In this document: positions 1 through 64,000 of the stretch, piece by piece
Layout of the letters: each line of letters opens with the position of its first letter
How positions within the stretch are numbered: the first letter of the stretch is position 1
Assembly: GCF_024055725.1 (NCBI RefSeq)
Contig: NZ_JAMXMX010000010.1
Location: 1 to 64,000, forward strand
DNA length: 64,000 nt
Source: Actinoallomurus spadix
GTDB lineage: Bacteria; Actinomycetota; Actinomycetes; Streptosporangiales; Streptosporangiaceae
Reading direction: 5' to 3'
Notes under the pieces: generated by a model
What the model was told of the DNA's origin: nothing
The model's database searches: none
What the model saw: the letters and a program-made list of their open reading frames with translations, nothing else
Position numbers and translations under genes: made by a program

Positions 1-42
1 ATCGCCGCGGCCCTCATCTGCTACCGCCGACTCACCAAATGA
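1..42 (+). CDS. C-terminal tail of a probable membrane protein (partial)
   Basis: The window opens inside a plus-strand reading frame that ends at a TGA after 13 codons. The visible tail is hydrophobic followed by basic residues (IAAALICYRRLTK), as at the end of a last transmembrane helix. A transporter is likely but the family cannot be named from 13 residues. It lies upstream of, and on the same strand as, the FxLD-type methyltransferase. Confidence 0.45.
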   Translation: MAAALICYRRLTK

Positions 43-392
43 GACGACGTCTAAGCAGGCCACGTCTGCTCATGTCGCCGGCGCTCGGACTACGGGCGAG
101 CCGGAGGTAGAGCCCTGCGCGCGGCGACTGCTGCCGCTCCTGCAGCTTCGAAGCGCTAACTCCCAGAATGTTCGCATCGGCGTGATCATCATCCGCCTCC
201 CAGGGGGAACCGTGTCGGGCGGGGACACTACGCGGCGGGGCGCATGATCGGGTGGTCCGACACGTATCGGCCGCCACGGCCGCACCTGATCGACGATGCC
301 GGCGGAATGGCCTCGCGCAGCCCACGACGGGTTCATGCGAACAGCGCGGTGCTGCCCCCGGTGGGCCGGTCCCTGCGATTAGGGTGACGCCG
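43..392. other. Intergenic stretch without a supported gene
   Basis: About 350 bases separate the partial upstream gene from the methyltransferase. I looked on both strands for a short FxLD-type precursor peptide (a small ORF with an F-x-L-D leader and a Ser/Thr/Cys-rich core) and found none. Open frames here are antisense or out-of-frame with no family resemblance. Confidence 0.5.
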
Positions 393-1649
393 GTGACGAC
401 GACCGGCAGCCCTCGAATTCCCACCGCAAGCGCTGCGCGTGCTCTCCGCGACGCCATGACGGACCAGCTCCTCACGGACGGCAAGATCACCTCCCCGCGG
501 GTGGAGTACGCCTTCCGTACGGTGCCGCGTGAGCAGTTCGTTCCGGCCGGCACGGCCCTGGAGGCCGCGTACGACGCCTATCAGGCGGTGGTGACCAAGA
601 CCGGTGAGAACGGGGCCGCGATCTCCTCGGTCAGTGCGCCGTTCATTCAGGCACGCATGATCGAGCAAGCCGCGCTCCAGCCGGGCATGAGGGTGCTTGA
701 GGTGGGATCGGGCGGCTACAATGCCGCGCTCCTGGCCGAGGTGGTCGGCCCGGAGGGGCGCGTCGTCACGATCGACATCGACGCGGAAGTGGCCGACCGC
801 GCCGGCACCCTGCTGGACGCCACCGGGTACGGCGGGCGGGTCACGGTGACGCTGGCCGACGCCGAGCAGGGAGCCCCCGAGTTCGCACCCTTCGACGCGG
901 TCATCGTCACGGTCGGCGCCTGGGACATCGCCCCGGCCTGGCGGGAGCAGCTGACCGATGATGGGCGGCTCGTCGTACCGCTGCGGATGAACGGCATCAC
1001 CCGTGTCATCGCTTTCCGCCGCGAGGCGGGTCACCTGGTGAGTACCTCTGCCGAGGTGGCGGGGTTCGTCGCGATGCAGGGCGCCGGCGCGCGTCACGAA
1101 TCGGCGCTTCCGTTGACCGATGCTCAAGGTCGCCGCGTCGAGCTCCGTTTCGATGAGGGAGCACCGGAGAACCCGCACCAATTGGACGGTGTCCTGGCGA
1201 CCGAGCCCGCAGAGGTGCGGTCCGGCGTCACGATCGACCGCGGCGTCTCGTTCGCCGACCTGCACCTGTGGTTCGCCTGCTTCCTGACCGGCTTCTGCTG
1301 GATCACGGCCGAGAAGGACGTGTTGGCTCTTGGCACCGGCCGATGGTTCCCCTTCGGGGCTGTACGCGACGACTCGCTCGCCTACCTCACCGTACGCCCG
1401 GCCGCCGGTGTCACCGGCTCGGAGTTCGGAGCACGCGCCTACGGCTGCCACGCAGAGGCCGCCGCAGCCGCGATGGTCGAGCAGATCCGGGCGTGGGACC
1501 GCCAGGCCCGGCGCGGGCCGGCCCCCACGTTCGCGTTTTGGCCGACCGGGAGCGACGAACTCGACCTGCCGGACGGTGTCGTGGTCATGGAGAAGATCCA
1601 CGGACTGGTCGCGATCTCCTGGCCCGCTGCGGAGAAGCGGTCAACGTGA
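393..1649 (+). CDS. FxLD-system type methyltransferase (protein-L-isoaspartate methyltransferase-like)
   Basis: The N-terminal half has a class I SAM-binding fold of the protein-L-isoaspartate O-methyltransferase type, with glycine-rich motif I (VLEVGSGGYNAALL) and the following acidic strand (VVTIDIDAE). The roughly 200-residue C-terminal extension is typical of the methyltransferase found with FxLD-family lanthipeptide clusters. By family knowledge it would modify Asp/isoAsp in a ribosomal peptide. I place the start at GTG 393; GTG 384 and ATG 456 are in-frame alternatives, and the frame upstream of 384 looks non-coding. No precursor peptide, dehydratase or LanC cyclase is visible, so the rest of such a cluster must lie left of the window or is absent. 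Confidence 0.75.
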   Translation: MTTTGSPRIPTASAARALRDAMTDQLLTDGKITSPRVEYAFRTVPREQFVPAGTALEAAYDAYQAVVTKTGENGAAISSVSAPFIQARMIEQAALQPGMRVLEVGSGGYNAALLAEVVGPEGRVVTIDIDAEVADRAGTLLDATGYGGRVTVTLADAEQGAPEFAPFDAVIVTVGAWDIAPAWREQLTDDGRLVVPLRMNGITRVIAFRREAGHLVSTSAEVAGFVAMQGAGARHESALPLTDAQGRRVELRFDEGAPENPHQLDGVLATEPAEVRSGVTIDRGVSFADLHLWFACFLTGFCWITAEKDVLALGTGRWFPFGAVRDDSLAYLTVRPAAGVTGSEFGARAYGCHAEAAAAAMVEQIRAWDRQARRGPAPTFAFWPTGSDELDLPDGVVVMEKIHGLVAISWPAAEKRST

Positions 1650-1708
1650 TCAACTCCGAGGAGGTCTCCTCGCGCACGCGCACTGGCGTACTGAACGCCG
1701 TGGGGACG

Positions 1709-2185
1709 TTAGAAGCCGTCGGTGGACACCATCGGTCCGCCGTGGAGGTAGTTCATCAGTGCCTCGCGCGTCGTGCGTACGAACTGTGAGGGCACCTGCT
1801 CGACGGGGAACCACGTCACCTGCGAGTGCTTGTGCGGCTCGGCGTTCACCGGCTCGCCGGTCCAGGTGTTGGCGACGAAGACGACGGTCAAGAAGCCGTT
1901 GGGGGCCTCGACACCCCACGCGCCGTGGATGATTCCTGCGACCTTCAGCTCGGCCGGCTCCACGACCAGGCCGGTTTCCTCCTTCAGCTCGCGGGCGGCG
2001 GTCGTGGTGATGATCTCGCCTTTGTCGGCTTTGCCGACAGGCAAGTCCCAATGCCCGGCAGCGAACTTGGCGTCGGGTCCGCGCTGGATCAGCAGCACCC
2101 GGCCCGCTGCGGTGTCGTGCACGATGACGGCGGCGACGAGCAGGGTGTGGGAGTCGAGCGCCGGGGGCAGGGCGGTGTCGGTCAC
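1709..2185 (-). CDS. Nudix hydrolase
   Basis: The protein is about 158 residues and carries a complete Nudix box: G-x5-E-x7-REL-x-EE-x-GL (GKADKGE then ARELKEETGL), the Mg2+-binding diphosphatase signature. The substrate, a nucleotide or other diphosphate, cannot be read from sequence. GTG 2185 is preferred because GAAAGGA lies about 8 nt upstream and the Nudix fold begins soon after (HTLLVAAVIVHD); the longer open frame has a non-homologous lead. It lies 13 bp downstream of the truncated TPR regulator on the same strand, a common pairing in actinomycetes. Confidence 0.85.
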   Translation of the reverse strand: MTDTALPPALDSHTLLVAAVIVHDTAAGRVLLIQRGPDAKFAAGHWDLPVGKADKGEIITTTAARELKEETGLVVEPAELKVAGIIHGAWGVEAPNGFLTVVFVANTWTGEPVNAEPHKHSQVTWFPVEQVPSQFVRTTREALMNYLHGGPMVSTDGF

Positions 2186-2198
2186 GGGATCGATCCTT

Positions 2199-2640
2199 TC
2201 AGATGGCTGCTTGCCGAATCCGGTGCTCCAAAAGGGCCGCGCCGGGAACACCACGGCGCCGGTAAACGGTGAGGGTGGGCCGGATGGACGCCCACGCGGT
2301 TCTGGTTCGGGCTGAGGCCATTCCCTCGGCCAGATCAAGCGCCCGGCTCCAGGCTGCTACGGCCTCGTCGGCGCGAGCTTGGGCGGAGAGACAGTCTCCG
2401 AGGTCCATGTGGGTGAGCAGGTGAACGCGCGGGAAGGCGACCGGATCCCAGGAGGTGAAGGCTGCTCGGTGCCGCGCTTCGGTGCCGGGCAGGTCTCCGA
2501 TTTCGGTGAGCGTTCTGGCGGTGCGGGAGTCCACGGTCCCGGCGGCCGGTCCCATGAGCACTGAGTAGGTGGGCTGCGGTTCGCCATCTCGGCCCAGCGC
2601 GTCTACGGCGGCCAGCAGCGCGCGTGCGGTCGGGACTGAA
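2199..2640 (-). pseudogene. Truncated TPR-type transcriptional regulator, C-terminal remnant
   Basis: Only the C-terminal TPR region of an actinobacterial XRE/TPR regulator is present, with helical repeats and the usual tail (RRRGVPGAALLEHRIRQ). GTG 2561 could start a 120-residue product, but recognisable sequence continues upstream in frame to about 2640 (ARALLAAVDALGRDGE). Resemblance to the family stops at the 16-bp inverted repeat. The HTH and first TPRs are missing, so the gene was probably cut when the neighbouring operon arrived. A short functional protein cannot be excluded. Confidence 0.55.
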
Positions 2641-2667
2641 CCGATTTTCGATTCAGTCCCGACCGCA
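2625..2667 (-). terminator. Perfect 16-bp inverted repeat with 11-nt loop
   Basis: Bases 2625-2640 and 2652-2667 are exact reverse complements around an 11-nt AT-richer loop. It lies about 70 bp beyond the stop of the AMP-ligase gene and so could end that operon, though no T-tract follows. It also coincides with the point where the truncated TPR regulator loses homology. Confidence 0.55.
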
Positions 2668-2736
2668 TGCCATAACCAAATATGACCTTGGCTCCCGTTG
2701 CTGTGCGAGGTGGCTGTCGATGCCCCCGTAGGCCGG

Positions 2737-3978
2737 TCAGCGCGGCTGGTTTCGTGTGAGTTTGACCGAGTGCAGGAGGGGCGTCGGGCCCTGGCTGGTC
2801 ACGAAGACGTCGTCGGGTGATATGCCCAGAGCATCGGCGGCGCGGCACTGGATCGCGGTGGTGTACTCGGCGCTGGCCTCGGCGAGCAGGCGGATTGTCG
2901 CCTGGCCGGTGTGATGGCGGACGAGCGCGCAGCGTCGACGCAGGAACGGCCCGAGGACGTCGAGGGTGTCCCGAGGCCACAGACCACCGATCTGCTCGTC
3001 GCCGATGCGGCCGAGCAGCCGCAGCCGGCCGCGATCATCGAGGCGGCCGAGGTCGGCTGTGCGCAGCCGCCCTCCGGGCACAGGCTCGGCAGGATCGAGA
3101 GGTATGCCGATGGCCGGGCTGGCGACCTCGACGACGGGTGCACCGCCATCGGTGTCGATGACGGTGCGCACGCTGGGCATCCCGACACCGACCGTTCCGA
3201 CTGAGGCGATTCCGGCATCGGTGTCGAAGTGGGTGAGACTCGCGGTCTCGGTGAGGCCGTAGCCCTCGCGAAGGTCGACGCCGTGGTTGCGGTAGTCCAT
3301 GACCGCGGTCGTGCTGAGCGGTGCACCGCCGGAGTCGACCAGGACGTGACGCGGCAGCGGGCCGGTCGCTTGAGCCTGGTCAAGGATGACGGGGTTGGCC
3401 AGGACGACGAGCCGATCCGCCGCACTCGCCAGCTGCTTGGCGTCGTGCAGGACCCGTGGGAGGGATCGGCTGAGGTGCAGGCGGGCGCCGAGCCGGGCGG
3501 CGAGGAGAACGCCGGCGACGAAGGTGAAGTTGTAGGCGGCCGGAAGCGCGGTGACGAGGATGCTGTCCTTGGTGACCTGGTAGATCTGCTCGTACCAGGC
3601 GGTGACCTGCTCCAGCTGCAGGCGGGTGAACCCGTAGCCACGCGGGGTCCCGGTGCTGCCGGAGGTGAACATCGCCACGTCCCAGCCGCTGCGGACATCC
3701 CCGCCGGTGTGCGCGTCGACGCGGCATCGCCGCTCGTCGATCCGTACGGCGATGCCGTCGGGCAGGGCGCCGGTCGGCGGGGCGGGGAGCAGGACGAGGC
3801 GATGGTCGGCCTGCAGCGCGGTCTGCGCGGCCGCGGCGATCCGGGCCTGGTCGGATCCGTGCATCAGGTAGGTGCCCGGAACGCGGGTCGGGCGAGTGAG
3901 GGGCAGGTGAGTCTCCTCGGCGATGGCCCGGGCGGGTGCCGGGTCGGTACCGCTGGTGGAGATCGTCCAGTCAGGCAT
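2737..3978 (-). CDS. Compact AMP-forming acyl/aryl ligase (adenylation domain)
   Basis: This is an ANL-superfamily enzyme of about 413 residues, shorter than the usual 500 or more because the N-terminal part is abbreviated. Visible motifs in order are A3 (AMFTSGSTGTPRGYG, with R for the usual K), A5 (GYGLTETAS), A7 (ADLGRLDDRGRL) and an A10-like tail (SVKLTRNQPR). It should activate a carboxylate as acyl-AMP; substrate unknown. ATG 3978 is chosen because GGAGG lies 6 nt upstream and the start overlaps the SDR stop by 8 nt, indicating translational coupling. It is the last gene of a three-gene operon. Confidence 0.8.
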   Translation of the reverse strand: MPDWTISTSGTDPAPARAIAEETHLPLTRPTRVPGTYLMHGSDQARIAAAAQTALQADHRLVLLPAPPTGALPDGIAVRIDERRCRVDAHTGGDVRSGWDVAMFTSGSTGTPRGYGFTRLQLEQVTAWYEQIYQVTKDSILVTALPAAYNFTFVAGVLLAARLGARLHLSRSLPRVLHDAKQLASAADRLVVLANPVILDQAQATGPLPRHVLVDSGGAPLSTTAVMDYRNHGVDLREGYGLTETASLTHFDTDAGIASVGTVGVGMPSVRTVIDTDGGAPVVEVASPAIGIPLDPAEPVPGGRLRTADLGRLDDRGRLRLLGRIGDEQIGGLWPRDTLDVLGPFLRRRCALVRHHTGQATIRLLAEASAEYTTAIQCRAADALGISPDDVFVTSQGPTPLLHSVKLTRNQPR

Positions 3979-4648
3979 GCCAGACCTCCTCAATGCGGGC
4001 GGCGTGCTTCTGGGTGACGAACTGGGTGATGGCCGCGACGGCCGCCGCCAGGGCTTCGTTCGGGCGTTGGTCGGCGGTCCGGGGTGGCGGTGGCGGGCCG
4101 GGGGCGGCCGCGCGCATCGGCACGCCGATGTCGGGGAGTCGTACGGTCAGCAGCGCGATCCCCGGCGCGGGCGCTTCGATCGCGGCGTGGCGGAAGGCTT
4201 CCTCGGCGGCGGCTTTGGCCGCGGCGTAGACGAGCGTGCCGGGTGCCGGGGCGCCGACCACGTCGCTGGAGACGAGCACGACGGGCAGTGGGCGCGGCAG
4301 CAGCCAGCTGGCGGCGCGCAGCAGTTGCAGGTGGGCCAGGCAGTTGATCTGCATGCACGCGCTGAACGCGTCCGAGGTGAGGTCGTCCAGGGTGGCGCGG
4401 GAGTCGACGCCGGCCGCGCACACCAGCGCGGTGATCGGGGACCCGTCGGCGAGGTGTTCGGCGGCCGCCCTGGTGGCGGCCGGGTCGGCCAGGTCGCAGG
4501 GCAGGAAGTCGTGTCCGGCGGGTAGCCGGGCCGGTCTGGCCCGGCCGACCGCGCACAGTCGGCCGGGCCAGACCGTGGCCAGTGCGGCGAGCAGTTGATC
4601 GCCGACCGTCCCGGTGCCGCCGGTGAGCACCAGCACATGGTCACTCAT
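3971..4648 (-). CDS. Short-chain dehydrogenase/reductase (SDR)
   Basis: The N-terminal Rossmann motif (TGGTGTVG) and the catalytic YxxxK (YAAAK), with an upstream serine in the VLVSSD strand, identify a classical SDR of 225 residues, somewhat short for the family. It should use NAD(P)H on an unknown carbonyl or alcohol. It overlaps the upstream unknown gene by 8 bp and the downstream ligase by 8 bp, so the three products are probably made together and act in one small pathway. Confidence 0.8.
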   Translation of the reverse strand: MSDHVLVLTGGTGTVGDQLLAALATVWPGRLCAVGRARPARLPAGHDFLPCDLADPAATRAAAEHLADGSPITALVCAAGVDSRATLDDLTSDAFSACMQINCLAHLQLLRAASWLLPRPLPVVLVSSDVVGAPAPGTLVYAAAKAAAEEAFRHAAIEAPAPGIALLTVRLPDIGVPMRAAAPGPPPPPRTADQRPNEALAAAVAAITQFVTQKHAARIEEVWHA

Positions 4649-6497
4649 CGCAGAGCACCACGCGGCCGGTGGCGGCGTTGAAGTGCACGGTGACCAGCCG
4701 CAGTGGCAGGCCGAGCAGGCTCAGGAGCTGGCGGACGCGGCCCTGCTGGATCTCGTAGTAGTCCTCCAGGACGTTCAGGTGCGCGGTCACCGGCGCGGCC
4801 TGGTCGAGCACGTCGGCCACGAGCGCGGTGATGTGCGGGTCGGGTCGGTGCGGGTCGGTGATGTCGGCGTACCGCCGGTAGTACTCGCCGAGTTCGGCGA
4901 CCTTTGCGTCGTGCGGCTGGTCACCGGACAGGATCTGCGCGGCCTGCTCGTGCACCCCGACCGTGAGGCCGTACCGCTCGGCGAAGTACTGGTCGAACCG
5001 TGCGGGGGCGGTGCGGTAGGTGAGCAGCGCGGTCTCGAAGAACACGCAGCCGGTGATCGGCGTACCGTCGATGTTCTCGAACAGCTCGCAGTGGCTGCCG
5101 TCGGGCAGCGGCAGGAACAGGTTGCCGCCGCGGCGGTCGAACCGGTTGCCGAGCTTGGAGTTCCGCAACCGCTGATAGAGCGCGACGACGATGGCGCGGA
5201 TGATCGGTGAGGACTCACAGATCAGGTGCATCGGCGCGCCGCCGAACGTCTGCTGCAGGAACTGGCGGTAGGTGGTCGGGGCGAGCCGGACCAGGACGTG
5301 ATCGTCGTCCATCATCGGTGTGAGCACCGGCGGCCGGGTCTGCCGGGCAGCGAGCAGTTCCATCAGCGCGGCGCCGATGGCCGCGCCGGTGTCCTGGTCG
5401 ATGTCGAGGTCCCGGTCCAGGTGGATGTGGCCGGCCTCCATGCTGACCAGCTCCGGGCCGATGTAGTGGGACAGCAGGAGGCGGGCCTCCTCGGCCATGG
5501 CCTGATGCGTGACGGTGCCGATTTCCGGTGGCGCGGTCAGGGTCGCGGCCGTGGCGTTGCTGGTCTGGTCGGTCACGGTGGCGGCGGCGAACGCGTCCGC
5601 GGTGATCCGGTAGGCGCCCTCCCCCATCGGAACGACGGTGCTCTGGCCCGTCGTCAGGGTGGTGATGGTCGGGAGCTGCCGGGCGACGTGGCCGATGATG
5701 TCGTCGGTCTCGGGCCGGGTGCCGGGCTGGTAGGTCCAGGAGGCCGCGGTGACGCCGCACGGGTCGGCCTGGACCATCAGGAAGTCGACGCCTGTGGGCA
5801 GCTGCTGCTCGTGCGCGTGCGCCCACAGGGCGAGCGCAGCCTCGACCGGGGTCAGGTACTCCAGGAGCGCGGACAACTCATAGCGGAACTGCCGGCGCAG
5901 GCGGCGCCGGGCGCAGCGCACCGCCATCCAGTAGTCCGGGGTCGCCGGCGGCGCGGCGATGGTCACGTCGCCGGTGTCGGTCTCGGCGGCGGGGTCGGGC
6001 CGCAGCCACGGCGTCGGCAGCAGGCGGCCGCGCTGGGCCAGCCGGGCCCGGGTCACGATGACCAGCTCCGATAGGACCTTCAGTGAGTCCGGGAGCCGGT
6101 CCGAACCGCGTAGCCGGCGCAGCGCGTGCTCGTCGACGCCGGCCTGAAGGCCGAGCTGGCCGATGTCGACGATGCGGGAGAAGTGGACGAGCTCCTGCTG
6201 GATCTCGCTCGCCTCGCCGGAGATCGTGCCGGTGCCGTGTTCGAGGTAGGCCGCGGCCAGGTCGACCGGGTCGACGCTGCCGGCGTCGACACCGCCGAGG
6301 GCGGTGAGCAACTGGGCGGGCACGGCGCTGCCGTGCAGGGAGGCCAGGACGGCCAGCCGGCGCAGCAGCCGGTCGAGGGCGCCGGCCAGTGTGTCGGGCG
6401 ACAGGTCGGCGGTGGTGGCGTGGTCGAGGGCGGAGAACGCCGCGAGCAGGTCCCGGCTGAGGCTGGTCTGATCGCGGTAAGTGCTGGTGAGGATCAT
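4641..6497 (-). CDS. Large protein of unknown function, first gene of ligase/SDR operon
   Basis: I do not recognise this 618-residue protein. It lacks an obvious signal peptide or membrane helix. The N-terminal third is helical; residues about 185-225 are Arg-rich; a central region is Thr/Ala-rich; the C-terminal third has conserved-looking patches (HCELFENIDGTPITG). The short C-terminal tail ends in VVLCDE. It starts 108 bp from a divergent XRE/TPR regulator and overlaps the SDR by 8 bp. The company of an AMP ligase and an SDR suggests small-molecule biosynthesis or modification, which is inference only. Confidence 0.6.
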   Translation of the reverse strand: MILTSTYRDQTSLSRDLLAAFSALDHATTADLSPDTLAGALDRLLRRLAVLASLHGSAVPAQLLTALGGVDAGSVDPVDLAAAYLEHGTGTISGEASEIQQELVHFSRIVDIGQLGLQAGVDEHALRRLRGSDRLPDSLKVLSELVIVTRARLAQRGRLLPTPWLRPDPAAETDTGDVTIAAPPATPDYWMAVRCARRRLRRQFRYELSALLEYLTPVEAALALWAHAHEQQLPTGVDFLMVQADPCGVTAASWTYQPGTRPETDDIIGHVARQLPTITTLTTGQSTVVPMGEGAYRITADAFAAATVTDQTSNATAATLTAPPEIGTVTHQAMAEEARLLLSHYIGPELVSMEAGHIHLDRDLDIDQDTGAAIGAALMELLAARQTRPPVLTPMMDDDHVLVRLAPTTYRQFLQQTFGGAPMHLICESSPIIRAIVVALYQRLRNSKLGNRFDRRGGNLFLPLPDGSHCELFENIDGTPITGCVFFETALLTYRTAPARFDQYFAERYGLTVGVHEQAAQILSGDQPHDAKVAELGEYYRRYADITDPHRPDPHITALVADVLDQAAPVTAHLNVLEDYYEIQQGRVRQLLSLLGLPLRLVTVHFNAATGRVVLCDE

Positions 6498-6605
6498 GAG
6501 CGCTCCCTGACTCGGGGGTCTTGGGGGTCAGTGAAGAGCGCCGCGGGTCCGGGCGGAAGGTCGGAACGTATTGAAGGCAATGCAATCGGTGGGCATGCTG
6601 GCGGC

Positions 6606-7919
6606 ATGGCGCGTCAGCGAAGCCGCCCCATCCAGAACCCCGCGTTACGAGCGGCGATCGACCAGGCCGGATGGACCCTGGCCGCCGCGGCCGAGGCCAT
6701 CAACGCGGTCGGGGCCGAGAACGACATCCCCCTGACCTACGGTGCCGGTGCCATCGCGCACTGGATCGCCGGCGTGGTCCCGCGCGACGAGACGATCCCC
6801 ATCACCGTGGAGGCATTCGCGCGGGCACTCGGCCGGCCACAACTGACGGCCGAGGATCTTGGCTGGGATGCCCCGGCGATGACCGACATTCGCGCGGACC
6901 CGTGGCAAGGTGACCCCGTGGCGTGGCTGATGCGGCTGGCAAGGAGTGACATGGACCGCCGAACTGCACTGGCCACCGGCCTCTACAGCCTGGCCGCCCT
7001 CACGATGCCGACCGGCCCGCACCGCATCCTGTCCCGCTCTGGGCCCGGTCGCCGCGCCGGCGCGGCCGACGTCGCCCGGATCCGCGCCACGACCAGGCAC
7101 CTGGCTGATATGGATGACCTGTACGGCGGCGGCAACGCCCGCGCTGCCGTCGCCGGGTACCTCGCCGGCGAGATCGGCCCGCTGCTGCGCGGCACCACCG
7201 GCCGGGCCCGCCCGGACCTGTTCCGCGCCGCGTCCGAGCTGACCTATCTGGCCGGGTGGATGGCCGTCGACGCTGGCGCGAACGGCCTGGGCCAGGGGTA
7301 CTACATCGAAGCCGTCCGCCTGGCCGAAGAAGCGAACGACCCGCTCCTGCGCGCCACCGCGCTGCGGTCCATGGCCATCCAGGCCATCGAGCTCGGTCAC
7401 CCGCACCGGGCCGTCGACCTGGCCGAGGCCGCGGTGTCCGGGATCCGGCGCGGCTGCCCGACACGTACCCGCGCCTGGATCACCGGGGCGCATGCCGAGG
7501 CGCTGGCTGCCGCAGCCGACGGCCGCGACGCGCGCCAGATCCTCACCCGAGCCGAACGCGACCTCGAGCGCGCCGACTCCCTCCCCGAGGATGCCTGGTA
7601 CGGCGGCTACCGCCGCGAATCCTTCGAGCACCAGACCGGCACCCTCCTGGCGAGCCTCGGCGACCTGCCCGAAGCCGAACGACACCTCGCCGCTTCCGTG
7701 AATACGCGCCGGCCGATCGAGCGCCGCACCCGCGCGCTGATCGCCGCGCGGCTCGCCCGCGTCCAGTACCGCCGCGGCCACCGGGACGCCGCCGCGCAGA
7801 CCCTCGGACGGATCCGCACAGAGCTGACGACGGTCGCCTCGGCCCGCATCCGCCGCGAACTGGCTCCCCTCCCCCACGACCTGCTTCCGGACAGCCCTCA
7901 CCGAAATCACCGGAGTTGA
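6606..7919 (+). CDS. XRE-family transcriptional regulator with TPR-like C-terminal domain
   Basis: A 437-residue protein with an N-terminal basic segment and HTH-like region (residues about 8-75) followed by a long helical TPR domain, an architecture very common in actinomycetes. ATG 6606 is chosen because the sequence upstream in this frame is the antisense of the divergent gene. Divergent placement 108 bp from the unknown/SDR/ligase operon makes it the likely local regulator. The C-terminal half resembles the truncated remnant near 2.2-2.6 kb. Confidence 0.75.
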   Translation: MARQRSRPIQNPALRAAIDQAGWTLAAAAEAINAVGAENDIPLTYGAGAIAHWIAGVVPRDETIPITVEAFARALGRPQLTAEDLGWDAPAMTDIRADPWQGDPVAWLMRLARSDMDRRTALATGLYSLAALTMPTGPHRILSRSGPGRRAGAADVARIRATTRHLADMDDLYGGGNARAAVAGYLAGEIGPLLRGTTGRARPDLFRAASELTYLAGWMAVDAGANGLGQGYYIEAVRLAEEANDPLLRATALRSMAIQAIELGHPHRAVDLAEAAVSGIRRGCPTRTRAWITGAHAEALAAAADGRDARQILTRAERDLERADSLPEDAWYGGYRRESFEHQTGTLLASLGDLPEAERHLAASVNTRRPIERRTRALIAARLARVQYRRGHRDAAAQTLGRIRTELTTVASARIRRELAPLPHDLLPDSPHRNHRS

Positions 7920-7945
7920 TCACGCGGCGTGGTTACCATCGGCCC

Positions 7946-8902
7946 GTGACCACGCCCCAATCCGTACAGCCGGCCGCTACAGCCGTACGCCCACGCTGGG
8001 GGGAGTTGCCCGCCCCGCTCCGCGAGGGCCTGGCCGAGCTGCTCGGCGACATCACCACCGCCCACGTCCAGGGCGGCGGCTTCACACCCGGCCTAGCCGC
8101 CCGAATTCAACTCGCCGACGGCCGCCGCGTCTTTGCCAAGGGCATCCCCGCCGCGCACCCGCTCGCCGGGAAGTATCGCGACGAGGCCGCGGCCACCCGG
8201 GCGCTTCCGGCGGCCGCGCCCGCGCCCCGGCTCCACTGGGACGGCCAGATCGCCGACTGGGTCGTCCTCGTCCTGGACGACGTCGACGCCCGGCACGCCG
8301 ACCTGTCACCCGGCTCCCCGGACGTTCCTGGGGTGGTGGTAACGATCGCCGGCCTGGCCGACGTCCTGACCCCCTGCCCCGTCGATGCACCCGCCGCCGA
8401 GATCGACCTCGCCGACTTCGTGCACGGCTGGGGAACCCTGGCGGCCACGCCGCCCCCCGACTTGGACGAGTGGACCCGGCGGCACCTGGACGACCTGGCC
8501 GCGCTCGAGACCGCCTGGCTCCCGCCGGCCGCCGGCGACACGCTGGTCCACGGCGACGTGAACGCCTCCAACCTTCTGCTCGACCCGGAGGGCAGGGTGT
8601 TCTTGATCGACTGGGCGCAACCGGCCCGCGGGGCTGCCTGGCTCGATGTCGTCGACCTCGTCCCTCACCTGATCCTGGCCGGGCACACGCCCGCCGCGGC
8701 CGAAGCCGCGCTCGCCGACGTACCGGCCTGGCGAGACACCGACCCGGCCATCATCACCAGCTACGCCGCGGCGTTCGCCGGCTACTGGGCCCGCAGCTCA
8801 CGTCAGCCAGCGCCGCCGGGAGTTCCTCACCTGCGCAGCCACCAGGGACGAGCCGCTCGCGCGGCGATCGCCTGGACGGCGCACCGCACCACCTGGAGAT
8901 AG
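7946..8902 (+). CDS. Aminoglycoside phosphotransferase family kinase
   Basis: A protein-kinase-like small-molecule kinase of 318 residues. The catalytic loop (LVHGDVNASNLLLD, H-G-D-x4-N) and the metal-binding aspartate (VFLIDWAQP) are intact. The substrate is unknown; many actinobacterial members have nothing to do with antibiotic resistance. GTG 7946 is chosen because a TACCAT -10 box ends 6 nt before it, consistent with a leaderless transcript. The TAG stop is part of the AGGAGG that serves the next reading frame, which continues in the same frame. Confidence 0.8.
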   Translation: MTTPQSVQPAATAVRPRWGELPAPLREGLAELLGDITTAHVQGGGFTPGLAARIQLADGRRVFAKGIPAAHPLAGKYRDEAAATRALPAAAPAPRLHWDGQIADWVVLVLDDVDARHADLSPGSPDVPGVVVTIAGLADVLTPCPVDAPAAEIDLADFVHGWGTLAATPPPDLDEWTRRHLDDLAALETAWLPPAAGDTLVHGDVNASNLLLDPEGRVFLIDWAQPARGAAWLDVVDLVPHLILAGHTPAAAEAALADVPAWRDTDPAIITSYAAAFAGYWARSSRQPAPPGVPHLRSHQGRAARAAIAWTAHRTTWR

Positions 8903-8911
8903 GAGGGCGCC

Positions 8912-9379
8912 ACGCAGGCCAAGCTGGACGAGCACAAGCAGCGCGCCGCCCGGCTGCGGGATCAGGTCCTGCCCGAGCTCGAGCAGTACGCTGCCAGCTG
9001 CCGTGCCGCGCAGTACACCGGCTGGAGCCGGGAGTCAGGCGGCCGTATCCGCTGGCCCGCCTCCGGCTACCTCGTCGCCCAGGAGCCGACCATGAGCAGC
9101 ATCCCGCTCCTGCACACGCCCGACGAGGCCGCGGAGATACTCCGCTGCAAGCCGTCATGGCTCAAGGAGCAGGCACGGAAGCGCCGGATACCCTTCACTT
9201 TCATAGGCGGCGCGTACCGCTTCACCAACGCGCACCTCGAGCAAATCATCCGGCAGTTCGAGCAGCAGCCCGAGGACCTGGGCCCGGCCGCCGCGCCGCG
9301 CAGGAAGAAGACCGCCGAGGCGGCGACGACGGGCGTCGCTCAGCTCCGTGCTCGGCCGCCCAAACGGCGAGCCTCCTGA
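8912..9379 (+). CDS. Excisionase/AlpA-like helix-turn-helix protein with probable ACG start
   Basis: The C-terminal part (from ATG 9092) is a small winged-helix DNA-binding domain of the excisionase/MerR type (TPDEAAEILRCKPSWL, then KRRIPFTFIGGAYRF) with a basic Pro/Ala tail. Codon use stays coding-like in the same frame back to 8912, with no ATG, GTG or TTG. At 8912 an ACG follows a perfect AGGAGG (8901-8906) by 5 nt. I infer non-canonical ACG initiation giving 155 residues. Alternatives are initiation at ATG 9092 (95 residues) or readthrough of the TAG ending the upstream kinase, which is in frame. Confidence 0.55.
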   Translation, partial: TQAKLDEHKQRAARLRDQVLPELEQYAASCRAAQYTGWSRESGGRIRWPASGYLVAQEPTMSSIPLLHTPDEAAEILRCKPSWLKEQARKRRIPFTFIGGAYRFTNAHLEQIIRQFEQQPEDLGPAAAPRRKKTAEAATTGVAQLRARPPKRRAS

Positions 9380-9453
9380 CATGACGAACAGCCGTTGCGA
9401 CTCGGCTAAGACCCCCTCGTGGAAGGCATCACCGCAGGTAGAGACCTTTTGCC

Positions 9454-9642
9454 GTGTTCGTCGACGGGGCTGGCCGCCGCCTAAAGGTCATCACGATCGA
9501 CCGTGGCCACGGGCCCCGGCCGGTCATCCGCGCGACCTGGAACGGCTTTCTCCTCGGGTACGGCTACTACGCCCGGCTCGAAGACGCCCTCGCTCTGGTC
9601 AACTTCGAGACTTTCGTCGAACTCGTGACCATCCAGCCATAG
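9454..9642 (+). CDS. Small hypothetical protein
   Basis: A 62-residue protein starting at GTG, with GC-rich third positions and a compact alpha/beta look (LKVITIDRGHGPRPVI then ATWNGFLLGYGYY). It may bind nucleic acid but I do not recognise it. It lies with the next small ORF between the DNA-binding protein and the pPIWI-RE operon, the kind of small gene found in integrative elements. Confidence 0.45.
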   Translation: MFVDGAGRRLKVITIDRGHGPRPVIRATWNGFLLGYGYYARLEDALALVNFETFVELVTIQP

Positions 9643-9758
9643 TCGACCAGAACGCCGTCGGCAAGGTATGACCAGCTCAAGGTAGATCGTCTGCGGAAGC
9701 GTTGGGGTAGCGGGAGCTGGGCCGAGACGCTGGGGCAATAGACGTTCTTGGAGGGCGG

Positions 9759-9971
9759 ATGAGCCTCACGACTCGTCCTGAGGTGCAGGCGGCCGTTGAT
9801 GCGATGCCTCCGCTGCGGCCCGAGCAGATCGCCCGGCTCCGCCAAATCCTCTACGACTGGCCGGAGCGCATCGCAGAGAGTGTCGAGCGGCACCAGAGAG
9901 AACGGACTCGTGAGCTCCCGGCTGCTGACGCTGCGCGGCACCGCATGCACGGCATCAGCAGGCGACCTTAG
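9759..9971 (+). CDS. Small hypothetical protein
   Basis: A 70-residue, probably helical protein with a good ribosome binding site (GGAGG five bases before ATG). The N-terminal half (PEVQAAVDAMPPLRPEQIARL) resembles small proteins often seen in actinobacterial mobile elements. Function unknown. It is convergent with the pPIWI-RE operon. Confidence 0.5.
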   Translation: MSLTTRPEVQAAVDAMPPLRPEQIARLRQILYDWPERIAESVERHQRERTRELPAADAARHRMHGISRRP

Positions 9972-10053
9972 GAACCCAGCTTCCGGGTCTTGGGCCGTTC
10001 CCACACGACCGGGATCGTCCGTTCCCAATGATCTGGCCGGCAATGTAGACCCA

Positions 10054-10070
10054 CACGGGACCCACCCGTG
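10054..10070. terminator. Small hairpin between convergent genes
   Basis: CACGGG and CCCGTG form a 6-bp stem with a 5-nt loop, 27 bp beyond the pPIWI-RE stop and about 80 bp beyond the convergent small ORF. A bidirectional terminator is plausible but there is no T-tract. Confidence 0.35.
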
Positions 10071-10096
10071 ACGCGACTGACTCATCCGCGTCAAGA

Positions 10097-12667
10097 TCAC
10101 GTCCCCGAGGACGAATCGGTGATCGTCGTCGGCAAGAGGTATTCCTCGATCTGTGCGGCGAGGTGCAGCGGCCACGGCAGGACGGTGCTGTTCCGCACGT
10201 ACGGTGCCGCGTCGCGGAGGTCGTGTGCGAGCGCTGCCCAGTGTTCGGGCTTGTCGCCGCTACCCTCTTGGATCCCGGCCACGAGCAACTCGATGAACTG
10301 AGGGTTCCACACCTGTGCCTTCGGTTTTGGCGCGACAGGCTTGCCGTCGTGTTCGGCCGACACGATCTTGGATACGCCCTTGAGCGCGCCCGAGTGAGTG
10401 CTGGGCTTGCCGGTGGTGCTGCCATAGACGCGGGGGAGCAGGAATCGCCACAGCCCCTTGGGCTGGCCGGTGTCGTCACCGCTGACGCCGTAGCACTCCG
10501 GGGTTTCCCCGTCCTCCTCCGTACGGACGCGGATGTGGCGCAGGCCGGGCAGCTCGGCGATGGGCCGAGGGGCGCTGCCGCCGATTCGGAGGGTGTCGAG
10601 TTCGATGCGGTTGTTGGCGAGGCTGCCCCACACGCTGCGCAGATTCTGCGCGTGGGTAAGCAGGAGCGTGTCGGGGTAAGCGACGATGGCTTCGCCGAGT
10701 GCGTCTTCGATGAACCGGGCAACGTCGTCCGGACCGCAGTTCAGGTCGGCGTGGACGTAGCGCTTCCCGATCTCGATGAGGCCGGTGTGAAGGGGTTGCC
10801 ATGACACCTCTGGCGCCCGGACCTGAACATACTGGCCGGTCGGGTCGATGAGTATGGCGACGGGTACCTGTCGGGTGACGCCCCAGATGCGCTTCTTGTT
10901 CTGGCGGATCATCCACAGGGCCAGCAGCGCCGGCTGTCGCACGAGCGTGTCGCGGGCCGGTGCCGGCAGCGGTGCCGGGCGCACGCCAAGCTGTCGGAAT
11001 AGGTCGTCAACGGCGGCGGCGAAGCGCTCCCGGTTTGGGTCGGACGGCGGCTTGCCCTCGCGTACCCGCGCGGGGCGGTTGGGATCGGCGACCGGTGTGA
11101 CGAACTGGCTGAGCCGTCCGCTGCACGCCAGCCCATGCCGGATGGCGAACTTCGGGTCGTCGGCGCGGCGCTGGCCTTGGTAGGCGTCCGGGTGGGCGAT
11201 CTCGACGAGGGCGACGGTCGGGTGCGGGGCGTTGCCGAGAGTCTGGGTGATGTGGTCGACGCGGTCCTCAACCGCGGCCTGCAGTCTGCGTCCGTTGCGG
11301 TCCAGGTCGGCACGGATCGTGGGTGTTTCCAGCCGGCGGATTCCGACGGTGAGGGGGCCGAGGTCGATGAGGGACTCGTGCTCGTCGAGCTGCTCAGCGC
11401 GTGGCAACGTGGCTCCGAGCCGGGTGGCAAGGCGGTCGAGAGCGTACTGGGTTGCGCGGTCAGTGTCGGTGAGCAGTTCCACGGTGAGCCGGGGGCCGAC
11501 GACCTTCCCGAGGTATCCCGCCGGGATGGTGCCTTCGCTGATCCCACTGAGGCCCTTGTAGATGGTGGTTTTCTCGCGCGGCAGCGCTGGGGCCGGGTGC
11601 AGGTGCGGAGCCAGCTCACTGATGACCCACTTCATCAACGGTTCGCGATCGGCGATGGACAGTCCGGCGCTGACCTTCTCCGACGAGAGCATGCCGGTGC
11701 TGTAGACGAGCGCGGCGGCGTCGCCGTGGCGTTGCAGGTATTCCAGGGGCTTGTCGGTGAGTTGCTGCGGGTCAGGGAGGCGGCTGAGGCAGCCGATCTG
11801 GTCGAGTACGCCTGCGAGGCTGTCGTCCCATCGGGGCAGGTAGCTGGTCTTGCCTTCGCTGTCGGTCACCTTGGTCAGCTTGATCTTGGCGATTCCGAAG
11901 TGCCGGGAGTTCTGCAGCCCGGTCAGATAGGGCACGGTGGGTGCCAGGTAGACCGAGTGGCCATGGTCGAAGGCCAATTTGCCGCGCACCGGCATCCAGC
12001 GTCGTACGCCGAACGAGAGGTAGATGAGTAGTTCGTTGCTTGTCGGCAGGGTCTGTGCGGTGATCCCGATCTTCACTGAGAAGGGTGTCTGGTCCTCAAC
12101 ACGCTCCGGTGGCCAGGACATGATCTCGGCGCCGTCGTCGCTGGGGCATCGCAGGAACCGCAGGCTGTTGTGGGGACACTGCGCGTTGGGCCGGGACAGC
12201 GTTGCGGCGATCTCCATCGGCAACAGGCGCATGGCGTGAGCGCGCTGATCCGTTGCGGCCAAGTTGAGGCGAACGGGTGTCCAGATGAGGTCGGAGGCGT
12301 GCAGTTGGGACAGCGTTGAGGAGATTTGTTCCGGTGCGCCCTTCTGTGCACGTACCCATGCGGTGACCACGTTGAAGATGGCTGCCGGGTTGACATCCCG
12401 GTAGGCGAGGAGCCAGTCCTGGTCGTCGTCGCTGCGGCCGGCGTAGGTCAGGGTGACGACGCAGTCGGGGACCAGAGCGGTGATGGCGTTGTTGAGTGAG
12501 GCGATCGGGATGCTGGCGACATCGCCGCCGCGCCGTGCCTTCGCGAGTCGGCGCAGCGGCTCCTTCCACCGGCCAGGGAAGCGCATGAGGTAGTAATCGC
12601 GTTCGATGGGGGCGGCGGGGTTGAGGCGTAGGGCGGTTACGGCCAGTTCGTCGTATCGGGGGGCCAT
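10097..12667 (-). CDS. pPIWI-RE family protein (prokaryotic PIWI/RNase H module)
   Basis: An 856-residue protein that I assign to the pPIWI-RE family described by Burroughs and colleagues. It has an N-terminal X-type domain (about 1-250), a middle region, and a C-terminal PIWI/RNase H fold from about residue 480. Candidate core strands are TVALVEIAHP (484-493) and VPVAILIDPTGQ (601-612); the segment RHIRVRTEEDGETPE (710-724) holds Arg and Glu residues of the kind that name the family. It would bind or cleave nucleic acid guided by RNA or an RNA/DNA hybrid. The start ATG directly abuts the helicase TGA. It is the last gene of the triad. Family assignment is from memory of domain order and neighbours; individual catalytic residues need an alignment. 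Confidence 0.8.
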   Translation of the reverse strand: MAPRYDELAVTALRLNPAAPIERDYYLMRFPGRWKEPLRRLAKARRGGDVASIPIASLNNAITALVPDCVVTLTYAGRSDDDQDWLLAYRDVNPAAIFNVVTAWVRAQKGAPEQISSTLSQLHASDLIWTPVRLNLAATDQRAHAMRLLPMEIAATLSRPNAQCPHNSLRFLRCPSDDGAEIMSWPPERVEDQTPFSVKIGITAQTLPTSNELLIYLSFGVRRWMPVRGKLAFDHGHSVYLAPTVPYLTGLQNSRHFGIAKIKLTKVTDSEGKTSYLPRWDDSLAGVLDQIGCLSRLPDPQQLTDKPLEYLQRHGDAAALVYSTGMLSSEKVSAGLSIADREPLMKWVISELAPHLHPAPALPREKTTIYKGLSGISEGTIPAGYLGKVVGPRLTVELLTDTDRATQYALDRLATRLGATLPRAEQLDEHESLIDLGPLTVGIRRLETPTIRADLDRNGRRLQAAVEDRVDHITQTLGNAPHPTVALVEIAHPDAYQGQRRADDPKFAIRHGLACSGRLSQFVTPVADPNRPARVREGKPPSDPNRERFAAAVDDLFRQLGVRPAPLPAPARDTLVRQPALLALWMIRQNKKRIWGVTRQVPVAILIDPTGQYVQVRAPEVSWQPLHTGLIEIGKRYVHADLNCGPDDVARFIEDALGEAIVAYPDTLLLTHAQNLRSVWGSLANNRIELDTLRIGGSAPRPIAELPGLRHIRVRTEEDGETPECYGVSGDDTGQPKGLWRFLLPRVYGSTTGKPSTHSGALKGVSKIVSAEHDGKPVAPKPKAQVWNPQFIELLVAGIQEGSGDKPEHWAALAHDLRDAAPYVRNSTVLPWPLHLAAQIEEYLLPTTITDSSSGT

Positions 12668-15600
12668 TCAGCGATCTCCCATGGTGGTCAGGGCCTGGAA
12701 CAGCGGCTGGTAGAGCGCCTGAACCAGATGACGGTCAGGGTCGGTATTAGTGGGGTCGAAGTAAGGAGTGAGCACGTCGCGCATGCCGTACAGCAGACTG
12801 GTGCTCGCGTCGTCGAGGTCGGCGTCGGTCTCACTGCGGCGGGCGGTGAGCGGCGCGAAGGCGGCGTCGCAGAAGTAGACCTTCGCGGCCTGGCCGCCGC
12901 GCAGCAGCCGGCCGACGACCTGCCAGATCGTCACCAACTGGGTCCAGGCGACGCGGTTACGTTCATCGTCGCCGAGCTGGCTGTAGGCGACGAGGGCGTG
13001 CAGCAACCGCCGCCACTGGCGCTGTGCTGCGCGTCGCCGTTGGTTACCCGCAGTAAGCAGGCGTTCGTGTGTCGGACAGTCGTCGATCGCACGTGGCCGC
13101 AGCTGTTGGAGGGCGTACTGGTTGATGCGCTGCGTGACGTAGCTGAGGTCTTTCGGTCGCGGGTGGGGGCGCACGAGGAAGAATGCGGCACCGATGGCGG
13201 CGATCCCCGCGGTGTTAAGGATGTTGTGCCCACGCTCTACGGCAAGGATCGGTGCGACCAGCAGCCACGCCTCGTCAGTGCCGAAGTCCGCAATGTCACC
13301 GCGGCGCAGCAGGTGAGAGCCGTCCCAGCCGGTCTCCTGCTCGTCGTCGCCAACGAGGCAGCGGATCTGTCCCTTCCAGGAGGACTTCTGTCGTAGGAGT
13401 TCATCGGTAACGGTGCGGGCTTCGGCGTAGCTGCCGACCAGCAGCATGATCTTCTGGCGGCCGGGTGGCAGGTAGGCGCGCTCACGTTCGAGTCGGTTCG
13501 GGCGGCCCGGGCCGGCGCCTGGCCGGGTCAGGGCCTTGACCATTCGCCGTAGTGCGTCGCTGCGTTCGCTGCCGTAGCGGCCTGAGACCCAGATGGGTGT
13601 ACTCCGCTCGCCTTCGTGTTGGATATCCAGCGTGAACGTCGTCTCGGCGATAGCAGCGAGCTTTTCTGGCGATGGGCACAGAATCGCGCCGACAGGGACG
13701 TCTATGTGGTAGCGAGGTGAGGTGCCCGCCCAACTGGTGCCAGACAACAGCAACACGTTGGGGCCTGGGCCGTCGGCGGGGAACAGGTCCGGTAGCCCGA
13801 CGAGCAGGGCGCGGCCTACGCCGGTGTAGCGGAAGAAGCGGAATTCGCCCAGCTGTCCGTCGCGCCGACCGGGCTCGTCCTCGATGTACTGGAACCCGAG
13901 CACGTTGCCCATCGGGGATTCCGGGACCGTGACCGCGAGGTCGCTCGGCGGTCTGCGTACCTCCGTTGGCAGCGTGTCGAACATGTCCAACTCGGCTGCG
14001 ACCTCCGGCCAGATGGCGAGCATCAGGTTCAGCCGGTGCGCCATCACGGCCACTGCGATGGCCAGCTCGAGCCGCCAGACGGTGCGGTCGAGATCGGCGG
14101 GCGCGATCTTCCTTCCTTCGACCAGCTCCTGGTCGTTCAGGTCGGTAAGCCACTGCCGAACGTCCTCCTCACGCGCCTCTTCCTCGGTGTCGGAGAGGTG
14201 CGTCTCCGCCAGCGCGGCCAGTCCTCCGGCAACATCGCCGGACGCACCGGTTGGATCGTCGACGAAGGCGTCGAACTGCGCACGCAGTAGCAGGTAGAGC
14301 GGATCCTCATCCCAGCCTGAAGGAGGCCTGCGTCCACTGGGCCCGGTGTACCCGGCCCAGTCTTTGGCCAGGCTGTCGAACAGCGCCCACGCGGTGAAGT
14401 AGTCGGGATCGAGCCAGGTCAGGACCGGCCTGCCGGGCCGGACCCGGTCACGCTGCAGCAGCTGGTAGATGATGTCAGCGGCAGTACGGGCATGGTTGAG
14501 CGCCAGGATGAACCGGCGGATCTGCCGCGAGCTGACCGGAGCGCGGCCGACGGCCCGGAGCTTGGCCTGTACCCGAGCCCCGATCTCGTCGATCCACGCT
14601 TCCTCGCTCGGGCCGAGCAGCACCTGCGCGCTGGCGAACATCTCATCGAGGTTCGCTTGTACCTGATCGGCTTCATCGACCAGAACCAGGTCGCTGCGGC
14701 GCCACGCCGCCTCCAAGTACCGCATCTGATCGTGGCTCAGCGGCGACGGTACCGGGGTGTGCACCAGGCTCCAGGGAGTCGCGATCCACACGTTGGCCTG
14801 CACGAGCTGACGCGCAGCCTCGTGCCGCTGGCAGCGATGCCATAGCGGACACGTGCGCCGTGGCCTATCCCGCCATCCGTCCGCTGGGGCGTCCGGGTCG
14901 GCTTCGATCAGGTGCTGGCAGGGTGCCTCACGAACCTCCAACGGGCTGGCGGCCTCGCGGAGCGCGTCGAGCGGACACGCCGTGCTGACCAGGTCGAATC
15001 CGTAGGGCTTGATAGGCAGGAGCCGGCCCGGCGGCGGTGGCTGAAGCCGGTGCAGTCGCTCCGTGTGCCGGGTGCGGTTCCGTCCCATGATCGGAGCGGC
15101 GAGCACGCCGTCGTACCAAGACAGCTCGTGCGCCATGCGCAGCGCCGCCGAATTGTCGCCTACCACAATGGTGACGCGACGTTTGTGCTGCGCTGCCCAG
15201 GTAGCCAGGACCTTCACCAAGGTGCTCTTGCCGACACTGACCAAACCGACCAGATGCAGCATCTGGTCGATGCGAAGAACGGCCGCGTCTTTGAAGGTGT
15301 CGTCCGCCATCCGCACCTGCAGCGTGACGTCCATCAGGCGCTCTTCCCAGCGCTGTGGACTGCGCTCGGCCTTCCAGTCGGCCTCATCCATACCCGCCGC
15401 GGTCTTCACCAGCTCCGGCCAGGGGACCTCGATCAGCTCTCGGGGCCGCACCGCCAAGTCGTGCAAGGTAGGGGCTGGCGCGGCAGGAAGGTCGTCGGGC
15501 ACCGTCACCCCGATGCCTCGCGCTGTGGAGCTCATCCTGTACGTGCCGGGCGTGGCGAGTCGTACGGCAGTAGAAGCGAACGGCAGCGGGTCGGTGAGCA

Positions 15601-16012
15601 ACTGTTCGTACCATTCCCACCGTTCGGCCGCGACACGGCACTGCCGACGGCGCAACGGTCGACCAATCGGGTCCAGGCAGTAACCACGAACCTCCTCGGG
15701 GACCGACAGGTAGGCTCGTAGCACCCCGTCCCATCCGTAGGGACGCTGCGTACGCCACAGCAGGGCCCGCGCGTTCGCGAGCCGGACCGATGCGTCCGGC
15801 GGCGGGTTCGGCACGGCGTCCCAGAGCGCGCGATAACCGTCGAGCAACGCGGGCACGCCTCTGGCCGCCTGGCCGTCGGCGACGGTCTCCGACAGGTAGA
15901 GGCACAGCTCCGTGTCCATGAGCCGGCCCGGCGCAGGCTGTTGCCCAGTCGGGGTGTAGTGGCCCTCAAGCGCGCGGGTGAACCAATCCCGTGCCGTCTT
16001 GATCTGCCTCAT
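12668..16012 (-). CDS. pPIWI-RE-associated DinG/XPD-like superfamily 2 helicase
   Basis: A 1114-residue helicase. Walker A is GLVSVGKST (about 256-264), Walker B is DEAD (446-449, in LVLVDEADQ), a later SGTS motif matches motif III/V-type loops and Q-x2-G-R-x2-R (QVVGRLLR) is motif VI. Cysteines at about 346, 365, 388 and 394 lie between Walker A and B, as in the Fe-S site of XPD and DinG, so an iron-sulfur cluster is likely. ATG 16012 is chosen over an upstream frame start because it overlaps the REase stop as ATGA and the upstream residues are low-complexity Gly/Pro. In known pPIWI-RE systems this helicase is predicted to unwind RNA/DNA hybrids or R-loops. Confidence 0.85.
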   Translation of the reverse strand: MRQIKTARDWFTRALEGHYTPTGQQPAPGRLMDTELCLYLSETVADGQAARGVPALLDGYRALWDAVPNPPPDASVRLANARALLWRTQRPYGWDGVLRAYLSVPEEVRGYCLDPIGRPLRRRQCRVAAERWEWYEQLLTDPLPFASTAVRLATPGTYRMSSTARGIGVTVPDDLPAAPAPTLHDLAVRPRELIEVPWPELVKTAAGMDEADWKAERSPQRWEERLMDVTLQVRMADDTFKDAAVLRIDQMLHLVGLVSVGKSTLVKVLATWAAQHKRRVTIVVGDNSAALRMAHELSWYDGVLAAPIMGRNRTRHTERLHRLQPPPPGRLLPIKPYGFDLVSTACPLDALREAASPLEVREAPCQHLIEADPDAPADGWRDRPRRTCPLWHRCQRHEAARQLVQANVWIATPWSLVHTPVPSPLSHDQMRYLEAAWRRSDLVLVDEADQVQANLDEMFASAQVLLGPSEEAWIDEIGARVQAKLRAVGRAPVSSRQIRRFILALNHARTAADIIYQLLQRDRVRPGRPVLTWLDPDYFTAWALFDSLAKDWAGYTGPSGRRPPSGWDEDPLYLLLRAQFDAFVDDPTGASGDVAGGLAALAETHLSDTEEEAREEDVRQWLTDLNDQELVEGRKIAPADLDRTVWRLELAIAVAVMAHRLNLMLAIWPEVAAELDMFDTLPTEVRRPPSDLAVTVPESPMGNVLGFQYIEDEPGRRDGQLGEFRFFRYTGVGRALLVGLPDLFPADGPGPNVLLLSGTSWAGTSPRYHIDVPVGAILCPSPEKLAAIAETTFTLDIQHEGERSTPIWVSGRYGSERSDALRRMVKALTRPGAGPGRPNRLERERAYLPPGRQKIMLLVGSYAEARTVTDELLRQKSSWKGQIRCLVGDDEQETGWDGSHLLRRGDIADFGTDEAWLLVAPILAVERGHNILNTAGIAAIGAAFFLVRPHPRPKDLSYVTQRINQYALQQLRPRAIDDCPTHERLLTAGNQRRRAAQRQWRRLLHALVAYSQLGDDERNRVAWTQLVTIWQVVGRLLRGGQAAKVYFCDAAFAPLTARRSETDADLDDASTSLLYGMRDVLTPYFDPTNTDPDRHLVQALYQPLFQALTTMGDR

Positions 16013-17121
16013 GCCCTCGCCTCCGCCTCTTTGCGGACTGCGCGGAGGAACTCCGCCTCGGATACCGCCACCACCCGTTGGCCCGGCCGCACCTGCGGAC
16101 ACGCCTTGCGCAACCGTGCGACATACCGCGGGTGCGCCTTCACCTGCTCCCGTCCGATGACGATGAATGCCTTCTCCGCTCCCTCAGGGACGGTGAACAA
16201 CCGTTCCCGAAGCCGGCGGGCCAGCCGCACCGGGTTACGCCACGCTTTGATGTCGACCACCCAGGGGCGCTCCTCGAAGGCAGAAAGATCGCAGGCGTCG
16301 AAGTCGGGCCACAGCGCGACCGGTACGCCCATCGCCGCCACCAAGTCGGCGATGCGAAGCTCGGCACGGCCCGGCGCGGTCACAAAGGTGCGCAGCTCAC
16401 GCCGCAACCACCAGGCGCCTTCACTGGCGGGATAGTCGGTGCCGGGGCTTCCAGGCGCCGGGCACGACTCGTCGCCGCAGACCCAAGCGCGGCCATCGTC
16501 CAGCGGCAACCGCAACCCGTTGCACCCGCTGCAGGTGCGCACCACGCCATCGGCCACAGCCTCCGGCGGTACGGGTTCGTAAGCTTGCCGGACCTCGTCG
16601 GCCAGCAGCGCCAAATCCGATGTGCCCAACCGCGTATCGAGTTCGAGTGCGCTGATCGCCGGCTGCCTGATCAAGAGCTCACGGAAGGCGACGTAGGAGT
16701 GGGGCGCGTCTGCCGCCCGTGCCTTATCCATGACTGCGCGCATCAACGTGTTCTCGCGGATCTCGCCCTCGACATCACCGCGGAGACTGCCCAACTCCTC
16801 GCAGGTCCGCGTGGGACGGCCGTAGGCAAGCAGGGATTCGTCCGGATCCACGTCAGCATCAGGGAGGGAGATCTTCCAGGCTCCGAAGGCATTTCCGGCG
16901 AGGTGGAGCAGCTCGACCACGCTCGCCGGTGCCGGCGCGCCCTGATGCCAGGCGAGCAGGGTGAGCCGGTTAAGCGCCATCTGCAGATTCGCCGGGTACG
17001 GCAGGCGGAAATTCTCGTTCGAGGTGGCTCGCTGCGCGTAATCCACGATCCCGCTGGCCAGCTGCGCCACCGTGATCTGCTGATCAGGAAGCCAGCGCGG
17101 AAGGGGTGATGAATCAGTCAA
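16009..17121 (-). CDS. pPIWI-RE-associated restriction-endonuclease-fold nuclease
   Basis: A 370-residue protein, first gene of the triad. A four-cysteine zinc ribbon is seen at C197, C200, C215 and C220. Next comes a PD-(D/E)xK-type nuclease core: WPDFDACDL (271-279) and WVVDIKAW (287-294), giving D...D-x-K. The N-terminal part is helical. It should supply the DNase activity of the system. It starts at TTG 17121, with GAGAGG five bases upstream; no ATG or GTG gives a sensible alternative near the N-terminus. It overlaps the helicase start by 4 bp. Confidence 0.8.
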   Translation of the reverse strand: MTDSSPLPRWLPDQQITVAQLASGIVDYAQRATSNENFRLPYPANLQMALNRLTLLAWHQGAPAPASVVELLHLAGNAFGAWKISLPDADVDPDESLLAYGRPTRTCEELGSLRGDVEGEIRENTLMRAVMDKARAADAPHSYVAFRELLIRQPAISALELDTRLGTSDLALLADEVRQAYEPVPPEAVADGVVRTCSGCNGLRLPLDDGRAWVCGDESCPAPGSPGTDYPASEGAWWLRRELRTFVTAPGRAELRIADLVAAMGVPVALWPDFDACDLSAFEERPWVVDIKAWRNPVRLARRLRERLFTVPEGAEKAFIVIGREQVKAHPRYVARLRKACPQVRPGQRVVAVSEAEFLRAVRKEAEARA

Positions 17122-17271
17122 AATGACCTCTCGTTGCCGATGGCGACGATTCCCTAGAATCGCATAACTGGAGGTTTAGCGTGGGTCTTACTGGCGAAGA
17201 TTTACCGTCGCCCAAAAGTGACGATTATGGATTTTCCTAATTTGGCGGGAAGTGGTCTCGGGGGGTGGCTT
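17122..17271. promoter_or_regulatory. AT-rich upstream region of the pPIWI-RE triad with a dyad
   Basis: This 150-bp gap between the RNase H gene stop and the triad is clearly less GC-rich than its surroundings. It contains the dyad CGATTC-CCTA-GAATCG at 17147-17162, 26 bp before the nuclease start, a plausible operator or promoter element for the triad. A 19-codon plus-strand ORF (17181-17240) with GGAGG six bases before its GTG is also present but may be chance. Confidence 0.45.
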
Positions 17272-18345
17272 TCATGCTGCTCGACCAATGGGAGTTGAGG
17301 TAGCGAGCCGAGTGAACCGACTGCGGATCTCGGCGAGTTCGCCGGCGATGGCGTGTGAGCTGACGCCGTTTGCTTCCCGGATGGCCAGGGCGGCCAAGCG
17401 GTCGGCTGCCTCATTGAGGATGTGGCCGTGATGACCCTTGACCCAGGCGACCTTGATCCGGTCGCGCTGAGCGTAAGCCTGGCGCATCCACGGCAAGGGG
17501 TGTCGGCTGCGACGCTGAACCTCGTAGACGCCGTGTTCCAGCACCCGGTTGATCAGGTCGACGCACCCTTGGTTGTCGGAGAGGATGAGCAGGTCGCGGT
17601 CGGCGAGTTCCGGAGCGACCGCGGCGCGGCAGATCGCGATCATCTCGGCCTGGTGGATCTCAGCGGTGACGGTCAACCCGAAGCCGACCTCACCGGTCTC
17701 GGCGATCCAGCCGTATCCGCAGGCTTCGCCGCCCCGACCGGAGGCGTCTGTGGCGACGACCAGCCGCCCTTCGGAGTCGAACGATCCCTGATAGCCGTGG
17801 ATCAATTCGTGGCGGACTTCGGTGGCGCACGTGTGATGGGCCTCCACGGTCAGCGCCTCGACGTACTCACGCAGCCGGGAGTCGAACTCTGCCACGCACT
17901 CGTTCGCGACCCGTTGACGAAGGATCAGTGCATCGAGCTCCCCGTGGATGGTCCGCAACCGGGTGGTCATCGCCGGCGTGCGCAGTTCCGCGTGGGCGGC
18001 GAGGCGAGCTTCCAGGCGGGCGACGTCTGCGTGAGTGTCGTGAACGGCACGGGCGAGGTGGATAACCCACCGTTCGACGACAGCGTCGTCGGCAAGATGG
18101 GGATTGGGTGCGATGAACGCGTCGCGGTAAACCTCGTATGCGAAGTTCTCGGAGTAAAGGCCGTCTAGCTCCGCTACTGGTCCGGTCAGCGAATCATCGA
18201 TCCAACCGTGGCGCACCGCCCACCGCCATTTCCCTTGCTTCGGGATGGTCGTGCTCAGATTTGTGAAGCCGCGACGATGCATCACGGTCTCGATTAGGTG
18301 GCCTTCGGTATCGGACCAGCACACCTCACTGTGGATCTTGTTCAT
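17272..18345 (-). CDS. RNase HI-fold protein next to the pPIWI-RE triad
   Basis: A 357-residue protein. The C-terminal half is an RNase HI domain with all four acidic residues in place: D200 (VVATDASG), E234 (HQAEMIAI), D257 (LILSDNQG) and D315 (NEAADRLA), plus the GHHG loop before the last Asp. It should cut the RNA strand of RNA/DNA hybrids. The N-terminal 190 residues are not recognised. ATG 18345 follows GGAGG by 4 nt. It is on the same strand as, and 150 bp upstream of, the pPIWI-RE triad. Since that system is predicted to act on RNA/DNA hybrids, a functional link is attractive but inferred. Confidence 0.8.
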   Translation of the reverse strand: MNKIHSEVCWSDTEGHLIETVMHRRGFTNLSTTIPKQGKWRWAVRHGWIDDSLTGPVAELDGLYSENFAYEVYRDAFIAPNPHLADDAVVERWVIHLARAVHDTHADVARLEARLAAHAELRTPAMTTRLRTIHGELDALILRQRVANECVAEFDSRLREYVEALTVEAHHTCATEVRHELIHGYQGSFDSEGRLVVATDASGRGGEACGYGWIAETGEVGFGLTVTAEIHQAEMIAICRAAVAPELADRDLLILSDNQGCVDLINRVLEHGVYEVQRRSRHPLPWMRQAYAQRDRIKVAWVKGHHGHILNEAADRLAALAIREANGVSSHAIAGELAEIRSRFTRLATSTPIGRAA

Positions 18346-18422
18346 GGCGCCTCCGCAGCTCGCAGGGGACGTGGGTTGGTTTGGACAGTAGCGACATCGC
18401 ACGCTCTGCTCGCATATCTCAA

Positions 18423-18442
18423 CCGATAACTGGGGTTATCGG
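18423..18442. promoter_or_regulatory. Palindrome between divergent RNase H and rmuC genes
   Basis: CCGATAAC and GTTATCGG form a perfect 8-bp dyad around TGGG. It lies 78 bp before the RNase H start and 145 bp before rmuC, so it could bind a regulator of either. The half-site GGGGTTATC recurs at about 20258-20266, just upstream of the next gene. Confidence 0.4.
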
Positions 18443-18587
18443 CCGAGTGACGACTGGATGGCGCTGATCCGTCTTATCGTCACCGTTGCCGTACCGGCCC
18501 AGCCTCGCGAGGGCCCCGGATCACGGCGACCGCATCTTCCCCAATCGGCCTTATATCGGCCGGCGCGGCTTCCCGGAGGTATCGACC

Positions 18588-20252
18588 ATGAACACGCTGA
18601 CTTTGATGGCTGTTGCCCTACTTTCCGGCCTTACCTTTGGCGGTCTCGGCTACCTGATCGCCCGAACCCGTCTCGGCGCTGAACACCGACGGTTCGAGGC
18701 TGACCTGAAGGTCGCCGAGGAGCGATACCGCCAGGCCGGCCAGCAGATCGAACAGCTGCGCGCCGAGCACGAAGAGGTGAAGACGCGTGCGGATCGACTG
18801 GAGCAGCTGCAGACCGCACAGGCCACCGAGCGTCGCGCCCTGGACGAACGGCTTGGACGGCTCGACACAGAGCTGGCGGCCGTGCGGGAACGAGAGCGCG
18901 GCGCCCACGCAGAGGCCGAACGGTTGCGCATCGGCGTGACGAACAAGCAGAACGAGAATGAGGCTCTCGTCCGGGATCTGCGAGCCCGCGAGCAAGAGAT
19001 CGCGGAACTGCGCGCGCTCGACGGGCGGTATCGCCAGGAGGTCGCGGAGTACAAGAAACAGCTGGCTGGTCTTGAAGCGCAGCAGCAGGCGCTGCGCGAG
19101 CAGGCGGTCGCCCTTGATGCGGCCCGTAAGGAGCTTGATCAGTCCCGGGAGGACAACAACCGGCTGCAGGCCGAAAGCTTCCGTGCCTTGGCGACGGAGA
19201 TCCTGGAAAAGTCGCAGGATAAGCTCGTCACCGCCGCCGACGGAAAGCTCAGCGCGACGAGCACTGCGGTACGCGAGCGGTTGGAACAGCTGGACCAGTA
19301 CCTACGGCAGTTCGACCAGCAGCGCACGTCGGCGGATACCGACCTCAAGCACCAGATCACCCGGTTGGCCGAGGATTACGCCGAGGGCCGGCAGCAGACA
19401 CGTGCCCTGGTGGAGGCACTTCGCAAGCCACAGGTCCGCGGCGCCTGGGGCGAGATGCACCTGCAGCGAGCGGCCGAGCTCGCCGGGATGCACGAGCACT
19501 GCGACTTCACCACGCAGGTCCAGGTCGACGGGGACGAGGGCCGACTCCGTCCGGACATGGTGGTCCACCTAGCGGGCGGCAAGCATGTGGTCGTCGACGC
19601 GAAGGTCTCCCTGGCGGCGTTCCTGGCCGCCACCGAGGCGACCGACAACGCCGAGCGGGAGCGGTACTGGGCCGAGCATGCAAAGCAGCTCCGCAAGCAC
19701 GTCGACACGCTGGCGGGCAAGGAGTACTTCCGTAAGGTCGCTGGAAGCCCGGAGTTCGTGGTGATGTACCTGCCGGGCGAGGCCCTCTTGCAGCCGGCCG
19801 TCGAGAAGGATCCGCAGCTGCTGGAGTACGCCGTGAGCAAGCGTGTCTTCATCGCCGGGCCGACCACCCTTATCACGATGCTGCGCACCATCGCCTTCGC
19901 TTGGACCCAGGCCGCGCTGCAGGACAACATGCGCCAGGTCTACGAGCTGGGCCGGGAGCTGTACGAGCGGATCGGGAAACTCGGTGAGCACCTGGCCTCC
20001 CTCGGCGCGAGCATCGATCGTTCGGTGACCGCCTACAACCGGGCAGTCGGTTCGCTGGAGAGCCGCGTGCTGGTGACGGCCCGCAAGTTCCGTGCGCTCG
20101 AGATCGTCGAGGGCGCCCTCGAATCCCCGAAACCGACGGAACAAGCGGTACGCCGACTGGGCGCCGCCGAATTGGTGGCATCCGCCGAAGCCGCGCAAAC
20201 GGTTCGCGCACTCCCCGAATCGACTACAGACGAAACCACTGAGATCGCCTGA
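18588..20252 (+). CDS. rmuC: DNA recombination protein RmuC
   Basis: A 554-residue RmuC protein. One N-terminal membrane helix (about residues 4-24) is followed by a long coiled coil (about 30-240). The conserved RmuC nuclease-like domain comes next (RGAWGEMHLQRAAELAGM, then LRPDMVVHLAGGKHVVVDAK with the PD-(D/E)xK-type acidic and lysine residues). ATG 18588 is preferred, with GGAGGT 7 nt upstream; the longer frame begins in non-coding DNA. RmuC in E. coli limits recombination at inverted repeats. Here it leads a run of plus-strand restriction genes, so a role alongside the type I system is likely. Confidence 0.9.
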   Translation: MNTLTLMAVALLSGLTFGGLGYLIARTRLGAEHRRFEADLKVAEERYRQAGQQIEQLRAEHEEVKTRADRLEQLQTAQATERRALDERLGRLDTELAAVRERERGAHAEAERLRIGVTNKQNENEALVRDLRAREQEIAELRALDGRYRQEVAEYKKQLAGLEAQQQALREQAVALDAARKELDQSREDNNRLQAESFRALATEILEKSQDKLVTAADGKLSATSTAVRERLEQLDQYLRQFDQQRTSADTDLKHQITRLAEDYAEGRQQTRALVEALRKPQVRGAWGEMHLQRAAELAGMHEHCDFTTQVQVDGDEGRLRPDMVVHLAGGKHVVVDAKVSLAAFLAATEATDNAERERYWAEHAKQLRKHVDTLAGKEYFRKVAGSPEFVVMYLPGEALLQPAVEKDPQLLEYAVSKRVFIAGPTTLITMLRTIAFAWTQAALQDNMRQVYELGRELYERIGKLGEHLASLGASIDRSVTAYNRAVGSLESRVLVTARKFRALEIVEGALESPKPTEQAVRRLGAAELVASAEAAQTVRALPESTTDETTEIA

Positions 20253-20338
20253 CAAAGGGGGTTATCAGTCGAATCGATACCCGAAAGCGGCTGTGAGCTT
20301 TAGAGTCTGATGCCCGGTCTACGAGAGGAGGTGCTGAG

Positions 20339-22432
20339 ATGACCGATCCTTACAGAAGTGCACAACTGATGTCGATGACCGAAATCGCGGAACTCGCGAA
20401 CGTTCGCCGACCGGTCGTCAGCACCTGGCGTAGGCGGCACGACACTTTTCCGCAGCCGGTGGCCGGTGACCAGGCCCATCCCCTTTTCGACGCCAAGGAG
20501 ATCGCCGCCTGGCTGATCGAGACCGGGCGAGCGGACGCCCGCAGGATCGAAGGCGACCTGCAGACCTACACGCTCGCCCGGCTCGGCGCCCAGATGCCAC
20601 CCCGGACACTGATCGCCGCGCTCACCGCGCTCATCTGCCTGCGCCACCTCACCGACGACGAGCTTCTCGACGATGGAACACCCGCGCTGATCACCCGACT
20701 CCGCCGGCGCGCCCAGGAGGCCGATCCGGAGGACCGTCTCCTGCTGGCCGAGATCACCGAACTGCGCGCCTCCTGGCTGCCTCGCATCGCGGACGAGCTG
20801 ATCGAGGCCGCGTGGAACACCCAGAACGCCTTCGAACGCGTGATGGAGGTCCGGGACCGCCTCGGCGCGACGGAACTGTCCGTCGACCGGATCGACCCCG
20901 CACTGTCCGCCCTCGCCGCGGCACTCGCCGATCCCGCAGGCCAGGCCGATCGTGACGGCATCGCCCGGATCGCCGACCCCACCGCCGGACCCGGTGACCT
21001 CCTCCTCGCCGTGGCCGACTCGCTCCGCGAAGACCAGGACGTACGGCTCACCGCCTGCTGCCCCGATCCCTACCTGGCCCGGCTGACCCGCCGCCGCCTG
21101 ACCGTTCGCAGCGTTGCCAGCGACTTCGAAGTCCGCGCCGACGCGAGCGGCTCCCTGGAGGACGCCAACGTCATCGTCACGCAGCAGCCGTACCGCCCCA
21201 GTGAGGACCGCACCGCTGAACAGACACTCGGGGCACTGAACGACCTGTCCCTCCAGCTCACCACCGGTGCGACCGCCGTGGTCGTGGCTTCCGCCGACGC
21301 CATCGGCAGGCTCGACCCAACGAGCGAAGCCGCCGTCCTCCGTAAAGAACTCCTGATGTCCGGATTCATCAAGGCGATCGTCCGGCTGCCGGGCGGGTTA
21401 ATGCCCTACCGCCCCGGCTATGAGGTGGCCCTCTGGGTGATGAGCGCGGACTACAGCTCACCCCTGCGCGGCCGCATCCTGCTCGCGGACGTATCAGACC
21501 GCACGCTGACCCGGCCGGTGATCGACGCGCTGGCCACCGACGTGCTCACCTGGCGGCAGGAGGGTTTCGACCCGAACGCGCGCAGCCGCGTCCACGCGAT
21601 CGCCGCGCCGGTCGCCGCCCTGGTGAACACGCCGGGTCCGCTGTCCCCCCGCTACCTGCCGACCGAACGCGAGCCCCACCAGGACATCCCCGAACGGGTG
21701 GCTCGTGCCATGGAGCTGGAACGCGTGCTGAGCGACGTACGGCCCGAACGGCCCGCCCTGCGCAGCGACCTCGCCGTTCGCGTCCACCCGGCGCCACCCC
21801 GAACCGCCACGATCGCCGAGCTCACCCGCGGCGGCCGTGCCCGCACCAACCGACTCTCCCTGCGCAACGGCACCAGGATCGCGGCCGAGCTCATCCGGTC
21901 CAGCAACGATCCGAACTGGAAATCGCTCTCCTACCCGGTCCTCGGCGCCCCGGAACTGCTCGAACGCTCGACTCCCGGCAACCGGCGCATCGACCGGATC
22001 GCCTTCGAAACCACGTACCCCAAGGCACAGCGGAGCCTGCCCGGCGACCTGATCATCACCACCGTTCCCCAGCCGGCCGTACTGGTCGATCACGACGGCT
22101 ACTCGGCGGTCGAGTTCCCCGCACGCATCCTCCGCATCACCGAGCGGGGCGCCGAGTACTTCACCCCCCGTGTTCTGGGCGCCCTGCTCACCCGAACCGG
22201 CCGAGTCGACGGCGCGATCCGCCCCGTTCAGCGCCTCGACGAGCTGCGCCTGCCCCTGCTGCCACCCGGCGAGCTGGCGCATTTCGACCGGCTGCTGGCC
22301 GAGCTGGAGAAACGACGCCGCCAGGCGACGGACGAGCTGAACGCCATCCGCGAACTGCTCAGCATCGCGGCGACCGGCCTGTCCGACGGAACCCTGACCT
22401 TCGCCGGCAACCGAAGAACAACAACTCAATAG
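20339..22432 (+). CDS. HTH protein with degenerate N6-methylase-like core and HsdS-like tail
   Basis: A 697-residue protein with an AGGAGG ribosome binding site. Residues 10-35 form an HTH (MTEIAELANVRRPVVSTW). The middle resembles HsdM-type N6 adenine methylases but with altered motifs: DPTAGPGD (213-220) where DPxxGSGG is usual, and VTQQPY (280-285) where NPPF/Y is expected. The C-terminal third resembles an HsdS half (target-recognition-like domain, then coiled coil LLAELEKRRRQATDELN). Loss of the NPPY Asn and Pro suggests it binds DNA but does not methylate. It lies 15 bp upstream of hsdM and may regulate or modify specificity of the type I system. The fold assignment is my inference from motif spacing. 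Confidence 0.65.
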   Translation: MTDPYRSAQLMSMTEIAELANVRRPVVSTWRRRHDTFPQPVAGDQAHPLFDAKEIAAWLIETGRADARRIEGDLQTYTLARLGAQMPPRTLIAALTALICLRHLTDDELLDDGTPALITRLRRRAQEADPEDRLLLAEITELRASWLPRIADELIEAAWNTQNAFERVMEVRDRLGATELSVDRIDPALSALAAALADPAGQADRDGIARIADPTAGPGDLLLAVADSLREDQDVRLTACCPDPYLARLTRRRLTVRSVASDFEVRADASGSLEDANVIVTQQPYRPSEDRTAEQTLGALNDLSLQLTTGATAVVVASADAIGRLDPTSEAAVLRKELLMSGFIKAIVRLPGGLMPYRPGYEVALWVMSADYSSPLRGRILLADVSDRTLTRPVIDALATDVLTWRQEGFDPNARSRVHAIAAPVAALVNTPGPLSPRYLPTEREPHQDIPERVARAMELERVLSDVRPERPALRSDLAVRVHPAPPRTATIAELTRGGRARTNRLSLRNGTRIAAELIRSSNDPNWKSLSYPVLGAPELLERSTPGNRRIDRIAFETTYPKAQRSLPGDLIITTVPQPAVLVDHDGYSAVEFPARILRITERGAEYFTPRVLGALLTRTGRVDGAIRPVQRLDELRLPLLPPGELAHFDRLLAELEKRRRQATDELNAIRELLSIAATGLSDGTLTFAGNRRTTTQ

Positions 22433-22447
22433 ACAAACGGAGAACCA

Positions 22448-24058
22448 ATGCCCCCCCGAAAGAAAACACCCCCCGGCCAGGGCGAACTGCCCGGCGTATC
22501 GACGATGACGGAGCTGAAGGACATCCTCTGGAAGTCCGCCGACAAGCTCCGCGGCTCCATGGACGCCGCCCAGTACAAGGACTTCGTCCTCGGCCTCGTC
22601 TTCCTCAAGTACGTCTCCGACTCCTTCGAGGAACGCCGCCGCCAGATCCGCGACGAACTGATCGCCGACGGCGTACCCGAGTCCCGGCACGAGTCCTTCC
22701 TCGACGACAAGGACGAGTACGACCGCGAAGGCATCTTCTGGGTGCCCGAAGGCGCCCGCTGGGCCGACCTCGCCGCCCAGGCCAAATCCGGCGCGATCGG
22801 CCAGCTCATCGACGCCGCGATGTACGCCATCATGAAGGCGAACGCCTCACTCACCGGCGTCCTACCCAAGATCTTCAACCGGGACAACGTCGACCAACGC
22901 CGCCTCAGCGAACTCGTCGACCTGATCAGCGACGCCCGCTTCACCGGCCACGACGGCAAATCCGCCCGCGACGTCCTCGGCGAGGTCTACGAGTACTTCC
23001 TGGAGAAGTTCGCCCGCGCCGAAGGCAAGCGCGGCGGCGAGTTCTATACACCGTCCAGCGTCGTCAAGGTCCTCGTCGAGATCCTCGAACCGTACAAGGG
23101 ATCGGTGTACGACCCGTGCTGCGGATCAGGCGGCATGTTCGTGCAGGCCGAGAAGTTCGTCCTCAGCCACCGTGGCAAGCGCGACGACATCGCCATCTAC
23201 GGCCAAGAGGCCAACGAGCGGACCTGGCGGCTGGCTAAAATGAACCTGGCCATCCACAGCCTCCGCGGCGACCTGTCCCCACGCTGGGCCGACACCTTCT
23301 ACGAGGACAAGCACCCCGACCTCAAAGCCGACTACGTGATGGCCAACCCGCCGTTCAACATGTCGGACTGGTACCGCAAGACCGACGACCCCCGCTGGCG
23401 CTTCGGCACCCCACCCGCAAGCAACGCGAACTTCGCCTGGATGCAGCACATCATCTCCAAGCTCGGTACGCGTGGCAGCGCCGGCATCGTCATGGCCAAC
23501 GGCTCGATGTCCTCCAAGCAGTCCGGCGAAGGCGAAATCCGCGCCGCCATGGTCGAAGCCGACCTGGTCGCCTGCATGGTCGCCCTACCGCCGCAGCTCT
23601 TCCGTACAACTCAGATCCCCGCCTGCCTGTGGTTCTTCGCCAAAGACAAAAGCTCACGAGGCGGCCACACCGACCGTCGAGGCCAGGTCCTCTTCATTGA
23701 CGCCCGAAACATGGGCACGATGCTCGATCGCACCGAGCGCATCCTCACTGACGACGACATTGCCAAAATCGCAGGTGCGTACCACGCCTGGCGCGGCACC
23801 CGCAGCGCCCGCGACGCCGGTCTGACGTATGCCGACGAACCCGGCTTCTGTTACTCAGCCACTCAGGACGAGATCCGTACTCAGGACCGCATCCTGACCC
23901 CTGGCCGCTACGTCGGCGCCGCCGAAGTCGACGACGGTGACGACGAACCCATCGCCGACAAGATCGAACGCCTCACCAAAGAACTCCTCGGCCACTTCGA
24001 CACCTCATACCGCCTTGAGCAGGCCATCCGCACCAAACTGGAGCGCATTGATGTCTGA
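22448..24058 (+). CDS. hsdM: Type I restriction-modification system, methyltransferase subunit HsdM
   Basis: A 536-residue HsdM with an N-terminal helical domain (ELKDILWKSADKLRGSM), SAM motif I (DPCCGSGGMF, about residue 220) and the N6-adenine catalytic motif NPPF (about residue 300). It should methylate adenine in the sequence chosen by HsdS and form the M2S methylase. It overlaps hsdS by 8 bp. Confidence 0.95.
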   Translation: MPPRKKTPPGQGELPGVSTMTELKDILWKSADKLRGSMDAAQYKDFVLGLVFLKYVSDSFEERRRQIRDELIADGVPESRHESFLDDKDEYDREGIFWVPEGARWADLAAQAKSGAIGQLIDAAMYAIMKANASLTGVLPKIFNRDNVDQRRLSELVDLISDARFTGHDGKSARDVLGEVYEYFLEKFARAEGKRGGEFYTPSSVVKVLVEILEPYKGSVYDPCCGSGGMFVQAEKFVLSHRGKRDDIAIYGQEANERTWRLAKMNLAIHSLRGDLSPRWADTFYEDKHPDLKADYVMANPPFNMSDWYRKTDDPRWRFGTPPASNANFAWMQHIISKLGTRGSAGIVMANGSMSSKQSGEGEIRAAMVEADLVACMVALPPQLFRTTQIPACLWFFAKDKSSRGGHTDRRGQVLFIDARNMGTMLDRTERILTDDDIAKIAGAYHAWRGTRSARDAGLTYADEPGFCYSATQDEIRTQDRILTPGRYVGAAEVDDGDDEPIADKIERLTKELLGHFDTSYRLEQAIRTKLERIDV

Positions 24059-25262
24059 TCTCGTGAAGCTCGGCGACTATGTTGAACTCCTGACCGGATT
24101 TCCATTTAAGAGTTCTGGATATTGTGGCGCTAATGAGCCAGGAATCCGCCTCTTGCGTGGTGATAATATCGGCCAGGGGAGAATTCGCTGGGAAGGGGTC
24201 AAGTTTTGGCCTGCAGGCAACCATGCGGCCTACCTGCAATATCAATTGCAGGTAGGAGACGTAGTTCTAGCGATGGATCGTCCATGGATTGAAGCTGGGC
24301 TAAAATATGCAGAAATCCGCCCCGAGGATATGCCGAGCCTTCTGGTCCAACGCGTAGCGCGATTGCGTGCACTGCCAGGATTGAATCAAAAGTATCTCAA
24401 ATATCTAATCGGCAGTAAACCATTTATCGATTACATTCTCGGAACACAGACGGGAACGGCGATTCCTCATATCAGTGGCCGTCAAATCAGGGATTTCGAG
24501 TTCGCCCTGCCTAGCACTCACACCCAGAGGGCGATCGGCGATATTCTCGGCACGCTCGACGACAAGATCGCCGTCAACGACCGTATCGCTACAACGTACG
24601 AGAAAATCCTCCGCCTAGAATTCGAGGCTCTTAAAGTCGATGTGGAGCCAGAGCTGCAGGATTCCATTCCTGCATCTGACGTGATCGAATTCAATCCTCG
24701 CCTTCGAGTGTCAAATTCTGTAGATGCTGTATACCTTGAAATGGCGGCCCTACCGACAACAACGGCTCGTGTCGATGATTGGGCTAGGCGCCCGCCAAAG
24801 TCGGGAACGCGCTTCATGAACGGTGATACCGTCATGGCTCGTATCACGCCATGTCTAGAGAATGGGAAGACCGCATACATCGACTTCCTCGAAGAGGGAG
24901 AGGTTGGCATAGGATCCACCGAGTTCATTGTCATGCGGACTCGTGCGCCCTACCCAACGCACCTATCATATTTTTTGGCGAGAAGCCCGCGCTTCCGGAG
25001 TCATGCAATTCGCAATATGGTCGGATCATCTGGACGTCAACGCGTCTCTGCCATGTCCCTCACAGACTTTCCGCTCAGGCGGCCACACGAAAATGACCTC
25101 GCTAGATTTGGTGAGGCTACGTCAAAGGCTTTTGCCCATATGAAGTCGATCGGTTTGGAGTCTAAGACGCTCGCTGAGCTACGGGACACGTTGCTACCGA
25201 AGTTGATGTCGGGGGGAATTCGGGTTCGGGACGCGGAGAGGCTCGTGGAGGACGCGGCATGA
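24051..25262 (+). CDS. hsdS: Type I restriction-modification system, specificity subunit HsdS
   Basis: A 403-residue HsdS with two target-recognition domains, each followed by a conserved helical spacer (TQRAIGDILGTLDDKIAVND after the first). Start ATG 24051 overlaps the hsdM stop. Base composition drops well below that of its neighbours from about 24,060 to 25,180, with many A/T third positions. This is expected for specificity genes exchanged by recombination. The stop overlaps hsdR as ATGA. Confidence 0.9.
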   Translation: MSDLVKLGDYVELLTGFPFKSSGYCGANEPGIRLLRGDNIGQGRIRWEGVKFWPAGNHAAYLQYQLQVGDVVLAMDRPWIEAGLKYAEIRPEDMPSLLVQRVARLRALPGLNQKYLKYLIGSKPFIDYILGTQTGTAIPHISGRQIRDFEFALPSTHTQRAIGDILGTLDDKIAVNDRIATTYEKILRLEFEALKVDVEPELQDSIPASDVIEFNPRLRVSNSVDAVYLEMAALPTTTARVDDWARRPPKSGTRFMNGDTVMARITPCLENGKTAYIDFLEEGEVGIGSTEFIVMRTRAPYPTHLSYFLARSPRFRSHAIRNMVGSSGRQRVSAMSLTDFPLRRPHENDLARFGEATSKAFAHMKSIGLESKTLAELRDTLLPKLMSGGIRVRDAERLVEDAA

Positions 25263-28200
25263 GTGGGTACAGCGAGGCGGACCTCGAGAACGACGTTCTG
25301 GAGGTCCTGGCCGAGCTCGGCTGGGAGCCTCGGGAAGGGAAGCACATTGCCAAGGGCTCGGGCGAGCGCGAGTCCTGGAGTGAGCTGATCATCCCAGGTC
25401 GGTTGCGGGAATCGATCGTGAAGATCAACCCGGAGTTGCCGACGGCATCGGTGGATGAGGTCATGGACCTCGTCATGTCTCCCAAGTCGCAGGATGTCCG
25501 GAGCGAGAACTTCCGTATCCACGAGTACCTGACGCGAGGCATCCGGGGGATCAGCTTCACCGACGAGTACGGCGCTGAGCAGCATCCGACCATTCATCTG
25601 ATCGACCGCGCCGACCCGTACAACAACGATTTTCTGGCGGTGCGGCAGGTCACGGTGGTCGACGGGGACACCCGGCGGCGCTTCGACGTGGTGCTGTACC
25701 TCAACGGCCTGCCGGTGGCGATCTTCGAGTTGAAGAAGGCCGGCGACGAGCACGCGACGCCGGAGACCGCGCACGCCCAGCTGATCGATTATGTGCGGGA
25801 CGTCTGGCAGGCGTTCCGCTGCAACGTGATTTGCCTGGCCTCGGATGGCCTGCGCGCCAAATACGGTACGGCGTTCACCCCGTACAACCACTTCGCGCCG
25901 TGGAACGTCGACGATGAGGGCAAGCCGGTGGAGCAGCCCGCCGAGACGTGGGAGGAATCGGAGCTGGTTTTAACGCTGTATGGCCTGTTCGACCCTCGGC
26001 GGTTCGTTGAACTGCTGGACGGCTACGTCGCGTTCGCGCAGTCGGATGCCGGCCTGCTGAAGCGGCTAGCGAAGCCGCACCAGTACTTCGCGGTGTCCAA
26101 GGCGATCGACAAGACCGTAGAGGCGGTGCGCAGCAACGGTAAGGCCGGGGTCGTCTGGCACACCCAAGGGTCCGGCAAGTCGATGGAGATGGAGCTGTAC
26201 TCCAACCAGGTGCTCAAGCACCCCTCCCTCGGCAACCCCACGATCGTGGTGATCACCGACCGTACGGACCTGGACGACCAGCTGTTCGACGGGTTCAACG
26301 CCAGTGAACTTCTGCCGGAAAAGCCGGTTCAGGTGACCAGCCGGGAAGAGCTGCGTACGGAGCTGACCAACCGGCGCACCGGCGGGATCTTCTTCACCAC
26401 GTTGCAGAAGTTCGGCCGCACGAAGGAGGAACGGGAGGCCGGGAAGGCGCACCCGCTGCTGTCGGACCGGCGGAACATCATCGTGATCGTCGATGAGGCG
26501 CACCGCAGCCACTACGACAGCCTGAACGGGTACGCCCGGCATCTGCGGGACGCCCTCCCGTACGCCACGTTGATCGCTTTCACCGGCACGCCGATCTCCG
26601 AAGCCGAACGTGACACCCGGCAGGTGTTCGGCGACTACATCGACATCTATGACCTCACCCGGGCCGTCAACGACGGCGCGACCGTCCCGGTCTACTACGA
26701 GAGCCGGTTGATCCCGGTCAGCCTGCCCGCAGGGGCCGACGCGGAGAAGCTCGACGAGGAGGCCGACCGGGCAACCGAAGGCCTCGACGACTCCGAACGC
26801 CGGAGGGTCGAGCAGGCCGCCGCCGTGCTCAACGCCGTGTACGGTGCCCCGGCGCGCCTGAAGAAGCTGGCCGCCGACGTCGTCGCCCACTGGGAGGCGC
26901 GGTCGCAGGCAATGAAGGAGTTCATCGACGCGCCCGGCAAGGCGATGATCGTATGCAATACCCGAGAGATCTGCGCGAACCTCTATCAGGAGATCATCAG
27001 CCTCAGACCCGACTGGCACTCCGACGCTATCGACAAGGGCAAGATCAAAGTCGTCTACAGCGCCGACCGCCGTGACTCCGATCTGCTGAAGGCCCATCAC
27101 CTTCGGCCGTCGCAGCACAAGGCGATCCAGCGGCGGATGAAAGATCCGGACGACACCCTTGAGCTGATCATCGTCAAGGACATGCTTCTCACCGGGTTCG
27201 ACGCCCCGCCGCTGCACACGCTGTACCTGGACCGGTCGATGCGGGGGGCGCAGCTCATGCAGACCCTCGCGCGGGTGAACCGCACGTTCCGTAACAAGCA
27301 GGACGGCTTGATGGTCGGGTACGCGCCACTGCACGAGAACCTGCTCGCCGCCCTGGCCGAGTACACCAGCGACGACCGGCAGCAGAAGCCGATGGGCAAG
27401 GACCTCGAAGAGGCGCTGGCCAAGGTACGTGACCTCGTCGACGTCATCGGCAACATCCTGCTCGCCGACTACCCGTGGCGGGAGAGGCTTCGGTCCGGAG
27501 GCAAGCGCGCCTATCGGGAGACCGTACGGGGGGCAACGAACCACCTGCGCGATCCAAAGAACCCGGCCAATCAGGTCGCCGATCCGGAGCCGACGCTCAA
27601 GGAGCGGTTCACCCGGGAGGCTGCGCGGCTGGCCCGGTTCTACGCGCTGTGCCAGAGCAGCGGTGAACTCAACGACCTCCGCGACGACATCGCCTTCTTC
27701 CGTGAGGTACGGGTGTGGGTGGTCAAGTTCGATGCCGCCGAGCGCCAGTCCGAAGGAAGGCCGATTCCCGCCGACGTCGAGTTGTACCTGAAACAGCTCA
27801 CTGCGGGGGCGATCGAGGCTGGCGACGTCACCGATCTGTTCTCCGCGGCCGGGCTGGAACGGCCGGACCTGTCGAATCTCGACGATGAGTACATCAAGCG
27901 GATGCAGGAGGCCAAGAACCCGGCCCTGGCGATCGAGGCGCTGCGTCGGCTAGTGCAGCAGGAGATGCGCAAGGTCACCAAGCACAACATCGTACGGCAG
28001 CAAAGCTTCTCCGACCGGCTGCTGGAGCTGATGCGCAAGTACACCAACCAGAACCTCACCGCAGCGGAGATCATCGCCGAGCTGGTCGCGATGGCCAGAG
28101 AGGTCGCCGCCGATGCCGATCGCGGCAAGCGGTTCACGCCGGAACTCACCTCCGACGAACTCGCCTTCTACGACGCGGTCGCCGCGAAGGATCGCGTCAA

Positions 28201-28441
28201 ACTGCTGATGGGGGAGGGCAAGCTCGCCGACATCGCCCGCGATCTGGTCAGGGCGGTGCGGAACAACCTGTCCACCGACTGGACCGCCCGCGACGACGTG
28301 CAGGCCAAACTCCGCTCCATCATCAAGCGGCTGCTCGCCAAGCACGGCTACCCGCCCGAGGAGGAGAAGGACGCGATCGACAAGGTCATCCGCCAACTGG
28401 AGACCTTCGCTGACGAGTGGGCACCTGGGGCGGATTCGTAG
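25259..28441 (+). CDS. hsdR: Type I restriction-modification system, restriction subunit HsdR
   Basis: A 1060-residue HsdR. An N-terminal PD-(D/E)xK nuclease (RFDVVLYLNGLPVAIFELKK, about residues 140-160) precedes a superfamily 2 translocase with Walker A (HTQGSGKS, about 300), DEAH (VDEAHRSHYD, about 411) and TGTP motifs. A helical C-terminal domain binds the methylase core. All motifs look intact, so with hsdM and hsdS this is a complete system. Confidence 0.95.
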   Translation: MSGYSEADLENDVLEVLAELGWEPREGKHIAKGSGERESWSELIIPGRLRESIVKINPELPTASVDEVMDLVMSPKSQDVRSENFRIHEYLTRGIRGISFTDEYGAEQHPTIHLIDRADPYNNDFLAVRQVTVVDGDTRRRFDVVLYLNGLPVAIFELKKAGDEHATPETAHAQLIDYVRDVWQAFRCNVICLASDGLRAKYGTAFTPYNHFAPWNVDDEGKPVEQPAETWEESELVLTLYGLFDPRRFVELLDGYVAFAQSDAGLLKRLAKPHQYFAVSKAIDKTVEAVRSNGKAGVVWHTQGSGKSMEMELYSNQVLKHPSLGNPTIVVITDRTDLDDQLFDGFNASELLPEKPVQVTSREELRTELTNRRTGGIFFTTLQKFGRTKEEREAGKAHPLLSDRRNIIVIVDEAHRSHYDSLNGYARHLRDALPYATLIAFTGTPISEAERDTRQVFGDYIDIYDLTRAVNDGATVPVYYESRLIPVSLPAGADAEKLDEEADRATEGLDDSERRRVEQAAAVLNAVYGAPARLKKLAADVVAHWEARSQAMKEFIDAPGKAMIVCNTREICANLYQEIISLRPDWHSDAIDKGKIKVVYSADRRDSDLLKAHHLRPSQHKAIQRRMKDPDDTLELIIVKDMLLTGFDAPPLHTLYLDRSMRGAQLMQTLARVNRTFRNKQDGLMVGYAPLHENLLAALAEYTSDDRQQKPMGKDLEEALAKVRDLVDVIGNILLADYPWRERLRSGGKRAYRETVRGATNHLRDPKNPANQVADPEPTLKERFTREAARLARFYALCQSSGELNDLRDDIAFFREVRVWVVKFDAAERQSEGRPIPADVELYLKQLTAGAIEAGDVTDLFSAAGLERPDLSNLDDEYIKRMQEAKNPALAIEALRRLVQQEMRKVTKHNIVRQQSFSDRLLELMRKYTNQNLTAAEIIAELVAMAREVAADADRGKRFTPELTSDELAFYDAVAAKDRVKLLMGEGKLADIARDLVRAVRNNLSTDWTARDDVQAKLRSIIKRLLAKHGYPPEEEKDAIDKVIRQLETFADEWAPGADS

Positions 28442-28730
28442 CCTCCCCCCAGACCGCCGGCGTTTGGCGAACAATCACCGGCTGGCCTGCGCAGGTGGCC
28501 GGCCCGGATCCCGTCTGCGGCGACGGCGGCCGTTCCACGTCGTGCTGCGGTCGCGACGCCAGTGTCAGCGCGGTCGCCCGGCGGATAGTTATGCAACAGG
28601 CAGCACACCGCCGGATGGCCGTCCTGCACAAGATCGGAACAAACGAGCACCCAGGGAGCACCCGCGGCCCCGAAACGATCATTACAAGATCCGCCGGACC
28701 GGAGAAACCGCAGGTCAACGGCCAGGTGAG
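28442..28730. other. Gap between hsdR and tRNA-Lys
   Basis: 289 bases with no supported gene or clear hairpin. This is where the right boundary of the defence island would fall if it entered at the tRNA-Lys 3' end. Confidence 0.4.
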
Positions 28731-28806
28731 TGGTAGGGCGCCTGGGACTCGAACCCAGAACCTATGGATTAAAAGTCCACAGCTCTGCCAATTGAGCTAA
28801 CGCCCC
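28731..28806 (-). tRNA. tRNA-Lys (anticodon TTT), CCA encoded
   Basis: The minus strand folds as a full cloverleaf. The 7-bp acceptor has G-T wobbles at both ends; the D arm is GCTC/GAGC; the anticodon stem has loop CTTTTAA; the T arm is CTGGG-TTCGAGT-CCCAG. Discriminator A is followed by genomic CCA (28731-28733). The 3' end points towards hsdR, so the defence island lies exactly where an element integrating at a tRNA 3' end would lie. Confidence 0.95.
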
Positions 28807-29324
28807 GCTGACACCTGAGCGTACCGGAGGCACCGTACACCCCGCGCGCCGAATACCCGTGGGCGGAGGGCCTCCGTGGCGCCCCGATGGCGAGGCGGGC
28901 CGTACGAGGGCGGGCGTGCCCGCCGGAAGCGCGTGCGACGGCTCGGCCGCGAAGCCGTGCGCACGCCGCTCCTCGGCGAGCCGACCGAAGGGCGGTCGCC
29001 GAAGCCTGCCCGCGTCACCCGCTGGTGGGAGCGGACGCCGGAGCGTGCACCCGCGGGAACGCGGTCAGGCGGCCCGGAAGCCTCGGGATAGTGCGGCCGG
29101 GGCGCCGACGTCGCTCTGGACGGCCCCGGATCCGGCCGGTGAGCGGGGCGTCGTCACGGTCCGACCTCCCTCGAAGCAGTGGTTCCCCGGTCGATCGGAT
29201 CCTGCTCTGCTCATCGCCAGGGCAGACATTCCCGTGCGCGCGTGCCCGTGAAACCTGGGCTCACGTTCCCCTGATCAGGCTATATGCCGCAATTTGCCGG
29301 ATCTTGGCGGCCACGGCGAGCCGA
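28807..29324. other. Gene-free GC-rich stretch
   Basis: About 520 bases between tRNA-Lys and the acyl-CoA dehydrogenase stop. Long frames exist on both strands but are low-complexity Arg/Ala/Pro products typical of GC-rich non-coding DNA. I see no recognisable gene. Confidence 0.45.
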
Positions 29325-30476
29325 TCAACGGTAGGCGGACAGACCGGTGATCGCCTCGCCCAGCACCAGGGTGTGGACCTCCTGGGTGCCCTCGTACGTC
29401 AGGACGGACTCGAGGTTCGTCATGTGCCGGATCACCGGGTACTCCAGGGTGACGCCGTTCGCGCCGAGGACGGACCGGGCCTGGCGGGCGATGTCGAGCG
29501 CGGCCCGTACGTTGGCGAGCTTGCCGAACGACACCTGCTGCGGCGTGACCTTCCCGGCCTCCTTGAGCCGCCCGATGTGCAGGGCGACCAGCCCGGCCTG
29601 GCCCAGCGCCACCTCCATCCAGGCGAGCTTCTCCTGGGTGAGCTGGAACCCGCCGATCGGCCGGCCGAACTGCTCGCGCGTACGGGCGTACTCGACGGCC
29701 GTCTCGTAGCAGGAGCGGCCGGCGCCGATCGCGCCCCAGATGATGCCGTACCGCGCCTCCGACAGGCAGCCCAGCGGCCCCCTGAGCCCCCGGACGCCGG
29801 GCAGCGTCGCGTCCTCCGGCAGGCGCACGTCGTCGAGGCTCAGCTCAGAGGTCACGGACGCGCGCAGCGACAGCTTCTTGTGGACGTCCCGGGTGGTGAA
29901 CCCCGGCGTGCCGCGCGGCACGAGGAACCCGCGGACGCCGTCGTCCGTACGGGCCCACACGACGGCGACGTCGGCGATCGAGCCGTTCGTGATCCACATC
30001 TTGGAGCCGTTGAGGATCCAGTCGGAGCCCTCGCGCTTGGCGTGGGTGCGCATGTTCGCGGGATCGGAGCCGTGGTCGGGCTCGGTCAGCCCGAAGCAGC
30101 CGATGGCCCGGCCCGCCGCCATGCGGGGCAGCCACTCCTGCTTCTGCTCCTCCGAGCCGTACTTGTGGATCGCCGACATGGCGAGGGACCCCTGCACGGA
30201 CACGAAGCTGCGCAGCCCCGAGTCGGCGGCCTCCAGCTCCCGGCAGGCGACGCCGTACGCGACCGCGCCCGCCCCGGGGCAGCCGTACCCCGACAGGTGC
30301 ATCCCGAGGAACCCCAGCTCCCCCAGCTCGGGCGCGAGCTCGGCCGCCGGGAAGACGCCCTCCTCGAACCAGTCGGCGACGTGCGGCTCGATCCGGTCGG
30401 CGGCGTACCGCCGGGCGGTGTCGCGGACCAGGCGCTCCTCGTCCGTGAGCTGATCGTCCACACGCAGCAGATCCAT
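29325..30476 (-). CDS. Acyl-CoA dehydrogenase, glutaryl-CoA dehydrogenase-like
   Basis: A 383-residue flavoenzyme of the acyl-CoA dehydrogenase family. The segment LRSFVSVQGSLAM, the flavin-binding CFGLTEPDHGSDP and the catalytic-Glu region TYEGTQEVHTL match glutaryl-CoA dehydrogenases more than straight-chain enzymes, because the Arg in LRS corresponds to the glutaryl-carboxylate-binding arginine. It should oxidise (and possibly decarboxylate) a dicarboxylyl-CoA, passing electrons to ETF. ATG 30476 follows GGAGG by 4 nt; the longer frame is not needed. Confidence 0.85.
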   Translation of the reverse strand: MDLLRVDDQLTDEERLVRDTARRYAADRIEPHVADWFEEGVFPAAELAPELGELGFLGMHLSGYGCPGAGAVAYGVACRELEAADSGLRSFVSVQGSLAMSAIHKYGSEEQKQEWLPRMAAGRAIGCFGLTEPDHGSDPANMRTHAKREGSDWILNGSKMWITNGSIADVAVVWARTDDGVRGFLVPRGTPGFTTRDVHKKLSLRASVTSELSLDDVRLPEDATLPGVRGLRGPLGCLSEARYGIIWGAIGAGRSCYETAVEYARTREQFGRPIGGFQLTQEKLAWMEVALGQAGLVALHIGRLKEAGKVTPQQVSFGKLANVRAALDIARQARSVLGANGVTLEYPVIRHMTNLESVLTYEGTQEVHTLVLGEAITGLSAYR

Positions 30477-30634
30477 CGGTCCTCCCAGGAGCTCGCGGAC
30501 GCCGGGAGAGCGGAGGGGGACGCCCGCAGGCACAGCGTACGTCGGCGCGCCGATCCGGCGGTCAGGGGGCTCTCAGGGACGCGTCAGGGCAACCCCTCAT
30601 GGTGGAAGGCCCCGTCCGCGGGCACCATCGAAGC

Positions 30635-30913
30635 ATGAACGAGAACACCCCTCACACCGGCTCCGGCGACGCTCCGCGCCGCCTCACCCGCACCCGCGAC
30701 GGGCGCATGATCACGGGCGTCTGCTCCGGCGCCGGCGCGTACTTCGGCGTCGACCCCACGATCGTACGGATCGTCTTCGCCGTCCTGACCCTCCTGACCA
30801 GCGGCGCCGGCATCCTGCTGTACGTCGCCGGCACGCTGATCATCCCGGAGGAGGGCAAGGAGACGTCGATCGCCCAGGACCTCATCAACAAGCAGACCAA
30901 GGGCGTCGGGTAG
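30635..30913 (+). CDS. PspC domain protein
   Basis: A 92-residue protein with a PspC domain: a basic N-terminus (RRLTRTRDGRMITGVCSG), then GAYFGVDPTIVRIVF and a single hydrophobic stretch (LTLLTSGAGILLYVAGTLI). PspC proteins are inner-membrane envelope-stress sensors. ATG 30635 is the start at which the domain begins sensibly. It is divergent from the dehydrogenase and convergent with the MFS gene, stopping 8 bp from it. Confidence 0.85.
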   Translation: MNENTPHTGSGDAPRRLTRTRDGRMITGVCSGAGAYFGVDPTIVRIVFAVLTLLTSGAGILLYVAGTLIIPEEGKETSIAQDLINKQTKGVG

Positions 30914-30921
30914 CCGCCGGA

Positions 30922-32187
30922 TCAGGCGGCGGCGCTCATCGCGCGCTCCTGGTTCGACGCGATCACCTCTCCCCTGATCCGCGTCCACGACATCGCCAGC
31001 ATCGTCGCGGCCGACAGGCCGGAGATCCCCGCGAGGGCGACGACGGGCTCCGGGCCCAGCACCTGGGCCAGCGCCCCGCCGATGAGGATGCCGATGCCCT
31101 GGCTGGCCAGGATGCCCGACTGCGCCAGCCCGAACGCCTGACCGCGGCCGTCCGGCGGCACGGCGGCGACGTACGCGGCGTTCGCCGCCAGCTGGTAGGC
31201 GCTGCCGACCCCGGACAGCGCCAGCAGCACGATGACGACCCACAGCGGCGGCCGCAGGCCGGTGCCCAGCAGCGGCGCGCAGGACAGCATCGCCATCCAG
31301 CCCATGAACCGCAGGCGGTCGTCGGGGCGGACGAACCGGCTGTACGCCAGCGAGCCGAGCACCATGCCGCACGGCATCGCCGACATCAGCAGCCCGACGA
31401 ACACCGGACCCGCGCCGAACGTCTTCGCGTACGGCGCGGCGAGCCCTTCCGGCAGCACGTAGAACCCGCACAGCCACGCGAAGCACACCAGGGGCCGGAG
31501 CGTACGGTCCCGGAAGACCAGCCGCGCGCCGTCCCGTGTGATCGCCCACAGGGACGGGCGCTTGCGGCTCTCCGCCCGCGGCGCGGGCCGCGCCCGCACC
31601 CCGGCCAGCAGGATGACCGCGGAGGCCGCGAAGGTCGCCGCGTCGACCGCGAGCGCCTGGTGCGCGCCCACCGCGAAGATCACCGCGCCGCCCACCAGGA
31701 ACCCCAGCATCTGCGTCAGCTGATGGGTGATGTTGTTGATCGCCGAACCGACGACGTACATGTCACCGGGCAGCACCTCCGTCAGCAGCGCGGCGCGCGC
31801 GGCGGTGAACGGGGCGCCCAGGAGGACCGTCCAGAAGATCAGGAAGCACAGCACCGCGAACGGCAGGTGCTGCAGTGCCATCAGCGCCACGATGCCCGTA
31901 CGGGCGACGTCACACACGATCATGACGCGGCGGCGCGGGAGCAGGTCGGCCAGCACCGACAGGACGGGCCCGCCCATGATCGACGGAAGGTAGGTCAGGG
32001 CGTACGCGACGGCCGTTCGCAACGCCGAATGGGTGTTGTTGTAGACGAGAACCGCGAGAGCGATCTGGGCGAGCTGGTCGCCGATGTACGACAGCGTCTG
32101 GGCCAGCCAGATCGAGCGGAACTCACCGACGCCGAAAACCTCGTGATAGGTGACCTGGCGATCGAAGGCCCGCCGATGTCTTCCCAC
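30922..32187 (-). CDS. MFS transporter (MFS_3-like drug/metabolite exporter)
   Basis: A 421-residue protein with about 12 hydrophobic helices. The N-terminus (FRSIWLAQTLSYIGDQLAQI) and the loop LADLLPRRRVMIVCD are typical of the MFS group related to macrolide exporters. The substrate is not predictable. It starts at GTG 32187. Confidence 0.85.
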   Translation of the reverse strand: MGRHRRAFDRQVTYHEVFGVGEFRSIWLAQTLSYIGDQLAQIALAVLVYNNTHSALRTAVAYALTYLPSIMGGPVLSVLADLLPRRRVMIVCDVARTGIVALMALQHLPFAVLCFLIFWTVLLGAPFTAARAALLTEVLPGDMYVVGSAINNITHQLTQMLGFLVGGAVIFAVGAHQALAVDAATFAASAVILLAGVRARPAPRAESRKRPSLWAITRDGARLVFRDRTLRPLVCFAWLCGFYVLPEGLAAPYAKTFGAGPVFVGLLMSAMPCGMVLGSLAYSRFVRPDDRLRFMGWMAMLSCAPLLGTGLRPPLWVVIVLLALSGVGSAYQLAANAAYVAAVPPDGRGQAFGLAQSGILASQGIGILIGGALAQVLGPEPVVALAGISGLSAATMLAMSWTRIRGEVIASNQERAMSAAA

Positions 32188-32303
32188 GCGCGCTCCCCTG
32201 CCGGTGAACGTCGTCCGGCCGCCTTTGCCAAGCGGCCGGTCGGTCTGCCGGACATTATCTCACGCTGCGTTCAAAACGCGTGACCCAACGTGCACAATCG
32301 GGA

Positions 32304-32645
32304 TCACCAGCCAAGTTCGTGCAATCGATCGTCGTCGATCCCGAAGTGGTGGGCGATCTCGTGCACCACGGTGGTGCGCACCTCTTTCACCAGGTCATCA
32401 CGGTTACGGCTGATCATCTGCAGCGGTCGGCGATAGAGCGTGATGCGGTCGGGCAGGTACCCCGCGTACGTGTCACCCCGCTCGGTCAGCGGCACCCCCT
32501 CGTACAGCCCCAGGAGCCCGCGTTCCGGCGCGTCGTCCTCGACCAGCACCACCACATTCCGCATGAGACCGGTCAGGTCGGACGGGATCGTGTCGAGCGC
32601 CTCGCCGACCAGATCCTCGAACTCTTCCCGCGTTACCTCGATCAC
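32304..32645 (-). CDS. Small zinc metallopeptidase-like protein
   Basis: A protein of 113 residues with a zincin motif HEIAHHFGIDDDRL near the C-terminus (H-E-x2-H plus a downstream Asp), matching the short metallopeptidase family conserved in actinobacteria. The start is GTG 32645, with a CACAAT box 6 nt upstream suggesting a leaderless transcript. It is divergent from the phosphoesterase gene, only 29 bp away. The substrate is unknown. Confidence 0.8.
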   Translation of the reverse strand: MIEVTREEFEDLVGEALDTIPSDLTGLMRNVVVLVEDDAPERGLLGLYEGVPLTERGDTYAGYLPDRITLYRRPLQMISRNRDDLVKEVRTTVVHEIAHHFGIDDDRLHELGW

Positions 32646-32674
32646 GTCGCCATTGTGCGTGGATCCTTGCCGTC

Positions 32675-34237
32675 GTGAGCATACGTACCAACGTGTTGAT
32701 CCGAGCATGGAACGAACTGCGGCGGTTCCTCGCCCGCCCCTGGATACGCCTCACCGGACGCGTCACGGCCGTCATCGCGGTCGGACTGGTCGGCGGCTGG
32801 ATCGGCCTCCTGGCCGGCGGGCACACCCGGACCGACGTCGGCCCCGCCGAGGTGAACCTCGCCCTCCGTCCCTCCACGTCCGGCGGCACCGTCATCGACA
32901 TCCCGCCGCTGGGCACCCTCCGCCTGAACAGCCACGCCGGCCCCGTCCGGATCGAGGCCCAGGTCACCCGGCTCCGGCCCGACCGCGCCCGCACCCTCAT
33001 CGACGACCCCGCCGCCGTCACCCGCCTCTCCGACACGATCGGCGGGGACGTACGGCACGCGTTCATCGTCATGGCGGTCAAGGCGGCCGCCGCCGCCCTC
33101 GCCTGCGCCGCCCTCGCCGGGTTCCTCATCTTCCGCAGCTGGCGCCGTACGGTGGGGACGGCCGCCGGCGCGCTCAGCGGGCTGGTCACCGTCGGCCTGA
33201 TCGGCGGCCTGACATTCAACCCCGAGTCGATCGCCGAACCCCGCTTCACCGGGATCCTCGCCAGCGCCCCGCAGGTCGTCGGCGACGCCAAGACGATCGT
33301 GTCGCGCATCGGGGCGTACCGCGAGCAGCTCGCCCGGCTCGTCGGCAACATGTCCCGCCTGTACGACGTGACGTCCACACTCCCCACGTACGAGCCGGAC
33401 CCCACCACCATCCGCGTCCTGCACGTCTCCGACATCCACCTCAACCCGGTCGCCTGGACCGTCATCCGCCAGGTCGTGGACCAGTTCCACATCCAGGTCA
33501 TCGTCGACACCGGCGACCTGACCGACCACGGGACCAAGGCCGAGGACAAGTTCGCGAACAGCATCGGCAAGCTCAAGGTCCCGTACGTCTTCATCAAGGG
33601 CAACCACGACTCCCCGGAGAACGAAAAGGCCGTACGCCGCCAGAAGAACGCCGTCGTCCTCGACGACAGGATCGCCAGCGTCGCCGGCCTGCGCATCTTC
33701 GGCACGCCCGACCCGCGCTTCACCCCCGACAAGACGACCCGTGACGACGACGTCAACGGCCCGCAGATGCTCGCGTACGGGCGGACCGCCGTGCAGAAAC
33801 TACGCGCCCTCGGCCAGAACCCCGACCTCGTCCTCGCCCACGACCCGAACGAGGGCACGGCGTTCGACGGCACCGCCCCGCTCATCCTGTCCGGCCACAC
33901 GCACCGGCGCTGGACCCGGCTCCTGCCCGGAGGAACCCGGCTGTTCGTCCAGGGCTCGACCGGCGGCGCCGGCATGCGCGGCCTCGAACACGAACAACCC
34001 ACTCCCATCGAGATGTCGGTCCTGTACTTCAACCAGGCCAGCCACCGGCTCCAGGGCTGGGACGACATCCAGCTGGGTGGTCTAGGTCTCACCTCCGCCC
34101 AGATCGAGCGCACCCTGGAATCCAAACCGGACCGGCCGATAAGCCCCCCACCAGCACAGACACCCACCGGGACGCCACTCACCCCCAGCCCCTCCCCAAC
34201 CCCGTCCCGGCCCTCCCAGGCGGGCGGCCCGCGTTAG
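32675..34237 (+). CDS. Membrane-anchored metallophosphoesterase
   Basis: A 520-residue protein. One N-terminal membrane helix (about 28-48) and two more near residues 130-180 precede a calcineurin-like phosphoesterase domain with all metal-binding motifs: DIHLN, GDLTDHG, GNHDS and GHTH. The C-terminal 40 residues are Pro/Thr/Ser-rich. The catalytic domain probably faces outside the membrane; topology is not certain. Substrate unknown. The start GTG 32675 is in the short divergent gap with the metallopeptidase. Confidence 0.85.
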   Translation: MSIRTNVLIRAWNELRRFLARPWIRLTGRVTAVIAVGLVGGWIGLLAGGHTRTDVGPAEVNLALRPSTSGGTVIDIPPLGTLRLNSHAGPVRIEAQVTRLRPDRARTLIDDPAAVTRLSDTIGGDVRHAFIVMAVKAAAAALACAALAGFLIFRSWRRTVGTAAGALSGLVTVGLIGGLTFNPESIAEPRFTGILASAPQVVGDAKTIVSRIGAYREQLARLVGNMSRLYDVTSTLPTYEPDPTTIRVLHVSDIHLNPVAWTVIRQVVDQFHIQVIVDTGDLTDHGTKAEDKFANSIGKLKVPYVFIKGNHDSPENEKAVRRQKNAVVLDDRIASVAGLRIFGTPDPRFTPDKTTRDDDVNGPQMLAYGRTAVQKLRALGQNPDLVLAHDPNEGTAFDGTAPLILSGHTHRRWTRLLPGGTRLFVQGSTGGAGMRGLEHEQPTPIEMSVLYFNQASHRLQGWDDIQLGGLGLTSAQIERTLESKPDRPISPPPAQTPTGTPLTPSPSPTPSRPSQAGGPR

Positions 34238-34251
34238 GGAGGGAATCCACT

Positions 34252-34281
34252 TTGGTGGTTGGGGCGGTTGTCCCCTATGCT
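34252..34281 (+). promoter_or_regulatory. Candidate promoter of the tRNA cluster
   Basis: TTGGTG (34252-34257) and TATGCT (34276-34281) are spaced by 18 bp and lie about 50 bp before tRNA-Glu, which suits a housekeeping sigma-factor promoter. Confidence 0.4.
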
Positions 34282-34333
34282 GACGGAGTCCCCGACGGCA
34301 GGCGCCAAGGGCAACGGCGGCCAGGCCGTCGGA

Positions 34334-34406
34334 GTCCCCATCGTCTAGCGGCCTAGGACTCCGCCCTTTCAAGGCGGCAGCGCGGGTTCGAATCCCGTTG
34401 GGGGCA
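34334..34406 (+). tRNA. tRNA-Glu (anticodon TTC)
   Basis: A 73-nt cloverleaf with acceptor GTCCCCA/TGGGGGC, anticodon loop CTTTCAA and T arm GCGGG-TTCGAAT-CCCGT. CCA is not encoded. First of three clustered tRNAs. Confidence 0.95.
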
Positions 34407-34444
34407 CGGTATCCTTTCGGGGGTACTACAAAGCAAGACAGCAA

Positions 34445-34519
34445 GGTCCTGTGGAGCAGCTAGGAGTGCTCGCCACCCTGTCAAGGTGGAGGCCGCGGGT
34501 TCAAATCCCGTCAGGACCG
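34445..34519 (+). tRNA. tRNA-Asp (anticodon GTC)
   Basis: A 75-nt cloverleaf with acceptor GGTCCTG/CAGGACC, anticodon loop CTGTCAA and discriminator G. CCA is not encoded. A GGCGCC hairpin separates it from tRNA-Phe and may help processing. Confidence 0.95.
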
Positions 34520-34543
34520 CTGAGGCGCCGTTCGGCGCCGCGC

Positions 34544-34617
34544 GGGCAGGTAGCTCAGTCGGTACGAGCGTCCGCCTGAAAAGCGGAAGGTCGGCGGTTC
34601 GACCCCGCCCCTGCCCA
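34544..34617 (+). tRNA. tRNA-Phe (anticodon GAA), integration target
   Basis: A 74-nt cloverleaf with acceptor GGGCAGG/CCTGCCC, anticodon loop CTGAAAA and T arm GGCGG-TTCGACC-CCGCC. Its 3' half is duplicated downstream, so this gene is or was an attachment site for integrative elements and was restored on integration. Confidence 0.95.
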
Positions 34618-34618
34618 C
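34575..34618 (+). repeat. Attachment-site-like repeat, copy 1 (inside tRNA-Phe)
   Basis: The 44 bases from the anticodon stem to the tRNA end match 36510-36553 with one mismatch (C at 34610, T in the copy). The first 25 bases also recur near 37.6 kb. This is the expected pattern of attL/attR duplication at a tRNA 3' end. Confidence 0.8.
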
Positions 34619-34621
34619 TCA

Positions 34622-34673
34622 CCCCCTGGTGCTCGTCGATCTTCGATCGACTTCGCCGGGGGCTTTGTGTTTT
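34622..34673 (+). terminator. Rho-independent terminator after the tRNA cluster
   Basis: An outer CCCCC/GGGGG and inner GTCGATC-TTC-GATCGAC stem are followed by a T-rich run (CTTTGTGTTTT). It lies 5 bp after tRNA-Phe. Confidence 0.75.
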
Positions 34674-34808
34674 CCCAGGGGGACGACCCCCTGGAACCCC
34701 CGATGCAGGGGCTCCGCCCCCGCACCCCGGCCCCTCGGTCACCTCATACAAGTGCCGGCTTCGGAAAAGCAGCATGGGCCCTCGATCTGACGCGGTCATC
34801 ATGGGCCT

Positions 34809-35473
34809 GTGGATCCTGAGACGCTGTACGCGCGAGGCGAAAAAGCGTATTTCGACGGACGGATGGACGAGGCCGACCACCTTCTGCGGCAGGCGGCCGA
34901 GGCGGGCCACACCGACGCCGCCGCCCGTCTGGGCGGATGTATGACGAGGCCCGCCACAAGAGCGAGGCCATCCGGTGGTACCAAGCGGCCGCGGACCAGG
35001 GTGCCACCGACGCGATGATCAACCTTGCGTTCCTCCTTGAGGACGACGACCGCGAAGCGGCCCTCCGCTGGACCCGCCAAGCCGTCGCCCTCAGTCCCGA
35101 TCTCACGGCCCGCTACAACCTCGGCGCCTTCCTCGAGGAAGATGGCCTGTTGGAAGAAGCGGAGCAGCGTTACCGGATGGCCGCTCAGGTGAACTTCCCT
35201 GCCGCCCGTAACCGTCTCGCCTGCCTGCTCAAGGGAACCGGACGCCTCGAAGAGGCGGAAGCCTGGTACCGCCGCGCACTGGACGAACGAACCGAATCAT
35301 GTGACACCGCAGGCGATGACGACTACACAGCGAATACCACCATCATGTACAACCTCGCTGGGCTCTTGGAGGAGACCGGCCGACCGCAGGAGGCGCTGGG
35401 CCTGTACCGCCACGCTGCCGAAAGAGGCGACGCCGACGCCGGCCAGGACGTGGCCCGACTCGAACTGCGTTAG
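34809..35473 (+). pseudogene. Sel1/TPR-repeat protein gene with a frameshift
   Basis: Two overlapping frames encode one continuous series of TPR/Sel1-like repeats. The first (from GTG 34809) gives YARGEKAYFDGRMDEADHLL and runs to LGG. The second (from about 34937) continues with YDEARHKSEAIRWYQAAAD and ends at 35473. The repeat register joins only if one base is lost or gained near 34934-34939. It is either a broken gene or a sequencing error. The downstream ORF could still be translated from ATG 34937 (178 residues). It is the first cargo gene after tRNA-Phe. Confidence 0.65.
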
Positions 35474-35586
35474 GAACCAACCGGTTCGGAAGGCCGCCTC
35501 GCGGCCTCCTCCAGACGCCCACTGGTGAGCCATGGCAGCAACCATGTACAGCGACTTCAGAACACGATCTGAATATACTGGGGTGC

Positions 35587-36054
35587 ATGAGCACCACCGC
35601 GGACGCAGTCACCTTCTCCGATCTGTCCCGCAACCCCAAGTCCGTCGCCGAGCGCGCCTCGCGGCTTGGCCGGCTGCGGGTCACCCACCGCGACGCCCCC
35701 GACTTCTACCTCACCGCCGCCGACCGCGAAGAGCAGCGTGACGAGACGCTGACGACCGCATCGCGGATCTTCTTGGCGCTGATGAAGCACGACCCGAGCG
35801 CCCGCGCGCTGTTGCTCGCCATGCCTGACGTCTTCCCCTGGGTACGCCACCTGAGCACGGAAGAGGTCCGCGCCTTCACCGTCGAGCTGATCGACGCGCT
35901 GTCCGACGCCGCCGAACTCGACCTCGACACGAACGCCCAAGAAGTGATCACCGGCTGGCGCGCCACCGCGCGGATCAAGGCAGACCGCGCTCAGTACGAG
36001 GAGGCGCGCCGGCCGACCTCCGGCGACTTCGGTTCGGTCGAGGTCACGCCTTGA
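35587..36054 (+). CDS. Antitoxin-like protein (Phd/YefM-type N-terminus)
   Basis: A 155-residue protein whose N-terminus (VTFSDLSRNPKSVAERA, then LGRLRVTHRDAPDFYL) resembles Phd/YefM-fold antitoxins that bind operator DNA. The longer helical C-terminus should bind the toxin. The stop TGA overlaps the TTG start of the next frame, as in toxin-antitoxin pairs. The pair is common in actinomycete integrative elements. Its partner is broken (next entry). Confidence 0.7.
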   Translation: MSTTADAVTFSDLSRNPKSVAERASRLGRLRVTHRDAPDFYLTAADREEQRDETLTTASRIFLALMKHDPSARALLLAMPDVFPWVRHLSTEEVRAFTVELIDALSDAAELDLDTNAQEVITGWRATARIKADRAQYEEARRPTSGDFGSVEVTP

Positions 36055-36407
36055 GCCCGAAGCGTGGGGACAGGGTCACCGTCCCGCCACCAGACGACGA
36101 GTGGGACGTCCGATTCGGTACCAGCGAGGCGGTACGCGGCTGGGAAGAGCTGTGCCGCCTCGCTCTGTCCAACACCCGCAGATGCCTGGACACCCTGCGC
36201 AGCGAGCCGCGCTCCCGGTCCAACCACGAGCGACAGCATCGTCTTCGCGGTGACCTCGCCACCCACCGCCATAACGGCCGCGATCTCTAACAGTGGGAAT
36301 ACGAGGTCACCAGCGGCGGCCGCGTCCGGTACGTGATCGACGATGACAGCCGCGCTGTCTGGGTCATCTACGCATCGCCTCGCCACCCCAAAGACACCGA
36401 CCGTTGA
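36051..36407 (+). pseudogene. RelE/ParE-like toxin gene interrupted by an in-frame TAA
   Basis: The frame starts at TTG 36051 and encodes a RelE-like toxin (EWDVRFGTSEAVRGWEELC, then NHERQHRLRGDLA). A TAA at 36288-36290 stops it, but the same frame continues with the expected C-terminal strand (QWEYEVTSGGRVRYVIDDD, then YASPRHPKD) to a TGA at 36405. A Glu codon at this place in related toxins (from memory) would need only one base change to give TAA. The truncated product lacks the C-terminal strands needed for the fold, so the toxin is probably inactive while its antitoxin survives. Confidence 0.7.
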
Positions 36408-36430
36408 CGGCAACCGTGACGGCAACGTCG
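36404..36430 (+). repeat. Paired TGACGGCAAC repeats, block 1
   Basis: TGACGGCAAC occurs twice with a 12-bp period (36405 and 36417). The whole block to GTCG is identical to the one at 37499-37524. Each block ends about 77 bp before an attachment-site-like repeat, which is the geometry of integrase arm-binding sites. Confidence 0.65.
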
Positions 36431-36509
36431 CCTTCGAGAGACACACGCTGGCACACATCGACCACCGTCTGACCTCGGCATGCGCACCGCGAAGAAGGGT
36501 GATGTCACT

Positions 36510-36555
36510 CCTGAAAAGCGGAAGGTCGGCGGTTCGACCCCGCCTCTGCCCACCA
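36510..36555 (+). repeat. Attachment-site-like repeat, copy 2 (tRNA-Phe 3' half with CCA)
   Basis: It repeats the tRNA-Phe anticodon-loop-to-3'-end sequence with one mismatch and carries the CCA end that the intact gene lacks. No D arm is present, so this is not a tRNA gene. It marks the far end of an integrated element whose near end is tRNA-Phe. Confidence 0.8.
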
Positions 36556-36738
36556 TTGGTGACCTGAAGAAACAGCCCCGAGACACTTCGTCTCGAAGCT
36601 TTCTTGTGACGGCAGCCGCGGCAAGGGACGACCGTCCGCCTTTCGCATCACGGTCACCGCGGCACAACCCTTACCGGCGGCCCGGAGGGCAACAGATCCG
36701 GTGGCATGCCATGCCCAATACCGAACGTGACGAACGCT

Positions 36739-37137
36739 TCAGGCTTCGGCTGCGATCACCGAGGGAAGGTCGGCGAAGCGTGCCTTGGCATCACGGGACA
36801 GGATGGTCCGGCCGGTCTCTGCCGCGTGCGCCGCGATGATCAAGTCGTGTGCTCCCCGGGGGGTGCCGACGCGGCGGACGTGCGCTATCAGGCGGGCGTG
36901 ATGGGCGGCCGTGTTGTCGGTGTAGTGGAGCACCTCGACCACCGAGGTGATCGTGGCGAGCGCACGAGAGCGGTCGGCGGCACGCGCGGCGGTGTCGGCC
37001 AGTTCTATACCGACGCGGTATTCGGCGATCGTCACGGCCGCGACGGCCAGGTCATCGTCGTCGAGGGTGCCCCGATCGATGGTGCCCCGTTCGTACGCGA
37101 TCAGGAGGTTGGTGTCGAGGATCAGGCGTCGGCCCAC
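36739..37137 (-). CDS. PIN-domain toxin (VapC-like)
   Basis: A 132-residue PIN-domain RNase. The acidic active-site residues are all visible: ILDTNLLI, TIAEYRVG, AHDLIIAAHA and LSRDAKARF. It should cleave RNA when freed from its antitoxin. GTG 37137 lies inside the 3' end of the antitoxin gene (16-bp overlap), with GAGGAG about 8 nt upstream. Confidence 0.88.
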   Translation of the reverse strand: MGRRLILDTNLLIAYERGTIDRGTLDDDDLAVAAVTIAEYRVGIELADTAARAADRSRALATITSVVEVLHYTDNTAAHHARLIAHVRRVGTPRGAHDLIIAAHAAETGRTILSRDAKARFADLPSVIAAEA

Positions 37138-37379
37138 GGATCCCGCTCCTCCGTCGTAAGCAGACCCAGAGCACTGTTGACGTCCTCGACGAACCGGTCA
37201 TCGGGTGGTTCGATACCCTCCAGCGCTGCCCGCAGATCAGCGCCCGTACGGCGGTGCGCGGGACCGATCTCCGCAACCGGGCGGTTGCCTCGGGTGATGG
37301 TGATGGTTTCGCCGCGCTCGATGGCGTCGAGGAGGTCAGAGAACCTCCGGGAGGCTTCGGTTGCGGTCATCGTCCTCAT
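37122..37379 (-). CDS. Phd/YefM-type antitoxin
   Basis: An 85-residue antitoxin with a Phd/YefM N-terminus (TATEASRRFSDLLDAIERGE, then ITRGNRPVAEIGP) and an acidic toxin-binding tail. ATG 37379 and ATG 37370 are both possible; GAGG precedes the second. It forms an operon with the overlapping PIN toxin and probably represses it through the palindrome just upstream. Confidence 0.85.
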   Translation of the reverse strand: MRTMTATEASRRFSDLLDAIERGETITITRGNRPVAEIGPAHRRTGADLRAALEGIEPPDDRFVEDVNSALGLLTTEERDPWADA

Positions 37380-37390
37380 GAGACCAGCAT

Positions 37391-37405
37391 ATCTGATTAT
37401 CAGAT
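37391..37405. promoter_or_regulatory. Palindromic operator of the PIN toxin-antitoxin operon
   Basis: ATCTGAT-T-ATCAGAT is a perfect 7-bp dyad with one central base, ending 11 bp upstream of the antitoxin start in an AT-rich stretch. The position fits autoregulation by the antitoxin. Confidence 0.6.
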
Positions 37406-37498
37406 TTATGTGATCGGCCAGCGTACTCGCAAGCGATACGCGCTGCTGCCCTCGATCACTCGCCCACACCCCTCCTCGACATCAGGGACGTTGCCCGC

Positions 37499-37524
37499 TG
37501 ACGGCAACCGTGACGGCAACGTCG
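37499..37524 (+). repeat. Paired TGACGGCAAC repeats, block 2
   Basis: 26 bases identical to the block at 36405-36430, again two TGACGGCAAC units with a 12-bp period and again about 76 bp before an attachment-site-like repeat. Confidence 0.65.
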
Positions 37525-37599
37525 GCAGCCACTAGCGACCGCCGACGTACCCGGGCTGCCGTCCACCTCGGCGCGGACCCAGCGAGCGCGGTGGTCGTT

Positions 37600-37625
37600 A
37601 CTCCTGAAAAGCGGAAGGTCGGCGG
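37600..37625 (+). repeat. Attachment-site-like repeat, copy 3 (partial tRNA-Phe)
   Basis: 26 bases identical to 36507-36532, of which all but the first two or three match tRNA-Phe itself. The T loop and acceptor end are missing, so this copy has been cut or is a secondary site. Confidence 0.65.
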
Positions 37626-37636
37626 CCTTCGGGACG

Positions 37637-37900
37637 CGTGGCGTGTTCGAGTCGCTGCCGGGTGGCAACTACGATTCCGCGGACGCCGTCGTCGAGTGGG
37701 AAAGTCTCCTCACCGGAGACCGGTTTCCAGACACTTGTGCAGGCGGGGCAACGCCCGGGGCCTGGCCGAAATCACCGACGACGGGGGTTACGTCTTTGTG
37801 CTCTCACACCGGCCGGTCGACCCGTCGACGGCCATTTCTCGCCTTAAGAGGGTGATCTACACGACGAGCGAGTTCCGATTGTGTCGTCCCTCGCTCCTCA
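37637..37900 (+). pseudogene. Frameshifted fragment of an unrecognised gene
   Basis: Coding-like codon use runs from GTG 37637 (FESLPGGNYDSADAVVEW) to about 37735. It continues in the +1 frame (ARGLAEITDDGGYVFVLSH) to about 37860. Each part alone is too short to be sure and I do not recognise the family. A decayed cargo or boundary gene of the integrated element is the best reading. Confidence 0.35.
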
Positions 37901-38478
37901 AACGACTCGAAAAGGATTCCTGCAGGAACAAAATTCCAATTCGGCGCCCACGCAGGCGGCATGGTGGTTCACCCACCCTCGCCCGGTCGCCCACCAACTG
38001 GTGACACCGTCCGGGCACGGCCTCCACGTGTGTGAGTGTGCGTCCGAGGCAGGTGCCGCGGCGGTCAAGCGATCGCAGCCGGTCGTCATCCCGAACGGCC
38101 TCGCAGTTCGCCGCCGTGCGGCCGACGGTTCCCCGGCACAGCGGCCTCCCGGCGCGCTGGGAGGCCGATGACGAACGTGGGCCGAATGGCATCCCGCGGT
38201 AGCGCGGCGGCCCGTTAGGCGCTTCTTGGTGGGCCGCCGGTACGCCGGGGACCGCTGCGTCTGGTAGGCAGCCCTGAGTCACAAGCAGACGAGACCGCAC
38301 AATTTCGTGATGACGAACCGCACGGTGTCATCGATCTCGGAACGACGGGATTGACGGATGTCGCGAAAAAGTTTACACTGACGCCGGTCACATTTATCGC
38401 TAAATGTCGGTAACAGAAAACCGCTTCGTTAAATCGCCGATGATTTCGGTTTCTGTTTATCGAGTCGGGAGCAGCATA
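37901..38478. other. Gene-free stretch upstream of the oxidoreductase
   Basis: No supported gene on either strand. The last 150 bases are AT-richer (with TTTACACT and ATTTATCGC-type runs) and probably hold the oxidoreductase promoter. Confidence 0.4.
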
Positions 38479-39744
38479 GTGGCCTTGGGGCACAAAGCAA
38501 TCATCGTCGGCGGTGGAATAATCGGCTGCGCCATCGCGGAACGGATACGACACCGATTCTCCGGTGTGACGCTCGTCGAGTCGCAGTCGTCGCTGGGGCA
38601 GGGCGCGTCCTCGGCCGCGATCGGCGGCATCACCCCCCAGAGCGGCGACTTCTGCCTGGGCCCGGTGGGTGCGCTCGCCCAGCGCAGCCGCGAGCTCTAT
38701 CCGTCCTGGCTGGCCCGGATCCGCGTGGAGTCGGGCGTCGACGTGCACGTCCTCGGAACCGGCCAGTTGCAGGTGGCGACGGATCCGGGCGAGCTACGCC
38801 GCCTGCACGGCAGCATGCTTCCCGCCCTCACCGCCCGCGGCGTCGACGTCGTCGCCCTGGACGCCGCGCAGGTGCGGCGCGCCGAGCCCGCGCTGACGGG
38901 AGACGTCCTCGGCGGTCTCCTGCTGCCGGATGAGCTCGCACTCGAACCGGCGCTGCTCATCGATGGGTTACGCGCCATGCTCCGCCGGGATCCCCGGGTG
39001 GACCTCCTGCTTCCGGCGGAGGTCACCGAGGTCTGGTCGGACGAGCACACCGCCGGCGTCGAACTGCGCGACGGTCGCCGGGTGTTCGGTGACGTGGTGG
39101 TGGTCGCTGCAGGCCATCTCAGCGACCGCCTACTCGGTTTCCCCCCGAACTGCCTGTTCCCCGTCAAGGGGCAGGCGGTCGAGTTCGCCGCGCCGGCCGC
39201 CGGCGGGCTGCGGCACCAGTGCTATGCGCTGATCCCCGTCCGCGGCCAGGAGCAGGGCGCGTACGTCGTGCCGCGTGCCGATGGCCGCGTCGTGGCCGGG
39301 GTGACCTACGAGAAAGGACTGGCCGACACCCGGCCGACACGGAACGGGCGGGAGGCCATCCTGTACGGCGTGACCACTCTGGTACCCCAGGCGGCCGACT
39401 GGCGGGTCGTCCGTCACTGGGCCGGCATCAGACCCGGCAGCGCGGACGGCGCGCCGGTGATCGGATACGTGGATCCGCACCACCGGCTCGTCGCCGCGAC
39501 GGCGCACCATGGCCTGGGCATCACGCTCGCGCCGGTCACCGCCGACCTCGTAAGCGCCCTCGTCGAGGACGGCCCGATCGATGTCCAGCGTTCATTCGAA
39601 CTGTCGCTGTGCGACCCCAGGCGTTTCATCCGAGTTCCGGATTCGGATCGGCCCGGAACGGCACGGCCATCCCCCACAGGTCGGCGAAACGGTCAGTTCT
39701 TTCCTTCAGCCGATCGCTTTCCAGCACAAGGCGGGTGTGCATGA
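38479..39744 (+). CDS. FAD-dependent oxidoreductase (DAO / glycine oxidase-like)
   Basis: A flavoprotein of about 421 residues with an N-terminal FAD-binding motif (AIIVGGGIIGCAIAE) and the DAO-family C-terminal signature (HWAGIRPGSADGAPVIGY). It should oxidise an amine or amino acid, in the style of glycine oxidase ThiO. GTG 38479 is preferred, with GGGAG upstream; ATG 38404 is an in-frame alternative in AT-rich DNA. The last 40 residues overlap the convergent membrane-protein gene by 119 bp. Confidence 0.8.
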   Translation: MALGHKAIIVGGGIIGCAIAERIRHRFSGVTLVESQSSLGQGASSAAIGGITPQSGDFCLGPVGALAQRSRELYPSWLARIRVESGVDVHVLGTGQLQVATDPGELRRLHGSMLPALTARGVDVVALDAAQVRRAEPALTGDVLGGLLLPDELALEPALLIDGLRAMLRRDPRVDLLLPAEVTEVWSDEHTAGVELRDGRRVFGDVVVVAAGHLSDRLLGFPPNCLFPVKGQAVEFAAPAAGGLRHQCYALIPVRGQEQGAYVVPRADGRVVAGVTYEKGLADTRPTRNGREAILYGVTTLVPQAADWRVVRHWAGIRPGSADGAPVIGYVDPHHRLVAATAHHGLGITLAPVTADLVSALVEDGPIDVQRSFELSLCDPRRFIRVPDSDRPGTARPSPTGRRNGQFFPSADRFPAQGGCA

Positions 39745-40654
39745 TCGTCGGACGCGTCCGGTCGCTCACCCGAACTGCCGGAATCGTCTCATAACTCACC
39801 ACGCCGTCGAAGAGGATGAAATCCGACATCGATATCGGCGGCTGCGACGGGCCGGCGCGTGGCTTCAGCACGCGGACCTCGATACCGATGTAAGACTGGT
39901 AAACGCACATCTCCTGGAAATCGGGATCGTCACTCAGAGTCGGCCGGTCCAGGATGAACAGCCGTTTGATCGTCACGTTCCGCTGCTGTATCGCCTCCCG
40001 CTGCAGCTCCAGGTAGTGCTGGCCGAGGTCGCTGTTCCAGAACCCCCCGTCGAACCCGTCGCCGCCCGCGTCGACGGTCGTCAGGCTCGTGGCGTAGATG
40101 AACGACTCCGCGTTGCGCGCCAACCCGAGGATCCACTCGCGGTCCTCACCCTCGTAGGTGACGTCACTGCCGTCGCCGAGCTTCAGCAGCAACTGTGAGA
40201 GCCGGTTGATCTCACCCTGGGCGAACCGCTGTACGAGCTCCGGTGTGGCGCCGTCGATGCGGGTGGAGTTGCGGACGAGCTGCGTGACGGAATCGGTCTT
40301 CACCGCGGACATCTCGACCAGCCCGAACAGCTCCGTCGCGTCGCTGATCTTCCGGAACCCCTGATCGACGAGCTGCTCCATGACCTTGTGATGGCTGTGC
40401 TGCCGATGCTCGACGTCCTTCAGCCGGTCGTCGAACTCGATGACGAACTGCACCACCAGCAACACGCCGCTGATGAAGATCGACACGGTGATCTGCCACA
40501 GTTGCGGCTGGTCGGTGAGGTTGGTGATCACATACGCGAACGCGCCGAGGAGCGCGCTCAGCAGAACCTTTCGCAGAGAGGGAGAAAAATATATTTTACT
40601 GTCAGCTTCTAATTCCCTGCTCATTCCGCCCCGGAACACCTTCCGCGCTGGCAC
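39626..40654 (-). CDS. Membrane protein with two TM helices and a large cytoplasmic domain
   Basis: A 342-residue protein. Two helices near the N-terminus (about residues 27-72) are followed by a coiled stretch (HRQHSHHKVMEQLVDQGF) and a C-terminal domain. In the C-terminal domain a late segment (YETIPAVRVSDRTRPTIMHT) resembles regulatory phospholipase-D-like or sensor domains; the function is not known. GTG 40654 and ATG 40624 are alternative starts, and both overlap the SCO2521-type gene. It is the last gene of the six-gene block. Confidence 0.65.
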   Translation of the reverse strand: MPARKVFRGGMSRELEADSKIYFSPSLRKVLLSALLGAFAYVITNLTDQPQLWQITVSIFISGVLLVVQFVIEFDDRLKDVEHRQHSHHKVMEQLVDQGFRKISDATELFGLVEMSAVKTDSVTQLVRNSTRIDGATPELVQRFAQGEINRLSQLLLKLGDGSDVTYEGEDREWILGLARNAESFIYATSLTTVDAGGDGFDGGFWNSDLGQHYLELQREAIQQRNVTIKRLFILDRPTLSDDPDFQEMCVYQSYIGIEVRVLKPRAGPSQPPISMSDFILFDGVVSYETIPAVRVSDRTRPTIMHTRLVLESDRLKERTDRFADLWGMAVPFRADPNPELG

Positions 40655-41618
40655 TCAAGAGTGTGAGAGTGCGCAAAGCGAGTTGGTCACGAATACGATT
40701 CACCAAAGTATCCCATTGTCGAGTAAAGCCAGGCTTCGTGTCAAGGCTCTCCCACAGGGGCAGGAGTGACTCCACCACCCGTGCGCCCGGCATCCAAAGG
40801 TGTATCAAATGATCCACAGCCGGGCGTATCCGCCGCATCATGGTCTCGTGCGGCCCGTCGCTCGGCATGCCGCGGTCGATCACGTCCAGCAACGTGCTGA
40901 GCAGCCAATCGTGCAGTGCCAGATCCTCACACAGCTCGATCACCGCGGAGATGGGCTGACCGTCGAATGTGATCCGGGTGGTCCGCGATCCGTCGTCCCC
41001 GAGGATGAAGCCGATGCGCCGTTCGGGAGATTCCTCCGCGACCCACCGAAGGGTGGTCCGGGCGGCTTTGAAGGGTGATCTACGGTCGAGATACGGGGAT
41101 CTTTGAACCTCGCCCATAATCTGTCCGCAGATCGCTCCGAAATCGATTCCTGGCGCTTTCCTGTTGTTCGTCCGGTCGAGAAAGCCGTCGGCGAGGTCGG
41201 CATGGTAGGGGTGGTTCCTGCGTCGTCCGACCGTCTCGACGACGCCCGGGCGGGCCAGGTAGTGGGACCAGGGCAGACGGTGTTCGGCGTGGCCTCCCAT
41301 CAGGCGGGTCCAGGCCGATCCCTGCAGCACCCGGCCACCGGTGATGGCCGCGCGTACCGCCAGCGTGCCGATGCCGCGCACGCGTGTCCCCGAGGCCGTC
41401 GACAGGTCGCAGTCGACCCCCACCAGGAGTTCCGGCGAGACCGCGTGGGAGATGGGGCGCTCGAACGAGCGGACCCGTTCCCCGGGCAACAGGCCGAGCA
41501 CCGCGGGCAGCATGTCCTGCCGGAGGGAGGCGGAGTTCAGTAGGAGGCCGGTATGCACCTCGCCGATGAGAATCCCGGCGCCGTCACCGCCCGCGTCAGA
41601 TCTCGCCGGGGATGGCAT
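40602..41618 (-). CDS. SCO2521-family protein
   Basis: A 338-residue protein recognised mainly by its place in the conserved actinobacterial SCO2521-SCO2525 block and by features such as ILIGEVHTGLLLNSASL at the N-terminus. No enzymatic motif is visible. It overlaps its upstream neighbour by 23 bp and its downstream neighbour by 53 bp (or 23 bp if that starts at 40624), so it is part of one operon. Function unknown. Confidence 0.7.
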   Translation of the reverse strand: MPSPARSDAGGDGAGILIGEVHTGLLLNSASLRQDMLPAVLGLLPGERVRSFERPISHAVSPELLVGVDCDLSTASGTRVRGIGTLAVRAAITGGRVLQGSAWTRLMGGHAEHRLPWSHYLARPGVVETVGRRRNHPYHADLADGFLDRTNNRKAPGIDFGAICGQIMGEVQRSPYLDRRSPFKAARTTLRWVAEESPERRIGFILGDDGSRTTRITFDGQPISAVIELCEDLALHDWLLSTLLDVIDRGMPSDGPHETMMRRIRPAVDHLIHLWMPGARVVESLLPLWESLDTKPGFTRQWDTLVNRIRDQLALRTLTLLSASAEGVPGRNEQGIRS

Positions 41619-42555
41619 AGCCGATCCTCTTCAGGATGTCCCGGGGTATTTCCAGGTTCTCGTCCGCGCCGCGCCTGACGGTCTGCTCGAGCACCGCCGC
41701 GCTGATCGACACCTGGCCGAGGATGACGCGTACGGCGTGCTCGACCGGGAGGAACCGCGACGAGAGCACCGACATCGTGGTGTACGCGGCGAACGGCGGC
41801 GCCGAGGGCACCATCTGGATGATCGCCGGCAGGTCGTCCCAGTCGTCCGGGAGCGGGTCCGGCGCGGGAACCGGCACGGCGACCGGGCGGCCGTCGTCGC
41901 GGAGCAGGCCGAGCCGCAGGAGCTGCCACACGGCCGCGAGGTACGGGCAGGACCAGATCCGGCGATCGCCCTCGTCGGTCCACATCTCGACGTCGAGGAA
42001 GATCGAGTGGTGCCGTGCGGCGTTCTCCCGCGGGGGCAGCCACGCCGCCACCTGGCCCATCGCCTCGTCCACACCACCGGATGGTGATCGCTCGCCGTTG
42101 CTCAGCCATCCCGACTCGTGTGGCGGTGGCCGGGAGCCGTTCGTGCCGGGAGGCGGATCGGGCACCAGCCGGGCGTGCACGAGTTCGGCCAGCGGCACGC
42201 CGTCGGCCACGGCGCACCCCGACTCACGGGCGATGTAGTCGATCCGGAGTCCGGCGGCCTCGGACGCGGCGAGGAGATCACCGATCACCACCGACGGCGT
42301 GCTGAACCGGGTGAAGTAGTCGTCGATGAGGAAACAGGTGCTGATCCGCGGGCGCCGCACCCGGCCCTCATTGATCTGGGTCACCGTCTCGGCCCACGGG
42401 CGTACGCGTTCGAACTGCCGGCGCAGGGCGTCCCGGCCCGCCTCGAAGTCGTCCATGTAGAGGTGTCCGAGCTCGACCGAGACATGCGAGAGGGGGATGT
42501 TCGAGATCCGGCGCTCGGCCGCGACCTCCCCGAAGGTGACGTGCGCCGATGTCAA
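41596..42555 (-). CDS. SCO2522-family protein
   Basis: A 319-residue protein beginning at TTG 42555, overlapping the upstream stop as TTGA. The early segment ISNIPLSHVSVELGHLYMDD and CFLIDDYF patches are typical of the family. The acidic residues in these patches could bind metal or nucleotide but no known catalytic motif is visible. Function unknown; co-conserved with the SCO2523-type P-loop protein. Confidence 0.7.
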   Translation of the reverse strand: MTSAHVTFGEVAAERRISNIPLSHVSVELGHLYMDDFEAGRDALRRQFERVRPWAETVTQINEGRVRRPRISTCFLIDDYFTRFSTPSVVIGDLLAASEAAGLRIDYIARESGCAVADGVPLAELVHARLVPDPPPGTNGSRPPPHESGWLSNGERSPSGGVDEAMGQVAAWLPPRENAARHHSIFLDVEMWTDEGDRRIWSCPYLAAVWQLLRLGLLRDDGRPVAVPVPAPDPLPDDWDDLPAIIQMVPSAPPFAAYTTMSVLSSRFLPVEHAVRVILGQVSISAAVLEQTVRRGADENLEIPRDILKRIGYAIPGEI

Positions 42556-43475
42556 AGCTCGTCCCAGGCCGCGTCGTCGGCGATTCGCCGGGCGAGCTGG
42601 TCGAATGCCGCGACCGTGGCGGCGTTGGCGATCTGGCTGGCCCAGACATCGCGATCGGAGATGAGCTGCTCGCGCATCTGCAGCACCGGATCCAACGGAA
42701 TGGTCGCGAGCACCATCGTGCGTCCCAACTGGTGCTGTCGCGCCAGCTCCTGCAGGTCCTTGTTGCAGTCGAGCAGCCAGACCACCTGGGTCGGCCGCAG
42801 GCCGGCGAGTTCTTCGGAATCGGGGTTGACGACGGCGGTGCGAACGAAGCGGATCGAATCGGCGAGCACCTGGGAGTCGTGACCGCGTTCGGCACCCGCC
42901 TCGATCAGGCCGCGCCGACCGTACACGAGGCCGGATGCGGCGATGACGTGCTGCCGGGTCCAACGGTGGAACACCAGCCACCGATGCGGGACGCCGCGCA
43001 GCTCCTGCTGCGCGGTGGCGGCGAGCACCAGCTCGGCGGCGTACGAGCGGCCCGCGCTCAGGTCGACCACGCACAGGTCGAACTCCTCCAGCAACCGCAC
43101 GAACAGCTTGGTGCAGCGTTGCAGGATGTCCTTGGTCATCGAGAACTCGCCGCCGCCCTGGTCTCCGGGCAGCAGGACGAGGCGTCCCGCACCCGGCGGC
43201 CGCGACCGCAGGGTCTCGCGATCGGTCTGCCGCCACACGTCGATGCGCTGCGGCTCGGCGATCTTGCCCTGGAGGTAGGAATGCAGGCCGCCGCCCTCCG
43301 TACCGCGGGAGACCGGATCGATGCTGAAGATCGCGCCCGAGGTCGGCGAGCCGAAGTCGAAGTCGAGGTAGCAGACGTCACTGCCCTGCAGCGCGCGCCG
43401 GTAGGCGACGTTGCAGCTCGTCACGGACCGGCCGGTGCCGCCTTTGTCGGATGTCGCGATGACCAGCATGGTCAC
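42552..43475 (-). CDS. SCO2523-family variant P-loop protein (ParA/MinD-like)
   Basis: A 307-residue protein with a deviant Walker A loop, SDKGGTGRSVTS: the KGG signature lysine of ParA/MinD is kept but the usual catalytic lysine of GKS/T is arginine. Later strands (VCYLDFDFGSPTSG and LCVVDLSAG) match the MinD fold. It may bind nucleotide and form dimers or act as a scaffold. GTG 43475 overlaps the upstream stop as GTGA. Confidence 0.8.
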   Translation of the reverse strand: MTMLVIATSDKGGTGRSVTSCNVAYRRALQGSDVCYLDFDFGSPTSGAIFSIDPVSRGTEGGGLHSYLQGKIAEPQRIDVWRQTDRETLRSRPPGAGRLVLLPGDQGGGEFSMTKDILQRCTKLFVRLLEEFDLCVVDLSAGRSYAAELVLAATAQQELRGVPHRWLVFHRWTRQHVIAASGLVYGRRGLIEAGAERGHDSQVLADSIRFVRTAVVNPDSEELAGLRPTQVVWLLDCNKDLQELARQHQLGRTMVLATIPLDPVLQMREQLISDRDVWASQIANAATVAAFDQLARRIADDAAWDEL

Positions 43476-45313
43476 GTTGCTCCTGTGGCCTCGCGCCGGG
43501 CGACGGTGAGGCGATCGAGCTCGCGCAGCACCTCACCGGCGAGTACGAACGCGGTGCCGGGGCGGGTGGACAGGACCTCGCGGGCCCGTACGAGGCTGGC
43601 CTGGGTGTGCAGGAGACTGTCGCGCATGGCCGGCCCGACTTCGGAGGAGCTGCTCAGCAGCTCGTCGTCGAAGAGGTGCTCGGCCTCGTTCAGCAGGTCG
43701 AGCGCGATCGCGGCCAGGCGCGAGCTCCGCAAGGGAGAGCCGCTGATCAGGTTGGCCGCCTCGACGAGGCACTCGACGATGCGCTCGGTGAAGTACCACG
43801 ACGGCGCCTGGTGGTCGTCCTTCGCATCGATCGCGGTGAAGACGTTGCGGGGGGAGTCCCAGAGGTTCTGCGCGTCACCGGAGGGTATGCGCCGGCGGAG
43901 CACGTGCGCCCACACGTCATCGACCAGCGCGGTCATCGTGTCGCGCAACTCGGTGCTGCGGGCCATGCCGGCGACCTTCAGCGCACGCTTGAGCACGACC
44001 GCCGCGTAGTCGGAGACCTGCCAGCGGAGCCGGGGCCCACCGAGCTCTTCGCTGCCGTCGAGGCTCAGCCCCACACCGGGCTCGTGCAGTCGGATGGCCT
44101 GGTCCTCGTGGGTGGCCCGGCGGGTGATCCGGCCGCGTTCGGCGAGCTCTTCGAGGATCTCCCCGACCCGGCGCAGGTCGGAGTCGGTGGCACGGCGCCG
44201 GTGGAGGTCCTGGACGACCATCGACGTGACGAGAAGGCTGAAGTAGTCCGACTCCTTCTCGTCGGTGGTGCGCCACGGCAGGTCTTCCAGCGGCCAGCGC
44301 TCCTGCCCGAAGCTACCGATCGTGGCCCAGTAGCTCTGGGTCAGCTCCCAGCGCAGCCGCAGCGCCTGTGCCAGACGCACCTGCTCTTCGCTCAGCAGGC
44401 CGAGGACGGTGGTGCGCTCGGAGAACAGATCGGCGATGCCGTCGAGCGCGTTGACCGTGAAGTAGAGGTACGGGTCGGGCTGGGCGACCCCTTGGGGCTG
44501 CGGGCCGATGTCGTCGGTGGCGATCTCCGGGGCGTCCTTGACCACCCCCCAGGCCCAGCCGCACTCGAACAGCCGGTTCGGATTGTCGAGCTCGGTCGTG
44601 CGCCCGGAACCGATGGTGAAGTCCCGGATGCCCGCGCGCACCTCCCGCAGGGCCCGCTGGAGGTCCGCCACGACGATGCGCGGGGGCGCGTCGCCCTGGT
44701 TGACCGTGTTGATGAGTGTTCGGCCGGCCGGAGAGTCGGGTGGGAAGACCTTCACCGTGAAGCTGCGCAGGAGCCCCACCATGGCCGCGGTGAGCCGCCG
44801 GCTCGCCAGCGCCTCCATCTCGTCGATCTCCGCGCGAAGGTCCTCCCGGCGCACGGTGGTGCGGAACACGCGGGCGAAGCCGATCGTCGCGAGCATCAGC
44901 GAGACCGACATGGAGAACGAGTCGACGACATCGAGGTTCGCCTGATCGGCCGTCGGCTCGCGACCCGGCTCATCGCTGTGGAAATAGCTGCCGCCGGAGA
45001 ATAGCGAAGCGCCGTTCTCATCGGTGTACGTGCGGAGGTAGGACGTGATCACACGGACCAGGAGCCGGGGGACCTCGACCGCGTCACCGAGATTGCTCAG
45101 CGCGTCGAGCACATCGTCGGCCGTCGCGTCGGGGATGTCCAGCTTGAAACTGGCCACCGCGGACGCCGGATACATGATGCATAGCAGCTGCTCGGCGTCG
45201 CTCACCGAATTGGACGGGTCACGGCCGCCCCAGTGCCACTTGCCATCATGCATCGCCGATCGGGCTGCCGCCGCCCAGATCTCGAGAAGACGCTGTCGCG
45301 GCTGAATTTTCAT
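43472..45313 (-). CDS. SCO2524-family protein
   Basis: A 613-residue, mostly helical soluble protein, recognised from the neighbourhood and the N-terminal pattern (RQRLLEIWAAAARSAM). No catalytic motif is visible. The gene starts 6 bp after the methyltransferase stop and overlaps the P-loop gene by 4 bp. Function unknown. Confidence 0.7.
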   Translation of the reverse strand: MKIQPRQRLLEIWAAAARSAMHDGKWHWGGRDPSNSVSDAEQLLCIMYPASAVASFKLDIPDATADDVLDALSNLGDAVEVPRLLVRVITSYLRTYTDENGASLFSGGSYFHSDEPGREPTADQANLDVVDSFSMSVSLMLATIGFARVFRTTVRREDLRAEIDEMEALASRRLTAAMVGLLRSFTVKVFPPDSPAGRTLINTVNQGDAPPRIVVADLQRALREVRAGIRDFTIGSGRTTELDNPNRLFECGWAWGVVKDAPEIATDDIGPQPQGVAQPDPYLYFTVNALDGIADLFSERTTVLGLLSEEQVRLAQALRLRWELTQSYWATIGSFGQERWPLEDLPWRTTDEKESDYFSLLVTSMVVQDLHRRRATDSDLRRVGEILEELAERGRITRRATHEDQAIRLHEPGVGLSLDGSEELGGPRLRWQVSDYAAVVLKRALKVAGMARSTELRDTMTALVDDVWAHVLRRRIPSGDAQNLWDSPRNVFTAIDAKDDHQAPSWYFTERIVECLVEAANLISGSPLRSSRLAAIALDLLNEAEHLFDDELLSSSSEVGPAMRDSLLHTQASLVRAREVLSTRPGTAFVLAGEVLRELDRLTVARREATGAT

Positions 45314-45319
45314 GGCATG

Positions 45320-46090
45320 TCAGTCTTTTCCGCGCTCCATGATGCGCCCCCACGCGAGAATCATTCCGCTGTACCCTTCGCGGAGCGGTTTATCGTCCAT
45401 GGCGATCCGGTCGATGTGGATGCTCGACGCGGCGCTGCCCAGACACTGGGCGACGTCCTTGGTCTCGATGGCGACGGCCGGGAACGCGGTGTCGCCCACC
45501 GCGTAACCCGTGGAATTCTCCATGAAGGCGGCGGCGAACGGAGCACCCGGCTTTAGGCACCGAAGGAACGAGTCGAGGGCGGCGCGGAACTCGTCCTTGT
45601 CGGAGGACAGCGACTCGGCGACGAAGAACATCGTGCCGATGTCCCACCGGGCCTCCGGCAGCTCGAAGACGCTGCCCTGGACGATGCGCGCCCGCCGCCG
45701 GAGCTCGTCGCGCGGATCCGGCACGGCTTCGTAGAGGGGGTCTCCGGCCAGCACGTCCCAGAAGGCGTCCCACGGCCGCGAGTAGTGCTCCTTCTGACCG
45801 TGGAGCCACTCGATGTTGGAGTCGGAGTACTCGTAGAGCGTCACCGTCTCACACAGGGGCAGCATCGCCAGCGCCGGGTAGAGGTTCGGACCACTGCCGA
45901 CGTCGATGCCCTCCGCGGCGCGGACCCCCGACACGGAGAAGAAGTCACGGACCACCTCGACGATCTTCTGATCGTCATGCCGGATCTTGCTGTAGTTCGC
46001 CGCGAAGTAAGATCGCGAATCGAACGTATCCCAGGGGAATTCCGCATTTTGTCCCCTGTTGCTCCGCCGCACGGAGTGTGAGGTGCCCAT
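45320..46090 (-). CDS. SCO2525-family SAM-dependent methyltransferase
   Basis: A 256-residue class I methyltransferase with SAM motif I (GIDVGSGPNLYPAL), an acidic second strand (VTLYEYSDSN) and a fold close to NNMT/PNMT/TEMT enzymes. The substrate is unknown. ATG 46090 is preferred because a TATCAT -10 box at 46099-46104 predicts transcription starting at about that base; ATG 46096 is the alternative. It is the first gene of the operon. Confidence 0.78.
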   Translation of the reverse strand: MGTSHSVRRSNRGQNAEFPWDTFDSRSYFAANYSKIRHDDQKIVEVVRDFFSVSGVRAAEGIDVGSGPNLYPALAMLPLCETVTLYEYSDSNIEWLHGQKEHYSRPWDAFWDVLAGDPLYEAVPDPRDELRRRARIVQGSVFELPEARWDIGTMFFVAESLSSDKDEFRAALDSFLRCLKPGAPFAAAFMENSTGYAVGDTAFPAVAIETKDVAQCLGSAASSIHIDRIAMDDKPLREGYSGMILAWGRIMERGKD

Positions 46091-46096
46091 ACTCAT

Positions 46097-46731
46097 GAAT
46101 GATACGCCACCATCGCCGTTTCGAGAACCGTAAAATGATGAGCGCCGGAGACCCGCGCTCACAACACCCACCACATTTGTCCCGACATTACGGATATGTT
46201 GCGGCCATTTCGCCGATAATTGTCGCCGCCGACGAACGGCCTGCCACCCGCCGCGCCTTATCCGGAAGGCCGGCGCGACTGCCGGGTGATCACCCACGAC
46301 GTGCGCCGCAAGTGCCCCACGACCACGCGCGCGCGGGCGCGTAACACCGCGGGCGAGTTTGGCACCGAGAATGCCCGTGGCCGAAGTTACGGCAGTGACC
46401 AGCCTGGTCAGGGAGCCAGAGAAGCGCCTGTCTGGCGACCTGGAACCGGGCACGATGACTCCGAATGATCCGTCACAACGTTCGCTTCATTGGACATTTC
46501 ACGCAGCGATGCACAAGCGCCCCGACTGATCGCCAAAAGCCGGCCGAGTCAGACCACTGGTGCGCATGACATAATAACCGCAAAGACGCTAATCCCGTTA
46601 GTCCTATCTTTGGAATATTTGAGATCGTCCCCGAAAAGGACAGTCACCGACACGGTGTCTGAGAAGTCCGAAACGGCGATCCTCGCCGTGGAACGCGCCG
46701 ATTGCCCGGTTCGGGCCCGATCGGGATCGGG
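46097..46731. other. Gene-free regulatory stretch
   Basis: About 635 bases without a supported gene. The left edge holds the TATCAT promoter box of the SCO2525-type operon (minus strand). The segment at about 46,550-46,640 is notably AT-rich compared with its surroundings. No RNA gene or repeat is evident. Confidence 0.45.
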
Positions 46732-47424
46732 CTACGGCAGGCGGTCGGGGCCGCCGTCGGGGGTGGCGTGGACCAGCCCCGTCTGGTAGGCGATGACGAC
46801 GAGTTGGGCCCGGTCGCGGGCGTCCAGCTTCGTCATGGCGCGCTGTACGTGGGCGCGCACGGTGTAGGGGCTGAGGAACGTTCGCTCGGCGATCTCCTGG
46901 TTGGACAGGCCGGTCGCGACCAGGGCCACCATCTCGCGTTCGCGCGGGGTGAGCACGGCGAGCTGTTCGGGGTCGTTCGCCGGGGCGTCGTCCGGGGTGG
47001 CCAGGAAGCGGGCGACCAGGGAGCGCGTCGCGGCGGGGGAAAGAAGAGTGTCGCCGGCGGCGATCGTACGCACGGCGTCCAGCAGGTCCTCGGCCCCGAT
47101 GCCCTTGCCGATGAAGCCGCCGGCCCCGGCGCGCAACGCCTGAGCGACGTACTCATCCGTCTCGTACGTGGTGAGGATCAGGATGCGGCTGGCGCGTAGT
47201 TCCGGGTCGGCGCAGATCTTCGACGTGGCGGTGAGACCGTCCATCTCGGGCATGCGGATGTCCATGATCACCACGTCCGGGCGCAGCTCCCGGGTGAGTC
47301 GCACCGCCTCCCTGCCGTCGGCGGCCTCGCCGACCACGGTGATGTCGTCGGCGGTGTCGAGAAGAATCCGGAAGGCACCGCGCAGCAGGGCCTGATCGTC
47401 GGCGAGCAGCACCCGGAGCGTCAT
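46732..47424 (-). CDS. NarL/FixJ-family response regulator
   Basis: A 230-residue response regulator. The receiver domain has the acidic pair (LLADDQ) and the phospho-acceptor Asp (VVIMDIRMPEMDG); the C-terminal LuxR-type HTH reads LTPREREMVALVATGLSNQE. Its start overlaps the kinase stop as ATGA. The likely target is the neighbouring MMPL gene, now broken. Confidence 0.92.
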   Translation of the reverse strand: MTLRVLLADDQALLRGAFRILLDTADDITVVGEAADGREAVRLTRELRPDVVIMDIRMPEMDGLTATSKICADPELRASRILILTTYETDEYVAQALRAGAGGFIGKGIGAEDLLDAVRTIAAGDTLLSPAATRSLVARFLATPDDAPANDPEQLAVLTPREREMVALVATGLSNQEIAERTFLSPYTVRAHVQRAMTKLDARDRAQLVVIAYQTGLVHATPDGGPDRLP

Positions 47425-48731
47425 GGCGCACCCCCGGCCTCTCCATCGCCCGTCCGTCCGCCGCCTGTCGCTCCGTCGGCCATCCGCCCCTCGCTGGTCG
47501 TCGCTCCGTCGGTCCTTCGCGTCGTGTCCTTGGCGGGCGGGAAGGGCAGCTCGGTGGAGACGAGGAAGCCGCCCTCCGGGCGCCTGCCCGCGGAGAGGCG
47601 TCCTCCGACCGCGGTGGCACGTTCCCGCATTCCGATCAGACCATAACCGGGCGGGCGGTCCGGCAGCCTGGGCGCACCCGGCGCCGTACGGGCCTTCCCT
47701 CCGTCGTCGGCGACGGTGATGGTCACGCGATCGCGGTTCCAGGTGAGGCGCACCCGGGCGCTAGCGGTACCGGCGTGCTTGGTCACGTTGGTCAGGGCCT
47801 CTTGGACGATGCGGTAGGCGGTGAGGTCCACTCCCGGCGGCAGCGGCCTGGCCGTGCCCTCATGGTGTACCGACACCTCCAGGCCCGCACGGCGGAAGGA
47901 CTCCAGGAGCGTGGGAAGCCGGGACAGCCCGGGCACCGGTTCGGCGGGCGCGGCCGCGTCCCCGGACTGACGCAGCAGGCCGACCGTGGCCCGCAGGTCG
48001 TCGAGCGCGTCCCTGGTGATCGCGACGAGATCCTTCACGCTCTTACGGGTCTGCTCCGGGCGGGTGTCGAAGAGATGGTCGGCGACCGTGGCCTGCGCGT
48101 TGGCCAGGGTGATCTGATGGGCCACGAGGTCGTGCAGCTCCCGGGCGATGCGCACCCGTTCCTCGGCCACTCTCCGGCGCGCCTCGCTCTCCCGGCTCTC
48201 CTCGGCCCGCCGGGCGCGCTCCTCCACGGCCGCCAGGTAGGCCCGCCGGTTCCGCACCGAGTGACCGAGTACGCCGGCCATCAGCGGGAACGCCGCCACT
48301 GATCCCATCCGGCTCGCGTCCTTCCACGAGGAGCTCCCGAACCAGGGGGCGAAGCCGACCAGCAGCACCACGGAGGCGAGCGACACCACGCCCGCCGCGC
48401 GCCGTTCGGTGCGCGCCGCGAGCGAGTAGGAGTAGGCGATGACCGCGGTGGGGACCACGACGAGCGGGCTCAGCAGGAGGCCCAAGGCCGGCGCCAGCAC
48501 GCCGCTCGCGGTCGTGACCGCCATGGTGGCCAGGGGCGCCCTGTGCCGCAGCGGCAGCACGGCACAGGACACCACGGCGATGAGATAGGCGGCGGCGGGC
48601 GGCGGTGCCAGCGTGTTGTCGACGTGTATGACGCCGCCGAGCAGACAGAACACGAACGCCGTCGCCGTGATCACTGCCTCCCGCCACCACGTGCCGCGTG
48701 GTCGCGGGCCACCGCCACCTGGGTTCGTCAT
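47421..48731 (-). CDS. Two-component sensor histidine kinase (HisKA_3)
   Basis: A 436-residue kinase. Four or more N-terminal membrane helices are followed by the HisKA_3 phospho-acceptor region (RIARELHDLVAHQITLANA) and a HATPase domain (TVADDGGKA, then GYGLIGMRERA). It is the partner of the overlapping response regulator. The signal is unknown. Confidence 0.92.
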   Translation of the reverse strand: MTNPGGGGPRPRGTWWREAVITATAFVFCLLGGVIHVDNTLAPPPAAAYLIAVVSCAVLPLRHRAPLATMAVTTASGVLAPALGLLLSPLVVVPTAVIAYSYSLAARTERRAAGVVSLASVVLLVGFAPWFGSSSWKDASRMGSVAAFPLMAGVLGHSVRNRRAYLAAVEERARRAEESRESEARRRVAEERVRIARELHDLVAHQITLANAQATVADHLFDTRPEQTRKSVKDLVAITRDALDDLRATVGLLRQSGDAAAPAEPVPGLSRLPTLLESFRRAGLEVSVHHEGTARPLPPGVDLTAYRIVQEALTNVTKHAGTASARVRLTWNRDRVTITVADDGGKARTAPGAPRLPDRPPGYGLIGMRERATAVGGRLSAGRRPEGGFLVSTELPFPPAKDTTRRTDGATTSEGRMADGATGGGRTGDGEAGGAP

Positions 48732-48738
48732 GGCCGGC

Positions 48739-50208
48739 TCAGTCCCGCCCGACGGGGATCCACGGCCCCGCCGCGTCCGGCACGGTCACAGAGGCCGCGA
48801 CGTGCCTGCTCAGTGCCTCACCCTCGATGTCCACGTTCGGCAGCACACGGTTCAGGGCTCGAGGGAGCCACCAGGCCCGGTGGCCGAGCAGTGCCAGGAC
48901 CGCGGGTGCGATCGCCATCCGGACCACGAAGGCATCGAAGGCGACGGCGGAGGCCAGACCGACGCCCCTCGTCTGAATGGTCGGGTTGTTCATCCCGATG
49001 AACCCGACGAACACGCTGATCATGATAATTGCCGCCGCGGCCACCACACGTCCACTGTGCCGGAACCCGTTCACGATCGCCTCGGGCCGTTGAAGCCGGG
49101 GCCGAAGCCTTCCGACAGCAGGTCGTAGGCACGGCGCTGGGTGGTCTTCACCGACTTGGACTCGTCTCCCGGCAGTCCGAGGTCGAGGCTCAGCGCCGGC
49201 AGGGCGACGGCGCCGAGACCGAGCCCGGCGATCAGCAGCACGATCACCGGCCGGCGCAGCACAACCGCGCCCAGTGGGTGCCGAGCCCCGGCCGGCCGGC
49301 CGCGGCGGGCATCCGGTGCGAGTGCTCGCTTTCCGACCGGGTGGCCTTGCGGACCGCGCGGGGCAGTACCCGCCGGCCGAAGAAGCCGAACAGCGCGGGG
49401 ACCAGGGTCAGTGCGACGAGTACGGCGAGGGCCACGGCGCCCGCACCGCCCATGCCCATCTTGGTGGGCTCGGGGATTCCGACGCCCCCCAGCCCGACCA
49501 GGGCGATGAAGACGGTCGCGCCGGCGAAGACGACGGCGGATCCGGCCGTGCCCGCCGCCCGGCCGGCGGCCTCCTCCGGCTCGCTGCCCTTGGCGCGCTC
49601 GTCGCGGAAGCGGGAGGTGATGAAGAGTGCGTAGTCGATGCCGACCGCCAGCCCCAGCATCAGCGCCAGGATGGCGACGGTGGACGTCAGGCCCAGCGGC
49701 ACGGCCAGCGCGGAGACCAGGCCGAAGGCGATGGCCACACCCCAGAACGCGGTCAGCAGCGACAATCCGGCCGCGGCCAGCGACCCGAGGGTGAGGACGA
49801 GCACCACCGCCGCCACCACCACCACGCCGATGATCTCCGTCGTACCGCCGGCTCCTCCTCCGCGTCCAGGGCCGAGCCGCCGATCTCCACCGTCAGCCCC
49901 GCGTGCCGCGCCTGGCTCGCGGCGTTCTCGAGGGCGCTCTTCGTCGACTCGGTCAGGTCGACGGCGTCCGCGCTGTAGGTGATCGTGGAGTAGGCGATGG
50001 TGCCGTCCTTGCTGACGGCGCCGGTCTCATAGGGGTCGGTGGTCGACGCGACCTGCGCGCCCCCGTGCAGCGAACCGAGCGTCGCCTCGACGGCCGCCTT
50101 GTTCCCGCCGGCCGTCACCTGCCGGCCGTTGGATTTGCGCGTCCCCAACACTCCCTTTCGGCGCCCCGCCGGGGCATCGTCCCCCGCCACCGTCTTCCCC
50201 TGGTGCAC
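48739..50208 (-). pseudogene. Decayed MMPL-family transporter gene
   Basis: Four pieces in different frames together resemble an MMPL (RND-type) exporter. The N-proximal periplasmic part is at about 49,850-50,160 (TITYSADAVDLTESTKSAL). The central TM region is at 49,255-49,845 (IDYALFITSRFRDER). A mid-protein piece is at 49,075-49,255 (LRRPVIVLLIAGLGLG) and the C-terminal TM part at 48,739-49,074 (MISVFVGFIGMNN). Frameshifts fall near 49,845 and 49,255. At about 49,075 most of the second half is missing, as are the first TM helix and start. The two-component system next door has probably lost its target. Confidence 0.8.
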
Positions 50209-50289
50209 CCGGACCAGCCGCCCGCCTCTTCTGGTGCCTACGCAGTAGGCCGGCGAGTGGAGTCACCGACTGCCGGACGCGGTTCGGCG

Positions 50290-52455
50290 TCACAGCCGCC
50301 ACAGGTGGATGCGGCCGTCCGAACCGCCACCGGCCAGCGTCTTCCCGTCCGGGCTGAACGCCACCGAGAAGCCGGTCACCCCGGCGAACGCGTGGACCAC
50401 CTTGCCGGTTCGCGCGTCCCAGACCGTGGCGGTCGGGCCGTTCTCCTCGTCGCAGGCCGCCAGGTGACGGCCGTCAGGGCTGAACGCGACCTTGCCGCTC
50501 GTACCGCCGGCGAAGCGTACGCCGGGCTTGTGCGTGGCGACGTCCCAGGTCTCGACGTCGACCTTGGCGCCGGCAGCGGCCAGGGTCTTCCCGTCCGGGC
50601 TGAACGCCACCGCGGCGACGCTGTGATGTGCGTTGATCGGGCTTTTCGGTCTACGGCCGGGGACGTCCCAGAGGCGGATGTGGTCGCGGTCGCCGTACGC
50701 CAGCGTCCGGCCGTCCGGACTGAACGCGAGCTCGAAGGTGGAGTCGGTCGTGGCCGGAGTGGTGGCGGTGTCCCGCCGGGTGGCGACGTCCCAGAACCGC
50801 ACCTCGCCGATGACCGCCGCGTTGTCACCGAACCGGAAGGAGCCGACGGCGAGGGTGGTGCCGTCCGGGCTGAACGCCGCGGCCGTGGCGCTCGCGCCCT
50901 CCGGGTTGGTCAGGGTGGTGATGGCCCGCCTGGAGGCGACGTCCCAGAGCCGGATGCCGTGGTCATGGTCCTCGGTGGCCAGCGTCTTCCCGTCCGGGCT
51001 GAACGCCACGACGTGCCGGGACTTCTCGGGGTCGCCGCTGCCGCCGTCCAGTACGGCGGCCTGCCGTCCCGTGGCGGTGTCCCACAGCCGGACGGCGTCG
51101 TCGCTGTCGGCGCTGGCGAGCATCCTGCCGTCCGGGCTGAACGCCACACCCCAGACCCCGGCCGAGTCGGTGTCGAGCACGCGGTCGGCCGGGACGACGG
51201 TCGGAACGGCGGTCGAGTGGTGCGTGGGCGCGGAGGCGCCGCCCATCCGGTCCCGTACGACGAAGCCCGCGGCGGCGAGCACGACGACGACCCCCGCGAC
51301 GATGGTCACGACCCGCCCACGCCGGAGGCGGCGTCCGGTCCCGTCCAGGATTTTGGTGCCCGCTTGAACCGTGCCACCGTACGAGCCGGGCGGCACCGCA
51401 TGCGGCGCGAACTCGGGACGCTCCGGGGATGAGCCGGGGGCGGGAGGTACCGGAACCGGGCCATCACCCGGTCCGGGCCGGGGACCGGCCGGAGGCCGGG
51501 GACCGGCCGGAGGCCGAGCACCGTACGGAGCCGGCGCGGAGCCGGGCGGTGGGCCGGGCACCGGACGTGTGGCCTCGGAACCCGCCGAAGACCGGCCGTC
51601 GTACGGGCCGGGCCCGGGTGTGCGAGGCGCGGCGGGCGGTGGCGCGGCCAGTGGGAGGAGGAGGTCGCGGACGGACTCCGGGGTGGGCCGCGCGTCGGGG
51701 TCCTTGTCGAGAAGGCCGGTGAGGACGTCCGTCAGGGGGCCCGCGCGGGTCGGCGGCGGTGGGTCTTCGGTGGCGATGGCGACGAAGACCGCGCCGTGTG
51801 TCGGGCCCTGGAACGGGGGGCGGCCCTCGACCGCGGCGTACAGGGTGGCGCCGAGCGCCCACAGGTCGGACCGCGGCGTGGCCACGTGGCCGCGGACCTG
51901 CTCCGGTGACATGTACGCCGGGGTGCCGAGCTGGACGCCGGACCTCGTCAGCGTGGCATCGCCCTCCAGCACGGCGATGCCGAAGTCGGTGAGGACCGCG
52001 CGGTCACCGTCCAGCAGCACGTTCGCCGGCTTGACGTCGCGGTGCACGATGCCCGCCGCGTGCGCCGCGACCAGCGCGTCCAGCATCTGACGGCCGATGT
52101 CCGCCACCCGCCGTACGGGCAGCGGCCCGTCCGTACGGAGCGCGTGGTCCAGTGATCCTCCCGCGACCAGCTCCATCACCAGCCACGGGCGGCCGTCATC
52201 CATCACCCGGTCGTGCAGGGCCACGATGCCGGGGTGGTGCAGGCGGGCGGCGGCGCGCGCCTCGCGGGCCGCCCGGGCGTACCACTCGCGCCGCTCGGCG
52301 TCATCGACCTCGTCGGGCAGCCGCAGCTCCTTGACGGCGACCTCGCGATCGAGCTCGGCGTCGTACGCGCGCCACACGCGGCCCATGCCGCCACGCCCGA
52401 TGAGCCCGAGGATCCGGTACCGGCCGGCGAGGATCTCCCCGGGTTCACCGTGCAT
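50290..52455 (-). CDS. Membrane serine/threonine protein kinase with WD40 repeats
   Basis: A 721-residue protein. The N-terminal Hanks-type kinase has the glycine loop (IGRGGMGRVW), catalytic Lys (VAVKELR), HRDVKPANVLLD and the DFG motif (LTDFGIAV). A Pro/Gly-rich juxtamembrane region and one TM helix (VTIVAGVVVVLAAAGFVV) follow, then about seven WD40 repeats (repeated AFSPDGKTLA and LWDVAS) on the outside. The WD40 part probably senses a ligand or cell-wall component. ATG 52455 is preferred because the promoter upstream is placed for a leaderless transcript from it. Confidence 0.92.
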   Translation of the reverse strand: MHGEPGEILAGRYRILGLIGRGGMGRVWRAYDAELDREVAVKELRLPDEVDDAERREWYARAAREARAAARLHHPGIVALHDRVMDDGRPWLVMELVAGGSLDHALRTDGPLPVRRVADIGRQMLDALVAAHAAGIVHRDVKPANVLLDGDRAVLTDFGIAVLEGDATLTRSGVQLGTPAYMSPEQVRGHVATPRSDLWALGATLYAAVEGRPPFQGPTHGAVFVAIATEDPPPPTRAGPLTDVLTGLLDKDPDARPTPESVRDLLLPLAAPPPAAPRTPGPGPYDGRSSAGSEATRPVPGPPPGSAPAPYGARPPAGPRPPAGPRPGPGDGPVPVPPAPGSSPERPEFAPHAVPPGSYGGTVQAGTKILDGTGRRLRRGRVVTIVAGVVVVLAAAGFVVRDRMGGASAPTHHSTAVPTVVPADRVLDTDSAGVWGVAFSPDGRMLASADSDDAVRLWDTATGRQAAVLDGGSGDPEKSRHVVAFSPDGKTLATEDHDHGIRLWDVASRRAITTLTNPEGASATAAAFSPDGTTLAVGSFRFGDNAAVIGEVRFWDVATRRDTATTPATTDSTFELAFSPDGRTLAYGDRDHIRLWDVPGRRPKSPINAHHSVAAVAFSPDGKTLAAAGAKVDVETWDVATHKPGVRFAGGTSGKVAFSPDGRHLAACDEENGPTATVWDARTGKVVHAFAGVTGFSVAFSPDGKTLAGGGSDGRIHLWRL

Positions 52456-52462
52456 GGTCACG

Positions 52463-52491
52463 AAGATAGCGAACCAGACATTGCGCGTCAG
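52463..52491 (-). promoter_or_regulatory. Leaderless promoter of the WD40 kinase gene
   Basis: CTGACG (52486-52491) and TATCTT (52463-52468) are spaced by 17 bp, and the -10 box ends 7 nt before the ATG. This gives a good housekeeping promoter and no room for a ribosome binding site. Confidence 0.6.
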
Positions 52492-52563
52492 CGAGCGCGG
52501 CCGGCCGCAGCGGTGACGGGCGACGGCGGCCGCCACCGGGCCACGTGGGCGTTGTCGTGACCC

Positions 52564-53301
52564 CTATTCGGCTACGCGGATGATGTCGGGCTGCTCGGGG
52601 CCGTGCGGGATGTCGACGGTGTCCTCGCCGGTGCGCAGCAGCCGCAGCACCACGCCGGCCACGTACTCCGGTCGATGCACCACCATCCCCGGCCGGGGTG
52701 GCACGCCGTCCTTGAACATGCCGTTGCCGAACTCGGTCGCGGTGACCGAGGGCAGCAGCAGCGACACCGCGATCCCATCCGCGGCCAGTTCCTCTCGCAA
52801 CACCGAGCTGATCATGTTCACCGCCGACTTGGTCGCCGCGTACGCGCCCACCCCGGTCGCGATCCGGCGGGTGGTGCCCGAGCTGACGTTCACGATGCGC
52901 CCGAAGCCCCGCTCCCGCATGGCCGGCAGCACCGCCTGGGTGACGTCGACCAGGGCGGTCACGTTGAGTTCGAGGATCCTGCGGTACTCGGCGACGTCAA
53001 GGTCGGCGATCGGTCCCTGGATGGCGGCGCCGGCGTTGTTCACCAGCCCGTCGATCCGCCCGTACCGGTCGAGTGCGGCCGCGACCAGGACGCGTACCTG
53101 CGTGGCGTCGGTCACGTCGGTGGGCACCGCGAGCGCCCCGCCGAGCTCCTCGCTCAACGCGGCCAGCCGGTCGGCCCGGCGCGCGGCCAGCACCGGGTAC
53201 GCCCCGGCAGCGTGCAACAGGCGCGCGGTGGCCGCGCCGATCCCGGACGACGCGCCCGTGACGATCACCGTCCGGCCGGTCAGTTCGATCAGGTCCGTCA
53301 T
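52564..53301 (-). CDS. Short-chain dehydrogenase/reductase (SDR)
   Basis: A 245-residue classical SDR: TGASSGIG at the N-terminus, NNAG (LVNNAGAA), the catalytic Ser (IVNVSSG) and YAATK. It is a NAD(P)-dependent oxidoreductase of unknown substrate. ATG 53301 fits the family N-terminus; there is no clear ribosome binding site. It is divergent from the Clp-N protein and shares with it the region holding two tandem operators. Confidence 0.9.
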   Translation of the reverse strand: MTDLIELTGRTVIVTGASSGIGAATARLLHAAGAYPVLAARRADRLAALSEELGGALAVPTDVTDATQVRVLVAAALDRYGRIDGLVNNAGAAIQGPIADLDVAEYRRILELNVTALVDVTQAVLPAMRERGFGRIVNVSSGTTRRIATGVGAYAATKSAVNMISSVLREELAADGIAVSLLLPSVTATEFGNGMFKDGVPPRPGMVVHRPEYVAGVVLRLLRTGEDTVDIPHGPEQPDIIRVAE

Positions 53302-53379
53302 GAGGCAACGTGTACCAGAGGTTCGCACCCGCCGGGCGGCGAGTTCGCGGCCCCGTGCCGGGCGCATCCACAGAACGGG

Positions 53380-53427
53380 CGTCAAGTACGGGTTGACGAT
53401 CGAGCGAACGTCAATCTACGGTTGACG
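53380..53427. promoter_or_regulatory. Two tandem 19-bp operators over a leaderless promoter
   Basis: CGTCAA-N7-TTGACG occurs at 53380-53398 and again at 53409-53427, 10 bp apart. The second half of the first copy (TTGACG) serves as a -35 box. TACGGT at 53417-53422, after 18 bp, is the -10 box, inside the second copy. It ends 6 nt before the ATG at 53429. Binding to both copies would block RNA polymerase. The Clp-N protein, which carries an HTH, is the obvious candidate regulator. Confidence 0.65.
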
Positions 53428-53428
53428 C

Positions 53429-54118
53429 ATGAGTCCACTCGACATCAGCCTCGCCGACCTGATCGCCCGTCTCGACGAGGAGTTCCCCGACACCGACGAC
53501 CTGGCCCGCATCAGCGAGGCGCACCTACGCGCCCAGACCCTGTCCGACCTCGGGGACCAGCTCGTCGGGCACTACGTCGGCAAGGCCAAGCAGGCCGGCG
53601 CGTCGTGGAGCGAGATCGGCGACGCCATCGGCGTGTCCAAACAGGCCGCCCAGCAACGCCACGCCCCCAACGTGTTCGAGCGGTTCACCGACCTGAACCG
53701 GCACGGCATCGTGCTGGCGCAGGAGGCCGCCCGAGCGCACAAACACGACTTCATCGGCACCGAGCACATCCTGCTCGGCCTGCTCGGCGAGCCGCGGGGC
53801 CTGGCGTACGAGGTGCTGATGGCCAAGACCGAGTCGGAGCGGCGCATCCGCGACGCGATCGAGGAAGCGTTGCCGCCGGCCGGGGAGAAGGCGCCGCGGG
53901 GTCACATCCCGTTCCGGCCGGAGAGCAAAGAGGCCATCGAGCAGGCACGCCGCGCGTCGGACGACCTCGGCCACGACTGGGTCGGCACCGAACACACGCT
54001 GCTGGGCCTGATCCGCGTCGAGCAGAGCCCGGCCGCGCAGATCCTGCGCAACCTCGGTTTCACGTCGGACGAGCTGCACGACACGGTCAGGACCGCGATC
54101 ACCGAGCGGCGCGCCTGA
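53429..54118 (+). CDS. HTH and double Clp-N domain protein
   Basis: A 229-residue protein. Residues about 50-75 look like an HTH (ASWSEIGDAIGVSKQAAQQR). Two Clp repeat units follow (DFIGTEHILLGLLGEP and DWVGTEHTLLGLIRVE), the peptide-binding N-domain of ClpA/ClpC, without any AAA+ ATPase. It may be a regulator that senses unfolded protein, or an adaptor. The promoter is leaderless and covered by two operators, suggesting autoregulation. Confidence 0.85.
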   Translation: MSPLDISLADLIARLDEEFPDTDDLARISEAHLRAQTLSDLGDQLVGHYVGKAKQAGASWSEIGDAIGVSKQAAQQRHAPNVFERFTDLNRHGIVLAQEAARAHKHDFIGTEHILLGLLGEPRGLAYEVLMAKTESERRIRDAIEEALPPAGEKAPRGHIPFRPESKEAIEQARRASDDLGHDWVGTEHTLLGLIRVEQSPAAQILRNLGFTSDELHDTVRTAITERRA

Positions 54119-54232
54119 GTCCGCACGATCACCGTACGAGGCGACCAGGCGACCGCCGGGACGCCGGCCGCCTGGTCGCCTCGCCACCCACCCGGGGACG
54201 CTCCTCCGCCGCCAGACACCCATGCCGCGGGG

Positions 54233-55333
54233 CTATGCGGGAGGCAGCAGTAGCCCTGCGGGCGGATCCGCGGCGATGTCCTTACCGAGGCCGCCCCGAC
54301 GGCCGGAGAACGTCGCGTCGCTGAAGTCGACGGTGCCGCCGGAGAACGTCGTACCGGTGAAGACGACGGTGGTGCCGGAGAACTTCGCGTCGGTGAAGTA
54401 GAGGGATCCCCCGGACAAGATCGCGTCGGTGAAATCGAGAGTGCCACCGGAGAAGGTCGCGTCGTTGAAGTGGGCGGTGGTGCCGGAGAACTCCGCGCCG
54501 TTGAAGCCGATGACGCCACCGGAGAGCGCCGCACCGGTGAAGTGAACGGCACCGCCGGAGAACACCGCCCCGGCGAAGTCGAGGGCACCGCCGGAGCAGG
54601 TCACGCCGGTGAAGTCGATGGCGGCACCGGAGAACTCCGCGCCGATGAAGTAGTGGGTGGCACCGGAGAACGTCGCGTCGCCGAAGTGGACGGCACCGCC
54701 GGAGAACACCGCGGAGACGAAGTGGAGCGGGCCGCCGGAGAAGGTCGCGCCCGTGAAGTCGATGGCGGCGCCGGAGAACACGGCACCGGTGAAGTCGACG
54801 GTGGCCCCCGAGAACACGGCGCCGCTGAAGTCGAGCGTGCCACCGGAGAACACGGCGTCACGGAAGTCGACGATGCCGCCGGAGAACACCGCGCCGCTGA
54901 AGTCGCCGCCGTCGAAGCGGGCACCGGTGAAGTTGAAGTCATGGCCTCGCCAGGAGACCCGGGCGTTGTCCCGCAGGTGTGCGGTGATGATCGAGATGAT
55001 GGTGTGGTGCACCTCCTGGCTGCCGCCGAACGCCAGTTGCTCGGCGGCCGGAGGGCCGGCGTCCGGGGGAGGTTCGTAGGGCGCCCGCAGGTAGGCGCAC
55101 AGCGCGTCGATGCAGGCCTGCCGCTCGTCCTGCCACTCGTCGGCCAGACCGGCCAGCGCGTGGACCCCGGCCAGCCGCACCGCGGTCTCGGCGTGTTCAA
55201 GCCGCCTCGTCGCCCTGGCGAACCGTCTGTCGAACGCCCGCACCCGGTCACCCTCTCCGCGCCGCCCCTCCGGTATTTTCCCGGTTTCGGCGAGACGCCG
55301 CCTGCGGAAGCACATCACCGCGAACCGCAGCAC
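54233..55333 (-). CDS. Pentapeptide-like repeat protein with 12-residue period
   Basis: A protein of about 366 residues. A charged helical N-terminus (about 1-125) precedes some 18 tandem 12-residue units of the type FSGGTVDFTGAV, running to near the C-terminus. Phe at two fixed positions per unit should build a beta-solenoid like the pentapeptide-repeat helix. GTG 55333 or ATG 55315 could be the start. No signal peptide is seen, so it is probably cytoplasmic. Function unknown; some relatives mimic DNA or scaffold proteins. Confidence 0.8.
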   Translation of the reverse strand: MLRFAVMCFRRRRLAETGKIPEGRRGEGDRVRAFDRRFARATRRLEHAETAVRLAGVHALAGLADEWQDERQACIDALCAYLRAPYEPPPDAGPPAAEQLAFGGSQEVHHTIISIITAHLRDNARVSWRGHDFNFTGARFDGGDFSGAVFSGGIVDFRDAVFSGGTLDFSGAVFSGATVDFTGAVFSGAAIDFTGATFSGGPLHFVSAVFSGGAVHFGDATFSGATHYFIGAEFSGAAIDFTGVTCSGGALDFAGAVFSGGAVHFTGAALSGGVIGFNGAEFSGTTAHFNDATFSGGTLDFTDAILSGGSLYFTDAKFSGTTVVFTGTTFSGGTVDFSDATFSGRRGGLGKDIAADPPAGLLLPPA

Positions 55334-55370
55334 GTCCAGGATGTCCTCCGCCGGCAGGGGCGTACACGCC

Positions 55371-55447
55371 TCCGGACAGGGCGGGGCAGGACGGGGCGGG
55401 GGCAGGACGGGGCCGGGGGGAGGACGGGGCCGGGGGGAGGGCGGGGC
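55371..55447 (+). repeat. G-rich imperfect tandem repeat
   Basis: Runs of three to six G recur every few bases, built on GGACGGGGC and GGGGGGAG units. It lies between two minus-strand genes, after the stop of the DUF4082 gene and upstream of the pentapeptide gene. G-quadruplex formation is possible. Confidence 0.6.
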
Positions 55448-55449
55448 GC

Positions 55450-58400
55450 TCAGCTCGATCCCGCGAGCACCACGTCGACCCAGTAGTTCGTGGACTGGTA
55501 GCTCCCCGTGGGAAAGGTGTTCGCGGCACCGTAGGCGTACACGCCGTTCCCGCCCGAAGCGCCACTCGCCAGTGCGGTCAAAGGACCACTGACATACGCA
55601 TTGGCGAAATACTGCTGCGTCACAGAGTAATAACCCGATGACGTGAAGTAAGACGCCACGTACGTCGTATTGGCCGTCACCGCCACCGGGCTCGAGAAGT
55701 TGACCTGCTGCCAGCCGCTCGCCGTCTCATTGGTGAAGGTAGCGGTCGCCAGCAACGTCCCGTTCGCGGTCCACAGGCTTCCCACGTGAGTGCCCGTGTT
55801 CAGCGAACCCTTGAAGAACCGGATACCGCTGATCGAACCGCTCACGGAGGCCGTGAACTTCACCCCGAGAGTGACCGCCTTGGTATCGGGATTCGACTGG
55901 ACGGCCGGCACGGCCGAGTTGTCCCACAGGCTGGACGACGGCGTGAACACCACGTCGACCCAGTAATTCGTGGACTGGAAGCTCCCCGTGGGGAACGTGC
56001 TCGCGGCACCGTAGGCGTACACGCCGTTCCCGCCCGAAGCACCGCCCGCCAGCGCGGTCAAAGGACCGTTCACATATGCATTGGCGAAATACCCCCGCGT
56101 CACAGAATAATAACCCGACGACGTGAAATAAGACGCCACATAGGTGCTGTTCGCCGTCACCGCCACCGGGGTGGAAAAGTTCACCTGCTGCCAGCCCGAC
56201 GCCGTCTCGCTGGTGAAGGTCGCGGTCGCCAGCAGCGTCCCGTTCGCGGCCCACAGGCTTCCCACGTGAGTGCCCGTGTTCAGGGAGCCCTTGAAGAACC
56301 GGATACCGCTGATGGAACCATTCGCGGACGCCGTGAACTTCACCCCGAGAGTGGCCGCGTTGGTATCCGCGTTCGACTGGACGCCCGGCACGGCCGAGTT
56401 GTCCCACAGACTGGACGACGGCATGAACACCACGTCGACCCAGTAATTCGTGGACTGGAAGCTTCCCGCAGGGAACGTGGCCGCGGCATTATAGACGTAC
56501 ACCCCATTCCCGCCCGAAGCAGCACCCGCCAGCGCGATCAGAGGATAGTTATTGAACGGATTCACGAAATACGACCGCGAAACAGCATAATGGCCAGCCG
56601 TATGGTAGGACGCGACATAGGTGGTGTTCGCGCTGACCGCCACCGGGGTGGCGAAGTTCACCTGCTGCCAGCCGCTCGCCGTTTCGTTGGTGAAGGTCGC
56701 TTCCGCGAGTAGCGTCCCCGTGGAACTCCACAGATGGCCGACGTGCGTCCCCGTGTTGGCCGTGCCCTTGTAGAACCTGACTCCGGTGATCTCACCCGTC
56801 GCGGTGGCCCTGAACTTCACCCCTACTTCCACGGACCCGAAGTCGCCGCTCGCCTCCACGTCCGGCACGGTCGTCGACGACCAGAGCGTGCAGCACGTCC
56901 CGCCTACGGTCACGTTCACCGTGGTCGGATTGGCCTGGACGTTGCCGATGTCATCGACTGCGCGCACCCGGATCGTCACAGGTCCGTTGCCGGTGGGCGT
57001 CCATGGGTACTGCCAGGCGCTCCGGCCGGCCGCGTGGAACCATTGGACGCCGTCGAACGAGACCTCCACACCCCCGACGACGCCGCCCCCGGTATCGGTG
57101 GCCGTTCCCTGAACGGTGACCGATCTTCCCGGAACCACACCGGCGCCGCTCGACGGATTGGTGATCGTCGACGTCGGTGGAGACGTGTCCGTCGACGGCG
57201 TCGCGGGCACCAGGCCGGACTGGAGGCTGGCCGGCTGCGTGCCCATGTCGGCGAAGAGGTTGACCGTCGCCTGCTGCATGGTGATGTCCGTGGGGCTTCC
57301 AGCCCGGTCGTGGACCGCGTCGAGCCCCCACGCCCACTGGGTGGTCCCCGCTCCGAAGACGAGCGCTCCGCTGGGAGCCCGGTAGAGCACCAGGCTGTGG
57401 GTGGCGGTCCCGGCGCCGTATTGGCTGCCGTAGTTGAGCAGGAATCTGTTGCTCGTGCTGCCGGTCGTTCTCGAGTACTTGACCAGTCCGGGCGGTGTGA
57501 CCGCGTTGTCGGGAGCCTCGTCCCACTCGTACCCCAGCGTTCCCGTGGGGAAGGTCGCCGTCTGGCCCGGAGAGAGACCGGCGATCGACGTGTTGCGCCA
57601 CAACCGCATGTCGCTGAAGTCGGCGGGTACCTGTATCGAATCGTTGGCGACCCCGTTGACCATGAACAGCGTGCCTGTCAGTGCGTTCTCCGGTCGCCCT
57701 CCGTCCGCCGGCGGGGAGTAACGCGGATCTCGCCAGGTTCCCGTCCACGTCGGAGTCGGATCGAGTCTTGTGTTGTTCGCGAGCGTCTCCTTGTAGCAGA
57801 CGAGGGTCCGGAACGAGGCGCCGTCCGCGATGCTGTTCTCCCACCTGGTCTTCCAGAAGACCTCATTCCCGGAGAAGAAGGTGAGGTTCACGCCGTTGTC
57901 GCGGGCGGCCTGCACGTTGTTCCGCATCTCGTTGGACCAGTACTCGTCATGGCCCGAGGACATGAAGACCTTGTGCTCGAGGATCTCCGCTCCCCGCATG
58001 GCGGTGTCCACGTTGGTGGTGTAGCTCACGTCGAACGCGTTCGCCTCGAGCCATCTGACCATCGGATATTCGGAATCGAAGAACCAGCTGTACACGGAGT
58101 CGTCGGCGCTCCGGGTCGTGAACGGACGGTTGTAGCTCACCTTGAACGCCCGGCCCGCCGGGGCACCCGTATAGAGGCTGTTGCCGCCGTAGGAGTTGTA
58201 CGCCTCCCACGTGGCGTCGGACGTCTGCACCAGGAAGTCCGAACGACGGGTGTCGTCCCTGACGACGAAGATGATCTGACTGGCCTCACCGGTCACGTCG
58301 TCACGCACCAGCTTCGCGATGTAGACGCCGGAGACCGCGCTCGCCGGTACGGCCCAGGAGGCCGAGACCGCCCAGTTGCCGCAGTCGATCAGGCCGGTCG

Positions 58401-58920
58401 TGCCGTCGGTCAGGCAATTCGGCTGCGTCTGCGGCAGGGCGGCGGACGGCTGAACCGTATCGATCAGGCGCGCTCCCAAGCCGCCGTAGTAGCCCATGCG
58501 GTAGATGTCCATGTGATAGGCGGTCGCGGGAGTCAGCACCTTGAACTGCGCCGTCTCGCCCTGGGCGACACTCATCTGAGTGGCGTACCCCTGGATGTTC
58601 GGAGACCCTGCTCCGGAGACGTCCCATTCGCTGGGCGGGTTGCCGGGGAGGCTGTTCTCGATACAGATGACCGACGTCGGCGGGCACGCGGCTCTACGAG
58701 CGGGGACCGCGCCCTTGCCGCTTCGGCGGTCGTTCGAGGATGGCGCGGCAGGAGCCGAGCGCCTGCCGGCGGGCTTGGCGACGGACGCGCGCGAAGGACT
58801 GGAAACGCCCTGGAGCAGGCAGACCAGGACGACCAGGCTGTTCGCGCAGGCGATCCAGAGCCTCAGGCGCCGCCTGCGCCACGGTCTTCGTCCGCTCGGA
58901 TGCGGGTCGCCGCCGATCAC
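55450..58920 (-). CDS. Secreted N,N-dimethylformamidase-beta-like protein with three DUF4082 modules
   Basis: A 1156-residue exported protein. An Arg-rich start and hydrophobic segment (IACANSLVVLVCLLQGVS) form a signal peptide or anchor. Residues about 90-580 resemble the beta subunit fold of N,N-dimethylformamidase-like proteins (MDIYRMGYYGGLGARL, SSGHDEYWS). An Ig/Big-like domain with PPTSTITNPSSG follows. Three DUF4082 modules complete it, each carrying TGTHVG and GWQQVNF. The catalytic part is a guess from resemblance; the DUF4082 part probably binds surfaces or carbohydrate. Confidence 0.8.
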   Translation of the reverse strand: MIGGDPHPSGRRPWRRRRLRLWIACANSLVVLVCLLQGVSSPSRASVAKPAGRRSAPAAPSSNDRRSGKGAVPARRAACPPTSVICIENSLPGNPPSEWDVSGAGSPNIQGYATQMSVAQGETAQFKVLTPATAYHMDIYRMGYYGGLGARLIDTVQPSAALPQTQPNCLTDGTTGLIDCGNWAVSASWAVPASAVSGVYIAKLVRDDVTGEASQIIFVVRDDTRRSDFLVQTSDATWEAYNSYGGNSLYTGAPAGRAFKVSYNRPFTTRSADDSVYSWFFDSEYPMVRWLEANAFDVSYTTNVDTAMRGAEILEHKVFMSSGHDEYWSNEMRNNVQAARDNGVNLTFFSGNEVFWKTRWENSIADGASFRTLVCYKETLANNTRLDPTPTWTGTWRDPRYSPPADGGRPENALTGTLFMVNGVANDSIQVPADFSDMRLWRNTSIAGLSPGQTATFPTGTLGYEWDEAPDNAVTPPGLVKYSRTTGSTSNRFLLNYGSQYGAGTATHSLVLYRAPSGALVFGAGTTQWAWGLDAVHDRAGSPTDITMQQATVNLFADMGTQPASLQSGLVPATPSTDTSPPTSTITNPSSGAGVVPGRSVTVQGTATDTGGGVVGGVEVSFDGVQWFHAAGRSAWQYPWTPTGNGPVTIRVRAVDDIGNVQANPTTVNVTVGGTCCTLWSSTTVPDVEASGDFGSVEVGVKFRATATGEITGVRFYKGTANTGTHVGHLWSSTGTLLAEATFTNETASGWQQVNFATPVAVSANTTYVASYHTAGHYAVSRSYFVNPFNNYPLIALAGAASGGNGVYVYNAAATFPAGSFQSTNYWVDVVFMPSSSLWDNSAVPGVQSNADTNAATLGVKFTASANGSISGIRFFKGSLNTGTHVGSLWAANGTLLATATFTSETASGWQQVNFSTPVAVTANSTYVASYFTSSGYYSVTRGYFANAYVNGPLTALAGGASGGNGVYAYGAASTFPTGSFQSTNYWVDVVFTPSSSLWDNSAVPAVQSNPDTKAVTLGVKFTASVSGSISGIRFFKGSLNTGTHVGSLWTANGTLLATATFTNETASGWQQVNFSSPVAVTANTTYVASYFTSSGYYSVTQQYFANAYVSGPLTALASGASGGNGVYAYGAANTFPTGSYQSTNYWVDVVLAGSS
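55457..56890 (-). repeat. Three tandem 480-bp DUF4082-coding repeats
   Basis: The same landmark sequence (ACCACGTCGACCCAGTA) occurs at about 55469, 55949 and 56429, exactly 480 bp apart. The first two copies are nearly identical along their length; the third is more diverged. This is recent tandem duplication or gene conversion and could expand or contract. Confidence 0.85.
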
Positions 58921-59426
58921 GTGGAGACGGGCCCGGTGACGACTTGGTCGATGGCGGGTGAGGTGCTGGGGGCCCAGTTGATGGGTTCTTCCTGGTTGAA
59001 GGTCGTTCCGCCGAGGTAGACGGCGGTGATGGAGTGCCGGGCGGCGGACAGGGCGGAGGTGGTGAAGGTGGCGGGTCGTGCGGTGCTGCGGAAGAAGGCG
59101 GTGCCGATCACGGTGTCACCGTCTTTGAACGCGACGTTCCCTTGCGGGGTGAGGGTTCCGCCGACGGACTGGACGGTCGCGGTGAAAGTGATCGGTTCGC
59201 CTGTTCTCGCGGGGTTGTTGCTGGAGGTGAGGGTCGTGGTGCTCGGGCGATCGCCGGGGACTCGGATGACGGTGGAGGGCCTGCTCGTGGCGTCGGTGAT
59301 CGTGGCGGCGTAGGCGTCGCCCTGGGTTCCGCCGGCCGTCGCCGTGACGGGAAGGGCCGCCAGAGGCGCCACCAACGAGAGGCACGCCCTCGATGCGAAC
59401 GAAGTACGAAGATCAGTGAATGCCAC
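58917..59426 (-). CDS. Small secreted Ig-like-domain protein
   Basis: A protein of 169 residues with a signal peptide (SFASRACLSLVAPLAALP) and one bacterial Ig-like domain (TGEPITFTATV, then AVYLGGTTF). GTG 59426 follows GGGAG by about 7 nt. The Ig module is almost the same as that of the divergent 59.8-kb gene, both in protein and DNA. It may bind a partner or surface; it has no other domain. Confidence 0.78.
   Translation of the reverse strand: MAFTDLRTSFASRACLSLVAPLAALPVTATAGGTQGDAYAATITDATSRPSTVIRVPGDRPSTTTLTSSNNPARTGEPITFTATVQSVGGTLTPQGNVAFKDGDTVIGTAFFRSTARPATFTTSALSAARHSITAVYLGGTTFNQEEPINWAPSTSPAIDQVVTGPVST
58938..59271 (-). repeat. Ig-like module, inverted near-copy of 60513-60843
   Basis: About 330 bp on the minus strand nearly match the plus-strand stretch at about 60,513-60,843, both encoding the same Ig-like domain. 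The two arms face each other across about 1.2 kb that holds the start of the ice-binding-like gene and the divergent promoters. Confidence 0.75.
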
Positions 59427-59821
59427 GGCATCTCCCTTCTTCAGCGGCGGGGACACGCGTGCGACGCCGGTCACGCCCGAGATGAGCACCGAACGGAATT
59501 CGGCCGATATGTGGCTTTCGTCGCCCACTTCCCACAATTCGCCACGTCGAGCGAAGTCGCCGCCGACGCACTTTGATCAAGATATCGAGTTAGGACCTCC
59601 AGGCAAGTAATGCGCATGGACATGGCGGGGTAAGGTTCGCGCTAAATCCCATCAACCGGAGTCATCGTTGATCGAATAAAACGCGCACTTGCTACCGTTC
59701 TAAGCGCACACATCGTCGCATGTCGTGACCGCTCACAGCTGAGTGCTGACATTCGCGCGATCCTTCCCGCCTGATCGTGGCTGTGCGAGCTTCGGCACGA
59801 GGCTTTGAGGAGTTGCGTCAC
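59427..59821. other. Divergent promoter region
   Basis: About 395 AT-richer bases between the two secreted-protein genes, with no ORF of its own. Both promoters probably lie here; I could not pick a convincing box. Confidence 0.45.
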
Positions 59822-61333
59822 ATGTCGAATTCCTGGCTGTCCGCCGCACTGGCGGCCGTTCTCTCGTTGGGTGCCATCGTCATGACACAGGAAAGCGCTC
59901 AAGCGCAGCCGGTGAGCATCGGCGCCGCGGCGCCGTTCGCAGTCCTGGCCGGTTCGAACGTCACCAACACCAACCTCACGCAGGTCATCGGAGACGTCGG
60001 GACGAGCCCCGGCGCCGCCGTCATCGGATTCCCGCCCGGCACCATCACCGGCACCATCCACGCCGGCGACTCCACCGCGGCGAACGCCAAGGCCGACGTC
60101 GTGACCGCCTACAACAACCTGGTGGCGAGAACACCGGACGCCACCTTGCCCGCAGAACTGGGGAACACCACCAGAACCCCCGGCGTCTACAACTCCACCA
60201 CGGGCAACTTCCAGATCAACGGAGTCCTCACCCTGGACGCCCAAGCCAACCCCGACGCCATTTTCGTCTTCAAGGCCGCCACCCTCAGCGCCGCCATGTC
60301 CAGCACCATCACCCTGACCGGAGGCGCCCAGGCCAACAACCTCTACTGGGTGATCAGCGACTCCGCCACGCTCGACACCTTCACCACTTTCCGCGGCGTC
60401 CTCATCGCCGCCAACGCCATCAACGTCAACGTCCGAGCCAACCCGATCGGCCACCTGTTCACCCTCAACAACGCCGTGACCATCACCGGTGCCACCAGCC
60501 AGCCCCCCACCCTCATCCAAGTCCCCGACGACCGCCCGACCACCACGACCCTCACCTCCAACAACAACCCCGCAAGAGCGGGCGAACCGATCACCTTCAC
60601 CGCGACCGTCCAGCCCACCAGCGGAAGCCTCAACCCCCAAGGGAACGTCGCCTTCAAAGACGGTGACACCGTGATCGGCACCGCCTTCTTCCGCAGCACC
60701 GCACAACCCGCCACCTTCACCACCTCCACCCTGTCCGCCACCCAGCACTCCATCACCGCCGTCTACCTCGGCGGAACGACCTTCAACTCGGAACAACCCA
60801 TCAACTGGGCCCCCAGCACCTCACCCACCATCAACCAGGTCGTGTCCACCGGCCTATGGTCGAGTGCCGACGTTCCGGACGTCCCGTCTCACAACGATCC
60901 GTTGGCGGTCACGCTGGGCGTGAAGTTCACGGCGTCGGCGAGTGGCACCGTGATGGGCATCCGGTTCTACAAGGGTTCGGGCAACACGGGAACGCACGTG
61001 GGAAGTCTGTGGAGTACGAACGGCACGCTCCTGGGAAACGCGACCTTCACCGGCGAGTCGGTGTCGGGCTGGCAGCAGGTCAACTTCTCCACCCCGGTGG
61101 CGGTGACGGCGAACACCACGTACATCGCGTCTTATTTCGCGCCGTCGGGTCACTATTCCGTGTCACGGCCGTACTTCACGAACCCTCATGCCAACGGTCC
61201 CTTGTCCGCTCCGGCGAGCGCCAATTCCGGCGGGAACGGCGTGTACGCCTACGGCGCCGCCAACGCGTTCCCCTCGAACACCTACCAGGCCACCAACTAC
61301 TGGGTCGACGTGGTCTTCACGGCATCGAGTTAG
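59822..61333 (+). CDS. Secreted ice-binding-like (DUF3494) protein with Ig-like and DUF4082 modules
   Basis: A 503-residue exported protein. A signal peptide (SAALAAVLSLGAIVM, cleaved near AQAQP) is followed by DUF3494, the ice-binding/adhesin domain (about residues 40-235; FAVLAGSNVTNT, then LPAELGNTT). An Ig-like domain (about 240-345) comes next, then one DUF4082 module (about 350-503). DUF3494 proteins bind ice or act as adhesins; an actinomycete use is unclear. ATG 59822 lies after GAGGAG at about 10 nt. Confidence 0.85.
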   Translation: MSNSWLSAALAAVLSLGAIVMTQESAQAQPVSIGAAAPFAVLAGSNVTNTNLTQVIGDVGTSPGAAVIGFPPGTITGTIHAGDSTAANAKADVVTAYNNLVARTPDATLPAELGNTTRTPGVYNSTTGNFQINGVLTLDAQANPDAIFVFKAATLSAAMSSTITLTGGAQANNLYWVISDSATLDTFTTFRGVLIAANAINVNVRANPIGHLFTLNNAVTITGATSQPPTLIQVPDDRPTTTTLTSNNNPARAGEPITFTATVQPTSGSLNPQGNVAFKDGDTVIGTAFFRSTAQPATFTTSTLSATQHSITAVYLGGTTFNSEQPINWAPSTSPTINQVVSTGLWSSADVPDVPSHNDPLAVTLGVKFTASASGTVMGIRFYKGSGNTGTHVGSLWSTNGTLLGNATFTGESVSGWQQVNFSTPVAVTANTTYIASYFAPSGHYSVSRPYFTNPHANGPLSAPASANSGGNGVYAYGAANAFPSNTYQATNYWVDVVFTASS

Positions 61334-61380
61334 TCACCGACGCGCACCAGACGGTGGAACGCGGCACGGTCGGCGAAGTC

Positions 61381-61411
61381 CGGGTGGACGTCACGGAGTG
61401 ACGTCCACCCG
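61381..61411 (+). terminator. Hairpin terminator after the DUF3494 gene
   Basis: A perfect 14-bp stem with loop GGA, about 50 bp after the stop. No T-tract follows, which is usual in high-GC actinomycetes. Confidence 0.7.
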
Positions 61412-61544
61412 ATCGCCGTGCGAGTGAGGCATCGTGCTCGCCACCACTGGGCCGTCCCACCGCACCGTCCCGGCCGGCCGCTCCGCCTCGATGGGCTCGC
61501 ACACGCGGCGGTCTCGTCACTGCAGGGCTACTTATCATCAAGCC

Positions 61545-61796
61545 GTGATCAGCGATGAGCGTCAGCTGGACGGAGCTCGCAAGCGCGCACGTTTCATCAC
61601 AGGCGACAACGGCAATCCGACTCCGCCCGGCCCGCAGGACCGACAGCGGCCGAGGGAACCGAAGCCATGGTGGACGTACGCGAAGCTCAAGCGGCTGGCC
61701 GTACAACACCCCTATCAGTTCCGGACGCTCCTTCGCAGGTCACCGGAGCTGAGGGAACTCTGGCTTCGCCATGGCAGGAAGCTCCCGGGATCCTGA
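61545..61796 (+). CDS. Small basic hypothetical protein
   Basis: An 83-residue, Arg/Pro-rich protein (ARKRARFITGDNGN, then WWTYAKLKRLAVQHPYQF). GTG 61545 is chosen because a TATCAT box ends 6 nt upstream, predicting a leaderless transcript. I do not recognise a family. Confidence 0.5.
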   Translation: MISDERQLDGARKRARFITGDNGNPTPPGPQDRQRPREPKPWWTYAKLKRLAVQHPYQFRTLLRRSPELRELWLRHGRKLPGS

Positions 61797-62055
61797 CCCC
61801 ACGCGTCCTTCCGCGAGACTCCGCCGGTGTCAGCCGAACTCACCACGGATCGCCGCACGATGTTGGGGCCGTCCCGCCGAGAGGTCGGCTACGTTCGGGT
61901 GGCGTCGAATGCCGCAGAACGGGCATCAACGACAGCGGTCGCCTCCTTGATCCACTCTGGTTCCGGCGAAGGCGCCACCACACCGTCATATCTCTTAGAT
62001 CCGTGCCGTACGGTGCATGGGGAGACCGAACCATAGATAGGAGGCGGAACCGGCG

Positions 62056-62652
62056 ATGCCGAACGCTGAGTGCGCGCGGTGCGGCCACACCAACCCGGAC
62101 GGTGCCCGCTTCTGCTCGAGTTGTGGCACCCCGCTCACCGGGGAGGCCCCGCCGTTCGCGAGCGAACCGGGCGCCTCAACGTCCACCATGTCGCTGAGCG
62201 CGATCCAGGCGGCCGTCGAGGCGGAACAGGACGAGGGGCCGCCGATCGATCACGGAGGGGCTGAGGCGCTTCCGCCCGGCACGGCGCTCCTCCTCGTCAA
62301 GGGAGGACCCAACGCCGGCAGCAGGTTCCTCCTCGACCGCGACACCACGACCGCGGGCCGCCATCCGCAGAGCGACATCTTCCTCGACGACGTCACCGTG
62401 TCCCGCAAGCACGTCGAGTTCTTCCGGCGCGACGGCCGGTTCTCGATCCGTGACGCGGGCAGCCTCAACGGCACCTACGTCAACCGTGAGCGGGTCGACG
62501 AGACGGTGCTGTCCAGTGGCGACGAGGTCCAGATCGGCAAATTCCGCCTGGTCTACGTCAGCAACGCTCCCCTGACCGGGGTTCCGGCCGGCGCGGCCGC
62601 GTCGGAGCCTCCTGCCAAGCGGAGCCGGTGGAGTCTCTGGCGGCGCCGCTGA
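62056..62652 (+). CDS. FHA-domain protein with N-terminal zinc ribbon (GarA/OdhI-like)
   Basis: A 198-residue protein. A four-cysteine zinc ribbon (CARCGHTNPDGARFCSSCG) comes first. A Ser/Thr-rich linker follows, holding TSTMS where GarA has its kinase site. The FHA domain (TAGRHPQSDIFLDDVTVS, RKHVEF and NGTYVN) binds phosphothreonine. By family knowledge it would be a switch controlled by a serine/threonine kinase, regulating 2-oxoglutarate metabolism. The missing ETTS-type motif makes the exact role uncertain. Confidence 0.85.
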   Translation: MPNAECARCGHTNPDGARFCSSCGTPLTGEAPPFASEPGASTSTMSLSAIQAAVEAEQDEGPPIDHGGAEALPPGTALLLVKGGPNAGSRFLLDRDTTTAGRHPQSDIFLDDVTVSRKHVEFFRRDGRFSIRDAGSLNGTYVNRERVDETVLSSGDEVQIGKFRLVYVSNAPLTGVPAGAAASEPPAKRSRWSLWRRR

Positions 62653-62758
62653 CCTGTTCAGAGATCGTCGTCAGCGCGGACGCGGCGTTCCGGCCGGCCG
62701 GATCGAGGACGGGATCCGGATCCTCAGCGGGGACGCCGGCCGTACGGAGGTGAGAATC

Positions 62759-63169
62759 TCATGAGAAGTGGAAGACGTTGCCACCTGTTACGAGCATCGC
62801 GACACAGGGGTTGCTGAACCTGTTCGCGTAGGCGACAGGTAGTCCGCGCCAGTACCCGACCGCCGACGCGTCGGCCGGGTCGTAGTCGCCGCCGCAGCCG
62901 CCGCCCCGGAACGGCGGGATACGCGAGATGTCGCCGTTCGCCGCGATCAGGTCCGCGCAGGCCGCGGCGGCGGCGGGATGTGTCCCGCCGGTCGGCTCGC
63001 ACGTGAGCGTCACGGTCCTGGTGCCGATCCGCTGGGACGAGAGGCTCAAGGTGAGCGAGTCCCACGCGACCGAAGCGGCCGGCGCGGGTGGCGCGACCGC
63101 CACCGAGGCCGTGACCGAGCCCGCCGCCAGCGCCATCGCCGTCATCAGCCGAACAGACCGCACCTTCAT
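62759..63169 (-). CDS. Subtilisin-inhibitor-like secreted protein (SSI family)
   Basis: A 136-residue exported protein with a signal peptide (MTAMALAAGSVTASVAVA). The SSI-type core follows: TLTCEPTGGTHPAAAAAC, then GYWRGLPVAYANRFSNPC and a C-terminal VFHFS. The cysteines that form its two disulfides are present (TC, AC, GC and PC). It should inhibit extracellular serine proteases. ATG 63169 follows GGAGG by a short 3 nt gap. Confidence 0.82.
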   Translation of the reverse strand: MKVRSVRLMTAMALAAGSVTASVAVAPPAPAASVAWDSLTLSLSSQRIGTRTVTLTCEPTGGTHPAAAAACADLIAANGDISRIPPFRGGGCGGDYDPADASAVGYWRGLPVAYANRFSNPCVAMLVTGGNVFHFS

Positions 63170-63476
63170 CACCCTCCACCGCGATCGCCCTGATCGAGCA
63201 TCGGCGTGACCCGGAGCCCTCGGGCGAACACCGGCGACGCCGATCCCCTTGAGTGCTCATTCACGCTACTTTCCCTCGTCGGAACCCATCGCGGTTTTCA
63301 TGGGCCGAAGGCGGCCAGGCGGGCTGACCTCGGAGAACGCCCCCATGGCCGTGAAAACACGGGTCCGGCGTGATGGTGTCGCAGGCTCCGTCCGGTCGAG
63401 CTGCGGCCGGAACGAGATCTCGCCGCTATCCGGACCGGCCACGCTGAAGAACGCGGGGTCGGCCACGGAGGGCGCC
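63170..63476. other. Divergent intergenic region
   Basis: About 300 bases between the SSI gene and the lipoprotein gene. No gene, repeat or clear hairpin is visible; the two promoters must lie here. Confidence 0.4.
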
Positions 63477-64000
63477 ATGGGATGGAGACGATGGGCCGCG
63501 CCGGCAGCGGTCGTGTTCCTCTTCCTCGTCGCCGTCGGCTGCGGAGCCGGCGGGCCGCGTCCGGCACCCGGGGCCCATGTCACCGTCGTCCTGCGGGCGG
63601 ACGGCGGCGGGCGGGTCGATCTGTGGGCGAGCGGCGGCATGCGCGCGGACCGCGACCTGCGGGACCTGGGCCGGCGGGTGGCCGCCGCGCTGTTCCGGGG
63701 AAAGGCCCTCGGGCCGACGACCGTACGGCCGGGCACCGCCGTCACGTTCGCCCGTACGGAGGTTCCGCGGGCGTACCGGCCGGGGCCGCGTCCAGGCTTC
63801 GACGTGGCCGGCGAGGGCGCCGGCGCCGTGCTGAAGGCCGCCGGGTACTCCGGTTACACACTGCGGATCCGGCCGCCTCTGGTCCGTACGTCGCTCGGCG
63901 CCCGGACCCATCCGCCCGGCTTCGAGTACACCTGGCGCGTCTCGCCGGGCGACCCGCCGCCGGCCGGCCGGATCGTCCTGCGCCCCCGGCTGCTGCACTG
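63477..64000 (+). CDS. Lipoprotein, partial at the window end
   Basis: A frame starting at ATG 63477 (GGAGG 5 nt upstream) runs open to the last base, giving at least 174 residues. A basic start, hydrophobic core and lipobox (VFLFLVAVGCGAG) predict a lipid-anchored cysteine at about residue 22. The mature part is rich in Arg, Gly and Pro; I do not recognise the domain. Its stop lies beyond the window. Confidence 0.65.
   Translation, partial: MGWRRWAAPAAVVFLFLVAVGCGAGGPRPAPGAHVTVVLRADGGGRVDLWASGGMRADRDLRDLGRRVAAALFRGKALGPTTVRPGTAVTFARTEVPRAYRPGPRPGFDVAGEGAGAVLKAAGYSGYTLRIRPPLVRTSLGARTHPPGFEYTWRVSPGDPPPAGRIVLRPRLLH

Follow-up and report, generated by a model that had tools for sequence, protein, structure and literature searches.

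The window analysed here, a 64,000-nucleotide stretch of Actinoallomurus spadix DNA, carries a complete three-gene pPIWI-RE system typical of the family of Burroughs et al. 2013, and this triad forms a single cassette within an exchangeable defence block next to a tRNA-Lys gene. The family was known already and the present triad adds another member to it. In the reading that we hold to be probable, the PIWI protein would be a sensor that does not cut, the helicase would open the DNA and the REase would cut the invader. Such triads form another branch among the prokaryotic PIWI proteins, for which one biochemical study was found in the open literature (in the parts available, PMC7641849 concerns eukaryotic Piwi and PMC10573157 is a review). 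Because the operon of the window is compact, keeps its helicase and REase motifs intact and encodes a PIWI protein predicted not to cut, it lends itself to a clean experiment on which of the subunits cuts. The features of the window are as follows:

10032..28582, no strand: variable defence block holding the triad, 18.5 kb (alignment to sibling G399)
10097..12667, minus strand: pPIWI-RE protein, 856 aa, with X, MID and RNase H-fold PIWI domains (Pfam, PADLOC, AlphaFold, Foldseek)
12668..16012, minus strand: DinG/XPD-like Fe-S helicase (putative Fe-S), 1114 aa, with N-terminal pPIWI_RE_Z (PADLOC, Pfam, conserved residues, junction)
16009..17121, minus strand: pPIWI_RE_Y, zinc ribbon and REase (PD-(D/E)xK) protein, 370 aa, first gene of the triad (Pfam, PADLOC, residues)
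17272..18402, minus strand: RNase HI-domain protein, 376 aa (Pfam RNase_H 7.7e-11)
18486..20252, plus strand: RmuC-family protein (Pfam RmuC 2.3e-92)
20339..28441, plus strand: type I R-M cluster (profile matches), comprising the next four genes
20339-22432, plus strand: HTH/methyltransferase-like protein
22448-24058, plus strand: HsdM
23937-25262, plus strand: HsdS
25259-28441, plus strand: HsdR
28731..28806, minus strand: tRNA-Lys, right edge of the block (ARAGORN, Rfam tRNA)

The ORF listing places the REase, the DinG-type helicase and the pPIWI-RE protein in that order on the minus strand of 10097-17121. The REase stop and the helicase start share an ATGA (16009..16012, minus strand), and a TGAATG contains the helicase stop and the PIWI start. 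The original prediction of a three-gene minus-strand operon with these junctions is confirmed by the ORFs and the junction letters, and its identification of a pPIWI-RE triad by the profile search that it had proposed, in which each of the three proteins matched pPIWI-RE family models: pPIWI_RE_X, MID and RNaseH, pPIWI_RE_Z, and pPIWI_RE_Y and REase in Pfam, and, as the best PADLOC model per protein, PprPIWI (1.7e-129), PprDinG (1.9e-207) and PprRE (3e-58). The Pfam E-values across the domains of the triad, from 1.1e-23 to 5.8e-67, indicate that these matches are not due to chance. Models of the family exist already, in Pfam as PF13111/PF18157/PF13032, PF18155 and PF18156/PF18154, and in PADLOC as Ppr. 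The dN/dS of all three genes, compared with two relatives, is 0.12-0.19 and the genes are under purifying selection.

The REase ORF begins with TTG and its product matches pPIWI_RE_Y (5.5e-26) and pPIWI_RE_REase (1.1e-23). The zinc ribbon residues C197, C200, C215 and C220, together with E254, D275 and the D290-I-K292 motif, are each present in 74-76 of the 76 REase rows, the window included. A fold search of the PDB with the AlphaFold model (pLDDT 87.2) returned nothing at E <= 0.001, and Cdn1, Hjc, EcoO109I, HindIII and the Hef nuclease are among its weak matches; the predicted REase-fold protein with a zinc ribbon and D...D-x-K is borne out by the Pfam REase match and the conserved residues, with weak PDB fold matches. 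The helicase was listed as an ORF of 1144 aa from GTG 16102, yet its start is most likely ATG 16012, giving 1114 aa, because this ATG shares an ATGA with the stop of the REase and a GGAGG lies just upstream. In the numbering of the 1144-aa ORF (minus 30 for the ATG 16012 start), near-invariant residues across 77 rows agree with the Walker A, DEAD and four cysteines that had been predicted: G286 (76/77), G291 and K292 (77/77), S293 (73/77) and T294 (75/77) of Walker A; D476, E477 and D479 (77/77) and A478 (73/77) of the DEAD motif; and C376, C395, C418 and C424, invariant in all 77. Motif VI is similarly kept, with Q1061, G1064 and R1065 in 76 rows and R1068 in 75. The four cysteines are putative Fe-S ligands, and a profile search matched their region weakly to E. 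coli DinG (6fwr, E 0.029). The general Pfam helicase models gave no match for this protein, three AAA/P-loop models falling below the cut-off, and its match to pPIWI_RE_Z was 1.7e-30.

The 856-residue protein matches pPIWI_RE_X, MID and RNaseH at 5.8e-67, 9.2e-25 and 4.2e-53, all above the cut-off, and the best Foldseek matches of its AlphaFold model (pLDDT 86.1, pTM 0.89) are Piwi/Argonaute chains in the PDB, the top one at 1.5e-15. The PIWI/RNase H fold that had been proposed is therefore upheld, and on the two points where the proposal could have fallen, a pPIWI-RE profile match and an RNase H fold in the model, both were found. Given that a sequence-profile search of the PDB gave no Argonaute match, the fold assignment is based on the Pfam models together with the structure prediction. 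PADLOC at E <= 0.1 returned no pAgo model for this protein, its three matches all being PprPIWI or RNaseH_pPIWI_RE. Conservation was read from an alignment of 81 PIWI rows, drawn from 83 neighbourhoods by excluding sequences shorter than 700 aa or containing a stop. R713 is kept in 80 rows and E793 in 76, and these residues, 80 apart, are taken as the conserved R and E from the spacing given in PMC10991935; E721, present in 80/81 rows, is another candidate for the conserved E. From the order of strands, the spacing and the aligned sequences, the catalytic Asp positions probably correspond to W585 and H672. At these positions the window protein does not have the Asp on beta-1 and beta-4 of a PsPIWI-RE-type active site. 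Among the 81 rows, Asp never occurs at beta-1 residues 584-589, residue 588, next to the beta-1 position, is Glu in 12, and position 672 is Asp in two and Glu in seven. A both-Asp positive control was sought in 18 further stretches (9 + 9 PIWI rows, plus L016, which has its own divergent triad outside that PIWI cluster) and none had an Asp at the beta-1 position. D608 was suspected as the beta-1 Asp since the clade of the window shares it (D or E in 15/81 rows), and was dropped because the model puts it at the end of beta-2. The PIWI protein is accordingly predicted, from residues and model, to have lost cutting activity.

The triad sits at one end of the block, which adjoins the tRNA-Lys. Comparison with one sibling genome (G399) delimits it: window 48-10031 aligns with G399:C15 3193-13201 (94.8%), 28583-29341 with 34633-35434 (82.4%) and 29320-34618 with 35524-40823 (94.0%), and in place of 10032..28582 the sibling has a different block of 21.4 kb. 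The leading genes of that block encode a short Argonaute (pAgo_I 4.8e-169) and an Aga REase protein (1.3e-141), and it also has DpdE-, DrmMI- and MTase-like genes; pAgo_I is the best match of the Argonaute, PprPIWI being far weaker. With flanks 94-95% identical and a different block between them, the sibling is a natural comparison strain. No convincing att repeat of the tRNA-Lys was found in the window, nor 10-base repeats at the block edges. An Rfam scan of 9000-30000 returned the tRNA-Lys alone, and a scan for promoters and terminators found nothing promoter-like and a single terminator-like site, which lies inside a gene, fewer than shuffled sequence gives. The RmuC-family neighbour has no homologue in 78 related loci.

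In 75 of the 83 neighbourhoods a helicase and a REase gene lie no more than 12 kb from the PIWI gene (L011/L063 and L014/L055 are each the same locus met twice and both pairs were kept; L012 and L015, which duplicate L062 and L019, were excluded), and in L026 and L029 the pPIWI gene has no helicase or REase match in the 10 kb upstream. In one genus, 58 of the 199 genomes sampled carry the family. Relatives on plasmids number 7 in 72,556 records, all below 60% identity; among viral contigs three stretches matched the pattern and none is a relative, in a scan that reaches close relatives only. A PD-(D/E)xK nuclease gene (PprPDDEXK) is added in 59 related loci, 26 of which also have a kinase and a methyltransferase. 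The window falls in a PDDEXK-free clade (11 rows in the tree), and the gene upstream of its REase is the RNase H protein. In 26 actinobacterial loci from 25 genomes an HTH-type adenine methyltransferase and a Ser/Thr kinase are linked to the core in fixed order; the clusters are single-linkage, such that an unrelated kinase of the window joins the kinase cluster, and a strict count without overlapping ORF starts gives 30 divergent kinases. The window was counted as having a methyltransferase because of its HTH/MTase and HsdM genes.

In the mechanism that we favour, the pPIWI-RE protein would bind a short guide or an RNA/DNA hybrid and, acting as a sensor that does not cut, would recruit or license the DinG-type helicase, possibly within a complex; the helicase would open, or move along, R-loop-bearing DNA, and the zinc-ribbon REase may then cut the exposed DNA of the invader. 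Given that the PIWI protein is without the catalytic Asp pair of the assayed member, the REase is the likelier cutter. It is possible instead that the pPIWI-RE protein is itself the main effector, slicing actively under RNA guidance, while the helicase and REase make guides or open the target. The assayed PsPIWI-RE, in the parts of the paper available, uses RNA guides on DNA and DNA guides on RNA (PMC10991935), and its R639-E718 spacing of 79 is close to that of R713 and E793. This is nevertheless improbable, given the W585 and H672 at the catalytic positions, the absence of a beta-1 Asp across the alignment, the place of D608 in the model and the intact motif of the REase. The adjacent RNase HI gene, which shares the strand and the block of the triad and lies 150 bp upstream of the REase, raises a four-gene system in which its product would strip the RNA out of hybrids that the triad makes or senses. 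A role as fourth subunit was rejected and this scenario is very improbable: homologues (phmmer E <= 1e-4) occur in none of the 78 related loci, at E <= 1e-15 only the window's own genome among 120 sampled from the family has one, it is absent beside the nearest triad (L015/L019), and five plasmid records match over just 33-39% of the protein and no phage record does.

A role in chromosome maintenance (replication termination, decatenation or R-loop removal) in place of defence, which has been suggested for the P. stutzeri member, is unlikely, although somewhat less so. Deletion of PsPIWI-RE made cells more sensitive to ciprofloxacin and affected cell division in the available portion of that report (PMC10991935), and DinG is implicated in R-loop resolution in what was available of PMC11981726. 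Against this, PF13032 is patchy, being found in 3/8 genomes of the genus and 19/120 of the family (the window's own in both), and a different defence set occupies the same place in the sibling. A more general suggestion, of low probability, is that pPIWI-RE systems would be restriction modules, both exchangeable and modification-aware, whose PIWI protein is nuclease-dead and serves as a sensor only, because the triad and a short Argonaute system share one slot in two siblings and because 26 actinobacterial loci link a methyltransferase and a kinase to the core. These methyltransferase-linked loci run against the argument made in 2013, in the parts of PMC3702460 available, that pPIWI-RE systems lack a methylase and use RNA/DNA hybrids to distinguish self from non-self. 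How these systems would spare their own DNA is a question on which the methyltransferase and kinase genes next to many relatives have a bearing.

In comparison with the systems of Burroughs et al., as far as the accessible text of PMC3702460 describes them, the window shares the order REase, DinG-like helicase and pPIWI-RE, the overlapping or abutting genes, the zinc ribbon before the REase, the Fe-S helicase, the conserved R and E and a triad interior without a methyltransferase. Gene order, junctions and domains thus agree with the match that had been claimed to these systems, while the idea that they attack invading DNA by way of RNA/DNA hybrids is a hypothesis of that paper (PMC3702460). 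Nothing basic differs, the particulars of the window being a PIWI protein without the catalytic Asp pair, residues kept only in a subset of the family according to the same source (PMC3702460), and a type I R-M cluster within the block. The only assayed member, PsPIWI-RE of P. stutzeri DSM4166, itself cuts nucleic acids and lies downstream of dinG in a cluster with a restriction-enzyme gene, as in the window, and the available text reports no phage test of it (PMC10991935). It differs in having D525 and D610, neither of which the window protein has at the inferred positions. The PADLOC Ppr loci with PprPDDEXK, from Streptomyces and others (e.g. L011, L063), share the REase-DinG-PIWI core, whereas the clade of the window lacks the PDDEXK gene and many PDDEXK loci have a divergent kinase and an HTH-N6-MTase. 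The short Argonaute and REase-APAZ partner of the sibling, which we take to be SPARDA-like, likewise pair a PIWI-family protein with a nuclease in the same slot, but belong to another PIWI family with another partner.

The interval 10097-17121 is occupied by three genes in the ORF listing, all on the minus strand, and the triad that they form is a member of the already known pPIWI-RE kind.

17121 to 16009, minus strand: REase gene, TTG start with GAGAGG ahead, from the start context in the sequence
16012, minus strand: helicase ATG, in an ATGA overlap with the REase stop and with GGAGG just ahead
Helicase/PIWI junction, minus strand: TGAATG, stop and start abutting

The original prediction of three minus-strand genes joined by ATGA and TGA-ATG junctions was correct. 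ATG 16012 is the best reading of the helicase start and is preferred over GTG 16102, the 1144-residue frame from the latter being a mechanical reading whose numbering is used here (subtract 30 for the ATG start). The family had also been named correctly, given that profiles match all three proteins: in Pfam, all above cut-offs, the REase protein matches pPIWI_RE_Y and pPIWI_RE_REase, the helicase pPIWI_RE_Z, and the PIWI protein pPIWI_RE_X, MID_pPIWI_RE and RNaseH_pPIWI_RE; in PADLOC the same three match PprRE (3e-58), PprDinG (1.9e-207) and PprPIWI (1.7e-129). NCBIfam gave no match to any triad protein at E <= 0.1.

Alignment of the family bears out the motifs first noticed in the two partner proteins. 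In the helicase, the four cysteines (C376, C395, C418, C424) and D476, E477 and D479 of the DEAD motif are invariant in 77 of 77 rows, with A478 in 73 and Q1061, G1064 and R1065 in 76. The zinc ribbon and D...D-x-K of the REase are likewise conserved, the four cysteines in 75-76 of 76 rows and E254, D275, D290 and K292 in 74-75. Searched against the PDB, the helicase profile matches E. coli DinG (6fwr) weakly, at E 0.029 over the cysteine region (profile positions 388-428); the matches that score better in this search are to generic P-loop proteins. The REase model (26 sequences, pLDDT 87.2) finds no PDB structure at E <= 0.001; weak hits to PD-(D/E)xK nucleases (Cdn1, Hjc, EcoO109I, HindIII and Hef) stand at the top, mixed with unrelated folds. 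Each triad gene shows a dN/dS of 0.119-0.191 against the loci L019 and L020.

Three of the 8 genomes in the window's genus carry the family domain PF13032, as do 19 of 120 sampled from its family (18 above cut-off) and 6 of 396 sampled across the phylum, the window's own included each time; for the genus of genome G161 the figure is 58 of 199 sampled genomes. In the tree, the window groups with an Actinomadura locus (83% identity) within a clade of 11 members (support 100) that includes Micromonospora, Salinispora, Verrucosispora and Acrocarpospora. Another genome of the window's genus carries a divergent triad with a PDDEXK gene (L016:10238-18882), whose PIWI protein is not matched at E 1e-3 with the window PIWI as phmmer query.

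The neighbourhoods compared number 83, namely 78 related loci (the yield of the best 80 of 86 relatives found in the genome scan), four further loci and the window. Helicase and REase both lie within 12 kb of the PIWI gene in 75. Among the remaining eight, a contig end intervenes or only a fragment is present in four (L022, L030, L065, L018), the REase match of L013 is weaker and falls outside the REase cluster, L090 has a helicase and no match in the REase search, and L026 and L029 have neither match in the 10 kb upstream. These last two, from different Acrocarpospora species, encode pPIWI-RE proteins (L026:9068-12520, L029:9053-12565) whose N termini are extended in frame by about 311-316 residues; the extension is 64% identical between them and devoid of Pfam domains.

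A PD-(D/E)xK gene, for which PADLOC already has the name PprPDDEXK, adjoins the REase in 59 loci, L016 counted. Thirty of these have a divergent Ser/Thr kinase gene no more than 1 kb upstream, and 26 of the 30 also have a methyltransferase-cluster gene at most 1 kb from the kinase. These 26 loci (L011 and L063, from one genome, and 24 more) place an HTH-type N6-MTase-family gene, the kinase and PDDEXK ahead of the pPIWI-RE core, in fixed order with varying outer flanks. Kinase, methyltransferase-family gene, PDDEXK and triad occur anywhere within 12 kb in 30 of the 83 neighbourhoods. In the genus of G161, relatives of the linked methyltransferase (E <= 1e-40) are present in 144 of 199 genomes, which indicates a broad family; one lies within 15 kb of at least 11 of the 72 listed PF13032 places, and at least 10 such places rank among the 13 best-scoring. 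Burroughs et al. (PMC3702460) describe the triads as having an REase and no methylase, and in the open literature searched on pPIWI-RE no account of a kinase or methyltransferase partner was recognised. These variants are worth following.

Comparison with the sibling genome G399 indicates that the block beside tRNA-Lys is replaceable and that the triad is one of its cassettes. G399 is 94.8% identical to window 48-10031 and, over 28583-34618, 82% identical for the first 0.76 kb and 94% thereafter; between these shared flanks it has 21.4 kb of other DNA (L106/L107, G399:C15 13202-34632). G399 gives no match to PF13032. Its first large genes, at the triad's edge of the slot and on the triad's strand, encode a short Argonaute (pAgo_I, 4.8e-169) and an REase partner (Aga, 1.3e-141), and a slot common to triad and short Argonaute is worth following. 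Beyond the pair lie genes for a DEDDh protein and an HTH methyltransferase, for a kinase/SNF2-like protein (labelled from residues 1-756 out of 2075), and for DpdE-like helicase and DrmMI-like methyltransferase proteins. Among eight proteins of the window block that were compared, similarity to the G399 block (about 27%) is confined to the HTH/methyltransferase and HsdM. The block is replaceable on the basis of this one sibling with both flanks; in three others (L108-L110, tRNA-Lys region) the left flank is not shared with the window, and a search for repeats found none marking the block edges.

Within the block, the neighbouring RNase H gene (17272-18402) has a Pfam RNase_H domain and matches RNase HI chains in the PDB by sequence (best E 0.00048). 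It has no homologue in the 78 related loci and no further copy among the 120 family genomes, and is treated as a passenger beside the triad. The RmuC-family gene at 18486-20252 also matches PADLOC RTasRmuC (4.7e-51). The HTH/methyltransferase-like protein ahead of HsdM (20339-22432) carries QQPY where we would expect an NPPY-type motif, and is perhaps a degenerate methyltransferase; a relative precedes HsdMSR in L046 (phmmer 4e-101), with a weaker one in L023 (8e-20). Elsewhere in the window, a PIN-domain protein (36739-37137) and another protein (35587-36054) that matches Phd/YefM below cut-off are possible toxin-antitoxin parts, a ParA-like ATPase with two uncharacterised neighbours (42552-46453, minus strand) has a weak PADLOC match, and the ARAGORN tRNA-Ser call at 8446-8541, within a GC-rich coding region, is likely false.

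The PIWI/RNase H fold foreseen for the 856-residue protein is upheld by the RNaseH_pPIWI_RE match and by its AlphaFold2 model (45-sequence alignment with the window on top, pLDDT 86.1, pTM 0.89), which retrieves Piwi and Argonaute chains as its closest PDB structures (best 1.5e-15); the sequence profile alone did not find Argonaute in the PDB. PMC10991935 gives D525 and D610 as the catalytic residues of the P. stutzeri PIWI-RE protein, and R639 and E718 as its R/E pair. R713 and E793 of the window protein are conserved in 80 and 76 of 81 rows respectively. In the model beta-1 spans 580-589 and beta-4 667-672. No row of the 81 has Asp at 584-589, E588 is present in 12, and residue 672 is His in 63, the window included, Glu in seven and Asp in two. 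Divergent rows read G-[VIL]-H or G-L-W in beta-1 and, in some, V-D-G in beta-4, patterns that point to W585 and H672 as the probable catalytic positions. By this reading of strand order, spacing and sequence alignment, W585 and H672 would correspond to D525 and D610, their spacing being 87 residues against 85. The window PIWI protein is apparently dead as a nuclease, and its presence alongside an intact REase and helicase is worth following: whereas the P. stutzeri protein has the Asp pair D525/D610, the window protein has Trp and His at the inferred equivalents.
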